Positions 1 to 64,000 of a stretch of 64,000 nucleotides of DNA are shown piece by piece. Every line of letters begins with the position of its first letter. The stretch's first letter is position 1. A program made the translations under genes and the position numbers. Source of the DNA: Harmothoe impar (Eukaryota; Annelida; Polychaeta; Phyllodocida; Polynoidae); NCBI GenBank assembly GCA_947462335.1, contig OX381710.1:29233772-29297771 (forward strand), in the 5' to 3' direction. Below the pieces are notes generated by a model. It was not told where the DNA came from and searched no databases. It saw only the letters and a program-made list of their open reading frames with translations.

Positions 1-3000
1 TGGTCTTTAAGCTGTAGGAGGATGGCCACCCCGATACACAGGGGGAAGGACGAGTTACCCAGCAGCAGCGTGTCCCACAGGTGGAAGATCTTGTGTAGTG
101 GGAACACGTCTGAAAGACAATCCAAAGTCAATTTTGGAGTAAGTCAAATGTAATAAGCATGAATCAAATAGATAGGAAAGGATGTATGGTATATGTCAAC
201 ATCCTCGATAAAATTTAACTAGATTGAACTTTTGATCCCAATCATCGGATATACTCACTTTAATCAATCAAACATCGTAGCTGTGTATATGTGGACGCTG
301 TATACACTAATAGAAGCTAAATAGATGTACCCTGTAATGCTAGTGTCACTAATTGGTACCTACGTGCATACATGGTCAGGAACCAGGGGATGGCGTACAA
401 CTGGAATGTAAAAGTCACACAATAGATTAAGCATATATCTATTTCAGAAAGTCGCACCATTATCATAGATACATCCAGTCTTGCTGACTTGATTTCACCA
501 GATTACGAGATTGACCATTTAAGTTTAAGGCCCGCACTGTGCTGTCATGTGTAATGTCTTTGATTGACATGATGTATGAATGCAAGGTGGACTTTAATAT
601 GACCAGGATTTTACGGTGTTCTATTAGGTAGCGTCATTGTGAACGGCAGCACACCACTCGTTTTACGGTAGGCAGAGTCAGCAGTATGGGCATTAGCTGA
701 CACTCTGTTATACCAAGAATTTATGATAACCTACTGTATCCCAAACGACTCATAAGGGGAAAAAAATCCCAAACAACTCAAAAAACATTTTCCTTACGTC
801 TGGTATAAAGCCGATGCCGTCCATGTGACTACTCAGCTCCGGTTCGTGGAAGGCAATCAAGTGGGAGAACACGGCAAGGTACTCTGGGAAGAGACATTAC
901 ATTGAGACCCAATGTAGTAGTATGCCAATTATGGAGTACTTTGTACTTTAATAATTATTAGAATTTTTCATATTAATGTCCTAAGATTGATTTTACTGGG
1001 TGTTATGTATACCTAATAGATATATCGAGAACTTGCAGATTTATGAGGAATAGTTGCACAACAAAGTACAATGTATATTAGGCTCACAATGGCTTTCTAT
1101 CTTACCTTGAATGACCTTTGAGTTATCCTTGAGAAAGAACTTATGTAGATACTTTGGGATGAATGCCGAGAGACAGGCATAGGCCACAGCTGAAAGAACA
1201 CAACAGGTTTAATATCTTAATTTCTGACTGCAACTGTTTCAGTCATAATCATTGATAAGACGTACCATGATGATAGGTACAAACCATGGAGAACCCATGG
1301 ACAGTCTTGTACCAGTCTCATCACTGCTTGTCGGCGGAACCAGTGCATCTCCCCCCAGACCTCTATAAGGCACTTCCTAAATTACTCAATCATAAAGCAG
1401 GATATCTCTATATATACATAATTGAAACCCCTTGTTAACAGAATAGCTTACCTTCATTGTTAAAGTTGAGGTAGAGGAAGGGTGCACAGAGAGAGTCCAG
1501 CCCCTGCCAGTAGACATACTCGGGATGACTCACCACCCACGCCTTAAGCACCCGCTTAAACTTGGCGTGCCCGGCCGGGGAGGAGAGCAGCTCACTGTAC
1601 TGGTGACAGCGGGGGATGTCCACCTCAATCTGATCAACACAATTGTAATACATGAGAAATGAAGAATTGCTTACATGTTATATCCATTTCCAGCTATTTT
1701 AAACAGTTATAATTCGTTATTTTCACCTGATGAAACCATCAATTTCTTCTATCTTGTGTGGTTATTTACAGATAATCTTTTTGCAAACATTCTTCATTTT
1801 TGATGTATTGATAGGAGGAGGGAACAAGACAATGAACGATGATAGCGTCTTGGGCCCGTGTGAAACATACACACACCGGCCTATTTTTTAACATTTAATA
1901 AATATAACAGTTACAGAAAAGAAAAAAGAAATAATGCAGCCAGCTGCCTGGCTGCCCTGTCTGCCTGCCTGAGAGGGGAGATCAGCTGTGACCCAGTTAT
2001 ACCTGGGCACAGGTGAGGGAAGGGTAGGTGGTGACCCCTAGTAATCAATACATGAACCAACTGTATGACTCTTGCTTCTAACCATTATGTTGTATGGTCT
2101 GGTCTTATCTTTATATTTTAATCGTACTGAGTACACACGTGTTCCCTTTGATAAATACATTTAAAGTAAATACTGTTAGAGATAGTTAGTGATAATAAGA
2201 GCTGTGCTTACTTGTCTGTCCGTTGGGGTTGGTGTTTCCTTATCTATATTAGTAAACTGTCCATTGATGTCCCCCTATCGAATGCATAAAGCACAATATA
2301 GATCTCTGCCATAAATTAGTATAAAAGTGCTTTGGGAAGTTTCTGATATTTACATGTATGAATCTTCTAATAGTAACTTAAATTTCTACAGTATAAACTC
2401 ACATTCTGAATCAAATAGGCAATTTCTTTTTTCAAAAGTATATAAATTTGATTTCCGAAAATGAGGTGCGCGAATTCTGTTGACCCAACTTTTTCTTTGG
2501 TATGGCCTTTACAATTGAGTGCATGACTTAGAATTAACCCCAAAGCTGGCTCACCTCCACCTCTAGTAAGGCTGCCCACACAGGGGCCCTGAGTAGTGGA
2601 GGGATGTCGACCCGCGCCTCCTTCCAGATGTGTGCCCGTTTGTAAGGGTAGGCCTTCAGAAGGCGGGAGTATAGGATGATACGGTGGAACTGAAATACAG
2701 GAAGATAAACATGTACTTTTTTTAAATTTAGAATATATTTCTTTTTTTTATGCAATAGTTATCGCCTTTCTAGGGGGATGTTATGGTACTGTATCTAGTA
2801 AAGGAAGGTAAAGTCAACCACATATCAATTTTGTTTGATAAGCCATATTGCATAGAAGATGATACTCATTAATCAAATTTTAAATAGATATGTGCAGTTA
2901 ACATATTTTATACGTGTGACAAATCTATCCACTTGATTTGAAAAATATAACTTATCTTATGACATCATATTAACAATTCATGTTTTACAAAAAATGTCAG

Positions 3001-6000
3001 CCTTTATCATCATTATCATTCTTTAAATATTAAACCTCTGAATATACTTTTTTCTTTAACAAGGCTTTACCTGATATTCAATGTCTTTCTCTTTGATGAC
3101 CAGTGGCAGGGTGGCCGTGTCGGACAGGTCCCCTGTGCTGGGTGAGGTGGGGAGGGTGGCACTGTTGGAGCTACTCGTTCTGCAAGGTCAGCAAGTATGA
3201 GTGTTCTGCTATTAGCATAACTGAGACATTACGAATATACACGTTCTATAGCGACTGTGATTCTATGATTCCTGGTATGGGGGCGCAACTGGAATAGGTC
3301 ATGTTACTCCAAATACTCTCTCAGAAAATGTATTTCTGTATGCCTATGTGTCTGTCGTAAATATCATACACTATATTATTAAATATATAGACAAATGCCA
3401 ACGCCCATTGATACCGTCTCTGTTGTATTTCACGAGTGGGGGCTGGGGCAGTATCCCACGAAGCCGCAGGCTGAGTGGGATGCGCCCCAGCCCCCACGAG
3501 TGAAATACATCAGAGCGGTATCAATGTAGTTGGCATTTGTGTTTATTTTTTTATTTGAAGCCATTTAATGAATGAAAAACTACTTTTTCTTAGCCCATTG
3601 AATACGGCCATGTTGTATTCAATGGAGGCATTGAATACGGCCCTTCAGTGTTAAAGCATAGGACATCTTGTATTTCAAAAAAATAAATTGTTTTATTTCT
3701 CTCCATACTGATACATTTGGCGGGAGGGGCCAGGCTATCAGAGACAAAGCCGGTGCCAGTATCTAAGTAACTTACTATGATTGTACAACATTTGAAATAA
3801 CTCACTCATCTTCCAGTAATGGGTAGTAAGCGGAATCATCTATGTTACTTAGCCGCTGTAAAATAAGGATGAAAACATATTTATCGTATATATCTATATA
3901 GATAGATACATGTACAATTCTATAGCCCTACTGGAGCCCAGATTGGTTATGCAAATGACGGTTATATTGGCAAATGAACTTATCTCGAGGGAAGTGCCTC
4001 GCCCAAGATATCTTTAAGATAATAATCTTGAAAAGTACAATATGTGCAGACATCTCATTAAACCTTTCAGGACAGCATGATCCTGAATTTTCAACCCTTT
4101 CCGGACAGCAGGATGCTGAAGCCTTAATGTCCATCTGTCATGCCGGCAAGTACATCATTACAACCAGTCAGGAGCGTATCAACCCCGTTGACGTGATGCA
4201 TGAATGCAGCCCCAGTGAATTACTTGCCGGTTCTGACATGAGGGCATGGCATATTAAAGCACTATGCTGCCCGTACAGGGTTAAGCATTACCTGTCTGAG
4301 CTGCTCCTGTGAGAGTATGACTACAGTGTCAGCGAGCAGCACACCAAGGTCCCGCTCCTGGCCAAACACCTCCCCATCCTCAATGACAAAACTGTAAAAA
4401 AAATCAAACAAAAAGAAAATCATCTATGTATTCCAGTACAGGGAAGTTCTTTACAAAAGTGACCATATCATAGGGGTGACCATTACTTAAGATGTTTTAA
4501 CCACTTTGTATATTTTAATCGGATGAGAGATCAATGTGCCAATTATTCTCTGTGATATGAATCAGCATCTTGGGTAATCGAAATGTCCCCATCCCATAAG
4601 ATTTCCTTTAAAAAAATTAATAGGAGTGGGAGTGCATAAATAATATCTTTGTCTGCTCTCTCTCCTGACTAAGATTGAGTGGGAACGATTGGAAACAAAT
4701 TGCATATTTACTTTGCCAGAGCAGTGATGGGCGGCCTTCCCTTTATGAGCCCGGCCTTTTTTAATGTCATCTCCAGGTCGCCGCCGGCAAGTTGCCACAG
4801 GTAGTAGACTTCGTCAAAGGTGCGCTCAGCCAGGTGGTCGCTGCCCTCACCTGGTATGGCATAGACAGGTAAGTAAGGTGTGATAACAGGTGCTGTAGGA
4901 CACCTGACCGGGAAGGCAGGTAAACTAACGGTGTTATCTACAACCATTTCTGGTCTTTCACTATGCATTAAAATGGATGAATATAAGTTGACAATTGTGA
5001 GTAACTCGCCAGGGCTGCGTTCAGTCATCATGCTGACCCTATGGGATTCAGACACTCCTAAAGGATCGGCATGATGCATCAGGACGACCAGGGGCATAGT
5101 GCATTAAACCAATATGCGACCCTTAAAGGGTTAAATCGTACATACTAGATGGTAAATCGCCAAATGCTTCGTAGACTTCATGTAAGCAGCTTAGAACTAA
5201 GTCGCTCACCATTCATCATGGCTTCCTCCTCCAGAGACGCTACGTCCAAGTTTTTACACCGAAGCTCCGTAGAAAACATGTCGAATCCATTTTGGAGTGG
5301 CACCTGGGCAATAAAGAGCATACGGGACTGGTTAATTCCTGTAGGTCTATTGAGCTGACGGGTGCAATTTTGAATATTGACATATGATTGGGTATATATA
5401 CATTCAAAGTAGTTACCTGATAAATTCCAATCGAACAGTAATAATGTGTGCAGATATTGGCATTCGTATTTCTAGATTTTCATAAACATTACCTTTTGAT
5501 TTTGGAGTTCCGCAAACATGGGATATTCCAAAAGTTCCTTTGGGCTTGGTCTGAAATTGAAAGCAGTTATGAGGTAAATCCCGGGGAAATAACTACTCGT
5601 TTATCAACCTGTAAATTGCTCATCTACTGTGAAAGTATTTTATTTTAATTTCGCTGGGTATATAATTTATTTTCGCGATTTTCGCGGAAATGAAAAATCC
5701 GTGAACTTTTTATATGCTTAAGTATGGAATAAATACCCGCGAATGTGCGGAATTGTACATCCTGTGATATTGCATTCAATGTCCACGATAAAACACATCA
5801 AATACTAACCTGGACGTGGGGCACACAGAGAGACATTTTCGGATCAGATCCATCAAATCGTCAGGTAACTCCTGCAATGAGAATAGTTTTACACTGTATT
5901 TTAAATATATTATTTAGCGTCGAAATCCAAATACCGTACCATCGCGGTATAGCGCCGGTCTTGTAAAAGCGTCAGGAATACAACTCTTGAAATGTCCCTT

Positions 6001-9000
6001 AAACAATAAAATAGCACCTTGAATTTGCGCCTGTCTTGGCCCTGGGATTAAAGGTTCCGCCAGTAACGATACATTAAACTACAATTAAACATACCTGGTA
6101 GCCGAAATTCAGACCCTCTAGTATGGACCTATAATTAAATATGCTGTGTCAGCTCGCCGTATTGTGGAATGCACATACAGTCCATCTTATTTACCGAAAG
6201 TAAAATGATGAGAAAAAGTCATTTTACCTTTATCCTCTCCTCGGCAGCGTGGTCTTTGACTATGATATCCACTGGATGACAGTCTGTGAGCAAGTAAAGA
6301 ACGTTGTCAGGCCTATAAGTTGGCAAGTGTCAATGAGTTGTTTATTGAAATAAAATCAGCAACATACAAAAAAGTGGTAATATTCGCACGGTCTTAAAGT
6401 CTCGATTTTGGATTCTAGGAGAGTTAATGCTATAGATGATCTCATTCTAAATACCCGGTATGTATAATCCTATTCTATGCACTCACAGTTGCTTTCAGAT
6501 GAATCCATACCTGTTCTAAGAAATCCTACAACTTTGTACATGACTTGCTGCAGTGTTAGGGTCTTCCATAACGATGTTTTCTGAAATTTAAAAGTATGAA
6601 AAGTAGAAATACATTAATAGATACCCTTTATTTAAAAATCAACTGTGATTAACCCAAGCGCCCAGGCAACATGCTAACAGCGGACACCTGAAGGGTAACA
6701 TGAGAACGACAGACAAGTACACACCCTGCAACTCCCCCTGGTGTAGCAGCGGCCAACCATAAGGGGAGAATGAACTATGCCAATATATACATGTTAATCC
6801 TACGTATTAACATGGACAATAATCGTTTATAACCTAATAGTATTGGTGAAATCGTTTTTAATTCTTGGTGGTCATTACAAAGGCAGTTTTGTATTAGACA
6901 GATGTGTTTATGAACAAAAAGGTTAGTCAGAAGTTGTCTGGAATGACTATATAAACTACCAGTTATAGATAGACCATGCGGTTATGTGTAAGAAAATAAA
7001 TGCAATGTCAAGAAAACTCTTCTTACAAGCCATGTTTCCAGTAGTATCATGCCGAGGGACCACACGTCCACCTTGGGTCCGGATGACACGTGGTCAGGGT
7101 CCAGCATGTAGTCGTTGAGCTGGACAGGTCCTTGTGACACCACCTCTGGGGCCATGTACTGGGGCTTCCTGTATGCAACAACATGGGTAATACCAATTAC
7201 ATCACTGGGAAAATGATATGCCTACTAGAATGTTTCTGCGTGTATATTATGATGTAAAACCAATATGGTTTTAGATAGCTTAGTTCAATCAGAACATTTC
7301 TGCAACTGCAATTTTCTACTCAAACCTTAATGCTTATACTATCCTGGATAGAACTGTATATAAACTTTCAATGTGATTTACACATAGAGTGAACAAAAAG
7401 CTATTTGCAATGCTGTCTCACCCGATAGGAAAGGACACATCTGCTCCATATGCTGTCATGTAGTAGAGGCCATACTTTGACAGCTTGACTTCACCCTGAA
7501 AAATTAAAGAGGTTTTTGACTATTGCATCAGAATATGGCAATAATCAGGATCCCATCATCCCAAGAATACTGGATACCAATTACTTCTGAATAACTATTG
7601 TTACTAACCTTAGATAATCGTAATACCTATCAACACATGTAACATAGTAATAGGAAATGTAGTTGACAGTTTGATATCGATAACATCTTGCAATATTCAA
7701 AGGCATGAATAAGCAATGCAAGACACTTCCATGGAGGTAATTTCCACCTGGGATGGATAAACTATAAGAATGATAATATTTAAAGATAAATAAATTCATA
7801 AATTGTTTGTCTCACCTGTTCATCAAATAAGATGTTCTGTGGTGCCAGGTTTCTGTGGACAAGACCCCGCTGATTCAGGAATGTGAGAGCATCCAGGACT
7901 CCATGTGCAAGTCGTGTAAGATCCTCAGAGCTGCAATTACACATGTATACAGTGGTCCATATCGTTAAGCATGGAAACCGTATTACCGGGTATATCAGCT
8001 GATTTATTTATTGATGTATTGATTGGTTATACAAAAGCGTATGTAACATACCAGAACAAATTCAACTGTTATCATATAGAGGTAGATAAGATTGGGTGAT
8101 CATAATCACTCGATGTATCGGTATTTACCTATACCCCACGCATCATTATATAGGGGTCAAGCCGGACGTCCTATGGGCGCATCCATTACTTAAGCTTGTA
8201 ACTGGCGAGATAAGCACTGATACCAGCGGCCACATGGGTACAAGCTGTTACATAATGCACCCTAAGAATTCCGCAGTGAAGGCCAGGGAGCCGGGCCAGG
8301 GAGTTATCTCATTGGTTGATAATGCATCCAGCTACATGCCTATACTTTGGGTATTTTGAGTCCCACCGCTACCGCTTTCTTGGGGCGTTTGGAGGTGGGT
8401 AGTCCTTTCAGACCTGAGTGACCCCCCCCCCCCCCCGGGGGTATACCCAGGTACAGGGTAAATACATTGTGTTACACTATTAATGATACTCACCATCGGA
8501 TGTTGTCTATTTTTTGTTCTATTGCCAGGTTCTTTGTGTAATGCTCGGCAACAACAATAATTCTTTCTGAAAGAGAGAAAATGTTTATATACAATCTATT
8601 GATGACGCTTTTCATGTCAGTCCATCAACTTTGTCATATTGACGTGATCTACTTTTTGTGTGTAGATATAAATCGTGATTTACCGTTCCAGTATTGTCGA
8701 GGAAATGAGCTACTCCGCTAGATTCGCGAATTTATAGAATGAACCATGCTATGCCATTTTCTATGCAATATCCAAAACAGAAAAATACAGACATACCCCT
8801 TAAGGTCTCCTAAGGTCAATGCCAAGTGTAATTCACTCACCATGCTTGCTTCTGAACAGGGTTATATAGTTGCAGAGACGCGGGTGCTCTATTTGCCTGA
8901 GCCTCTGGAAGCGTCCCAGGATCTTGATGGAGTTCGGGGTCAGAGGCAGGCCATTAGCGCCACACTTGTCGTTGGGGTAAGCAGAAGCGCAGTATGTGGA

Positions 9001-9033
9001 GGCCCCGAGCTGGGCCTTTCCCAGAGCAGGCAT
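1..9033 (-). CDS. TBCK: TBCK: TBC1-domain pseudokinase, N-terminal 21 coding exons (3' end outside window)
   Basis: Exons read on the minus strand: 8841-9033 (ATG at 9031-9033, context CCACCACCATG), 8494-8566, 7816-7930, 7422-7495, 7027-7168, 6511-6580, 6228-6283, 5810-5871, 5493-5550, 5210-5327, 4712-4850, 4292-4391, 3806-3855, 3071-3179, 2555-2689, 2212-2274, 1452-1629, 1106-1189, 798-883, 364-400 and 1-109 (partial). All junctions are GT-AG and phases agree, giving about 683 residues against about 890 in vertebrate TBCK. The kinase-like domain (about residues 1-280) has HRN (114-116) for HRD and KYG (134-136) for DFG, keeps APE (158-160), and shows no glycine loop, so it is a pseudokinase. 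The TBC domain (from about 455) has the arginine-finger motif IEVDIPR (520-526) and the glutamine finger YWQ (559-561), so Rab-GAP activity looks possible. TBCK is known as a FERRY-complex subunit on early endosomes. The rest of the TBC domain and the rhodanese domain lie off the left edge. Introns are about 200-900 bp and carry MITE-like repeats. Confidence 0.96.
3391..3540. repeat. 150-bp long-hairpin (fold-back MITE-like) in a TBCK intron
   Basis: Near-perfect inverted arms of about 65 bp start at ACAAATGCCAAC and end at GTTGGCATTTGT, around a short GC-rich loop that is itself self-complementary. It lies in the intron between TBCK exons 3071-3179 and 3806-3855. Its architecture resembles the hairpins at 14830 and 18256: same overall length, a shared ATTTCAC/GTGAAAT step and a similar loop, although the rest of the arms differ. 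Confidence 0.75.
4058..4285. repeat. Family A MITE (TTAACCCTTTAAGGAC ends)
   Basis: It begins TTAAACCTTTCAGGACAGC and ends at an inverted ACAGGGTTAAG. Inside it has the family core TGATGCATGAATGCAGCC. It lies immediately beside TBCK exon 4292-4391. Other copies lie near 4998, 30653, 45181, 45930, 51922 and 58879. Confidence 0.6.
4998..5134. repeat. Family A MITE, partial copy
   Basis: It contains the hairpin core (AACTCGCCAGGGCTGCGTTC, GCATGATGCATCAGGACGAC) and the family end CCCTTAAAGGGTTAA. It sits in the TBCK intron between exons 4712-4850 and 5210-5327. Confidence 0.6.
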
Positions 9034-10984
9034 GGTGGTGGCTGCTTTACATCACGTCAAGTCTGCAATGTGAATCCACACGCGTGAACATAGGGTCTGA
9101 CTGAGGTGGCCTAGCAATGCCCGGCCAATGGTGAGAGTCCATAGTTCAATGTAGGTGCTTTAATATGGCCACTTGTCTTGGTAGCATGCACTGTACGTTT
9201 ACATAGAGCAGAGTGGCTGGGGTTATTTCATTATGTCAATACGTGCAGACTATCACAGTATCAGTCTCATATTAAAGATGGATTGGGAGTAACTTATTAT
9301 GGTATAAAGGCCACATCTACCCAGCCTCGGCCAGTGTCTATACTAACAGTTGGATAGCCTGGGAGCAGGCAGCAATCTTACCCTAATACAATGTACACAT
9401 ATTTGACATATGTTATTTAGATCTACTTCTGTTAAATATACAGTACCCACCAGCTACTTTAATTACCCCTTTGATCTAGATACGGTAAGGATCTGTCTAC
9501 GTAGTTGGGTGTGTATTGACAAATACACACCCATTTGCACCACTAATCTGGCGCAAATGGGTAGATAAAGAGGGGGTGTACCGGTAATAGATTATTATCA
9601 TCACAAAGACAAGGTCTGCTCCCATACCATACCATAAGGCGGTGATCCACTGCCGCGAGTCTGCTGCGAATGTAGTCGTCGACAGGCTGTTGCGAGTACA
9701 CTCGTAAAAATCAAAACTTTTAGATTTCTGCGAATTTACTCGCAGCTACACGCCACGGCGTTGACATTCTTTTGACCCCCCCCCCCCCCCCCCCGGCTGC
9801 TGAAAGAGTTGACATTTCTTACCTCCATCCCCCCCCTCTGTTGTTGAATCAGTCTTCATCATATTTTATCAGTTTCCTAAGCGACATATTGCTCTGGGAA
9901 AGGTTTCTTCAAACAGCGAGATAAAGTCCTATGCCTCATACTTCAACCCAGCCTCGAGCACACCAGGCCCATTACTGGGCCTGGACGAATTTATATCTAA
10001 TAAAAATGATCCGGGATCCTGGATCATTTTCTAATGAGGAGTGTGGGCTCGAATCCCACCATGGCACAATAGGTATTACCACGAACGTTCATCTACTTAT
10101 TGAATCTGTATTTAATCCATTTGAGACATAAATATCACCAATACTGGTATATTTATTATAAATAGGAAATATGGTGCCAGGTTATTTAGTTCAATTCAGG
10201 TGTTTTGTGCAGATATCAACGATACCTACGGTACCGTACTAATATAGCCAGAGTGGGATTCGAACCCACACTCTCATGGTTGCTGATACTAGTGGACATG
10301 TACAGTATAGCACTAGCAGGGTATGTGGGCCAGTGTAGGTACATGTTTAATTACTCTCCCAGAATGTAAACGTACAGTCAGGGCCCGAGACTGACTTCAA
10401 CCCATCCGTTGTAGGCCTACTTACTTGATCTTGAATCTTGAAAGTTCAATCAATGAATCATTTCCATTTGTTTCAAGCAGTCCATTCAATGATTCAATTC
10501 ATTGAATGATCATCCACTGATTGCCTGTAGGCCTAGACGGGTATAAATGCTTGAAACACATATCGTACATATCCCTTACTATCTAGTATGGAAACCTACG
10601 GTTGGTGTTGCATAAATATTGCGTCCAAGATATAAATAACACAAAAAATACAAACCTTCAGCCTTCTCTCATGCCATCCGCCCTCTTTGATGTGGAACTC
10701 TTCTGGGGTGGAGGTAAGAATTTAGGAAACAGTAGCTAGGACATGTTCCGTTTGTGATAATTGATTTAGAAAAAAATATCATTTTCATGGTTATTTAGCA
10801 ATTTAATCCAGGTAGATTTTGGAGTTATAGAAGCAAAAGATGATTTTGCACAGTTGATCATAATTTAAACAAGTGATAGATCTCCAAATATATCTAATTT
10901 GCACTTTTAGCCAACAGGAAATGTCTTATTCACGGCACATGATTGCATTACCAACAGTGCGCGGCGTGCGAGGGGGCTGAGGCT
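9034..10984. other. TBCK upstream / intergenic DNA, no gene seen
   Basis: This contains the TBCK 5' flank. The 9-bp CCACCACC leader follows an AG on the minus strand, so an upstream noncoding exon is possible. There is a C homopolymer at about 9777-9794. Two tRNA T-arm-like sequences face opposite ways, near 10040-10060 (plus) and 10252-10275 (minus, containing GGTTCGAATCC). They look like SINE remnants; I could not find a matching box A or cloverleaf. I see no coding region. Confidence 0.5.
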
Positions 10985-13900
10985 AGAAAACCCTGAGGGT
11001 TTTCTGATTGCGCAACATCTAGCTGGCCTTCCCCCCTGTGCTGCCACCTTCTGTGCAGTTCTGAACTAGTCTGGGGGGGTTACTCCAGAGATTATATTCC
11101 TAGAGGTTGCATGGAAGAGGAGGAGAGGGTGGGCTGGGGGTGGGGTTGAAGATGGGGGGAGGGGGTGGGGGGAGGGGGTGGGGGGAGGGGGTGGGACCTA
11201 CATTTGTATTTGGTGGGACCTACATTTGTATTTGGTGGGTTGGGCTGGGCTTCTGGGTATGGGCTGGGCTTCTTCATATGGGCTGAGGGTGGGTTGGGCT
11301 TTCTTGCAGGTTGAGGTGGGTTCAGGTGGGCTATATTGGCAATGGCATGGGCTAGGGGTGGGTTTAATCTCTGTTCCCTGAGGGAGACGCTTCCTAATTA
11401 CGTCTCAACTCCCAAACTAGATCACAAATGTTCGGTCAACCAATATTGACCCCCCCCTTGGGATTTTTCGGTCATCTGACACATTGGACCCCCCTAATTG
11501 ATCCAAACAAGCTCTCCTGGTTTTAATCACTATACAGCCGAAAACCCTCAGGGAAACGCATCCTTTATTACGTCTTGATTCCCAAACTAGGTCGGAAATG
11601 TTCAGTCAACCAATATTGACCCCCCTTGACATTTTTCCGTCATCTGACACAGTGGACCCCCCTAATTGATCCAAACAAGCTCTCCTGGTTTTCATCACTA
11701 TACAGCCAAAAACCCTCAGGGAAACGCATCCTTTATTACATCACGATCCCCAAACTAGGTCGGAAATGTTAAGTCAACCAATATTGACCCCCCCATGGGA
11801 TTTTTCGGTCATCTGACATATGGGACCCCCCTAATTGATCCAAACAAGCTCTCCTGGTTTTACTCACTATACAGCCAAAAACCCTCAGGGAAACACATCC
11901 TTTATTACATCACGATTCCCAAACTAGGTCAGAAATGTTCGGTCAACCAATATTGACCCCCCCTTGAGATTTTTCAGTCATCTGACACATTGGACCCCCC
12001 TAATTGATCCAAAACAAGCTCTCCTGGTTATGATCACTATACAGCCGAAAACCCTCAGGGAAACCCGTCCTTTATTACGTCTCGACTCCCAAACTAGGTC
12101 AGAAATGTTTGGTCAACCAATATTTATCCCCCCTTGAGATTTTTCGGTCATCTGACACATTGGACCCCCCTAATTGATCCAAACAAGCTCTCCTGGTTTC
12201 AATCACTATACAGTCGAAAACCCTCAGGGAAACGCATCCTATATTATGTCTAGATTCCCAAAGTAGGTCAGAAATGTTCGGTCAACCAATATTGACCCCC
12301 CCTTGAGATTTTTTGGTCATCTGACACATTGGACCCCCCTAATTGATCCAAACAAGCTATGTTTTTTTTTATCACTATACAGCCAAAAACCCTCAGGGAA
12401 ACCCGTCCTTTATTACGTTGCGATTCCCAAACTAGGTCAGAAATGTTCAGTCAACCAATGTTGATCCCCCCTTGAGATTTTTCGGTCATCTGACACTTTG
12501 GACCCCCCCTAATTGATCCAAACAAGATCTCCTGGTTTTAATCACTATACAGCCGAAAACCCTCAGGGAAACGCATCCTTTATTACGTCTTGATTCCCCA
12601 ACTAAGTCAGAAATGTTCAGTCAACCAATATTAACCCCCACCTTGAGATTTTTCAGTCATCTGACACATTGGACACCTCTAATTGATCCAAACAAGCTCT
12701 CCTGGATTTAATCAATATACAGCCGAAAACCCTCAGGGAAACACATCCTTTATTACGTCTTGATTCTCAAACTAGGTCAGAAATGTTCGCTCAACCAATA
12801 TTTACCCCCCCTTAAGATTTTTTGGTCATCTGACACATTGGACCCCCCTAATTGATCCAAACAAGCTCTCTTTTTTTTGATCACTATGGAGAAAAAACCC
12901 TCAGGGAAACCCGTCCTTTATTACGTTGCGATTCCCAAACTAGGTCAGAAATGTTCAGTCAACCAATGTTGACCCCCCCTTAAGATTTTTTGGTCATCTG
13001 ACACATTGGACCCCCCTAATTGATCCAAACAAGCTCTCTTTTTTTTGATCACTATGGAGAAAAAACCCTCAGGGAAACCCGTCCTTTATTACGTTGCGAT
13101 TCCCAAACTAGGTCAGAAATGTTCAGTCAACCAATGTTGACCCCCCCTTAAGATTTTTTGGTCATCTGACACATTGGACCCCCCTAATTGATCCAAACAA
13201 GCTCTCTTTTTTTTGATCACTATGGAGAAAAAACCCTCAGGGAAACCCGTCCTTTATTACGTTGCGATTCCCAAACTAGGTCAGAAATGTTCAGTCAACC
13301 AATGTTGACCCCCCCTTAAGATTTTTTGGTCATCTGACACATTGGACCCCCCTAATTGATCCAAACAAGCTCTTCTGGTTTTAATCACTATACACCCAAA
13401 AACCCTCAGGGAAACCCATCCTTTATTACGTCTCGACTCCCAAACTAGGTCAGAAATGTTCGGGCAGCTATTATTGACCCCCCCCTTGAGATGTTTTGGT
13501 CATCTGACACATTGGACCCCCCTAATTGATCCAAACAAGCTCTCCTGGTTTTATTCACTATACAGCCGAAAACCCTCAGGGAAACCCGTCCTTTATTACG
13601 TCTCGACTCCCAAACTAGGTCAGAAATGTTTGGTCAACCAATATTTACCCCCCCTTCAGATTTTTTGGTCATCTGACACATTGGACCCCCCTAATTGATC
13701 CAAACAAGCTCCCCTGGTTTTCATCACTATACAGCCAAAAACCCTCAGGGAAACGCATCCTTTATTACATCACGATCCCCAAACTAGGTCGGAAATGTTA
13801 GGTCAACCAATATTGACCCCCCAATGGGATTTTTTTGTCATCTGACATATGGGACCCCCCTAATTGATCCAAACAAGCTCTCCTGGTTTTACTCACTATA

Positions 13901-14610
13901 CAGCCAAAAACCCTCAGGGAAATACATCCTTTATTACATCACGATTCCCAAACTAGGTCAGAAATGTTCGGTCAACCAATATTGACCCCCCCTTGAGATT
14001 TTTCAGTCATCTGACACATTGGACCCCCTAATTGATCCAAAACAAGCTCTCCTGGTTATGATCACTATACAGCCGAAAACCCTCAGGGAAACCCGTCCTT
14101 TATTACGTCTCGACTCCCAAACTAGGTCAGAAATGTTTGGTCAACCAATATTGACCCCCCCTTGAGATTTTTCAGTCATCTGACACATTGGACCCCCCTA
14201 ATTGATCCAAAACAAGCTCTCCTGGTTATGATCACTATACAGCCGAAAACCCTCAGGGAAACCCGTCCTTTATTACGTCTCGAATCCCAAACTAGGTCAG
14301 AAATGTTTGGTCAACCAATATTTATCCCCCCTTGAGATTTTTCGGTCATCTGACACATTGGACCCCCCTAATTGATCCAAACAAGCTCTCCTGGTTTCAA
14401 TCACTATACAGTCGAAAACCCTCAGGGAAACGCATCCTATATTATGTCTAGATTCCCAAAGTAGGTCAGAAATGTTTGGTCAACCAACATTTACCCCCCC
14501 TTGAGATTTTTTGGTCATCTGACACATTGGACCCCCCTAATTGATCCAAAGAAGCTCTCTTTTTTTTGATCACTATGGAGAAAAAACCCTCAGGGAAACC
14601 CGTCCTTTAT

Positions 14611-14992
14611 TTTCTATGGAATACAGCAGTGCCATTGACTTAACCAAGGAAGGCCGTATTACACACCCCCTGTTAGATAACCCATGGCCGTATTACACGA
14701 CCCTATGACGTCATCAACATGGCAGTTTGTTTACATTTTGAACGATGTAGAAAATTGTCATTTCAGCCCCCCTACCCCCCTGTAGGCCCTAATACTTTAA
14801 TTTGAATCGGAAAAGGTAAAAAATAAACACAAAGGCACACTCGTTTCTGGTCTTTTGAAGGGTTATTTCACTTGTTGACCCTCGGGCCGCATTTCACTCG
14901 GCCTGCGGCCTTGTGAAATACGGCCCGAGGGTCAACTCGTGAAATAACCCTCCTAAAGACCAGAAACTCGTGCACCTTTGTCTATTTATTAC
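14611..14992. repeat. ~380-bp insertion in the array with a 152-bp hairpin (14830-14981)
   Basis: This non-satellite segment starts TTTCTATGGAATACAGCAG and ends near CTTTGTCTATTTATTACG, where the tandem unit resumes. Its 3' part is a long hairpin with ~65-bp arms (CAAAGGCACACTCGTTTCTG against its inverted partner ending GTGCACCTTTG) and a CGGCCTGCGGCC loop. A CRE-like TGACGTCA lies in its 5' part. Confidence 0.85.
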
Positions 14993-17900
14993 GTTGAGAT
15001 TCCCAAACTAGGTCAGAAATGTTCAGTCAACCAATGTTGACCCCCCCTTAAGATTTTTTGGTCATCTGACACATTGGACCCCCCCTAATTGATCCAAACA
15101 AGCTCTTCTAGTTTTAATCACTATACACCCGAAAACCCTCAGGGAAACCCATCCTTTATTACGTCTCGACTCCCAAACTAGGTCAGAAATGTTCGGTCAA
15201 CCAATATTTACCCCCCCTTGAGATTTTTTGGTCATCTGACACATTGGACCCCCCTAATTGATCCAAACAAGCTCTCTTTTTTTTGATCACTATGGAGAAA
15301 AAACCCTCAGGGAAACCCGTCCTTTATTACGTTGCGATTCCCAAACTAGGTCAGAAATGTTCAGTCAACCAATGTTGACCCCCCCTCAAAATTTTTTGGT
15401 CATCTGACACATTGGACCCCCCTAATTGATCCAAACAAGCTCTCCTGGTTTTATTCACTATACACCCCAAAACCCTCAGGGAAACCCGTCCTTTATTACG
15501 TCTCGACTCCCAAACTAGGTCAGAAATGTTTGGTCAACCAATATTTACCCCCCCTTCAGATTTTTTGGTCATCTGACACATTGGACCCCCCTAATTGATC
15601 CAAACAAGCTCCCCTAGTTTTCATCACTATACAGCCAAAAACCCTCAGGGAAACGCATCCTTTATTACATCACGATCCCCAAACTAGGTCGGAAATGTTA
15701 AGTCAACCAATATTGACCCCCCCAATGGGATTTTTTTGTCATCTGACATATGGGACCCCCCTAATTGATCCAAACAAGCTCTCCTGGTTTTACTCACTAT
15801 ACAGCCAAAAACCCTCAGGGAAATACATCCTTTATTACATCACGATTCCCAAACTAGGTCAGAAATGTTCGGTCAACCAATATTGACCCCCCCTTGAGAT
15901 TTTTCAGTCATCTGACACATTGGACCCCCCTAATTGATCCAAAACAAGCTCTCCTGGTTATGATCACTATACAGCCGAAAACCCTCAGGGAAACCCGTCC
16001 TTTATTACGTCTCGAATCCCAAACTAGGTCAGAAATGTTCGCTCAACCAATATTTACCCCCCCTTGAGATTTTTTGGTCATCTGACACATTGGACCCCCC
16101 TAATTGATCCAAACAAGCTCTCTTTTTTTTGATCACTATGGAGAAAAAACCCTCAGGGAAACCCGTCCTTTATTACGTTGCGATTCCCAAACTAGGTCAG
16201 AAATGTTCAGTCAACCAATGTTGACCCCCCCTTAAGATTTTTTGGTCATCTGACACATTGGACCCCCCTAATTGATCCAAACAAGCTCTTCTGGTTTTAA
16301 TCACTATACACCCAAAAACCCTCAGGGAAACCCATCCTTTATTACGTCTCGACTCCCAAACTAGGTCAGAAATGTTCGGGCAGCTATTATTGACCCCCCC
16401 CTTGAGATGTTTTGGTCATCTGACACATTGGACCCCCCCTAATTGATCCAAACAAGATCTCCTGGTTATAATCACTTTACAGCCGAAAACCCTCAGGGAA
16501 ACCCGTCCTTTATTACGTCTCGACTCCCAAACTAGGTCAGAAGTGTTCGGTCAACCAATATTGACCCCCCCCTTGAGATTTTTTGGTCATCTGACACATT
16601 GGACCCCCCTAATTGATCCAAACAAGCTCTCCTGGTTTTATTCACTATACACCCGAAAACCCTCAGGGAAACCCGTCCTTTATTACGTCTCGACTCCCAA
16701 ACTAGGTCAGAAATGTTCGGGCAGCTATTATTGACCCCCCCTTGAGATTTTTTGGTCATCTGACACATTGGACCCCCCCTAATTGATCCAAACAAGATCT
16801 CCTGGTTATAATCACTATACAGCCGAAAACCCTCAGGGAAACCCGTCCTTTATTACGTCTCGACTCCCAAACTAGGTCAGAAATGTTCGGTCAACCAATA
16901 TTGACCCCCCCTTGAGATTTTTCGGTCATCTGACACATTGGACCCCCCTAATTGATCCAAACAAGCTCTCCTGGTTTTATTCACTATACAGCCGAAAACC
17001 CTCAGGGAAACCCGTCCTTTATTACGTCTCGACTCCCAAACTAGGTCAGAAATGTTTGGTCAACCAATATTTACCCCCCCTTCAGATTTTTTGGTCATCT
17101 GACACATTGGACCCCCCTAATTGATCCAAACAAGCTCCCCTGGTTTTCATCACTATACAGCCAAAAACCCTCAGGGAAACGCATCCTTTATTACATCACG
17201 ATCCCCAAACTAGGTCGGAAATGTTAGGTCAACCAATATTGACCCCCCAATGGGATTTTTTTGTCATCTGACATATGGGACCCCCCTAATTGATCCAAAC
17301 AAGCTCTCCTGGTTTTACTCACTATACAGCCAAAAACCCTCAGGGAAATACATCCTTTATTACATCACGATTCCCAAACTAGGTCAGAAATGTTCGGTCA
17401 ACCAATATTGACCCCCCCTTGAGATTTTTCAGTCATCTGACACATTGGACCCCCTAATTGATCCAAAACAAGCTCTCCTGGTTATGATCACTATACAGCC
17501 GAAAACCCTCAGGGAAACCCGTCCTTTATTACGTCTCGACTCCCAAACTAGGTCAGAAATGTTTGGTCAACCAATATTGACCCCCCCTTGAGATTTTTCA
17601 GTCATCTGACACATTGGACCCCCCTAATTGATCCAAAACAAGCTCTCCTGGTTATGATCACTATACAGCCGAAAACCCTCAGGGAAACCCGTCCTTTATT
17701 ACGTCTCGAATCCCAAACTAGGTCAGAAATGTTTGGTCAACCAATATTTATCCCCCCTTGAGATTTTTCGGTCATCTGACACATTGGACCCCCCTAATTG
17801 ATCCAAACAAGCTCTCCTGGTTTCAATCACTATACAGTCGAAAACCCTCAGGGAAACGCATCCTATATTATGTCTAGATTCCCAAAGTAGGTCAGAAATG

Positions 17901-18036
17901 TTTGGTCAACCAACATTTACCCCCCCTTGAGATTTTTTGGTCATCTGACACATTGGACCCCCCTAATTGATCCAAAGAAGCTCTCTTTTTTTTGATCACT
18001 ATGGAGAAAAAACCCTCAGGGAAACCCGTCCTTTAT

Positions 18037-18418
18037 TTTCTATGGAATACAGCAGTGCCATTGACTTAACCAAGGAAGGCCGTATTACACACCCCCTGTT
18101 AGATAACCCATGGCCGTATTACACGACCCTATGACGTCATCAACATGGCAGTTTGTTTACATTTTGAACGATGTAGAAAATTGTCATTTCAGCCCCCCTA
18201 CCCCCCTGTAGGCCCTAATACTTTAATTTGAATCGGAAAAGGTAAAAAATAAACACAAAGGCACACTCGTTTCTGGTCTTTTGAAGGGTTATTTCACTTG
18301 TTGACCCTCGGGCCGCATTTCACTCGGCCTGCGGCCTTGTGAAATACGGCCCGAGGGTCAACTCGTGAAATAACCCTCCTAAAGACCAGAAACTCGTGCA
18401 CCTTTGTCTATTTATTAC
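18037..18418. repeat. Second copy of the ~380-bp hairpin insertion
   Basis: It appears identical to the segment at 14611 and is offset by exactly 3426 bp. The flanking satellite units share variants at the same offset, so this copy arose by segmental duplication and not by independent insertion. Confidence 0.85.
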
Positions 18419-20845
18419 GTTGAGATTCCCAAACTAGGTCAGAAATGTTCAGTCAACCAATGTTGACCCCCCCTTAAGATTTTTTGGTCATCTGACACAT
18501 TGGACCCCCCCTAATTGATCCAAACAAGCTCTTCTAGTTTTAATCACTATACACCCGAAAACCCTCAGGGAAACCCATCCTTTATTACGTCTCGACTCCC
18601 AAACTAGGTCAGAAATGTTCGGTCAACCAATATTTACCCCCCCTTGAGATTTTTTGGTCATCTGACACATTGGACCCCCCTAATTGATCCAAACAAGCTC
18701 TCTTTTTTTTGATCACTATGGAGAAAAAACCCTCAGGGAAACCCGTCCTTTATTACGTTGCGATTCCCAAACTAGGTCAGAAATGTTCAGTCAACCAATG
18801 TTGACCCCCCCTCAAAATTTTTTGGTCATCTGACACATTGGACCCCCCTAATTGATCCAAACAAGCTCTCCTGGTTTTATTCACTATACACCCCAAAACC
18901 CTCAGGGAAACCCGTCCTTTATTACGTCTCGACTCCCAAACTAGGTCAGAAATGTTCAGTCAACCAATGTTGATCCCCCCCTTGAGATTTTTTGGTCATC
19001 TGACACATTGGACCCCCCATAATTGATCCAAACAAGATCTCCTGGTTATAATCACTATACAGCCGAAAACCCTCAGGGAAACCCGTCCTTTATTACGTCT
19101 CGACTCCCAAACTAGGTCAGAAATGTTCGGTCAACCAATATTGACCCCCCCTTGAGATTTTTCGGTCATCTGACACATTGGACCCCCCTAATTGATCCAA
19201 ACAAGCTCTCCTGGTTTTATTCACTATACAGCCGAAAACCCTCAGGGAAACACATCCTTTATTAGGTTTCGACTCCCAAACTAGGTCGGACATGTTCGGT
19301 CAGCTATTATTGACCCCCCCTTGAGATTTTTTGGTCATCTGAGACATTGGACCCCCCTAATTGAACCAAACAAGCTCTCCTGGTTATGATCACTATACAG
19401 CCCAAAACCCTCAGGGAAACCCGTCCTTTATTAAGTCTCCACACCCAAACTAGGTCAGAAATGTTTGGTCAACCAATATTTACCCCCCCTTCAGATTTTT
19501 TGGTCATCTGACACATTGGACCCCCCTAATTGATCCAAACAAGCTCCCCTGGTTTTCATCACTATACAGCCAAAAACCCTCAGGGAAACCCATCCTTTAT
19601 TACGTCTCGACTCCCAAACTAGGTCAGAAATGTTTGGTCAACCAATATTGATCCCCCCTATAGATTTTTGCGTCATCTGACACATTGGACCCCCCTAATT
19701 GATCCAAACAAGCTCTCCTGGTTTCAATCACTATACAGTCGAAAACCCTCAGGGAAACGCATCCTTTATTATGTCTAGATTCTCAAACTAGGTCAGAAAT
19801 GTTTGGTCAACCAATATTTACCCCCCCTTGAGATTTTTTCGTCATCTGACACATTGGACCCCCCTAATTGATCCAAACAAGCTCTCTTTTTTTTGATCAC
19901 TATGGAGAAAAAACCCTCAGGGAAACCCGTCCTTTATTACGTTGAGATTCCCAAACTAGGTCAGAAATGTTCAGTCAACCAATGTTAACCCCCCCTTAAG
20001 ATTTTTTGGTCATCTGACACATTGGACCCCCCCTAATTGATCCAAACAAGCTCTTCTAGTTTTAATCACTATACACCCGAAAACCCTCAGGGAAACCCAT
20101 CCTTAATTACGTCTAGACTCCCAAACTAGGTCAGAAATGTTCGGGCAGCTATTATTGACCCCCCCCTTGAGATGTTTTGGTCATCTGACACATTGGACCC
20201 CCCCCTAATTGATCCAAACAAGCTCTCCTGGTTTTATTCACTATACACCCGAAAACCCTCAGGGAAACACATCCTTTATTACATCACGATTTCCAAACTA
20301 GGTCAGAAATGTTCGGTCAACCAATATTGACCCCCCCTTGAGATTTTTCAGTCATCTGACACATTGGACCCCCCTAATTGATCCAAAACAAGCTCTCCTG
20401 GTTATGATCACTATACAGCTGAAAACCCTCAGGGAAACCCGTCCTTTATTACGTCTCGACTCCCAAACTAGGTCAGAAATGTTTGGTCAACCAATATTTA
20501 CCCCCCCTTGAGATTTTTCGGTCATCTGACACATTGGACCCCCCTAATTGATCCAAACAAGCTCTCCTGGTTTCAATCACTATACAGTCGCACCCTCAGG
20601 GAAACGCATCCTATATTATGTCTAGATTCCCAAAGTAGGTCAGAAATGTTCGGTCAACCAATATTGACCCCCCCTCGAGATTTTTTTGTCATGTGACGCA
20701 TTGGATCCCCCTAATTGATCCAAACAAGCTCTCTTTTTTTTTATCACTATGGAGAAAAAACCCTCAGGGAAACCCGTCCTTTATTACGTTGCGATTCCCA
20801 AACTAGGTCAGAAATGTTCAGTCAACCAATGTTGATCCCCCCTTG

Positions 20846-23800
20846 AGGGTTTTCGGGTGTATAGTGAATAAAACCAGGAGAGCTTGTTTGGATCAATTAG
20901 GGGGGTCCAATGCGTCAGATGACAAAAAAAACTCATGGGGGGGTCAATAATAGCTGACCGAACATTTCTGACCTAGTTTGGGAGTCGAGACGTAATAAAG
21001 GAAGGGTTTCCCTGAGGGTTTTCGGCTGTATAGTGATTAAAACCAGGAGAGCTTGTTTGGATCAATTAGGGGGGTCTAATGTGTCAGATGACAAAAAAAT
21101 CTCAAGAGGGGGGTTACTAATAGCTGACCGAACATTTCTGACCTAGTTTGGGAGTCGAGACGTAATAAAGGACGGGTTTCCCTGAGGGTTTTCGGCTGTA
21201 TAGTGATTAAAACCAGGAGAGCTTGTTTGGATCAATTAGGGGGGGTCCAATGTTTCAGATGACCAAAAAATCTCAAGGGGGGGTCAATAATGGTTGACTG
21301 AACATGTCCGACCTAGTTTGGGAGTCGAGACGTAATAAAGGACGGGTTTCCCTGAGGGTTTTCGGCTGTATAGTGATTAAAACCAGGAGAGCTTGTTTGG
21401 ATCAATTAGGGGGGTCCAATGTGTCAGATGACCAAAAAATCTCAAGGGGGGGGGGTCAATAGTAGCTGACCGAACATTTCTGACCTAGTTTGGGAGTCGA
21501 GACGTAATAAAGGACGGGTTTCCCTGAGGGTTTTCGGCTGTATAGTGAATAAAATCAGGAGAGCTTGTTTGGATCAATTAGGGGGGTCCAATGTGTCAGA
21601 TGACCAAAAAATCTCAAGGGGGGGGTCACTAATAGCTGACCGAACATTTCTGACCTAGTTTGGGAGTCGAGACGTAATAAAGGACGGGTTTCCCTGAGGG
21701 TTTTCGGCTGTATAGTGATTAAAACCAGGAGAGCTTGTTTGGATCAATTAGGGGGGTCCAATGTGTCAGATGACCAAAAAATCTCAAGGGGGGGTCAATA
21801 ATGGTTGACTGAACATGTCCGACCTAGCTTGGGAGTCGAGACGTAATAAAGGACGGGTTTCCCTGAGGGTTTTCGGGTGTATAGTGAATAAAACCAGGAG
21901 AGCTTGTTTGGATCAATTAGGGGGGTCCAATGTGTCAGATGACAAAAAAATCTCAAGGGGGGGTCAATAATAGCTCACCGAACATTTCTGACCTAGTTTG
22001 GGAGTCGAGACGTAATAAAGGACGGGTTTCCCTGAGGGTTTTCGGCTGTATAGTGATTAAAACCAGGAGAGCTTGTTTGGATCACTTAGGGGGGTCCAAT
22101 GTGTCAGATGACCAAAAAATCTCAAGGGGGGGTCAATAATGGTTGACTGAACATGTCCGACCTAGCTTGGGAGTTGAGACGTAATAAAGGACGGGTTTCC
22201 CTGAGGGTTTTCGGGTGTATAGTGAATAAAACCTGGAGAGCTTGTTTGGATCACTTAGGGGGGTCCAATGTGTCAGATGACCAAAAAATCTCAAGGGGGG
22301 GTCAATAATGGTTGACTGAACATGTCCGACCTAGCTTGGGAGTCGAGACATAATAAAGGATGGGTTTCCCTGAGGGTTTTCGGCTGTATAGTGATTAAAA
22401 CCAGGAGAGCTTGTTTGGATCAATTAGGGGGGTCCAATGTGTCAGATGACGAAAAAATCTCAAGAGGGGGGTCACTAATAGCTGACCGAACATTTCTGAC
22501 CTAGTTTGGGAGTCGAGACGTAATAAAGGACGGGTTTCCCTGAGGGTTTTCGGGTGTATAGTGATTAAAACCAGGAGAGCTTGTTTGGATCAATTAGGGG
22601 GGTCCAATGTGTCAGATGACAAAAAAATCTCAAGGGGGGGTCAATAATAGCTCACCGAACATTTCTGACCTAGTTTGGGAGTCGAGACGTAATAAAGGAC
22701 GGGTTTCCCTGAGGGTTTTCGGGTGTATAGTGAATAAAACCAGGAGAGCTTGTTTGGATCAATTAGGGGGGTCCAATGTGTCAGATGACCAAAAAATCTC
22801 AAGGGGGGGTCAATATTGGTTGACCAAACATTGTTGACCTAGTTTGGGAGTAGGGACGTAATAAAGGACGGGTTTCCCTGAGGGTTTTCGGCTGTATAGT
22901 GAATAAAACCAGGAGAGCTTGTTTGGATCAATTAGGGGGGGTCCAATGTGTCAGATGACCAAAAAATCTCAAGGGGGGGTCAATAATGGTTGACTGAACA
23001 TGTCCGACCTAGTTTGGGAGTCGAGACGTAATATAGGATGCGTTTCCCTGAGGGTTTTCAGCTGTATAGTGATTAAAACCAGGAGAGCTTGTTTGGATCA
23101 ATTAGGGGGGTCCAATGTGTCAGATGACCAAAAAATCTCAAGGGGGGGGGGTCAATAATAGCTGACCGAACATTTCTGACCTAGTTTGGGAGTCGAGACG
23201 TAATAAAAGACGGGTTTCCCTGAGGGTTTTCGGGTGTATAGTGAATAAAACCTGGAGAGCTTGTTTGGATCAATTAGGGGGTCCATTGTGTCAGATGACC
23301 AAAAAATCTCAAGGGGGGGGTCAATAATAGCTGACAGAACATTTCTGACCTAGTTTGGGAGTCGAGACGTAATAAAGGACGGGTTTCCCTGAGGGTTTTC
23401 GGGTGTATAGTGATTAAAACCAGAAGAGCTTGTTTGGATCAATTAGGGGGGTCCAATGTGTCAGATGACGAAAAAATCTCAAGGGGGGGTCAATATTGGT
23501 TGACCGAACATTTCTGACCTAGTTTGGGAGTCGAGACGTAATTAGGACGGGTTTCCCTGAGGGTTTTAGGGTGTATAGTGATTAAAACCAGAAGAGCTTG
23601 TTTGGATCAATTAGGGGGGTCCAATGTGTCAGATGACCAAAAAATCTTAAGGGGGGGTCAACATTGGTTGACTGAACATTTCTGACCTAGTTTGGGAATC
23701 GCGACGTAATAAAGGACTGGTTTCCCTGAGGGTTTTTCTCCATAGTGATCAAAAAAAGGAGAGCTTGTTTGGATCAATTAGGGGGGTCCAATGTGTCAGA

Positions 23801-23912
23801 TGACCGAAAAAATCTCAAGGGGGGGGTCAATATTGATTGACCGTACATTTGTGATCTAGTTTAGGAGTTGAGACGTAATTAGGAAGCGTTTCCCTCCGGG
23901 CATAGAGATTAA
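20846..23912 (-). repeat. Reverse arm: ~18 tandem ~168-bp units in inverted orientation
   Basis: From about 20846 the same unit is read in reverse complement (CCCTGAGGGTTTTCGG, GAGCTTGTTTGGATCAATTA, CTGACCTAGTTTGGGAGTCG). The switch happens within CCCCTTGAGGGTTTTCGGG, inside a unit, at the shared TGAGGG motif. The arm ends near 23912, where the inverted outer GGGCT/AGCCC-rich flank begins. Confidence 0.93.
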
Positions 23913-24315
23913 ACCCACCCCTAGCCCATGCCATTGCCAATATAGCCCACCTGAGCACACCCCTAGCCCATGCCAACAAAGCCCACCTCAACCTGCAAAG
24001 AAGCCCAACCCACTCTCAGCCCATGTGAAGAAGCCCAGCCCATACCTAGAAGCCCAGCCCAACCCACCAACCCCTATACCATGCACAGCTACCAAAAGTA
24101 CAGCCCATGTAGATCCCTCCCCCCTCCCCCCCCCTCCCCCACCCCCTCACCCCCTCCCCCCACCTTCAACCCCACCCACTGCCCACCACTCACCTCCTTA
24201 CTGAACCCAGCATACACAGTTTGAATGAGGAGTGGCCTCCCCAGTGTGTTAGTTGGACCAGTTAACACTAGGGCGGATGAGGGCAGCACTGATTGAAAAC
24301 CCTCAGGGTTAAATA

Positions 24316-25007
24316 GACTGCACCGTGCGAGGGCAAATCTTTTGGACCGGCTTTACATAATTTTGCAGGTAATTAAGCAACTATTTACTTGTTTCAGCAC
24401 TATATTCAAACAAGGGAAGCATCTTCTACCGTTGTAGAATTGATGTAAAGGTTGTACTGCTTACTATACATCCTTTAACATATCACATCTGCGCTGCCCA
24501 AAACGCAGGCATGACCGTCGATGTTCGCTGTTGGGCGCTATTCACCAATTTGCGCAGAACGCCAATATTGACATCCTGCGCAGCGCAATTTGTAAATAGC
24601 GCAGGATCAGAGAACGCCAATCTGCGCGGAATACAAATATCAGGCGGCTGCGAGCACCTGTTTCATTTGTAAGTCTTTGAATCAATTGAACCCTAATTAG
24701 TTCAGGACTCGTGACATAAAAGTTGATGCATAGAAGCCATAGTATATATCCATCTATCAGAAATGTTGGAGTCCAATTAATTTTAATCTAGATCATAGAT
24801 GATATAACTTCATTAGAAACTCGCACTGAGACATCTAGTTTTTTTTAAAATTATTATTATTATTATTATTATTTTTGTCTTTTTTTTGGGGGGGGGGGGG
24901 GGGGCAAGGCCCGTCGGGCCACCCCCCTAGCTGGATCCGCCAATGATATTATGACGGCCCCTCCAATAAAGCCTTCTTGAATCATAGCCCAGTAGAGAGG
25001 ACCTTTT
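24316..25007. repeat. Intergenic DNA with a GCGC-rich dispersed repeat (related to 27237)
   Basis: The segment 24536-24840 (ATTCACCAATTTGCGCAGAA, GCGCAATTTGTAAATAGCGC, then CATCTATCAGAAATG and ATAACTTCATTAGAA) is a diverged copy of the repeat at 27237-27590. A TTA microsatellite near 24850 and a G homopolymer near 24888-24904 follow. No gene was seen. Confidence 0.6.
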
Positions 25008-25773
25008 TAGGGAGGGTTCATTATTTATGGCAGGGGGGGTGAGCGTTTGGCAAATCGAATAGGTACTACCTACGTCAAAAATAATTGGCCCCCCCCTCGG
25101 AATAGGTTGAAAAAAAAAGGCCCCCCCCCCCTCGGAATAGGTTGGAAAAAAAGCGCCCCCCCCCCTCGTCACCCTGGATCGTTTTCAACTTTATTACAAA
25201 AACGATGTTGGTGTCTACTAATTGTATGCATTTAATCCTGGGCACTTTTTTACCTACAATTTACTACCTTGCAACAAATACATCCATTTGTAAGGTGTTT
25301 TAGTGTAAACGTCTTATGATACTCGCTGGTGAGTGATAATAGTCAAACCTCAGACACTTGACTTACATACCGTTGAGTTTAAGGGCCCCAGTGCTTATAA
25401 ATTGGAAGCTCCCTTACCCTCAGTGCTTACATGAGGCCGGCACTTTTTTGAAGACTGACAAAACGGTGGGCTATTCTGAGTGTCAAAAGTGATGCAGTGA
25501 GAAATTTGCTGGGAGTTTGAGGAAAATTTTAGAAAATTTTAGAAAATATTGACGTAATTCGGTAAAATATAACACAGGCTGTTACCAAAATTCGCGACAT
25601 TTCAATGTACTAAATTCGCGGGATTTTTAGGAATACCCCTTAAAAAAAAGGCCCCCCCCCCTAAGAATAGGGTAAAAAAAAAAGGCCCCCCCCTTTGAAT
25701 ACCCCTAAAAAAATTGCCCCCCCCCCCTCAAATGCTCACCCCCCCCCCTGCCATAAATAATGAACACTCCCCT
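25008..25773. repeat. Family C element: inverted repeat with G-tract arms
   Basis: The left end GGAGGGTTCATTATTTATGG is followed by a G-run and GTGAGCGTTTG. The right end is the inverted match: AATGCTCACC, a C-run, then CCATAAATAATGAACACTCC. Several blocks of C-runs joined by GGAATAGG/AAAAAAGG occur near both ends. There is no ORF. Confidence 0.75.
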
Positions 25774-25987
25774 AGATGGTCGGGGGGGGGGGAGGGTGTT
25801 AGTGAGGGCTGGTGGCGGGTGGTCGAAGGTGCAGTTTGACTCGGGCCAGCTGCTCAGTCCCACGCTCAGGCTTGGCTACGTTTAATACCGATACCATACA
25901 CAAATGACACATTTCTACAGAATTGTAACATTAGAAAATGAAACTCGGACGCTGAAAGCAAAACTAGAATTTTTTTAGAGATCTACG

Positions 25988-26312
25988 GTAGGGAGTGTTC
26001 ATTTATTATTAATTATATGTGGGAGGGGGTAATATGTCAGGCAGTTGCAGAGGTATCAAAATGTTTACGCCCCCTCCCCCTCTTGAGAACGTTCAGACTT
26101 TTTTGTGCCCCCGACTCGCCAAATGCACGGAAAGTCACCGCCTCCTGTGATCCATCGTAAATTGTAATGCGCAGTTGTTGTTTCTTTTTTTTTGCTAATC
26201 AGGGGCTTAATTTTTTAACCCCCGCCCTCCCTCAAGAGGGATCCATTTTTTACGCCCCCCCCCCCCCCCCCACGCCCTGTAACTAATACCCGGTAAATGA
26301 ACAACCCCTACC
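25988..26312. repeat. Family C element, second copy
   Basis: It starts GTAGGGAGTGTTCATTTATT and ends CGGTAAATGAACAACCCCTAC, with G-rich and C-rich inner arms (GGGAGGGGGTAA and a long C-run near 26255). It has the same end motif as the elements at 25008 and 47499. Confidence 0.65.
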
Positions 26313-27236
26313 TGTTATTAAATAGGACTAAAACGTGATACCAGTAAGGGATGAGTGGGGGAACCGTATCTCTGACATCTCTACCCCCCATCTCCACAGT
26401 TAGTTCAAAGTACCATAAGGATCCCTCGCACCCCACCCCACCCCCAATAATACCAATATTATCTTCCCCACTACCGGTAACTGATTTTGAGAAATGGTTC
26501 CTCAAAATATCGCATAGGCTACTACCCGTACCGTATCGAACCCCCCCCCCCCCCCCCCCCAACAAGCGATGGCCGATGGCCTAGCTGTCTCATTTCATGA
26601 CCCCCGCCCATAATATTTAATTTTCACCACCCATCCCCCGCTCACCAGCTGCCAATAAATGACTCATCCTTTATGTGACTCGTCCCTAAAGGAAAAATGA
26701 TGCAATGCCAGGTCAACAGATTACACCAAATACCTACTAAACGAGTACCAGTACTGGGTTCCTGTTCCAGTAGATCTACAGGATAGTAGGGCCGAGCCCT
26801 TATACTACAGAAACTTGGCTCACAGTACTTACCACTGTATAGTCGATACCTGCATCAGTCCAATTCAGACTCCGGATTCAGACTCCAGTATAGTTTGTTA
26901 GACCTCTCGTTCAGGCACCTATAGTCTCTGTTGACTCAAGTACACAGGTATGGTAGCCGTAGGTTACAGTTTCAAGGTACCATAAAACCTTGCGTATTGG
27001 CCGCGGCTAGTACGCAAGTCAGATAGCGGACAGATCGCCATATTCAGAACCCCTGTGAGGCTTATAGGATATTCCCAAATTCTAGGCGATGCTAATACGT
27101 GAGGTAGGCTTATATGCAAGGTTTTACTCAGTACTAGGTCTTTGACAGATTACCAGCAGGGGAGAGTTAGTTTGATCTGACTTTAGTGACAGGAATGAAC
27201 AACTTTTGATATTTGAGGGATGCTATGCCTCCATGC

Positions 27237-27595
27237 TGTAGGGTTCTATTCACCAATTTACACAGAACACCAATGTTGGGATTCTGCACTGCGCAATTTG
27301 CAAATAGCGCAGTCCTCAACAGAGCTGCGCAGGATACCAATCTCCGCGTGATAGAAATAGCAGTGAAGATGTGAACACTTGTTGGGTGAAGTCCCTGAAT
27401 CAAAACACCCCAAAATAGTTCACATGCCAAAGCGACGTAATAAAAATTGATAGATTCTAAGTATCCATCTATTAAAAGATTTACAGTCCAATCAATCTAA
27501 ATCTTTGTAAAATAACTTCATTAGAATCTTGCAGACATTTGTAAACGGCGCACAATGGATTGGCATCCAGAGCAAATTGGTGAATAGCGCACAAC
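27237..27595. repeat. TIR-bearing MITE-like element just upstream of AIMP1
   Basis: The left end CTATTCACCAATTTACACAG is inverted at the right end (AGCAAATTGGTGAATAGCGC). Related sequence lies at 24536-24840, and an internal fragment (TTGTTGGGTGAAGTCCCTGA) lies at 30590-30650. It ends about 180 bp before the AIMP1 start codon, so it may overlap AIMP1 5' regulatory DNA. Confidence 0.7.
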
Positions 27596-27774
27596 AATGC
27601 AAGTATTGCCGTCAGATGCATTTGCTCTCAGCTCTGAGACACAAGCGCATGTTAATAAAGATGTTACTTTATCTACGTTAGCAGGAATATTTACTTTTCC
27701 CTTAATTCTGTCAACAAGAGTGTCAACTCTGTTGAAACCACCCACATAATTAACTAATAACCCACATTGCAGAT

Positions 27775-30700
27775 ATGGCAGCGACGGCCGTCCTCCAGCG
27801 CCTACAGTCACGAGCAGCTCAGGCTGAGCAGATCATCTCCCAGCTCAGGGCTCAACTAGACGTGATCAGGAAGTCTGCAGGTGAGTTGGAACTTTAGTAC
27901 TTGTATTTCTATTCTCGTGGTACCGGTACACTACTGATGTGCCAAATAATCCCTACCAGCCTTGTACAATGGAAACCTTTCGCACTCCAGTCAAATGGAA
28001 AGGTTTTGTATGTAGACTACATGTTGGAAAGTTCCCAATTTTGTCCTACCGGTATTTGAAAATGCATTGGCAATTTCAAATATGAAAATAAGCATACCTC
28101 ACATTTGCTATGAGAGCGGTTTACTTTTATAGATTTATCAATGCAATCTGTGATTGGTATTCACTTGGTATAATTCTGAATCATGTCCGGTAACTGGTTG
28201 TCTTTAATTTGTTACATAGTTGAAAATGCCTGTAAAGAGGACGAGGCGAGGCTCCGGACAGAGAACAACCAACTCCGCACAGAGGTTGATGAATTAAGGG
28301 AGCATCTCACTCAAGTAGAGATTAGGAACGGAGGTGAGTGGCCCTACTATTTGAGACCAAATGACAGCGCTTGTTTGAGCCAATGCAGTGAGTAATGACA
28401 GTAAAACTACACGACATGTTTCCTCCTACAGTTAAGCAGGTACCGATGCAGTGAGTAATGACAGTAAAACTATAAGACATGTTTCCTCCTACAGTTAAGC
28501 AGGTACCGATGTAGTGAGTAATGACAGTAAAACTACAAGACATGTTTCCTCCTACAGTTAAGCAGGTACCGATGTAGTGAGTAATGACAGTAAAACTATA
28601 AGACATGTTTCCTCCTACAGTTAAGCAGGTACCGATGCAGTGAGTAATGACAGTAAAACTATAAGACATGTTTCCTCCTACAGTTAAGCAGGTACCGATG
28701 TAGTGAGTAATGACAGTAAAACTACAAGACATGTTTCCTCCTACAGTTAAGCAGGTACCGATGTAGTGAGTAATGACAGTAAAACTACAAGACATGTTTC
28801 CTCCTACAGTTAAGCAGGTACCGATGTAGTGAGTAATGACAGTAAAACTACAAGACATGTTTCCTCCTACAGTTAAGCAGGTACCGATGTAGTGAGTAAT
28901 GACAGTTAAACTACAAGACATGTTTCCTCCTACAGTTAAGCAGGAACCGATGCAGTGAGTAATGACAGTTAAACTACATGACGTGTTTCCTCCTACAGTT
29001 AAGCAGGTACCGATGCCTGCACGGGGACCAGCTTCAGTTGCGGCTGCAGTGGCGCCACCTACAGCAGCAGCTCCCGTAGCGGCAGCTAGCGACGTTACAC
29101 AGGAGCCACCAAAGAAGCAGGCCAAAAAAGAGAAGAAGGAGAAGAAAGGTAGCACACTAATCGCTCTATAGAATTGACTTACTGTTCTCATATGTTCACT
29201 TCATATCAATTGCTCAATGGAGCCTAAAGGTGTCGTATTTTTTGTACTCTTTATACACAACTTCGAGTTGGCTGGAAATGATTATATAAGCTCATGATAA
29301 AATACAAACAAACGATGTCAACTTGAGAGCATCGGGTGAAGAATGACATTCAAAGCTGTATTGCCAACTTTGGCGTTTTATACTTTTATATATAAATTAT
29401 AATGCTACTTTGAACAGGAGGGGATGGCAAACCCAAGAACCAGGCGCCGGCTGGACCTGAGCTGCCAGTGGATGTGTCGCGTCTGAGTTTGCGTGTGGGC
29501 CATATCGTGACAGCTAAGAAGCATCCTGATGCCGACGGGCTTTACATCGAGGAAGTGAACCTGGGCGAGGACAGGAACCGCACCATCATTAGTGGACTCG
29601 TCAAGCACATCCCACTAGAACAGGTTGGTTGTAGAGCATATATCATAATATGGTCAAATTGGGGCATTTGTGTAAGCTTTATAGGAAGATTTTTTGATTA
29701 TTGGTTTGATACTACAGGCGAAAATAATCGAGGTATCTACTGTATACTGCAAAATGATTAACTTACGACCACTTCAAAAGATTCGGAACCAAAATGGATT
29801 AGACTACATTATAGTAGGAATACATCTGAAGTGCTTTCAATGTTTACACACCATTCGTTTTCAAGAGAATCATTCTACATAGTCTGTCCATTTGGTAACT
29901 GGAATTGCATAAGTTATACCTCTCTTTAAGCGTTACTCCTGTGAGTTATCTGATACATTGGAATAATAATAAAGTGTCTACATTACAACCTGGAATGTCT
30001 TACACTTACAGATGCAGGACCGTCTTGCGATCTTCATGACAAACCTGAAGCCGGCGAAGATGCGTGGCATCCTGTCGGAGGGTATGATTATGTGTGCGAG
30101 TACCCCCGAGAAGGTGGAGATCCTCGAGGTACCGGCCGGTGCTGCCATTGGAGACCGGGTTACAGTGCCAGCATTCCCAGGTATGATACATACTCATTTG
30201 CTACTATAATATATATTGTACCAACATCCAAAGCTGTTGAATATGCATCCATATAATATCTATGACAAGAAATAACCCACACCATTGAAACTCGTAAGGA
30301 GATGCCACTTTCTCTGCTTTTGTTGGAATACTGGCTTTTTCGTTGGGATTTCCATATTAAATTACGTCAATTAATTGGTATTAGCATGCCAGCGTCTTGT
30401 CGACCTGGGAGTGGCATCTCTACGACTGGTAGGGTTTGAAAGAAATGCGTATTCGTATTAAATCGGATCACTCTTAAACGCGACCAGTCTTCTTGGTACA
30501 CTTTCTTTTAGAATACAACGTATGTTATATCCTCGTGTGTACCAACGAACACGTTAAGGACCCCATAATGTTGTAGTCTGCTATTTGTTGGGTGAAGTCC
30601 CTGAATCAAAACACCCCAAAATAGTTTACATGCCAGAGTGACGTAATACAAATATGCCCTTTGTCGTCATGATACATGAATGCAGCTCTACAGAAAGTAT

Positions 30701-30959
30701 TTCCCAGGTAGACATAATGCATTAAGGTCATATCCAACCTTTAAAGGATGAGATCTAATACTTAATGCATACTCACATTCTCTGTTCTACAGGTGAGCCG
30801 GACACGCAGTTAAACCCCAAAAAGAAGGTATGGGAGGCGGTGCAGCCTGACCTCCAGGTGAACGAGAAGGGACTGGCCACCTACAAGGGGGAACCATGGA
30901 CCATAGCTGACAAGGGCACCATCAAGGCCCCCTCCCTCACCAAAGTGGGCATCAAATAG
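27775..30959 (+). CDS. AIMP1: AIMP1 (p43/EMAP II precursor), complete, six coding exons, 303 aa
   Basis: Exons: 27775-27880, 28220-28333, 28999-29148, 29418-29623, 30012-30180 and 30793-30959 (stop TAG). All introns are GT-AG with consistent phases, and 912 nt code for 303 aa (vertebrate AIMP1 is about 312). Residues 1-73 form a heptad-rich coiled coil, the region that binds arginyl-tRNA synthetase in the multisynthetase complex. Residues 74-137 are an Ala/Pro-rich then Lys-rich linker ([12 protein letters not shown]). Residues from about 140 are the EMAP II/tRNA-binding OB fold, with [20 protein letters not shown] (157-166), [13 protein letters not shown] (203-211), MCAS and NPKKK (256-260), ending GIK as in vertebrates. 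The start codon follows an acceptor-like TTGCAG by 2 nt, so an upstream noncoding exon is likely. Intron 2 is almost filled by a 63-bp repeat. An ATTAAA poly(A) signal lies at 31085-31090. Confidence 0.97.
28385..29013 (+). repeat. 63-bp minisatellite (10 units) duplicating the AIMP1 exon 3 splice acceptor
   Basis: Each unit contains GTGAGTAATGACAGT, then AAACTAC, then the acceptor TTTCCTCCTACAG followed by TTAAGCAGGTACCGATG. The last acceptor (28991-28998) is the one opening the real exon 3; the other nine are copies inside intron 2. Units differ at a few positions (CA or TA before GTGAGT; TAAAACTA or TTAAACTA; CAAG, CACG, CATG or TAAG). Because 63 is a multiple of three, a 289-codon open frame arises on the opposite strand by chance. 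Confidence 0.97.
30653..30752. repeat. Family A MITE fragment in AIMP1 intron 5
   Basis: It contains ATGCCCTTTGTCGTCATGAT, ATGAATGCAGC and the terminal motif AACCTTTAAAGGATGAG. It lies just upstream of the last AIMP1 exon, next to a fragment of the 27237-type repeat. Confidence 0.55.
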
Positions 30960-31453
30960 AATAGTATTAGTATAGAGATCGCCATAGTGCAAGAGGCCCT
31001 CCGCCCTATAGGGAGGCCTGTGGCTACTGTTATCTTGCCGGGTTGAGTCACTGAATGTGTATTCTGTTGAATTAATGTTTGTGGATTAAAGATGGGTGAG
31101 ATTGTGAATTTGAGGTTCTGTTTTGTATTAGCAATCATCGCCCCCCCCCTGAATTTGCGTTTTAGACAACGTCTTAAAGCTTCATTCCAACTACTAATAT
31201 ATGGCACTCGTTACTCAAAAAAAAAACTTGTTTCTCGTTACCGAAATCTTTTTGAGAATCTTTTAATGGGAAAGCATGATGAATATAGACAAAAATGAGC
31301 ATATTTGGTATCAGGTTTAAGTTTACAGTGCCGAAAATGCAATGTAATAGAGGAGACCTGTACCATTTGGGTGCCTCTACAGGGGTAAAAATCGACACGG
31401 GCCGGACATATTGTTGCCTTCCTCCATCCCTGTTGTGGTGGAAAAGCAAAATA

Positions 31454-31515
31454 TCAATCTGTCCATCTCAAAACTGTCTTTCTAGCGTGACACAGTTTTG
31501 AGATGGACAGATTGA
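31454..31515. repeat. 24-bp perfect stem with 14-nt loop
   Basis: TCAATCTGTCCATCTCAAAA...CTGT pairs perfectly with ACAGTTTTGAGATGGACAG...ATTGA across the loop CTTTCTAGCGTGAC. It lies downstream of the AIMP1 poly(A) signal and directly before a MITE. Confidence 0.8.
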
Positions 31516-31524
31516 ATTTCAATA

Positions 31525-31790
31525 TTAAAGTGGCATAGTCCGATGATGGGGCTCAAAAATAAATTTTGCTAAAAATGGACCAAAATGTTCAAAATGGCCA
31601 TACTTCATGTCCTACCTACTTTTTAAAACACTATTCCCCAGAATTCATCGTACATTTCAGCTAATATCAGTTTTATCCTCAATTTGACGGTATAATTCCG
31701 CCAATTGAAAATACACTGTAATGTAATGATATTTTAAAAAGATTTAAGTAGAATTCAAAATATAGAAAAAATCGGACCATGCCACTTAAA
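31525..31790. repeat. MITE with TIR AAGTGGCATAGTCCGAT
   Basis: The left end TTAAAGTGGCATAGTCCGAT matches the inverted right end ATCGGACCATGCCACTTAA. It is about 265 bp, AT-rich, with no ORF. It lies between AIMP1 and the PolB element. Confidence 0.8.
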
Positions 31791-32113
31791 TGTAAATCAA
31801 TTTATAGGTTAGGCCTATGCCATATCGGAAAAAATTGCCATTTGATTAATTGCTCCAATGACTAGTCCCTATCGATTGTAGTGTCAGCAAGTCCATTCTA
31901 GTGCTCCACCACACTACTGCCACCTTGTGAGTATAAAGGATACTATTCTGAACACAGCTAGACGCACCATGCAGCGCAACAGCCTAGGTCAAGTCCAGTC
32001 TGCTGCCTGGTATCAAACCGACTAAAATCCATCATATCCAACCAATCTCCTGGCAAAGTACGTCCCATAGACTTGAATAAAAGTTACCGTCATTACTTAC
32101 TAGATACTGGATT

Positions 32114-32119
32114 ATAATG
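32114..32119. repeat. Left 6-bp target-site duplication ATAATG
   Basis: ATAATG directly precedes the left TIR and is repeated directly after the right TIR (41657-41662). A 6-bp duplication is the usual size for Polinton/Maverick-type integration. Confidence 0.92.
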
Positions 32120-32461
32120 AGTAGTATAGTATGTATCGGAACGGGACTATAGTTAAGTACTGTTTATTACTCAATCGACATGCAGCCAATCAGAGGCCTC
32201 CATTTGGTCACGTGACCGGAAGTGACCTACTTAGGGGATTAGTGGTGACGTCACGTGACCTAGTTAGCCAATCAGAGGCCGCCATTGGGTCACGTGACCG
32301 GAAGTGACCTACTTAGGGGATTAGCGGTGCATTCTGGGTAACCCTGCAGCCAATCAGAGGCCTCCATTGGGTGACCGGAAGTGACCTACTTAGGGGATGG
32401 TGCATTCTGGGTAACCTACTGACCTACTTAGGGGACCGGAAGTGACGTCACATGACCTAAT
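32120..32461 (+). repeat. Left terminal inverted repeat (342 bp)
   Basis: It begins AGTAGTATAGTATGTATCGG and matches the reverse complement of 41315-41656 at all but two positions by eye. It is dense in host-type motifs: CCAATCAG (NF-Y-like), TCACGTGA (USF/TFE-like), ACCGGAAGT (ETS-like), TGACGTCA (CRE) and GCATTCTGGG (ZNF143/THAP11-like). Weaker inverted similarity continues inward to about 33210. Confidence 0.95.
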
Positions 32462-32534
32462 GGCCAACCGGAAGTGACCTCATTGAGGATCACGTGACCG
32501 GAAGTGACCTGATTGATCACGTGACCGGAAGAAG

Positions 32535-32565
<31 letters not shown>

Positions 32566-33137
32566 GACGTCACGCGACTTAATGAAGAGATGAGCGTCTT
32601 TAAGGGGTCACGGGCTTTAAAATGTGATATCTTTTTTTTTGGAGGAGGAGGCGAGTCTCTTATTTTTTTTTGGTAAACTAATAAAAAACACCACGATATA
32701 AGTTTTTTTTTCATTTTTTATTGTTTTACGAGCGACTGGAAGTGACTTATTGAACTAGTTAGAAGCGTTCTTTAGAGTGTATAAGGGGGAAGGAGGGGAA
32801 GGAGGGGAGGGGGGGAGGGGGGGAGGGGGGGAGGGGGGGCCCTTTTAACATGCATGGGGAGGGGGGCGCTTTTAGGATGCATGGGGCGAGTGGGGGAGGG
32901 GGGGAGGGGGGGGGAGGGGGGCACTCTAGAGGGGGGGGGGGCACTCTAAGGGGCGCGTTTGTCTCTTTTAAGAAAGAAAAAGATTTTCAATCGAGAGACA
33001 CGCTTCTTCCTCTCGAGAGGAAGAAGCGTGTCTCTTCGTGTTTTTTTTTTGTTTATCACGTGCTGCGATGAGGTGATCAGCTGCGACTGGAGGAAGTGAC
33101 ACTTTAAGAGATCGCGCGTCTTAATTGTTATGATATA

Positions 33138-33172
<35 letters not shown>

Positions 33173-33210
33173 ACTAATAAAGAAGACGTATGAAAATAAA
33201 ACACAACAAT
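32462..33210. repeat. Subterminal region of PolB element: GAA repeat, G-rich blocks, degenerate inner inverted repeat
   Basis: It contains further ACCGGAAGTGAC and TCACGTGACC copies and a GAA run near 32528-32563. GGGGGGA blocks lie near 32790-32945, followed by a T-run near 33143-33168. The segment 33100-33210 (AAGAGATCGCGCGTCTTA, ACTTACTAATAAAGAAG) is an imperfect inverted match to 41075-41150, so the element's inverted ends are longer but diverged inside the 342-bp core. No gene is seen. Confidence 0.7.
32994..33035. repeat. Perfect 42-bp palindrome
   Basis: AGAGACACGCTTCTTCCTCTC is followed with no spacer by its exact reverse complement. It lies between the left TIR and the 3' end of the minus-strand death-domain gene. 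It could end transcription or act in DNA folding; nothing in the sequence decides this. Confidence 0.93.
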
Positions 33211-33960
33211 TCACATGTCCGTCGTTCTCGTTGTTTCTTGCTTGATAAAGTCAAGTAATATCGCGATGCCGAGGCCAAACTTTCCCATGTCCTCAGTCAA
33301 CACTCGAAGGAGTTCAAAAGGCGTACCGCCGGCGCCGTCAGCTTCATCTTGCCACATTTTCAACACTCGGAAGGCCCACTCAGCGGGACTTCCTCCGTAT
33401 TCGCATTCTTCAGCGATCTTATCTAACCTCTCAGGCGACAATTTTAAATGGTCCCCCACCTCTTTCCACCTGCTACCCAGACGTCTGCCGAGGGTGCCCA
33501 AGTGCTTATGCATCGCGCGCGAGTCGGGGTTTTCGAAATCCAACCCCTGTCTGTGGAGAAGGGCCATCCACTGAGCCAACAGTTCCATGCGTCTAATGCG
33601 GGTGAAGACGCGACCGAGCTCGCCCCATCTATGACGATGCGGGGTTTCACCCCACCACACTCGGAACATCGCCGTACACAGCTCCTCCGGTGTCTTGACA
33701 CTGCGCTCTACTAGAGCATCCATACGGGCGGCGCTGACTTTTAAGCTACTGCCCAACTCTCTCCAACAGCCGCTCAACTCTTTACCTAGTTGACGAAGCA
33801 AGGCGTCGCTATAGGCTAACCGCCGCTGTCCTACCTGTCGGGTCTCCCCATCATCGGTCTGCTGCCTCGCGCCGCGTCTCACGTCGTCAAGCCGCATTAA
33901 CTTTTTTTCAGGCGCACCGGGCGGTGAAGGCGAGCTTGAAAGTGGAATAGCTTGAGCCAT
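33211..33960 (-). CDS. Tandem death-domain protein of the PolB element (249 aa)
   Basis: ATG at 33958-33960, stop at 33211-33213. After a Pro/Ser-rich, then charged N-terminus (1-48) I see two death-domain-like repeats. The first, about residues 50-132, has LGKELSGCWRELGSSLKV, MDALVE and FRVWWGE. The second, about 149-240, has LGRRLGSRWKEVGDHLKL, RLDKIAEEC, RVLKMWQDE and PFELLRVL. The pattern of a helix-2 Trp before ELG/EVG, a 'D-x-I/L' step, then an aromatic Trp in helix 5 followed by a helix-6 Leu pattern is that of FADD/TNFR-type death domains. No caspase, kinase, TIR or transmembrane segment is present. The likely role (inference) is to interfere with or mimic host death or innate adaptor complexes. 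It is transcribed away from the other two genes; a TATA box lies at 34098-34106. The domain call rests on motif reading only. Confidence 0.82.
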   Translation of the reverse strand: MAQAIPLSSSPSPPGAPEKKLMRLDDVRRGARQQTDDGETRQVGQRRLAYSDALLRQLGKELSGCWRELGSSLKVSAARMDALVERSVKTPEELCTAMFRVWWGETPHRHRWGELGRVFTRIRRMELLAQWMALLHRQGLDFENPDSRAMHKHLGTLGRRLGSRWKEVGDHLKLSPERLDKIAEECEYGGSPAEWAFRVLKMWQDEADGAGGTPFELLRVLTEDMGKFGLGIAILLDFIKQETTRTTDM

Positions 33961-33974
33961 CTCGTCTCGTCTTG

Positions 33975-34050
33975 GCGGCGGCGGCAGCGGCGGCGGCGGC
34001 GGCGGCGGTGGCGGCGGTGGTGGTGGTGGCGGTGGTGGTGGTAGTAGCCG
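33975..34050. repeat. GGC/GGT trinucleotide repeat in the leader of the death-domain gene
   Basis: A run of GGC and GGT triplets (GCC/ACC on the transcribed strand) occupies the presumed 5' UTR between the TATA box and the ATG of the minus-strand gene. Confidence 0.85.
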
Positions 34051-34097
34051 TTACTGGGGTCAGAGGCGATATGTTTTTTTTCCAACAGAAATGAGAG

Positions 34098-34106
34098 CTT
34101 TTTATA
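34098..34106 (-). promoter_or_regulatory. TATA box of the death-domain gene
   Basis: TATAAAAAG on the minus strand, about 138 nt upstream of the ATG at 33960. Transcription would start near 34070. Confidence 0.65.
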
Positions 34107-34616
34107 CAGAGGGAGTTTAATCCCATTTCCAACAGCGCTCCAGCTGTCTAGCGCCCTGTCCGCATGACGCTTTTTCAGCCGCTCCGCTCCTTAAGAGCTT
34201 AGATGACGAGGGGGTGTGGCATCGCTATCCGTGGAGACCAGCTGAAAACGGTGTTTTTTCCTCACTCATAGCCTTAATACCTCCTACCCCCTACCCGAGG
34301 ACGTCTCCCTCCCTCTGACATTCATTGTAACAAACGTCAGAGGTCAGGTGAAAATCGGATTTTTTTTTCATGCACAGCCTTAGGCAGCTGTCACCCCTCC
34401 TTATTGAACTAGCCGGCCGCCCGCCCGCCTGGCCGGCCCGGTCTACTCACCACGGCAGGAGGTGGCGATTTTTGTCTTACACTTAAGTCGCTCACCACAT
34501 GCACACGCCTCTACTCACAGACAGACACGTTCGTCTTAGGGGGGTCCTGCTTCACGCCACACGCCTCCTGTAGTTTTTTTTTGTATACACACTGTAAGCT
34601 CATCACCGTTACCGTT

Positions 34617-34982
34617 AATCCTTTATACAGCTAACGCGCGCTGAATGGCTGAACAGGGTGGTAAGCGGCTTAGCTCACCACAGTGGATCCCTCAAAAAGG
34701 GATCCAGCTGAAAACGTCATACCTTATGTCTTTGTGAATGGCCGCCGCCGGTCAGTCGACGGCAGGCAGCAACCGCTTAACCCTTTATACAGCTAATGCG
34801 CGTTGAATTGCTGAACAGGGTGGTAAGCGGCTTAGCTCATCATCACAGTCGATCTCTCAAAAGAGGGGGGGGGGAAAGGGATCCAGCTGAAAACGTCATG
34901 CCTTATGTCTTTTTGTTTCTCTTTGTGAATGGCCGCCGGCCAGCCGGCGGCAGCTGAACAGGGTCGGTAAGTAGCTTAGCTC
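34617..34982 (+). promoter_or_regulatory. Two and a part ~160-bp direct repeats upstream of the PC4-like gene
   Basis: Units starting near 34617 and 34779 share CCTTTATACAGCTAA, GCTGAACAGGGTGGTAAGCG, GGGATCCAGCTGAAAACGTC and CTTTGTGAATGGCCGCCG. A third partial copy (GCTGAACAGGGTCGGTAAG) runs into the TATA box. Related GCTGAAAACG segments lie near 34240. They look like repeated upstream control elements or an origin; the function is inferred from position only. Confidence 0.7.
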
Positions 34983-34998
34983 TAGAAGCGAGAAGGCG

Positions 34999-35006
34999 TA
35001 TATAAG
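34999..35006 (+). promoter_or_regulatory. TATA box of the PC4-like gene
   Basis: TATATAAG lies 61 bp before the chosen ATG (35067). A TCACTCATTC initiator-like stretch lies about 25-30 bp downstream. Confidence 0.75.
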
Positions 35007-35066
35007 GGGCTTGGAAACCTCCATTCACTCACTCATTCTTTTTTGCTGCTCTCTACAGTCACCACC

Positions 35067-36656
35067 ATGAGCAAAAGACAACAGCTAGCGGCGTTCAAGA
35101 ACAAGAAGACTACGCGGAACAGCGTTCGTTTAGCGTCAGTGCCTGCTCTTGCTACTGAACATGAGACTACCGCCGCAGCCGGTTGGTCTTATCACCCTCC
35201 TGCTGTAGCGAGCGCTCGCGGCAGTAGTAGTAGTAGTAGTAGTAGCAGTAGCACTAGTAGTAGCAGTAGTAGTAGTAGTAGTGGTAGTAGTACTAGTAGT
35301 ACTACTGGTAGCAGTCGTCGTGCTAGCGACGTTGTTACACTCGCGACGGTACACGTTGCTGCTAAGCGCGCTGCCGCTGCTACCGCCGTCCCGCCTGCCG
35401 CTGCTGCTGCTGCTGCTGCTGCTGCTGCGCCTGCTACTGCTGCGCCTGCTACGGCTGCGCCTGCTGAGGCTGCTGCTGCGCCTGCTACTGTTGCGTCTGC
35501 TGCGGCTGCGCCTGCTGCGGCTGCTTCTGCTGCACCTGCTGCTACTGCTACTACTACTGACGACAACGCTCCTGGCACAGCGCAGTACTGGCAACCGGGT
35601 TTTTACCTCCCCACTACTGTTGATGACTTTGATGACCTGCCGCACGTTGCACAGCCCCTCTCCTCCACCACTACATCGACGGACGCCCTCGACGCCGCTC
35701 GCGCTGAGAGTTACAGCTATTCGGACACTCAGCCCCTGAACCGAGAAGAAGAGGAGGAGGAGGAGCAGCGACAGGGTGAGACAGAGAACGACGCTGACGA
35801 CGAGGCGTACGAAGAACCCGAAGGGCAAGGGGTGAGCGGTACGTTTTTCGGCTTCCCTCTTCGACCTTTCGACCTCACTTCCTCCACTGCTAGCGCCCCC
35901 CCGTCCGGTCCGTGGCGACTGCCCTCACCGCCACCTTACGAGGGCGGCGGCGGCGCTTCATCTTCTACCGCTACACACAGCACGGACGGCGTGTGGCTGC
36001 GCTGTTCCAACAACGAGACCTCCGATACCACCAGCGCTGACGCTGCTCCTGCTATCGGTTCTGCTGCTGATTCAGCTCACGCTGATGGTGTTACTCATCC
36101 TGCGGGTGTGAAACGTTCTAAGGTGAGTTCCAGAACAACAAGGCCCACTAAGAAGAGAAAAATACAAGAAAAAGAAGGAGATGGACGAGAAGAAGCAGAG
36201 AAAACACTCGGGTTAGAGTTCTGCTTAGACGGAGCTTTGACGCTGGAGATCTGGGAGGACGTGGCTAGACTGTCTAGGAGGCCGCGCTACACAAAAGACG
36301 GCCAGGTGAAAGAGGCGTCTCTGACCAGAAGCAAGCGAGTGCACTTCACGGCCGACGCGCTGCGCGAGCTCATAGCACGCATCGCCGATATCCGCGCAGT
36401 GGTGCGCATACGCGACACAGCGGCCGCGCAAGGAAAACCTAATCACACCCCCTGGTTCGCAGTGCTGGATGAGGCGGGCGAAGTGTACGCAGCTGTGAGC
36501 TACTACAGCGGTAAGAACCTCGTCCACGTGCGCAAGTACGAAGGTCCTGACAAAAAACCCACACAGCAGGGGGTGACGCTGTCCGCCAGAGCGCTCAAAG
36601 AGTTGGATGACAAAACAGAGATCATTCTGAAATATCTCGGCATAGATTCGGAATGA
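35067..36656 (+). CDS. PC4-like (putative ssDNA-binding) protein with long disordered N-terminus, 529 aa
   Basis: The start is the ATG at 35067 (context ACCACCATGA), downstream of a TATA box; the open frame upstream has no ATG. Residues 1-375 are low complexity: Ser runs (about 50-90), Ala/Pro runs (about 115-165), an acidic EEEEEEEQ block (about 227) and a basic nuclear-localisation-like TKKRKIQ (about 362). The C-terminal ~150 residues are ordered. A segment at about 382-445 (LTLEIWEDV... HFTADALRELIARI) is followed by one at about 459-529 (WFAVLDEAGEVYAAVSYYSG, NLVHVRKYE, QGVTLSARALKEL). The second matches the PC4/Sub1 pattern of strands, 'K/R-x-Y-x', a 'K-x-G-V/I-x-L' strand and a final amphipathic helix. 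The first looks like a degenerate repeat of it. An ssDNA-binding role beside a protein-primed polymerase would make sense but is inferred. It lies 199 bp upstream of the polymerase ATG. Confidence 0.75.
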   Translation: MSKRQQLAAFKNKKTTRNSVRLASVPALATEHETTAAAGWSYHPPAVASARGSSSSSSSSSSTSSSSSSSSSGSSTSSTTGSSRRASDVVTLATVHVAAKRAAAATAVPPAAAAAAAAAAAPATAAPATAAPAEAAAAPATVASAAAAPAAAASAAPAATATTTDDNAPGTAQYWQPGFYLPTTVDDFDDLPHVAQPLSSTTTSTDALDAARAESYSYSDTQPLNREEEEEEEQRQGETENDADDEAYEEPEGQGVSGTFFGFPLRPFDLTSSTASAPPSGPWRLPSPPPYEGGGGASSSTATHSTDGVWLRCSNNETSDTTSADAAPAIGSAADSAHADGVTHPAGVKRSKVSSRTTRPTKKRKIQEKEGDGREEAEKTLGLEFCLDGALTLEIWEDVARLSRRPRYTKDGQVKEASLTRSKRVHFTADALRELIARIADIRAVVRIRDTAAAQGKPNHTPWFAVLDEAGEVYAAVSYYSGKNLVHVRKYEGPDKKPTQQGVTLSARALKELDDKTEIILKYLGIDSE

Positions 36657-36662
36657 GAGACG

Positions 36663-36835
36663 CTCAACGCTCACGCGCGCACACACACACACACAGCGTT
36701 TGACGTACGCTGTATGAGACAGACAGACAGACAGACAGACGGATACACAGACAGCAGACAGAAAGATAGTTACATAGACGACAGATTGATAGATGGCTAG
36801 ATAGATAGATAGATAGTTAGACGGCTAAGTAGTTG
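36663..36835. repeat. Microsatellites between PC4-like and PolB genes
   Basis: An (AC)n run, an (ACAG)n run near 36718-36740 and a (GATA)n run near 36797-36815 fill the short intergenic space. No TATA box was recognised for the polymerase gene. Confidence 0.85.
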
Positions 36836-36855
36836 GTAACCGAGTGAAAAAAAAC

Positions 36856-39800
36856 ATGACACAGTACGTATGCGAAAAGTGTTTCAAAATGTTTAAAAGA
36901 GCGTACAACCACGAGAGACACGTAGAAAATTGTAGAGTAGTAGCTAAGTTTTGCCCTCTATGCGGCGAAGGGGATTGCCGAAAGAGCGCTTGTCGACGCG
37001 AATCTCTGGACGGGGTGACCGTCCCTCCGCGCATATGTGCTGTACCGAACGGGGAGGAAACGTTCACGGCGAATTGGCCTGCGATACAAACGGGCGTCAG
37101 GATGCACGGGACTCGCGTGAGTGTAACAAACTTCAGGCTACCAACCGGCGAGTTGAGTGACGCTGTAGATACTATGCGTCGCATTCACTTGACACAAAGA
37201 TTCAGATACAAAGTGGGTTTCTCGGTAGGCTTACTGTTACAACACAGAGAAGACAAGAGCAAACTGCGCTACTTCCACGCCTCCCAGAACAACGCAACTC
37301 TCATACAACCGCTCCCTACTGTAACTAATTCAGAAACTTTGGAAGAGCTCCTCTCAAAGATGCAAAACACCGTCGCTTGCGAGGAGGTACGGAAACTTTG
37401 CGACGCTGACACCAAGTGGCACGTTCTTTTTCCTACCAATTTGAACATCTGCGTTTACATGGGACCGGGGGAATTCCCCATAGGCGGTAGGATCACTCAG
37501 GCCGGTCGAGTTGGAAAGAGAAGCGGCGTGTTAGATTTTCCCAACAAGGACAACCTCTGCATCTTCCGCTGCATTTCCTTTCACTTATACAACACCAGCA
37601 AGCGCGCTTCAGATTTGTTACGTCAGTTCTGTCCCGCTGCCACACCTGAATCCTTTCCGGGTCTGAACATCCGCGACTTACCCGCGTTAGAGAACTTGTT
37701 TGACGTACAAATAGCGGTTTACACCGCGTCGCGTCAAGTGCCGGGGCGGAAGTTGAGAAGACGCGTTACTCTGATCAGACCGCCTTCCAGAACTGTGGCC
37801 GCCCGAGGTAAAGTCAACCTACACCTGACGGCGAAAGGCGGTTTGCACGTCTCTCTCGTCACGGACTTCAACGCGTACGCGGGCATATACGAATGTTGCA
37901 AGTGTAAGGCGGCGTTCACCACCGAGTTCTTGCTGAAGAGACACAGGAACCAGCTTTCCTCTTGCCGACAAGTCAAGTTGCGCTACGTAGGTGGCATCTA
38001 CCAAAATTCGAGAACGATTTTCGAAGCGCTAGCAGACTTCTCCATTTTTCCCCCCGACGGACATTCCGGAATCTACCCTTACAAGATCGCCTTCGATTTC
38101 GAGGCTTTCTTCAGACCGTGCAAAGAACCGTCGACGGAGCACGTGTCCCTGCTGTGGGATCACGTCCCTTTGTCGGCTAGCGTCGCATCCGACTTTCCGG
38201 GGTGGGAGGGGCCCGTCTGCTTCGTCAGAGCGTCCGACGCAGATTCCGACCCCTTGTTGGACCGAGTTTTAAATCACATAAACGAGAACGCCAAAGCGAT
38301 CGGGGAAGCTGTGCTAGAACTTTACCGACCGACGTTAGCGAAGTTAGATGCGGCGATAGGTGAAGCTCTCCTGCTGGAGGAGGCGACGTTCACCACCCCT
38401 TCTCCAGGCGGCTTCGCTGCGGCTCAGACCAGACACCCGTTAGTTCAACTGAAGAAGCGTCTTCTGAGATACATCCGTCAAGCTCCAGTGGTGGGCTTCA
38501 ACTCGGGGCGTTACGACTTGAACCTGATCAAAATACGCCTTCACTCGTTCTTCGCCTCCGGAGACCGAAGAAACCAAGAATTCAGCGTCATAAAGAGAAG
38601 CAATCAATACTTGGCGGTTTACACACAGCACACGGTTTTCTTGGACGTAGTCAACTATTTGGCACCCGGTTACAACTACGCGACCTATTTGCGAGCTTTC
38701 ACCAGGAACGAAGAGAAAGGTCACTTTCCTTACGAATGGATGACGTCTACCAGGAAACTGGCAAACAGAACGCTGCCGCCGAGATCGGCTTTCGACAGCG
38801 AGCTGACGGGCGTCAAAATGTCCGAATCCGACTACGCCGCATGTCAGAAAGTTTGGTCCGACGAGAAGATGCAAACTATGGAAGACTACTTGATCCACTA
38901 CAACAACAAAGACGTGAAACCTTTCATAGAAGCTCTGAAAAATCACGCTAAATTTTTCCAAGATCGCGGCATCGACATGTTGAAAGACGGAGTTTCTCTC
39001 GCCGGTTTGACTTTACGCTTCCTCTTCCAAAACCTAGAAGACGCGTTCACAACGTTTCCCCAGTTCGACGCCGTCCTCCACGCTCTGATCAAAGAGAATC
39101 TAGTCGGCGGTCCTTCCATCATCTTCCATAGATTTCACGAGAAGGGCACCACGCGGATAAGGGAGCACAAGTACGGCGAAGAAGCGAGACCGTGCCAACA
39201 CATCCTAGGACTAGACGCTAACTCACTGTACTTGCGCTGCATGAGCGAAGCGCACTGCACGGGCTATTACGCGGTGAGACGGCCCGAGACCGAGTTCAAG
39301 CCCGAAATCAGGCAAAGAAACTCTCACAGCGCTTTGGAGTGGTTACGCTTCGTAGAGCACGACCGCGACGTGAAACTGCGCCACGCTCTGAACGGCGGCG
39401 AGATGGCGGTAGGCTGTCGGAGAATTCGCGTGGACGGATTTCACGCGGCCTCTAATACGGTTTTCCAGTTTCACGGGTGTTGGTTCCACGCTCACGAGTG
39501 CATACCGTCGCACCGATATCAGTGCGCTTCACTGAGAGAGGAGAGACGCGACAGAACGACCAGAGTAAGCGCTTACTTGAAAGCGTTAGGTTACAAGCTG
39601 GTCGTCGTGTGGGAGTGCGAATGGCGAGAGATGAAGCGTCGAGATGAGCGGGTCAAGGCCTCCCAACAACGCTGGAAGGTTGACGCTTTGAAAGTGTCTC
39701 GAAACGCGATGAGCGAGAGCGACATCCTTTCCGCTGTGAAAGAGGAGAAAATGTTCGGTTTAGTTCAAGTGGACATCACTACGCCGCCTCACCTACGAGA

Positions 39801-40983
39801 GTACTTCGAAGAAATGACCCCCGTTTTCAAGAACGCGACCGTTTCAAAATCGGACATAGGCCCTCACATGTCAGACTTTGCGCAGGAAGAAAAGCTGTTG
39901 AGCACACCTCAGAGATGTCTGATAGGGAGTTACCACGGAAAAAATATTCTCTTGGGAACGCCGCTTCTCAAGTGGTATTTAGAGCACGGTTTGATAGTCA
40001 CCAAAGTGCAGCTGGTGGTAGAATACCTACCTAAACGCTCCTTTGCCGGTTTCGCGGACGAAGTGACGGCGGCGCGAAGACGTGGCGACGTGAACGAGAA
40101 CGAGAAAATTCTGTCAGACTGTTACAAGTTAATGGGAAACGCTACGTACGGTAAAACAATCTGCAACAAAGAAAAACACACGGCGGTGAGATACACTGAC
40201 AGTCGGAAGTTCGAACTATTGGCCAATTCGTGGCGCTTCAAAAAGGCGTCCGAGTTGACTTCCGATCTGTTTGAAGTCGAACTACAACCGAAAACGGTCA
40301 AGAACAACCTCCCTATTCAGATAGGGTTCATGGTATACCAGTACGCGAAGTTGAAAATGTTAGAGTTCACATACGACTTCTTGGATAGATTCGTCGATCG
40401 GCGCGATTATGCCCTTTGTCAAATGGACACCGACAGTCTTTACATGGCTCTCAGCGGTGCCACGTTGGATGACCTAGTGAAACCTCGCCTGAGAGAGACG
40501 TACTTCAGAGAGAAACGAAAGTGGCTTCCGACAGCGGTGTGCGACGAGCACTTAGAGCTTTTCGTGAAGACAAAAACGGAAAGAGTGCGAGAATGGTGTG
40601 CGCCGCCCGGCGGATGTTGTGAGAGACGGTACCTTCACGATCTGAGAACTTCGGGGCTCATGAAAGCGGAGTGGGAAGGTGACGGGATCCTAAGTCTCAA
40701 CCCTAAGACTTACATTTGCTACGATCGAGTCAGCGACACCGGTGAAAGAAAATCCAAAAAATGGAGTGCAAAAGGCGTACAGAAGAAACAAAACCCCCAG
40801 GAACCAGACGCCTTCTTGGATGTTCTTCGCCAACGAAAAACTCTCATTGCTGTAAATAGAAATTTCAAAGTGGTGCGAAACAAAATGGTCACCTACACCA
40901 TAGAGAAAGACGGCGTGCGCTACTTGTATTATAAGCGTCGCGTGCATTCTGACGGTGTGACAACGAGTCCTTTAGAGATATGA
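36856..40983 (+). CDS. Protein-primed family B DNA polymerase (PolB), 1375 aa
   Basis: The first in-frame ATG is at 36856 and the stop TGA at 40981-40983. A C2HC/C2H2 finger lies at residues 6-26. An OTU-like region follows, with D232-N-L-C235 in DNLCIFRC and a candidate His331 (GGLHVSLV), and a second finger lies at about 347-371 (YECCKCKAAF). The 3'-5' exonuclease has ExoI DFE (414-416), ExoII FNSGRYDLN (about 548-556) and ExoIII YNNKD (to about 686). The polymerase has motif A DANSLY (from 787), motif B KLMGNATYG (from 1091) and motif C DTDS (1191-1194), plus the C-terminal KWSAKGVQKK. These motifs and the large A-to-B gap (protein-priming insertions) fit Polinton, adintovirus and bidnavirus polymerases. 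The frame is uninterrupted and every catalytic motif is present. It would replicate linear DNA from a terminal protein; no separate terminal-protein gene is seen. Confidence 0.95.
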   Translation: MTQYVCEKCFKMFKRAYNHERHVENCRVVAKFCPLCGEGDCRKSACRRESLDGVTVPPRICAVPNGEETFTANWPAIQTGVRMHGTRVSVTNFRLPTGELSDAVDTMRRIHLTQRFRYKVGFSVGLLLQHREDKSKLRYFHASQNNATLIQPLPTVTNSETLEELLSKMQNTVACEEVRKLCDADTKWHVLFPTNLNICVYMGPGEFPIGGRITQAGRVGKRSGVLDFPNKDNLCIFRCISFHLYNTSKRASDLLRQFCPAATPESFPGLNIRDLPALENLFDVQIAVYTASRQVPGRKLRRRVTLIRPPSRTVAARGKVNLHLTAKGGLHVSLVTDFNAYAGIYECCKCKAAFTTEFLLKRHRNQLSSCRQVKLRYVGGIYQNSRTIFEALADFSIFPPDGHSGIYPYKIAFDFEAFFRPCKEPSTEHVSLLWDHVPLSASVASDFPGWEGPVCFVRASDADSDPLLDRVLNHINENAKAIGEAVLELYRPTLAKLDAAIGEALLLEEATFTTPSPGGFAAAQTRHPLVQLKKRLLRYIRQAPVVGFNSGRYDLNLIKIRLHSFFASGDRRNQEFSVIKRSNQYLAVYTQHTVFLDVVNYLAPGYNYATYLRAFTRNEEKGHFPYEWMTSTRKLANRTLPPRSAFDSELTGVKMSESDYAACQKVWSDEKMQTMEDYLIHYNNKDVKPFIEALKNHAKFFQDRGIDMLKDGVSLAGLTLRFLFQNLEDAFTTFPQFDAVLHALIKENLVGGPSIIFHRFHEKGTTRIREHKYGEEARPCQHILGLDANSLYLRCMSEAHCTGYYAVRRPETEFKPEIRQRNSHSALEWLRFVEHDRDVKLRHALNGGEMAVGCRRIRVDGFHAASNTVFQFHGCWFHAHECIPSHRYQCASLREERRDRTTRVSAYLKALGYKLVVVWECEWREMKRRDERVKASQQRWKVDALKVSRNAMSESDILSAVKEEKMFGLVQVDITTPPHLREYFEEMTPVFKNATVSKSDIGPHMSDFAQEEKLLSTPQRCLIGSYHGKNILLGTPLLKWYLEHGLIVTKVQLVVEYLPKRSFAGFADEVTAARRRGDVNENEKILSDCYKLMGNATYGKTICNKEKHTAVRYTDSRKFELLANSWRFKKASELTSDLFEVELQPKTVKNNLPIQIGFMVYQYAKLKMLEFTYDFLDRFVDRRDYALCQMDTDSLYMALSGATLDDLVKPRLRETYFREKRKWLPTAVCDEHLELFVKTKTERVREWCAPPGGCCERRYLHDLRTSGLMKAEWEGDGILSLNPKTYICYDRVSDTGERKSKKWSAKGVQKKQNPQEPDAFLDVLRQRKTLIAVNRNFKVVRNKMVTYTIEKDGVRYLYYKRRVHSDGVTTSPLEI

Positions 40984-41314
40984 AAAAAAAAAAAAAAAAA
41001 AAATAAGCGTGTGCATCTTTTCAAAAATAGAGTGTTTATCAAGATTGAAAAAAAAATAAATTAAAAAAAATTAAAAGAAAATATTGTTGTGTTTTTATTA
41101 TCATACGGCTTCTTTTACTAGTAAGTCGCGCAGTCTCTTAAAGCGTCACTCATGTGACGACGTCGCTTCCAGTCACGGGATCCTAAACAAAAAAAAAACT
41201 TCTTCTTCTTCCGGTCACGTGATCAATCAGGTCGCTTCCGGTTGGCCATTAAGTCGTGTGACGTCACTTCCGGTCACGTGACTCATCAGGTCACTTCCGA
41301 TCACGTGATCCTAA
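40984..41314. repeat. 3' end of PolB gene and right subterminal region
   Basis: An A-run at about 40984-41003 follows the PolB stop, then AATAAATTAAAA (near 41056), which may serve as a poly(A) signal. The segment 41075-41314 holds diverged inverted copies of the left subterminal motifs (CTTCCGGTCACGTGA, TGACGTCAC). Confidence 0.7.
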
Positions 41315-41656
41315 ATTAGGTCATATGACGTCACTTCCGGTCCCCTAAGTAGGTCAGTAGGTTACCCAGAATGCACCATCCCCTAAGTAGGTCACTTCCG
41401 GTCACCCAATGGAGGCCTCTGATTGGCTGCAGGGTTACCCAGAATGCACCGCTAATCCCCTAAGTAGGTCACTTCCGGTCACGTGACCCAATGGAGGCCT
41501 CTGATTGGCTAACTAGGTCACGTGACGTCACCACTAATCCCCTAAGTAGGTCACTTCCGGTCACGTGACCAAATGGAGGCCTCTGATTGGCTGCATGTCG
41601 ATTGAGTAATAAACAGTACTTAACTATAGTCCCGTTCCGATACATACTATACTACT
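41315..41656 (-). repeat. Right terminal inverted repeat (342 bp)
   Basis: Reverse complement of 32120-32461 with two mismatches (GGCCTCC for GGCCGCC; GTCATATG for GTCACATG). It ends CATACTATACTACT and is followed by the ATAATG duplication. Confidence 0.95.
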
Positions 41657-41662
41657 ATAATG
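41657..41662. repeat. Right 6-bp target-site duplication ATAATG
   Basis: Identical to 32114-32119. The inferred empty site carries one ATAATG between ...CTGGATT and TCATG.... Confidence 0.92.
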
Positions 41663-42480
41663 TCATGTTTTCTCCAGCAATGTATGGGAGGCTGGACCCC
41701 CACACTCCCCTATATAGAAAATTGACCCAACATCAAAAGAGGATGGCGACGCATCTCCAGTATCTTCGATTCTTGGATTATGCTCGTCACAAAGCGGGAG
41801 ATGGCGGGGGGGGGGGGTGTACATTGAATCTGATAAATCTGATAGGGCGACATTTAAGAAAAAGGTATCTGATGTCCGTGCACACCACACCGCTCACATC
41901 CTTCACCATGCTCCTACGTTGTTTCTTATACTTGGTAATGAGAAATCTTTTTGGAGCAACTTATATAGGAAAGCTATAAAAAAACGCACAATTCATTGTA
42001 TAGATAAACTTTCTTTTTGACGAGATTAATTAGATGATCCGATCCAGTCAGATCAAGCAGAACGACATCCCGTGTATATCTACATATTTTAACTTGGAGT
42101 TACTTGATCTGACTCCGCTAAGCTACTCTATGCATGTTCACAGGTCGTGACAAAGGGGGTGGGGTATCAGTCTTTAAAACCATGAATGGAAAGGTCTTTC
42201 TTAAACTACGAAGCAAAGAAAAACACGTTCGTAGACAAACCACAAGGGGAAAGGATAAAAAGAAAATCTAAAACCAAGCAAAAAAATGGTTTTAGGTTTT
42301 CTTTTTATCTTTCTCCCTTCTAGCTATATGTGTTTGTCGAGAAGCAGATCAAGATTTCACTTAAAATAATATGCAATGTCTGGGCATAAGAAATTTGTTT
42401 TTTTGGCTGTGTAAAGTCACGAGCATTTTGATCCATCGTCACTCCCTGTTGCCACCTGTTAACTTCTGACTGAACTAAAC
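41663..42480. other. Intergenic DNA with a long imperfect hairpin (42231-42339)
   Basis: A ~45-bp stem runs from GTAGACAAACCACAAGGGGA to CTAAAACCA and pairs with TGGTTTTAGGTTTTC...TGTTTGTCG across a ~11-nt A-rich loop. Short open frames near 41587-42020 have no family resemblance that I recognise, and one begins inside the right TIR. No gene is called. Confidence 0.5.
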
Positions 42481-42483
42481 ATG

Positions 42484-43123
42484 CAGTCACTGGGTGCGGC
42501 TACCTACTCTCCAAGCACTACACTCGCTTCTGTACAGTGCACAGCACCCAGGTATTGAGCCAGGCTCTGCTTGGAGAGCGGGGTGGAGCAGACTCACCTG
42601 TGTGACGTCACAGGCGGGGCCAGCTGTGGCGGTTAGCGCCTGGAGGTTGGAGGTAGGAGGGAGTGGGCTCGTCACGCCTGGTGAGTGGGTTCAGTGAGAG
42701 TCAGACTGCTGCATGGGCCGGGTGGTGACTGCTGGCTGTAGCACACTGGAGGAGTAAAGCACAGTGTGAACTAGCATCCTACATACCTGTCTGTGGTACT
42801 CCAGCAGCTGACCACTGGTCATCCTGCCCACCACCAGGCTGCTGCTTCGCCATACATTCACCAGGTACCAGGTGGACTGGACACCCTGGAGGAGGCATCT
42901 AGTGGTCAGTACCACGGCAGTCAGGCCATATAGAACCAGCTGAAGTCCCTGGGTGAATCTCTAGGTGTGTTCTATATATTGGAGTATATATATACCCCAT
43001 ACACTCTGGTTGGTGATATCTCATATTTAAAACGTACAGGAAAAGACAGCCGTTATGGTCCAGTAATTCACAGGACCTGAATAAGACCAAGCGGAACAAG
43101 GTGGACGTTTTAGAGGTGTTGTC
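42484..43123 (+). promoter_or_regulatory. Probable promoter/5' region of the GRXCR1-like gene
   Basis: This GC-richer island has a CRE (TGACGTCA, 42603-42610) beside a GC box (GGCGGGGC, 42613-42620), 500 bp upstream of the ATG at 43124. No TATA box is evident. It is inferred from position and motifs only. Confidence 0.35.
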
Positions 43124-44059
43124 ATGCCTCAACTGCTGAGTGGAGGAGGGGGCAGTCTTAGCGCGTCGGGTCTCGTTCTTGCACAGCCCCCCTACGAGGG
43201 CGGCGCCGGCGGAAGTAGCAGCGGCGGAAGTAGCAGCAGTAGCCGCGCCAGCAGCACCAGCAGCTCCTCTGCCGGCCGTTTCCGGGCCGTGGTGGCCATA
43301 TCGTCCGACGACGACCGCGACCGGATCTTCTACGACGACGAGGAGCAGGTCCAAGACGGCGGCGGTGTTGAGATCAAGACCTACAAGAGGAATTCCTCCT
43401 ACACGCAGTCCCCCTGCTATCAGTTGACTGAGGGGTGTGTGACTCCCGCCCCCGTCGGCACGGAGTCCCACCACTCGGGGGTCAGCCGGCCCCCGCCCAC
43501 CGCCGGCCCCCCGCCGGCCCCGCCCAAGGCGCCGCCCAAACCCCCGGCCAAGCCGCCCACCGGAAGTGGACCCGCCGTCGCCCGGAAGACGCAGCCGCGC
43601 GCGCCCGCGGCTGCAGCGGCGGCCAACGGCGGAGGACCCGCGATGGCGGCGACGGCGGCTTTGGGGATGCCGGAAGCAAGCCGATGGTGTGGGGCGGACG
43701 GCAGTCTGCCCAAGGTGGTAGCCCATGAGAACGGCGCCATTGTGAACGGCTACCTGCTGGTGAACGGCACGGAGCACCCCCTGGACCTGCCCCTGGTGGA
43801 ACAGAACAGCGCCAAGCGCTACCACGTGTCGGAGCTACACGCACAGAACGGTCACCATGAGGACCAGGCGGCCAGGGAGCAGCTCCGCAGCCAGGTGGTG
43901 GTGGAGAGTACGTTTGCCGGATCGCGCGACGTCAAGAACCCCGACACACTGCGCGATCTTAAGATCGTCAGCAACAAGGGCACGATCCGCGGCGTCAAGA
44001 ACCGCGTCCGGGCCGGCATCGCCACCTTCCTGGACGGCCCAGGGCAAGATGTTAACAAG
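43124..44059 (+). CDS. GRXCR1: GRXCR1-like (glutaredoxin domain, cysteine-rich) protein, first coding exon, 312 codons
   Basis: ATG at 43124. The frame stays open to the donor AACAAG|GTATGG at 44059/44060 (phase 0) and then meets intron sequence. The protein is Ser/Gly-rich (about 20-50), acidic (about 60-80) and Pro-rich (about 120-155). It then becomes conserved: LKIVSNKGTIRGVKNRVRAG (about 277-297) matches the 'KGT(V/I)RGVKN(R/K)VRAG' block that precedes the glutaredoxin domain in GRXCR1-family proteins, which organise actin-based stereocilia in vertebrates. The glutaredoxin and CxxC cysteine-rich exons were not found downstream, so the gene is partial and intron 1 probably exceeds the window. 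GC content is far above the flanks. The exact paralogue (GRXCR1 or GRXCR2) is uncertain; the long disordered N-terminus is much longer than in the human protein. Confidence 0.72.
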
Positions 44060-45180
44060 GTATGGCCTAGTCACTGTATTCTAGCCCAATGTGTATATGA
44101 CATTGAATCAACGTTGATAATTGGTCGATCAACCACTTTACAACATTGATTCAACGTTAGACTGGTAATACTATAGACCTACCTACCCAATGTGCACCAA
44201 TTCAACGCCTCTAGTGCACGTTAGATGATGTACCCACTGTGGGTTCTCCACCAATTTATATTGCCAATAAGTTTCCCACAGTTGATCTTTAGTGATTAGC
44301 AGCTAGATTTGTCTGAAACACAACCTATACAAGTATACCCCATAACAATGCCCTTACGATGCTAAGGATTTACATACCACCACGAGATCACTGGGCTACA
44401 TTTAGAACATGATATAGGGGTATACTTGCATGTGGAGGGGATCGTTAACTGCAGCTTTGACGTTTAACCTTTAACCGATGCGATTTCTTGGGGTTGGATA
44501 CATGAACTCTCATTTTAGACTTAGTTAGGTGCATTTCTCTTCCACCTCAAGGACAAAGATGGCATTGGGTCCTTGTATTAACTCCTTGCTTCCTATTGGT
44601 TTGATGTGCGTTTTCAATATACAAATCTAATCTGATACTCTCTCCTAGCACCAGGCCATATCGGACACAGCATTGATTCAAAACCAAACCCATGCAGGGA
44701 ATAACAGTGCATGCACCGACATTATGGCTGTATATATTTAGAATGGTATAGGCCTACATCTTCAAGATCTAGACAGCTCACAACCAGTTTGAGTGCATGC
44801 CCGTGGCGATTAGCACAGATCTGCTACATGGTCGAGCGCCTACCAGTTGACAGAATGTAACTGGTATAGTCCCACAACCAAAGGGACCCAATTCTACTCC
44901 TAACCAGTTTCTGAGTCATCCCTCTGCCCCTGGGTGACAGGAATTATCCCCGTCTGTCTCCCAGCGTGTAATTGGTTTGCGCTGCGCATGTGCGTGAAGT
45001 CAATGGAAAATTGGTCAGTAATTGGGTTAAAGGGACACCAGGATCATAACAGTGTCAGTGACACGCACTGAAACATGGACCTGAACACGTTATGGTGACA
45101 GGGGTGATATCACAATATGAGCTTACGGGCATGGGATACATGCATCAGCATGCACTTAAACGTTAACTGTGAAGCCCTGC

Positions 45181-45389
45181 TTAACCCCTCAAGGACAGAA
45201 TGATGTCGGTAAAATATGACATTTGTCGTCATGATGCATCATGCCGACCCTTTGGGGGTGTCTCAATCCCATAAGGGTGGGCATGATGCTTGAATGCAGC
45301 CATGGCGAGTTACTCACCAGGGCTGCATTTATGCATCATGGCGATCAAAGCATGATGCATTATTGCACTATGCCGTCCTTAAAGGGTAA
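45181..45389. repeat. Family A MITE, near-complete copy
   Basis: The ends TTAACCCCTCAAGGACAG and GTCCTTAAAGGGTAA form TIRs. The centre holds GCAGCCATGGCGAGTTACTC and ACCAGGGCTGCATTTATGCA, a second self-complementary hairpin. About 209 bp. Confidence 0.75.
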
Positions 45390-45669
45390 GGGACGTAACA
45401 TGTTCTCCCCGCGCGATACCTTTGGCCAACCCCAAAAAAGGTCAAACCTGAAAGTAAAAAAGGAATTAAAAAGAGTACAGAAACCCCATTTAACCCACCC
45501 CTACCTTGAAACTGCTTCACCTTACGCCCCTGCTGCTATCCAATTTAGGCCGACAGTGGTAAGACCCCGGGCATGTTATATAATCCAGACAAAAAAACGG
45601 GAGGTATATTTTCTTCGCTTTCACGTCTTGAAACATTACACTTGCCCTTTTAGTGCAGCACACTGCTGT

Positions 45670-45930
45670 AAGGCCAAAAAAAATAAAAGGTATGTTTCAG
45701 GTAACATGGGAAGAAAGACTAGGGTCGGTAGGTCGGTTATTTATTTTATTTAATTTAATTTTTTTAACATGAAAGTACTAGCCATCCTCCGTGTAAACCC
45801 TAAAAATGACCCAAAAAGGGTAAAAATATGGAATTTTCTTCCAAAATGCACAAAATAACGTAGGGTCGGCCCTATTTTGCTAGGGTCGGTCGGGTGACCT
45901 GAAACAAACCTTCTTTTTTTTATTTGGCCT
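45670..45930. repeat. Family B fold-back repeat (AGGCCAAAAAA ends)
   Basis: It starts AAGGCCAAAAAAAATAAAAG then GTATGTTTCAGGTAAC, and ends inverted with GGGTGACCTGAAACAAACC and TTATTTGGCCT. GGGTCGG repeats lie inside each arm. Related to 46873-47294. Confidence 0.75.
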
Positions 45931-46149
45931 AATGCGCTATGCCCTTTGGTCGCCATTATGCGTCAATACTCACCAGGGCTGCGGCCATGCATCATGGAGA
46001 GCCTATACTATGGGACAGATTTGCGAATGATCGTTCTGATGCATGAGCGTAGCACTAGCACTTGCAAGTTAGTCGCCAGAGCTGCATTCATGCATCAGGA
46101 CGACAAGGACATAGGTCATTATAGCACTATGCGGCCCTTAAAGTTTTTA
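45930..46149. repeat. Family A MITE copy adjoining family B
   Basis: It contains CGCTATGCCCTTTGGTCGCC, CACCAGGGCTGC, GCATTCATGCATCAGGACGA and the end GCGGCCCTTAAAGTTTTTAA. It abuts the family B repeat directly. Confidence 0.6.
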
Positions 46150-46872
46150 AGTCATTTTGTAAAATAATCCAGTGAAGCCGTTCAAAGTTCACGTAGAGGT
46201 GACCATCGTTTTATGTGGATCTACTACCTCTTTAAACGAGGTACTTAAAGCCAAGACTATTTTAGTGGTGTGATTTCGATCTCATGTATATATGTGGTAC
46301 CTTGCAACGGAAGAAATCACATCCACCAGTGACCTATATATGTATGTCTACGTGTATTTGGGCTGGTTGTGTGCCAAAAGACGTGGTTATCACTCTATCT
46401 CAGGAAATAACTTAATTACCCTGTGGCAGCATGGACAGGCTACTAGTGCAGGTAGAAGTTATATTATGCATCTATATAAATCTTAAGGTCCCTTTGATCC
46501 TAAGTTTTCGCGTTAAAGAGACACAATTTCAGCAAGCTTCCCAAACGGGTAGCCAGGTAGGCCTATATGAGTGTCACCTGGTGTGTACCTGAGGTTGGAG
46601 GTATGTGGGTCCGGCATGGGGCCGTGTGGTTACTACGGTAACACCTTGACGTCCTCGGCTAAAACATGACCAGCGTCTGGTCAGGGCAGTGCGTTGTCAT
46701 GGCAACGGTCCCAAGTCCCCATGTCACATGTTTTGTATATCACAGACTTTCTCTTGGTATATAGGTTGGCTTTACTGTATACAATATTAGGCCTATATAG
46801 TTTTTGGCGTTATAGACAGTGGTGAGATGGCAGCGTTCCACCTTCTTATATCCTAAAAGAAGAAAAGGTTGC

Positions 46873-47294
46873 TTAGGCCCAAAAAAAAAGAAGGTGTGTT
46901 TCAGGCAACATGGTCAGAATTTCTAGGGTAGGTAGGCCGAATTTTTTTTTTTTTTTTTTACATAGAGAGAGTACCAGGAATGAGTCGCGAATCGACAAAT
47001 CAACTCGCCACTCACCAAAATGACTCCATAATTCCTCCATTGACTAGGAATATCAAGAAGTTATTGGATATACCTCTTAGAAAGCCATTTCCTGAAGTTA
47101 ATCAATCATTCAGGCCTCTGAGGTCACTGGGAGCTTGTTATTCTTGAAAGAATTAGGGTAAAATGAGGAAAAAAGTAACAAAAATTAAAAGAAAAAAATA
47201 AATCTCCAAAATTGGGAAAAAAATGCTAGGGTCGGCCCTTTTTGGAATTTAGGGTCGGGTTGCCTGAAACACACCTTTTATTTTTTTGGCCTTA
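46873..47294. repeat. Family B fold-back repeat, second copy
   Basis: It starts TTAGGCCCAAAAAAAAAG, AAGGTGTGTTTCAGGCAAC, and ends inverted GGGTTGCCTGAAACACACC, TTTTTTGGCCTTA. About 420 bp with a non-repetitive middle. Confidence 0.78.
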
Positions 47295-47498
47295 CTAAAC
47301 GCCCCATTTTTGCGGGGAGAAATCTACGTTTTTCCAAAGCAAGATTTCACAACAATAGTTAAGGAAAGATCTTTCTAATAGGGCAGCCCATTTTCAAAAT
47401 CCGGGATCCGCCGCTGCCCCCCCCCCCCCCCCCCACTTCAAATACCTGGGTCCGCCCTTTAAAGCATATCTTTATATCAGCATGGTATTCTGGAGGAA

Positions 47499-47693
47499 TT
47501 AGGGAGTGATCATTTTTTAACAACAGGGGGGGGGGTGGTGGGCCCTTTGAAGCATAGTGACGCGCGGGCTTTTTGGCTCAAAACAGGTTAAATTTTTTTG
47601 CCCCCCCCCCGGTCAAGGGGTCCAAATTTTGTTGCCCCCCCCCCCCAAACCCACCACCCCCCCCCCTGTTGATAATAAATGATCACTCCTTTA
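47499..47693. repeat. Family C G-tract element, third copy
   Basis: The left end TTAGGGAGTGATCATTTTTT is followed by AACAACA and a G-run. The right end is a C-run then CTGTTGATAATAAATGATCACTCC. Same plan as the elements at 25008 and 25988. Confidence 0.75.
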
Positions 47694-50600
47694 GAGCTAA
47701 TCATATATGTTAGCCATATCAATGATCAGACATCAACAGCAGCATAACGGTTGTATCAAGGTAATTACATAATTGTGGTTGTATTATTTATGGGTATGTA
47801 GTAGCAGTAGAAACTGGTATACTGGTATACTGACTTCACCAATACTTGGATCATATGATGTCATATCCATTTACTTAACACTGTATAAAATTGACTAGCT
47901 GAGTAAATAACATGTGTTAGACAATCCAGCTGCATTCACTGGAGGTGACAGGGATATATGATCTGTTGTTGGGCTCTTTCAGCAATAGGATAAGTGTTTA
48001 ACAATGCACTTAGTACCAGAAGGCGGTCAGTTGTGACGTCCACATGATCCTGTATGAAGGGTGTTGTGGAGTCCCATCTTTGTCTACGCCCCGGCCCCTG
48101 CACTCATGGATAAACGTGATATCCATGCTCGTTCACCGATCTCAAAAAACGGCCCCATTTCCACGGATTTGCAGATCAAAATGACTCTTTAAAGTTTGGG
48201 GGAAACGCTCAAGATTTTTAAAAACAACCTTTTTTGACAAAACGTCGAATTTCCTTCCTATAGAACAAGTGGTAAAATGATATGTCATTCCAAAAAGCGT
48301 TTTGCTATATCTTAAAACATGTTCAAGTTCAAGAACTCCTAACAGTACCAAATTCTAAAATCCCAGGAATTATCTGCGGAAAAAAATGTCATTTCCCCCC
48401 AGTTCCCTGCATGAAAAAATGTACACACATTATTTTGCTTGATTTTGGGAACGAGCGAGGATGTCATCTGTATGGGAGTGCAGGTGCCAGATAAATAGTG
48501 CTGCACTCACGCCGCGACCTCGTGATATGTGCTTAGCCACAGTCTATGTGTTCAACCATGGATCCAAGACACTCCCAGTGGGAGGGGGTAGAGGGGGTTG
48601 TCCGCTTTACCCCTTTACAAAATACATGCACCCATCCCATCTCCAGGTAGACAAATAGAAGGCCACGTGTACGGGGGTGCACTCTTCTACCTCCCTCCAC
48701 ATCCTTTGTGTTAACCCACCCACCCTACATATAGGACCGAGTACCTACCCCGTCTCCAGTCCCACTGTTGCTGTAGGGGTACCAACATTTAGGCCCTTAC
48801 GGAACAGGTGATGCCTTAAGGTTCATGGTCATTAGGTTATTCTACTGGCACGATGCACCATAGCATACATTAAAACAGTGTGATGCCCCTAAAGGGCTAG
48901 AGATCCATCGCACCAACACCCACCTGTTGTCTCGTATGCACAAAAATAGGGTTGTCTGCTGTTGAAGATCTTTTAGATATTGACTTCATACTTTCATACA
49001 AACAGAGCCTATTATAACCTGGAGACCAATTCACACCTCCTTCCCGCAGCCGGCTTGTACATATGCCCCAGTACACTGAATATGGGTCAGAAGGAAGTGA
49101 GTTTTGGGATGGAGACAGTGGGATTTTGTATGGAACACACTCATGCTCCTACTATCTGAAAATAAAGTAAGATAACATTTAGCTTGGTTTCAGTGTTATA
49201 TAAGTGACGTTATACGCCATTGTATGGCATTGATATACGGACCTGCCAATGATTTAGCATAAAGGTGATTTTACAAGCATATAATCACTGTATATATATG
49301 GACATGAAGACACTAACATATTTAGGGCAAGTATGTACAAGTATACAACTAACATGTTTTTGGTCCCACCATACAACTTTAGATCGATCTTTTTCTGTAG
49401 GGGAAACACCGAGAGACACTTCAGTGAAGTAGTAGGGAGGATATTATACTATTATTGTACACCATTGACCTTTCTGTACGAGGACGATTTCAGGGGAAAT
49501 ATCAGTGAACAGATTTGATAGAGCATATATACCCATAATTGAGTATAATTAATCATGCTAATTAGTGGCCTTGGTGACTGTTTCGGCCTGTTATGCCTGT
49601 ACCTCACCGCTGCTAATAACCTTACTAGACTAATGGATGAACACCTGGTCAGCTTACGCCGATTACCAGTTATAGGGAATCTACAACACCATCTGGTGTT
49701 GTAGTCCATATACAAGTAGGGTATATTGTGGCCAGTGGGTTCGTATAATACTAATATAGAGTATCAGCGATTTTTAGTGTGAAGAAAACTGATTAATATT
49801 ATTATACTTGTCCCATGCGCCATTCTGACACAGAATTTTCTTTTTCTAAATTTTTATGTATGTCATTACCTTTATTCTAGTGTTTTTCAGATACAAATTG
49901 AGTACTTGTAAACATAAAATTGAGCTCTTACTGAGTTTATGCAGTCCCTGTGGTAGCCTTGAACCAGCAAACAGGAACTGGAATGAGACAGTATGATGGG
50001 AAAACTCCCATCATATACATTCTGGTTCCTGTTCATTGGTTCCTTCCTACCAGCAGGGATTGTCCAAACCCAGCAACATCCAAGTTCAAGGCAATGGTGA
50101 TAGTAATTATCAGAGTCTTCCTGTGGAAAGATCTGGGGACGAAAGTAGATTAAAATTTGCTATAGGAGTGATGATAGGGTCATGACATAATACAGTCATC
50201 GATTAATGTTACCGTAGATAAGCTCCCGACAAGACAAGAGGGTTATCATAAAATGTATGTTAGATTGATTATTATGGATGATGTAGATCCTGTAGATTGC
50301 CATGTATATAAACCAACAGAAACGGTGGTAAACAGTAACAGTAACCCTTTTACCACAATATGGACAAAGCCACCCCTAGAGTAAGGCCCTGTAGGGTAGG
50401 CAATACATGATACAGTTTTCATTGTGTCAATAATCTAAGTTATAGGGCCTAGTCGGGACTGGAGCTGGTTGTGGCGACCAGCACTGATAAGAGCTGATAA
50501 CACTGTTACTAGCCTGTCCCCTCTTTGTCCCCTATTTGTACCCATAGTGGGATGTCTTATTAGTGGGTTTCACCGCAACCAGCGAAATATAAAATGGCGG

Positions 50601-51921
50601 ACCCACAGGGCGTAGCTCCAGATTCCTATACATCATGCATATACATATATACACTGATGTGTTGAAATTGCTCTTGTCTCTAGAGACTCAGGAACATCTA
50701 GCCTACAGTAGAGCTATACGTATGTATATAATTGGTGGGCCCCGCCCATATTGCCCCTCACCTGAACCTACCAGTGAACCTTCCTAGCTTCTCACCTGTG
50801 TCTACCTGTTGGTGGCCTGCATAATAAAGCTTTTACCTGTGGCTCCAATTGACACCAGCATCCATTGATAGGAGTATTATAATATCAGCAGCAATACTGG
50901 CCCCATAGCGATATTGCAGTGTGTTATGATGGGCACTCTCCATAATGGCCACCTGTAGTGTAGGCGATATCTATACTTGTAGCCCTAGAGTAAGTGAATC
51001 CATGCATAATGCTCAATATTGCTGACTCGACTTGCACAAAAAGGCAATGCTCTGTTCACTGACACCGTACAGCAGTTAAACTGGACATAATATTGATAAC
51101 CAAATGTCATTTGAAAAGTAAGAGAATTCCCATTACTTCACAATTGGAAAATAATATGCTAAACCGTGATATTTTATACATGTCTTGTTTAGTATACGAT
51201 AGGGCGGGATATGGCTATGCGTGTATTGTCATGCCTCATGGTGGTTCCACATTGTGTGGTTGGTGAATCTGTGATCATCATAACATCAAAGGGTGTACCC
51301 CCTGCTCCCGGACCGGTGTAACAATGCATACCTACTGTGCATGTTCATGGTGTATCTGCATAAATATATGTATATATATGGATCTGTATGATCTCTCCTC
51401 CTGAACGAACACAGCAGAACTTTGGTTGTCCAGACACGAACAATATGCATGAAGACTAGTATGCCACGGCACGTCACCGTATTACATCAGTGTCTGTTAT
51501 ATGCCAGAAATAGGTTAGATATGGTTAAATGGGTTCATAAAATCAATTAAGTAGAGAGAAAGAAAAATAGAAAATGACATATCAAGTCATTAATTTTCAA
51601 AACGCTCTAAAGGTCATTACTTTATCATGACTTTATGCACACTCGATTATTGGATGGCATCTGAGTAGTATGACGACATTATCGCACATGGCCACTTTAA
51701 ATGAGTAAAATATATAGCAGCTAGAATGTCCTTAGGATGATAGCAGTAGGTTTGTATAGATCCACAGCTGTGTGATGCCCTGTCTGGCGATAATAAGACA
51801 ATTAAAGCAATTGCCAACTTCTACGTCAAAGGGGTGTCCACTTCCTGTTATGTCCACGTCCTTGACATCTGACCCTGGCTCCCCATCAAAGGAACTCTAG
51901 ACAGTAGCCATTGGGGCTGAT

Positions 51922-52153
51922 CGGCCCTTTAAGGACGGCATAGTGATTTAAAGTGCTATGCCCTTTGTCTTCATGATGCATGGATGCAGCCCTGCCGAGT
52001 AACTCATCAGTGCTGCATTCAAGCACCATGCCCAGCCTACGGGGTTGATGAATACACTCCCGAAAGGTCAGCATGGTGCATGAATGCAGCCATGGTGAAT
52101 AGATAAGGCATAGCACACTAAAACACTTGACTGTGCGGTCCTTAAAGGTTTAA
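51922..52153. repeat. Family A MITE, complete copy
   Basis: The ends CGGCCCTTTAAGGACGGCAT and GCGGTCCTTAAAGGTTTAA are inverted. The core TGATGCATGGATGCAGCCCT is inverted as AGTGCTGCATTCAAGCACCA. About 232 bp. Confidence 0.75.
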
Positions 52154-54575
52154 TTCGCAGGACACTTTGTATCGCCTATACCTGGTACGTGCACTTACCT
52201 GGTGTATTGTGAAATGGATACTGAAAGTTTAATGAGGGTTTGTTGGGTGAACACTACTCAACGTACAGCTGCCCCACGTATATACATGGTTTAGATGTTA
52301 CCTATTGATGTGTGTAGGTGTATCAGATGGGTATCACATGTATTATTTATGCTTATTTGGGATGATGTGTTTTGAGCATCACATGTGAGAAGCCTGCAAA
52401 CCCAAGTATTCACGCATGCGATGTGGCAGATATAGTATGTCTAAACCCTAAATTGTTCTGCCAGTAGGAGTGTTGGGATACACCTATATCTGTTCCAACA
52501 CATCTCTAAATGCGGCTCTCAGTAGAGGTATAGGGAAACATCTCATACCGTTTCTGTCAATAGGGCTGTAGAGATTATCTCCAAACAGTTCTGTCAGTAG
52601 AAATGATTGTAAAGACACACCTCTAAACCTTTCTGGCTGAAGAAGTGTATATATAGGGACACATCTCTAAACCGTTGTGTCAGCAGTAGGCTAGCACCGA
52701 TCCTATGCCATAACACCCTCTGCTACCACAGGCTAGTGGTGCATACTTCACGTGCTGGTTCACACAATGAGTGGTCCTATACTGTGCAGGTACATGGACG
52801 CTGTTTGTGAACCACCCACCTGACAATACGAGGCGTGGCTCTGAGCTGCTCTCTGCTGCTCACGTATTCATGTATTTGTGTAATCTGCTCTACCCCACAG
52901 TGCTCCCACGTAGAGTGAGTCCAGAGCACAGAGACAATTGGTTGTATTGTATAGCCATGGGGTCCCATGCACATGGTGGGTAATACAATGCATGCACTGG
53001 CAATCTGTGCAACCAACTTATAGTGTACTCTATAATAAAGCGGGGTTTTCCGTTCCCACGTACTCTATAGTACTATTAAACCAGGGTCTAAGTTATATAA
53101 CGTACTAGGAAGCATTATATCGATCAGTTTATAGGCTACAATGTAGACAGTATATCCATGCTTACAGTAGTTGGGAAAGATGATACTAACGACTAGTATT
53201 TGGTCAAATGGCATGCCAATAATGTGTCATTAGTGCTTCATAGATACTTTACATTGGCAAAAGAACGGTTTAAACCATCCTGGTACTAAATAGGTATAAC
53301 GCCACTATCTATATAGTAGGCTTTCTACCAAGTCAGGTCGGGAGTAAGGGCGCACATGATAAATTAGAGATGCATCAATTAAAGGGTGAGGAAGTAAAAG
53401 AGGATGGGAAGCCATAATCTTAGATAACCATTTTACCAAGGTCTCGTTTACCTATAGAGGATACGAATGGTGCTACAGACACAGCCCCACCCATGTTGAG
53501 ACATCCGATCCAACTGCCTTCAAATCCCTCGAGTGTCTTTTTTGGCACACTACTTGAGTTGTGTATATATGTACCTGTCGACCTCAAGAGATGACAACAT
53601 ATGTAACTACCTCAACTGTGCATGTCAGTGTTATCAATTTCCCAACCTGATGTAGTCCTACATAACGAGGACAAATGATTTTTGCATGTACACGTCAGCT
53701 CAACTTGTAAATAATTGGCTGCTCAACACATAGCCCACACCTCACCATTGTATGAGTTGAGATGAGTATGTCAATGAACAAATCAATACGTCGATAGTGT
53801 TTACACTTAACAGATGAGTCCCAGTTGACTTCTCAGTATAGGCTTAGGATAAAACAGGAAGTGAATATGTCATGTGGTGTCGTTATTTTGAGACTGTATG
53901 TAGAGGGGTGTGAGTATTTCATTTGGGGGTGAAAGTCCACTAGGTCGTATAGCCTTTCAACACCATGGTAACTGTGGCCAGTGCCAGAGAACTATTGCAC
54001 CCGGGGCAGTCAGCCTCCGCTGCCGAACGCTTTTCGGTGTGTCTGAAATGTCGTCTGCTAAGCTTTGCGCGTATATAAGCGTTTAATCGGGTTTAATCAC
54101 GTCTCACATCATACCTGATGGCCACCGTCTACCCGGGAACTACGGTATATTATAGGCCCATCTATTGCATAGGCCCATGTAACTTCGGCCGATTAAAGCC
54201 ATGCAGTGGACGGTGACCATAATTGGAAGAAAAGTAAGGAAGGCATTGACGAGCGCGAAATTGCTTAGTTCCAGATAATATCATATACATGAACAAAGAA
54301 TCTTATTAGGTCAACCAGACGTCATCCACGCCACAAACACACAACCTTCCATCACCTGGAAGTGCATGTAGAAACTCTAAGTTGGCAACAGTCCATGGTA
54401 ATTAGTAACCGTTCAAATGATGTAAATAATCCAAACACTATAAATAAACTACTTTGCTGCCGTCTAGATATCTATACTGACATCTCTGCATGCCAGTTAC
54501 ATGTCTGTACGAAGATGATTAGGGGAAGCAAAACTAACGTTCTAATATTTAGCTGTAATGCAGTTTAATTATATA

Positions 54576-54753
54576 CAGTCGACCCTCACTACCTCGGATA
54601 TTTACTTCCTCGGATCCCTCACTTCCTCAGAGAGTTGCCTGGGAAATTTCCTTAAATATGTTTCATTCGATTTAGGTTTAATTCCTGGGATAATTCGCTT
54701 TCTCAGACAGTTTTCCTTGCATTTTCCAAATTCGAGGAAGTGAGGGCCGACTG
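54576..54753. repeat. Pogo/Tigger-type MITE (178 bp) with TA duplication
   Basis: CAGTCGACCCTCACTACCTC at the left matches the inverted right end CGAGGAAGTGAGGGCCGACT. TA flanks both sides. The 5'-CAGT end, the CCCTCACT terminus and the TA target fit pogo-like elements. Confidence 0.82.
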
Positions 54754-56360
54754 TAGACTAAATAGGGGCATATGCCACTTTGCCAACCTAACCCGGTAGA
54801 CAATTAAAGCTAGCACTTAGCACTCCCAGTGCTAACTACCACTATATACCTGTTGTACCTGTATGTATCACTACCCAGCACTTGGCCACGCCTTCGAGAT
54901 GTTACAGTGGTATCGACATACAGGGAGGGGCCAGAACCTATAACAGAGGCTGCAATGGCCTGCTGTTACCTTGGAGTAACGATGGGCCCTGTTTATAGAT
55001 TAACTGGGGTCTCACACTTTTGATCTCCATGGTTGTGTCCTTAAACAGAGAGGTAATCACACGATACAGGTACTAAATAACAGTTGGAGAAGCCTGAAAT
55101 TAAGTGTAGACTGAAAAGCCTCATAATTATAAGGTGCTTACCTGGGAAAATGGAGTGTATACCGATTATAGTACCAAGTACAGGTCGAATTCTGTTTGGC
55201 TTTAAAATTGTGAGAAGCATTTCCATGCGAGGAAATCGTATTCTTATTGGATATTGCACATAATCAATGTAAGGATGGAAATACAACACACAGTATTGTT
55301 CAGATACAATAGTGTATGTTTACCCCCAGACAATTAAGACACCATCTGGCGACTCACAAAAGTTAAGCTCAGGCTATTTAGGTTATAGGTTAGCTTTTTA
55401 TATCGAACTCAGGTGTAGAGAGCTATTCATAATTATTCAGGTCATATACCGGCATATAGATCAAAGCATTATCTATAGTGAGGGGCGATGCTGCTTCTCT
55501 TCTTTTCACATTTAGCTCTTGATCAAACAATATGTTAACCGAAACTCGCAGAATTTGTTGTCTCTGACATGCACGGTGAAGATGAATCCGTTCTTACTCT
55601 ATCCCATGAACAGAGGAGGTGGCGGCCCTATTAGTGATGCATTAAGGAACTTGATTAGAGCGCCCTTACCGACCTTAAGACATTTGAATTAAGGTTACTG
55701 AAAGATTAAGGAAGTTGCATGGTAAGCCTCGAAATAAAAGATCTATTCGCGTGATGCTGTACATGACCCCTGGTCTGTGAGGCTTAGAAAGCTAGATTTT
55801 GTATACGTGTTTCGCTCTCTTCATTCTAAGAAATCATCCAACAAGAATCCACAATCTAATGAAGAGGCACTGTAGACATAATACTTACTACTATCATTGT
55901 TTCTATTTACCCAACAAAACACTTTAAAAGCAATGAACCTGCTCAAATATTATTAACGGGCAAGTACATGCAATAATGTAATAGTTCAAACGACCAATAC
56001 GTCTTTATGATACATATCTGTTGTGAAGCAGATTCCCCAAAGCAGCTTTAAGTTTTCCATTATTATATGGATGAAAGACTTCCTTAATGTAAAAAGCCGC
56101 CAATTTAATCAGTGTCATTTTATTTTACAAAAACACATTCTGTGAATGTTTTGGGCAGTTTATGCATGGCGATGATTCAAGTGTGCTTAAAGTGACTTGA
56201 TATCTCTCAGTATTGTAACTTGAGAATGATTGTTAAGGAACGTATGCAGTATGGGGATATCTACAATAACACTAAGTACATTGCAGTGTGGAGTAGGGCT
56301 TTACTAAACTGCTTGGTGAATTCAACACAATGTACCTATCCATATAATATTAAAGAAAGG

Positions 56361-56504
56361 TATCCCAGCTAACAAAAAACGTTATTTTACGTCAAAATAA
56401 CATTTTAAACTTTACATAACGTTATGCCATACCAATGAGCCTTAGAAAAACGTTGACACATAACGTTATAAAATGGTGTATAACGTTATTTGTTTATTGG
56501 GATA
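56361..56504. repeat. Short TIR MITE with AACGTTAT repeats
   Basis: TATCCCAGCTAACAAAAAAC at the left is inverted at the right (GTTATTTGTTTATTGGGATA). Several TAACGTTA steps lie inside. 144 bp. Confidence 0.72.
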
Positions 56505-58192
56505 GCCTTATGGCTATCTGAAACACACACAATGGCTATGTATTTTACCCTTATCGCACATCATATAGACACATCACCCTCTCAAGCCCGAAACCCATTT
56601 CCAAAATATTGGTTGGGCGTGCTGCTGCCTCAGCAGGCATAAGTACATGTCTATATCGACCTGCTGATAGACAAAGAACAATGTCTAGTTATTGGGCTAA
56701 CAAAGGGTAATGTCTATTGGGCTGATTAATTAAGAAGACAAAGGGTAATGTCTATTGGACTGATTAATCAAGCAGGCAAAATGCAATGTCTTTTGTGCTG
56801 ATTAACCTATTGAGGGCGACTAAAAAGGAAATTCTAGTTATGTATATGGGGGCGGTATCTTGAGGAGGATTTCTCACGGGGGGAGAGGCTTCCCATAAAG
56901 TCGCCAATCGCCCCTTGCCTGCTTGCTGGTGTTGAGGAGTCTATCCTCAGCCTAGACTAGTCTACATTCTCCATTCGGCTGCTTTAGCAAGCAGAAGTTA
57001 CTCTATATTGAGCTGTTTAAGTGGACAGAAAGGGATGTCATTTGGGGATATCTAGTAAAGGTACAAGTATCATGACAATGTACACTTATTTAATGCAACA
57101 TTAGATTAAACAATTTGAGGAACACTTTTTCCAATATCACCCATTTAGCAGCCTAATGGGTGATTTAGCAGACAGAAAGCAATGTATATTGAGCTGCACT
57201 AGCAGACGGAATAAAAACATGTAAAAGTCACACATTGTCATACCCTAAGGTCCCAGGTTAGTCATTCTTTACCATGTGTGGCTGTTCATAGAACACACAT
57301 AAGGAAGTAGTAAGGAAATGTACTTCAATGGCCGCAGGCAGTTTGACTAACTGACGTATAATAGGCCAACAATACACGACAACAAGAGGTCATCTAGACA
57401 AGGGGTCAAGACTTAACATCATGAAGCTATTCACATAAACCCATCATTATCCACTGAGAGATACCACACTGTATTAAGAAGGCTAGATTATGGACGTATG
57501 GAAATATACATCTAGGATCAACAGAAATACCACTATGGTGGTATTTACCTGTTTTGCGTATGAAATACGATCCAGAATAAAACGATTGTCTCAGTTTTTG
57601 AATTATTGAGTAATGTTTATATCTGAAGGCCCTGGAGTGACTCATTAGCTCAGGTGGACATGTGCATACATTGTACCACCTCCCACCACCTAGTTAATAA
57701 GGTAACCGTTGCCAAGTCTAATTCGGCGCTGAGTCTCTAGATCCCTTAACGGTTGAATAATTCACGTGTTTCACAAAGGTGGCAGATGCCTGCAGGGTGG
57801 CTGCTCTAGCATTGATCCTGGTGGGTCTTTCCCCAACCCCCAGAACTTAGCCACAGTCTATCAATAGCACAATCTTCACACCAGAATTCTAGATAAAATA
57901 TAAACAATGACAAAGATGCGACCTAATACTGTGAACATGCATACCACTAACAGCAGTATAGACCTGACAAAAACTCTTTCTAACTACCCATATTATTTCC
58001 ACCAAGATCACATGCACAACCTACAATAGAGGCTTCTTATAAATAATTGTGATTTATCAGCAAGCTAGATGATACCATGAAGGCTAGACCTCAGACCTCC
58101 ACCCCTGTCTGGATTCCTCAATGTATGCCGGGTACATGTCCCTCCCTTGTTCATAATAATACCCCCTCCCCACGCCTTTCTCACATAGGCGT

Positions 58193-58628
58193 ATACCGTA
58201 AAACCCCGCCTTTAAGACGACCCCGCCTTTAAGACGACCCCCCAACTTTAGAAAAAAATCCGTCTTGTGCAAAAAATATATAACATTTTGGAAAACCCCA
58301 CCTTTAAGACGACCCCCGACTTTGGGGGTCCTGTCTAGCCCCCAGACCCCCTCAAGGTCAACAAAATTGCAAGATTTTTATCATTTCCCCATGAACTTAT
58401 TATAGTCTACAGTACGATACATGTTACTTTCTAAAAATCATTGAAAGAAAAGTTTATAAATGGTATGAGGTCGTTGATATTTTCATTTTTATTTTTTCAT
58501 ACTTTTTTCACATTGAAAATTGCCAAAACCCCGCCTTTAAGACGACCCCCCAACTTGCAGAAAAAATCCGTCTTGTGCAAATAAAAAACGCCAAATAAAA
58601 TCCGTCTTAAAGCCGGGGTTTTACGGTA
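58193..58628. repeat. MITE with TIR TACCGTAAAACCCCGC
   Basis: The left end TATACCGTAAAACCCCGCCT and right end GTCTTAAAGCCGGGGTTTTACGGTA are inverted. The internal phrase GCCTTTAAGACGACCCC is repeated five times with AAAAAATCCGTCTTGTGC. A TA target is likely. Confidence 0.82.
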
Positions 58629-58878
58629 CTTCTTTTTGTGTTGATGTGCTGTGTGTATTGAGTGCATGGGTGAGGAATAAAAAAGGGGAAAACATACAAT
58701 TGGGCTGTATATACAGGAAGCCTATTCATACCCAGCATAGTACGTCCAGACCTGTCATTTCACATTAGGTGTGTCCTGGCATGCTACCATAAATGGAACA
58801 CAATTATTCCTGGTTTAAATTCAGGAAGGAAAACGATTTTAAACAAGTTTGAAATGGCCTCTGATGTGCAACGAATGA

Positions 58879-59095
58879 GTTAAACATTTAAGGACATAGT
58901 GAGTTAAAGCGCTATGCCATTTGTCGCCATGATTCATCCATGCAGCCCTGGCGAGTAACTCGCCAGCGCTGCATTCAAGCATCATGCCGACCTTTTGGGA
59001 TGATACATGGGTTGGGATTCATGCATGAATGCAGCCCTGGTGAGTAGAAATGCCAGGGCTGCATGCATGCATCATGACGACCTTACAGGGACAGG
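58879..59095. repeat. Family A MITE copy
   Basis: It starts GTTAAACATTTAAGGACATA. Inside are two successive hairpin cores, GCCCTGGCGAGTAACTCGCC and GCATGAATGCAGCCCTGGTG with TGCCAGGGCTGCATGC. The right end is decayed. Confidence 0.65.
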
Positions 59096-59174
59096 GCTAG
59101 GTACAGTGTTCAGCTGCCAACGTAGGAGGGGTTTTACATGTACAGGTCTATAGGAGAAGTTGTGAATTGACAAG

Positions 59175-59423
59175 ATGGCGGTGATTGTAGCTGCTGTGAA
59201 TGATTTCTGGCAGCACCCCAGCCTCTCTGATCGTAGTACAGTCAGGAATGTGTTCAAACAGATCACTGACCTCACCACCCACAGCCCTGACCATCCTGAC
59301 CATCAGGGTTCAGTAGCCCAACACTGCAACAACAGAGAGATAAACTTGTCTGACCGGCTTGTACATTTTGATGCACTCAGTCAAGTGACACATGGATGTT
59401 GCCAATTCCCCGTAATTGTCTGA
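59175..59423 (+). CDS. Unassigned exon-like ORF (82 codons)
   Basis: The ATG at 59175 lies in a good context (ACAAGATGGCGG) and the first ~45 codons have coding-like composition (AAVNDFWQHPSLSDRSTVRN, then FKQITDLTTHSP). I do not recognise the family. After CATCAG at about 59309 the frame looks like intron (GGTTCAG is a poor donor) before a stop at 59421-59423. It may be the first exon of another gene on the plus strand, or chance. It starts 80 bp after a family A MITE. Confidence 0.25.
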   Translation: MAVIVAAVNDFWQHPSLSDRSTVRNVFKQITDLTTHSPDHPDHQGSVAQHCNNREINLSDRLVHFDALSQVTHGCCQFPVIV

Positions 59424-62400
59424 ATTTTGGCCACAAAACGCGTAATTATGGTGACAGGTCCTTGAGTGCATGAGGGGAGGATTCCCTTAATAGTTACAGC
59501 TGTTATGACTTGGAAAAAAATGCAGGGACGTTTATAGACTGATATGCAATGCACTTTAGCAAGGAGGAAGTGCATATCACATCTTAGAATAATATATATA
59601 ATCAGATATCATTATGAACGGAAGAGTTCTAAAGCATCTAGAAATAAATGCTTTATTTTAGGTAATACCAATATCAAGCAAGATTTCAAAGAGTTATGTA
59701 AGAGCGGAAATGGCTCTTATGTTGGGATAATGTTGGGATAACATTTTTCGTCATTGTTCAGCTTGATAACCATGTGCCCCTGACAATTCGAAGGGTATTT
59801 TATGACAAGTTATAAAGCTGTTAAGTTGCACAACTATATATGAAGCGGAGGTACTGAATTTTCCAAATGGCACAATATAGACCATCCCTGCATTCAGTCA
59901 GACAACCTACTATATGTACTCATAATAATCGAAGTCTATGTTAATTTTAAACGACTTAAATTGACAATCTTAAGGTTAACCTCACTATTTTGTATGCTAT
60001 ACCCCCTCGGAATGTATCTCTGAGACCCAGTCGCGGAAATTGGCTTTGTGTAGTTTGAATGAAAATCATATTAAAAGGATACGAAACTAACTCTTTGGGA
60101 ACTAGTTAATGTTAAGACTACACAATAGTGAGACACTTACTAAAAAACAGTTCCCTAGTCCCTTAGTCTCACCGTGGGAATGGTCCGACCTGCAACATCC
60201 TCTCTGTTGGCTTTACTACGTCGCAGCAGCATTCAGAAACGACCTGACTTTGTATTGTGAACATGGTCACCACCAGCTGTGGCCAGACAGCATATGCTGA
60301 CCAGTGGTCAAAGTTGGTATAGGAGGAGAGAGAGATAGAAGGGAATAGGGAGGGCGTGCTAAGAACACGACTCTAGTATGTGTTCCTATATCCCAGGCCG
60401 GCCAGGGGAGGATCCAGGGGAGGATCCAGGGGTGAGGGGAGGGGGTATTGAGATACTGCCCCTTCCATTTCGGAGGGTTTTCAGGATTTTGATGTTAATA
60501 TATTTTCTAAATAATATTAGGTCCTCATTAAGATATAGAATGTACTTTGTGGACCTCGTGGGTAAGCCTAGTATAAGCCAGGTCCCTCCCCCTATATAGG
60601 AAACATGTTACATTGTAATTACTCATTATGAAAAAAACAGGATATTTCGAGATTATTATTTACGAAGTAGCCAGTATTTGGGGTATTCTGCTAAGTTAGG
60701 CTAAGGGCCGTTCTAACTAAAGTGTTATCAATATAACAGGAAACACTATACGCATACATTGACCACATCTCCGCCACATGTCCTATAGTACGTGAGAGTG
60801 GTGATGGTATTGTGGTGGTTCTTTGGCCTTTCTTCTTGCGTCCTTCCGATGTGGACAGCTGCTGCTATTTTATTTGGGCTAATGGTTGAGATGGGTATCA
60901 TAGCTAGGTCATATCATTAACATCTCTAAATAATTGCCAAAAATGGGAGCGTTTGTATACATATTTCTTGATGTCACATATATGAGTGTCATATTTAGGT
61001 ACGTCACATGGGATCCATAATTGTAGTAAATTATTTGGGCAGGTGTATATCTTTGAGGCCCATATCCGTGTCTGAGATCACTAGCACTTGTATTTCCTTG
61101 GTGTTCGCTGTAGAGTTTACTATGGTGTACAAAAACAGTTTGTGCCAAACACCTGAGCGGATACAAGCAGCTACTTTATATGTTCCCTTTGTTTAATTCT
61201 TTGAAAAGCCACATACCACAAAATGACATCCTGTGGTAGGTATAAGACCAGGAAAGTGCGAGGTAAAATAAGGTTAACTATAACCACAAACTCCTTGCCA
61301 AGTCATCCAACACAGAAACATTGCTTCTTTTCCTGATATATAATATATCTCTGTCTCTATATGTTATTACTAAAATGTTGATTACTATGATATGTATATT
61401 ATATTAAAATGCAGCATTTACATTCAGAGGTCGCAACTCAATTAACACAAATACATTAAAAAGACGTACATGTATATTGCACATAGAATCCTGGGAGTAT
61501 ATACATAATCATTTTCAGCGTATCGAAAATGTTCATGCGTTAATGTTGATCCAAGTGATATTGAAGTTTACATAGGATAGCTATCAATAAAACTACATTA
61601 CAAATATACGGATCTCAAAGGTATAATGTACGTCGAAGAAGAAAGTACATTGACTTCTCCAAACAAAGAAGGTATTCGATTTAATTAGGACTTGTTTTCA
61701 AAAAGGCGGCCGGGGGGGGGGGGACGCGTCAATCTTACAAAACCCAAGAGATGCATATAAAAGGAGGTCAACTTGAGAGATCCGCGGCGTGAGGTAAATC
61801 CTTTCGACTATTTACACAGACAAAAAGAAAGTTCTCATTGTTTCACCTTTGCATGGAAACTGCATAATGTGTTTCACTTTCACAACAGTTTATTAGAGGA
61901 TATTCCGTTACATGCAGCGACCCTCCCAGCCATATCGAAGGGGGAGAATATATGGAAGGGTATATAATTATAGCATCACGTGAGGAGTGAACATATGATT
62001 TGTGTGACATCTAGATACAGATGAACATGAACATTTTGATTAGAATTAAGTGTGAGGTATACTATGGAAACAGGTCTATTTAATTTAGCTGCCAATAAAG
62101 GGTTATACATAGGACCAAAAGAGACAGCACCGTGGAACTATAATACCCTCTTTCCCACGACTCAAGCCAAACACTCCCTGCATATAATGTACCCACTCAT
62201 TGTATTTAATAGGAGCGAGTACGTTGTAGACACAGGGACACCTCTTTAGGCCAGGTAAGAATGGACAGTGCGACATCAAATAGGATTCACCTACTACAAG
62301 CACCTGTACTATCTGTGTAAATAAACGGTTTAGGAGGGTTTAGCTGGAGCCGGTGCAGTCTGGCTCATAATAATGTTTGTTTTTGGAGGTTTTTCTCCAT

Positions 62401-64000
62401 ACGTATACAGTCAGGTAGGGGATATGATCTTCGTAATAGCTAGCTCAATATGATTGAAATAAATAGAAATGATGGATAGGTGGCCTGTAGATTAACATTT
62501 ATAACCATGAATATAATTATATCATTGTATATATCCAATAGGCAGACTCAGAGCCTCATCTTAATAGACAATTTGCCTGAAGAAGTGTTCTAAAAGTTCA
62601 CGAAACGTTGCATCAGCAACTAATCCCCCAGATCTCGATGTTACTTCTACCCCAATAAAAGAACATACATGAAAATCAACTTGCCTGGTTTTGTGTGGAT
62701 TAGCAATTTCTACAAACTAAATAGATTATCAGGGATGAGGATCAAGGGACTTTCACCTTACTTTATATGAGAAAGGGTCCAAAATGTAGATCTAGGGCGT
62801 GAGGCTGCTCAGGCTGTTGTGAGCTAGATGACACCTATAGATACCAAATTAAGTGTGTCTGTATGTGTGGGATGTGGGGGGGGGGTAGAAATTCTGACTA
62901 TAATACTTGTATATGTACTACATTATGCCATACATTCAAGCAGGGCCATATTTATCCATTCTACTTGACCTGTGAGCGAAGCTGAAGATATTGAACAAGA
63001 AGTCCTCTGACTGTGGGGGATAGATAAACTTCTTTTAAGTTGGAGGTTGTAGACCGATATACCGTTAGCTTGTTTCCGGGGATAAGTGTAATAAAGAGAT
63101 TCCAATGTAGATTGGTATGCAGTGAAATGAAAATATGTTGCTTTGCCATTCCATCTTAGGACATTCGAGTAGGAATTCATACCCAACTACAACCCCAGTT
63201 CAGTCGAAGCGATACTGTGACATTTTCCCAAACGAAATTGGTCTTTCATTTTCAAATATGATAGTCTCCAAAACATTGAGCCATTACAAAAAAAAATGTT
63301 GTGCTAAAATGATTCATCATCCATGATCCAGATATGAATATGTTGTCACGAATCTTTCCATTCTTTACTCACTTGAAGATTTTAGACATTGACAAGACAA
63401 AATATACTAGTCCCATTATGGATGTAACTATATCCGAATACAAACTTTGGTATATATAATAGTGGTAGTTCATAACACAAGCTCTGCTTTTGCCTTAAAT
63501 GCCCTCTCAATTTAATACCCTGTCATTATTGACTTAATTTGACAGTAGAGTGTCCCCCTGCAGGCTATGTATGTTTTAAAAATGACTGCTTAGTTGTTTT
63601 AATTACAATATTATTATAATGTCATCAAGTTGTATATAATGATCATAATCAAAACATAAGAAATAAGGAAGTGACTGTCATGTCAGGTTGACAAGTAATT
63701 ATGACCCATCCCTGTAATCCTGTGTCTGAGTGTTGAAGCGATATTTGCAGAAATGGGATATACATGTAGGTGGTAGGTGTAGGTGTTAGACACGGCACTT
63801 CATTTCAATTTCGCCTTTAAAAGGTACGTGTAGCATGAATAATTGGAATGCCTGACAACTCTCCCTGACACGTTAAGATCCATCTCAGGTCATACTTATA
63901 AATGTTGGACTGGCGGGCTTTCACCGTTCGAGGTACACACTGGTAGTAGTTGGCGCTTAAGATTTTAATATGGTATAGATTAAACAAGAACCGTACAGTT

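What the first reader, a model, noticed from the sequence alone, without database searches (positions are those of the whole stretch)
33211..33960. A virus-like PolB element carries a protein with two tandem death domains
Both halves of the 249-aa protein (about 50-132 and 149-240) show the Trp/Leu pattern of death domains and little else. Death domains build host apoptosis and innate-immunity adaptors (FADD, TRADD, MyD88 type). A stand-alone tandem pair in a mobile replicon suggests capture of a host adaptor to block or redirect cell-death signalling. I know of apoptosis-related genes (Bcl-2-like) in related viruses, but not of this arrangement.
Basis: partly seen in the sequence, partly recalled or inferred. 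Interest (0 to 1): 0.88.

Follow-up and report, generated by a model that had tools for sequence, protein, structure and literature searches.

The report
Split-genome virus-like element with death domains
An animal genome carries thousands of copies of a virus-like element whose genes are split between separately inserted pieces, and the DNA-copying piece also carries a cell-death-type adaptor protein that may jam the host's self-destruct signalling.

Summary
The minus-strand ORF 33960..33211 (249 aa) has two tandem death domains (Pfam PF00531, 9.2e-8, 32.5 bits, cut-off 22.6). It lies in an exactly bounded 9,537-bp insertion (32120-41656) with terminal repeats, AGTAGT/ACTACT ends and a perfect 6-bp target duplication, Maverick/Polinton hallmarks (PMC8097293). 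Its only long genes are PolB, a PC4-like protein and the death-domain protein.

The larger find is in the host genome (1.51 Gb). The 35-bp terminus occurs 10,431 times (control 0). A second class of about 10.45 kb shares 98 identical terminal bp and encodes integrase, adenain-like protease, packaging ATPase and (by motif recall) capsid proteins, but no PolB was found in it. Of 52 listed integrase sites, 1 has PolB within 15 kb (chance 2.7). The Maverick gene set thus looks split between separately inserting segments. Satellite-like classes exist too; one encodes a second, fused death-domain pair.

Best reading: segment A of a bipartite Maverick, its death-domain pair a bivalent decoy for host death signalling. 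The decoy role is inferred; no fold could be predicted.

The parts
32114..32119 (.). left target-site duplication ATAATG
   Evidence: identical 6 bp at both ends
32120..32508 (+). left terminal inverted repeat; outermost 98 bp (32120-32217) identical to those of the capsid-type class
   Evidence: 342 bp at 99% without gaps, 389/394 bp at 95.7% with gaps; 98-bp identity
33211..33960 (-). tandem death-domain (DD-DD) gene, 249 aa
   Evidence: Pfam Death 9.2e-8, two stretches
33553..33810 (-). death domain 1, about aa 51-136
   Evidence: Pfam Death 63-127 in the whole protein; 19.4 bits alone
33241..33516 (-). death domain 2, about aa 149-240
   Evidence: 18.4 bits alone; homologous to DD1
34100..34106 (-). 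TATA-box-like TATAAAA upstream of the DD-DD gene
   Evidence: consensus match only
34999..35005 (+). TATA-box-like TATATAA upstream of the PC4-like gene
   Evidence: consensus match only
35067..36656 (+). PC4-like protein, 529 aa, low-complexity N-terminal part, PC4 domain at the C-terminus
   Evidence: Pfam PC4 21.9 bits on the ORF (cut-off 25), 25.4 bits on the C-terminal piece
36856..40983 (+). PolB, 1375 aa, with OTU-like motif in the N-terminal part and a Vsr-like endonuclease insert
   Evidence: Pfam DNA_pol_B_2 3.6e-7; motifs; Vsr structures 3.4e-7 with the profile
41263..41656 (-). right terminal inverted repeat
41657..41662 (.). right target-site duplication ATAATG

Best explanation
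The locus is one integrated copy of 'segment A' of a bipartite (at least two-segment) Maverick/Polinton-type virus-like element that has recently multiplied in an animal genome. Segment A (about 9.5 kb) carries PolB, a PC4-like protein and a tandem death-domain protein. Segment CAP (about 10.45 kb) carries integrase, protease, packaging ATPase and candidate capsid genes. Because the ends are the same, PolB would copy both, the integrase would insert both with 6-bp duplications, and the capsid would package both. The DD-DD protein has no effector domain and most likely works as a bivalent decoy or cap in host death-domain complexes (TNFR/RIPK1/FADD or MyD88/Pelle type), delaying cell death or immune signalling while the element multiplies. 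SHOWN: the domain pair, boundaries, shared ends, separate insertion with target duplications, split gene set, high copy number, small divergence of copies. INFERRED: trans-complementation, packaging, host origin of the domains, decoy function.
For: Tandem Death match and homology of the halves. Element bounds, ends and 6-bp duplication; 8 of 8 further DD copies have perfect, mutually different duplications. 10,431 exact termini, control 0. CAP pieces: rve integrase 50.2 bits, Peptidase_C5 21.7 (cut-off 21.3), Adeno_IVa2 25.1 (cut-off 21) and no PolB frame. A and CAP identical over 98 terminal bp. 8 of 8 examined units of the CAP size class have perfect duplications. 33 of 37 DD sites linked to PolB, 1 of 52 integrase sites with PolB within 15 kb and 3 of 52 within 20 kb, chance within 15 kb 2.72 +- 1.57. 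DD frame full length in 8 of 9 copies; pN/pS 0.16-0.19 in 3 copies. A second DD-DD in class D, 150 of 150 scored copies without stops. DD1 basic, DD2 acidic in 5 of 5 full-length proteins.
Against: No fold, binding or expression data. Each death domain alone is below Pfam's cut-off. Capsid and penton names rest on recalled motifs; no Pfam, PHROGs or PDB match and no IMG/VR relative. No free DNA or particle was looked for. The adjacency test uses exact 40-base words on part of one contig, so diverged or rare one-piece copies would be missed. Two units with the same ends are 13.2 and 15.9 kb long; no A or CAP gene was found in the pieces read. B and C classes also have the ends, so sharing ends does not by itself prove a segment. 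Selection figures rest on 4 against 6-7 changes.
Confidence: 0.6

Rival explanations
1. A and CAP are unrelated deletion derivatives of an ordinary one-piece Maverick that persists elsewhere in the genome or population; the split is an accident and both are mobilised by the full-length parent.
For: Related PolBs are also seen on contigs of 16-18 kb, the usual Maverick size (sizes only, gene content unknown). Non-coding classes B and C show that non-autonomous units thrive here.
Against: 1 of 52 integrase sites has PolB within 15 kb, below chance; none of the 40 paired units in the first 5.3 Mb of C1 was found to hold both gene sets (the CAP-size units other than two were not read through). The two sets are complementary and both are abundant (PolB word 2,068, integrase word 1,173).
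Confidence: 0.15
2. Purely intracellular transposon system: A and CAP complement each other inside the nucleus and virions are no longer made.
For: Thousands of genomic copies; no free DNA or particle evidence.
Against: Protease, ATPase and the other CAP frames are open in the copy read; even nearly non-coding classes keep a size of about 9-10 kb, as packaging would require.
Confidence: 0.3
3. The DD-DD protein acts in the nucleus in replication or transcription of the element rather than on cell death.
For: It is encoded beside PolB and a PC4-like protein; THOC1 is among the weak PDB matches; in class D the DD-DD is fused to the N-terminal region of the PC4-like protein.
Against: RIPK1, FADD, TRADD and TNFR1 match as well or better. 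In class D only fragments of PolB were found, yet a DD-DD is kept.
Confidence: 0.2
4. The DD-DD protein activates death or NF-kB signalling, either to aid spread or as a host-serving defence against competing elements.
For: Death-domain adaptors can activate when overexpressed (general knowledge); two diverged DD-DD proteins exist in one genome.
Against: No effector domain, caspase, kinase or DED in the protein.
Confidence: 0.12

Closest known systems
Maverick/Polinton elements (vertebrate Mavericks, PMC8097293: passages, section 7)
   Same: 6-bp target duplications, (AGT)2//(ACT)2 ends, TIRs of about 400 bp, PolB, integrase, protease, ATPase
   Different: Intact ones are 12.7-24.6 kb with seven or eight core ORFs in one element; here the gene set is divided between units of 9.5 and 10.45 kb, with a DD-DD gene
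Adintoviruses (definition from passages of PMC11071296; the original paper PMC8502044 is not held)
   Same: PolB with OTU-like motif; integrase with a weak chromodomain hit; adenain-like protease
   Different: PolB and integrase are on different units; no Hexon match could be made by search
Bidna-like viruses such as Vesanto virus (PMC8363768, abstract and passages; PMC4061559, passages)
   Same: PolB and terminal inverted repeats; genome divided into segments with similar ends
   Different: Segments of 3.3-5.8 kb described as ssDNA and parvovirus-related; here 9-10.5 kb units inserted in the genome with an integrase and adenovirus-type genes
Viral FLIPs, e.g. MC159 (PMC5580472, passages)
   Same: Small viral protein (MC159 241 aa) with two tandem death-fold domains, capping host death-signalling assemblies
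   Different: Those are death EFFECTOR domains; these match Death, not DED
Host proteins with doubled death domains in invertebrates (PMC2246300, passage)
   Same: double death-domain repeats
   Different: they are C-terminal parts of large CED-4/Apaf-1 homologues, not stand-alone

Membership tests
Death domain (PF00531) | Sequence profile above curated cut-off | tested here: met
   32.5 bits against 22.6 for the whole protein; each half alone below
Death domain (PF00531) | Six-helix death fold | not testable with these tools
Viral FLIP | Two tandem death-effector domains | tested here: not met
   Pfam lists Death (and a sub-threshold bDLD3), no DED
Maverick/Polinton | 6-bp target duplication, TIRs, (AGT)2//(ACT)2 ends | tested here: met
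Maverick/Polinton | PolB | tested here: met
Maverick/Polinton | Integrase, capsid, protease and ATPase in the same element | tested here: not met
   absent from the window element's ORF list; integrase, protease and ATPase are on the other class
Adintovirus | PolB with N-terminal OTU-like domain | tested here: inconclusive
   D236, C239, H335 invariant in 27 sequences, but no Pfam OTU hit
Adintovirus | Hexon and integrase in the genome with PolB | tested here: not met
   not in the window element; integrase on the partner; Hexon assignment rests on recall
Bidnaviridae | Parvovirus-type NS1 helicase and jelly-roll VP | tested here: not met
   no such Pfam hit among the scanned ORFs of A and CAP; small ORFs were not scanned
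Segmented virus | Segments share ends and insert or replicate as separate units | tested here: met
   98 bp shared, separate duplications; replication not tested
Segmented virus | Segments depend on each other and are packaged | not testable with these tools
   needs experiments

The most novel reading that the evidence does not exclude
A segmented Maverick: a virus of the adenovirus/Polinton lineage whose genome is divided into a polymerase segment armed with a tandem death-domain inhibitor and a capsid/integrase segment, each integrating on its own through shared 98-bp ends, accompanied by size-matched satellite segments, one of them with its own second DD-DD protein: a natural multipartite integrating DNA virus of animals, caught during a burst of thousands of copies.
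Probability: 0.6. Interest if true: 0.93.

Novelty: new variant of a known kind. Interest (0 to 1): 0.87.

Why it matters
If right, it shows that the Maverick/adintovirus gene set can be divided between separately inserting segments with shared ends, a step that links one-piece Polintons with segmented PolB viruses and with satellites. It also supplies a natural tandem death-domain protein, laid out like a vFLIP but from another branch of the death fold, kept in two diverged forms; this makes it testable whether such elements survive by blocking death-domain assemblies. Thousands of little-diverged copies mean that the spread is recent enough to be dated and studied in living populations.

Tried and rejected
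Searches that led nowhere: IMG/VR for PolB, the DD protein, their alignments, the terminus and the candidate capsid protein gave no confirmed relatives. PHROGs and NCBIfam had nothing for the DD protein. PF00770 against the whole genome gave 0 matches, but its control rang nowhere; the protease found later scores only 21.7 bits, so that negative was false.

Considered and rejected: that the ORF is chance (Pfam score, homologues, mostly silent changes); that the DD gene lies outside the element (it is between the TIRs, and 33 of 37 listed copies are linked to PolB); that the lack of capsid and integrase genes makes this a dead fragment; that the size split is a simple pair (my first reading): 18 of the 27 shorter units are not the DD/PolB class.

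Limits and results against: 20 of the 100 listed termini on C1 are not in a +/- pair under 20 kb. The 150 copies are the best of 3,924 candidates, hence biased; among the 9 class A units picked by termini, 5 have DD genes 99.5-99.9% and 4 have 96.3-96.4% identical to the window, so 'near-identical' holds within sublineages. In the stretch upstream of DD, 7 of 8 copies differ by 0.09-1.11% and L005 by 17.5%, which I think is an alignment fault at a deletion but did not resolve. Three of the 11 units of CAP size lack the exact integrase word. One B unit (C1:923869-933469) has unequal flanking 6-mers. pN/pS could be formed in 3 copies only; one copy gave no anchor, and of four close copies one has a single non-synonymous and no silent change. 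The same test for PolB failed for want of an anchor. The contig-size signal among PolB relatives (9.3-10.1 kb in 7 of 24 close against 0 of 21 distant contigs of 5-20 kb, Fisher p 0.01) was chosen after looking. Small ORFs were not scanned with Pfam.

Full report
OBSERVATION. Pfam Death matches the whole protein with E 9.2e-8, 32.5 bits (cut-off 22.6), in two stretches. Each half alone keeps Death as its only hit, at 19.4 and 18.4 bits. The protein database gave five relatives at the thresholds used, all unnamed and on contigs of 763-2,726 bases; all match Death, the half-length one below the cut-off. The two halves are homologous to one another (hhalign 95.7, E 9.6e-9). By sequence the nearest solved structures are death domains of RIPK1 (half 2) and FADD/TNFR1 (half 1), all weak. 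DD1 is basic and DD2 acidic in 5 of 5 full-length proteins. No structure could be predicted.

THE ELEMENT IN THE WINDOW. Inverted repeats starting at 32120 and ending at 41656 (342 bp at 99% without gaps; 389/394 bp at 95.7% with gaps) bound a 9,537-bp unit with ends AGTAGT...ACTACT and the perfect 6-bp duplication ATAATG. Vertebrate Mavericks are reported with this end motif, 6-bp duplications and TIRs averaging 402 bp, but as 12.7-24.6 kb units with eight (in one species seven) core ORFs (PMC8097293). Here three long genes are seen: DD-DD (minus), a PC4-like protein (plus; Pfam PC4 above cut-off only for the C-terminal piece) and PolB (plus). DD-DD and PC4 are divergent, each with a TATA-like box upstream. 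PolB has the exonuclease and polymerase motifs, an OTU-like motif (no Pfam OTU hit) and a Vsr-like endonuclease insert. The ORF lists show no other long frame for integrase, capsid, protease or ATPase. The element lies about 1.15 kb downstream of the last exon of an AIMP1-like host gene.

COPIES IN THE HOST. The window lies in an unnamed 1.51-Gb genome. All 150 scored DD matches, the best of 3,924 candidates, are identical in protein and without stops. Eight fetched copies differ from the window at 0-2 of 750 DD bases, have eight different perfect 6-bp duplications, and are 8,967-9,517 bp long. The exact 35-bp terminus occurs 5,201 + 5,230 times, 0 in the backwards control: on the order of 5,000 units, roughly 50 Mb or 3% of the genome (my estimate).

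TWO CODING SEGMENTS. Pairing the first 100 listed termini on contig C1 gives 40 units under 20 kb: 27 of 8.7-9.9 kb, 11 of 10.3-10.5 kb, and two of 13.2 and 15.9 kb. A 10.45-kb unit read in pieces encodes an adenain-like protease (Peptidase_C5, just over cut-off), a 435-aa protein that I take for the major capsid protein, a basic 141-aa protein, a 372-aa penton-like protein, an rve integrase with a sub-threshold chromodomain hit, a packaging-type ATPase (Adeno_IVa2 over cut-off, Pox_A32 just under; a generic helicase family also just over), and 396-, 238- and 110-aa proteins without family. The capsid and penton names are recalled from motifs and gene company; no search backs them. No PolB frame was seen. 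A second copy shares 4 of 4 integrase and 3 of 4 capsid words; the exact integrase word lies in 8 of the 11 units of that size. Eight of eight units examined of that size class have perfect, different duplications; six of these eight hold the integrase word. A and CAP are identical over the outermost 98 bp and then differ. So the two gene sets insert as separate units through the same ends. In the listed part of C1, 33 of 37 DD sites have the PolB word 6-8 kb away, but 1 of 52 integrase sites has it within 15 kb and 3 of 52 within 20 kb; chance within 15 kb is 2.72 +/- 1.57. One-piece genomes, if any, are rare. Genome-wide exact words, control 0 each: PolB 2,068, integrase 1,173, DD 824; these are lower bounds: the PolB word is present in 9 of 9 sampled class A units, the DD word in 5 of 9.

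FURTHER CLASSES. The 27 shorter units fall into A (9; DD at one end, PolB at the other), B (8), C (8) and D (2). In the one B and one C unit read, long frames are nearly absent (B: an Ala-rich 439-aa, a 165-aa and a 117-aa frame; C: none of 110 aa or more), yet size is kept. D is related to A: it shares A's intergenic region, part of the PC4-like protein and fragments of PolB, and its 525-aa protein fuses the PC4-like N-terminal region to another DD-DD (Pfam Death 1.2e-10, 41.8 bits, two stretches) homologous to the window's (25% identity, E 1e-9; hhalign 97.9). 150 of 150 scored copies of this DD-DD, the best of 3,664 candidates, are without stops. Over the outer 98 bp, B differs from A at 0-2 bases and C and D at 9-11; C and D share their outer 640 bp at 97-98%. 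Target duplications were perfect in 5 of 6 B, 5 of 5 C and 2 of 2 D units.

SELECTION. Of the 9 A units chosen by termini, 8 have a full-length DD frame (246-249 aa) and one is broken. Between the two A sublineages the DD core shows 4 non-synonymous changes in 461 sites and 6-7 synonymous in 130 (3 copies; pN/pS 0.16-0.19). Small numbers, but they point to a protein that is kept.

HOW IT PROBABLY WORKS. Shown: the domain pair, boundaries, shared ends, separate integration, split gene set and high copy number. Inferred: PolB from A copies both segments from the shared ends; CAP's integrase inserts both; CAP's capsid packages both, which would explain why even nearly non-coding classes stay near 9-10 kb; B, C and D ride along as satellites. 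The DD-DD protein has no effector domain, so the simplest mechanism is a bivalent plug or cap in host death-domain assemblies, as tandem-DED vFLIPs cap caspase-8 filaments (PMC5580472, passages). I hold the split-genome reading at about 0.8 and the decoy reading at about 0.5; the combined statement is scored 0.6.

COMPARISON AND NOVELTY. It has Maverick ends and gene kinds, but 'all genes in one element' fails; it is better called a split Maverick. PolB-bearing bidna-like viruses have segments (up to twelve in Vesanto virus; PMC8363768, abstract and passages), but with parvovirus-related genes. In the passages seen of PMC11071296 the authors mention genomes with adenovirus-class virion proteins but no recognisable PolB or integrase, which is at least compatible with split genomes elsewhere. 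Invertebrates such as amphioxus, sea urchin and Nematostella have Apaf-1-like host proteins some of which carry double death-domain repeats (PMC2246300, passage), one possible source. In this library no paper holds both 'polinton' and 'death domain' or both 'adintovirus' and 'death domain'; whether segmented Mavericks have been printed was not searched.

Noticed in passing
window 11376-23895: Long array of a 169-bp satellite that switches strand at about 20845 (inverted arms).
   Followed up: no
window 29468-30959 (+): Exons of an AIMP1/EMAPII-like host gene; the last exon ends about 1.15 kb before the insertion.
   Followed up: partly
window 32994-33035: A perfect 42-bp palindrome downstream of the DD-DD gene, the only perfect one of 18 bp or more in the element; role unknown.
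   Followed up: no
window 33141-33169 and 40984-41003: Runs of A directly behind the stop codons of the DD-DD and PolB genes, perhaps built-in tails or traces of RNA-derived capture.
   Followed up: no
L107 1529-2386 (-) and L109 1662-2513 (+): Class D carries two inverted copies of a 285/283-aa gene without any Pfam match.
   Followed up: partly
L101-L106: Classes B and C have almost no long frames in the units read, yet keep the ends and a 9-10 kb size.
   Followed up: partly
L095-L100 (C1:3921638-3934882 and C1:4267525-4283450): Units of 13.2 and 15.9 kb with the same ends; no A or CAP gene found in the pieces read.
   Followed up: partly
PolB relatives P0005-P0033: Contigs of 9.3-10.1 kb are over-represented among the closest PolB relatives, hinting that the split is older than this species (post hoc).
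   Followed up: partly
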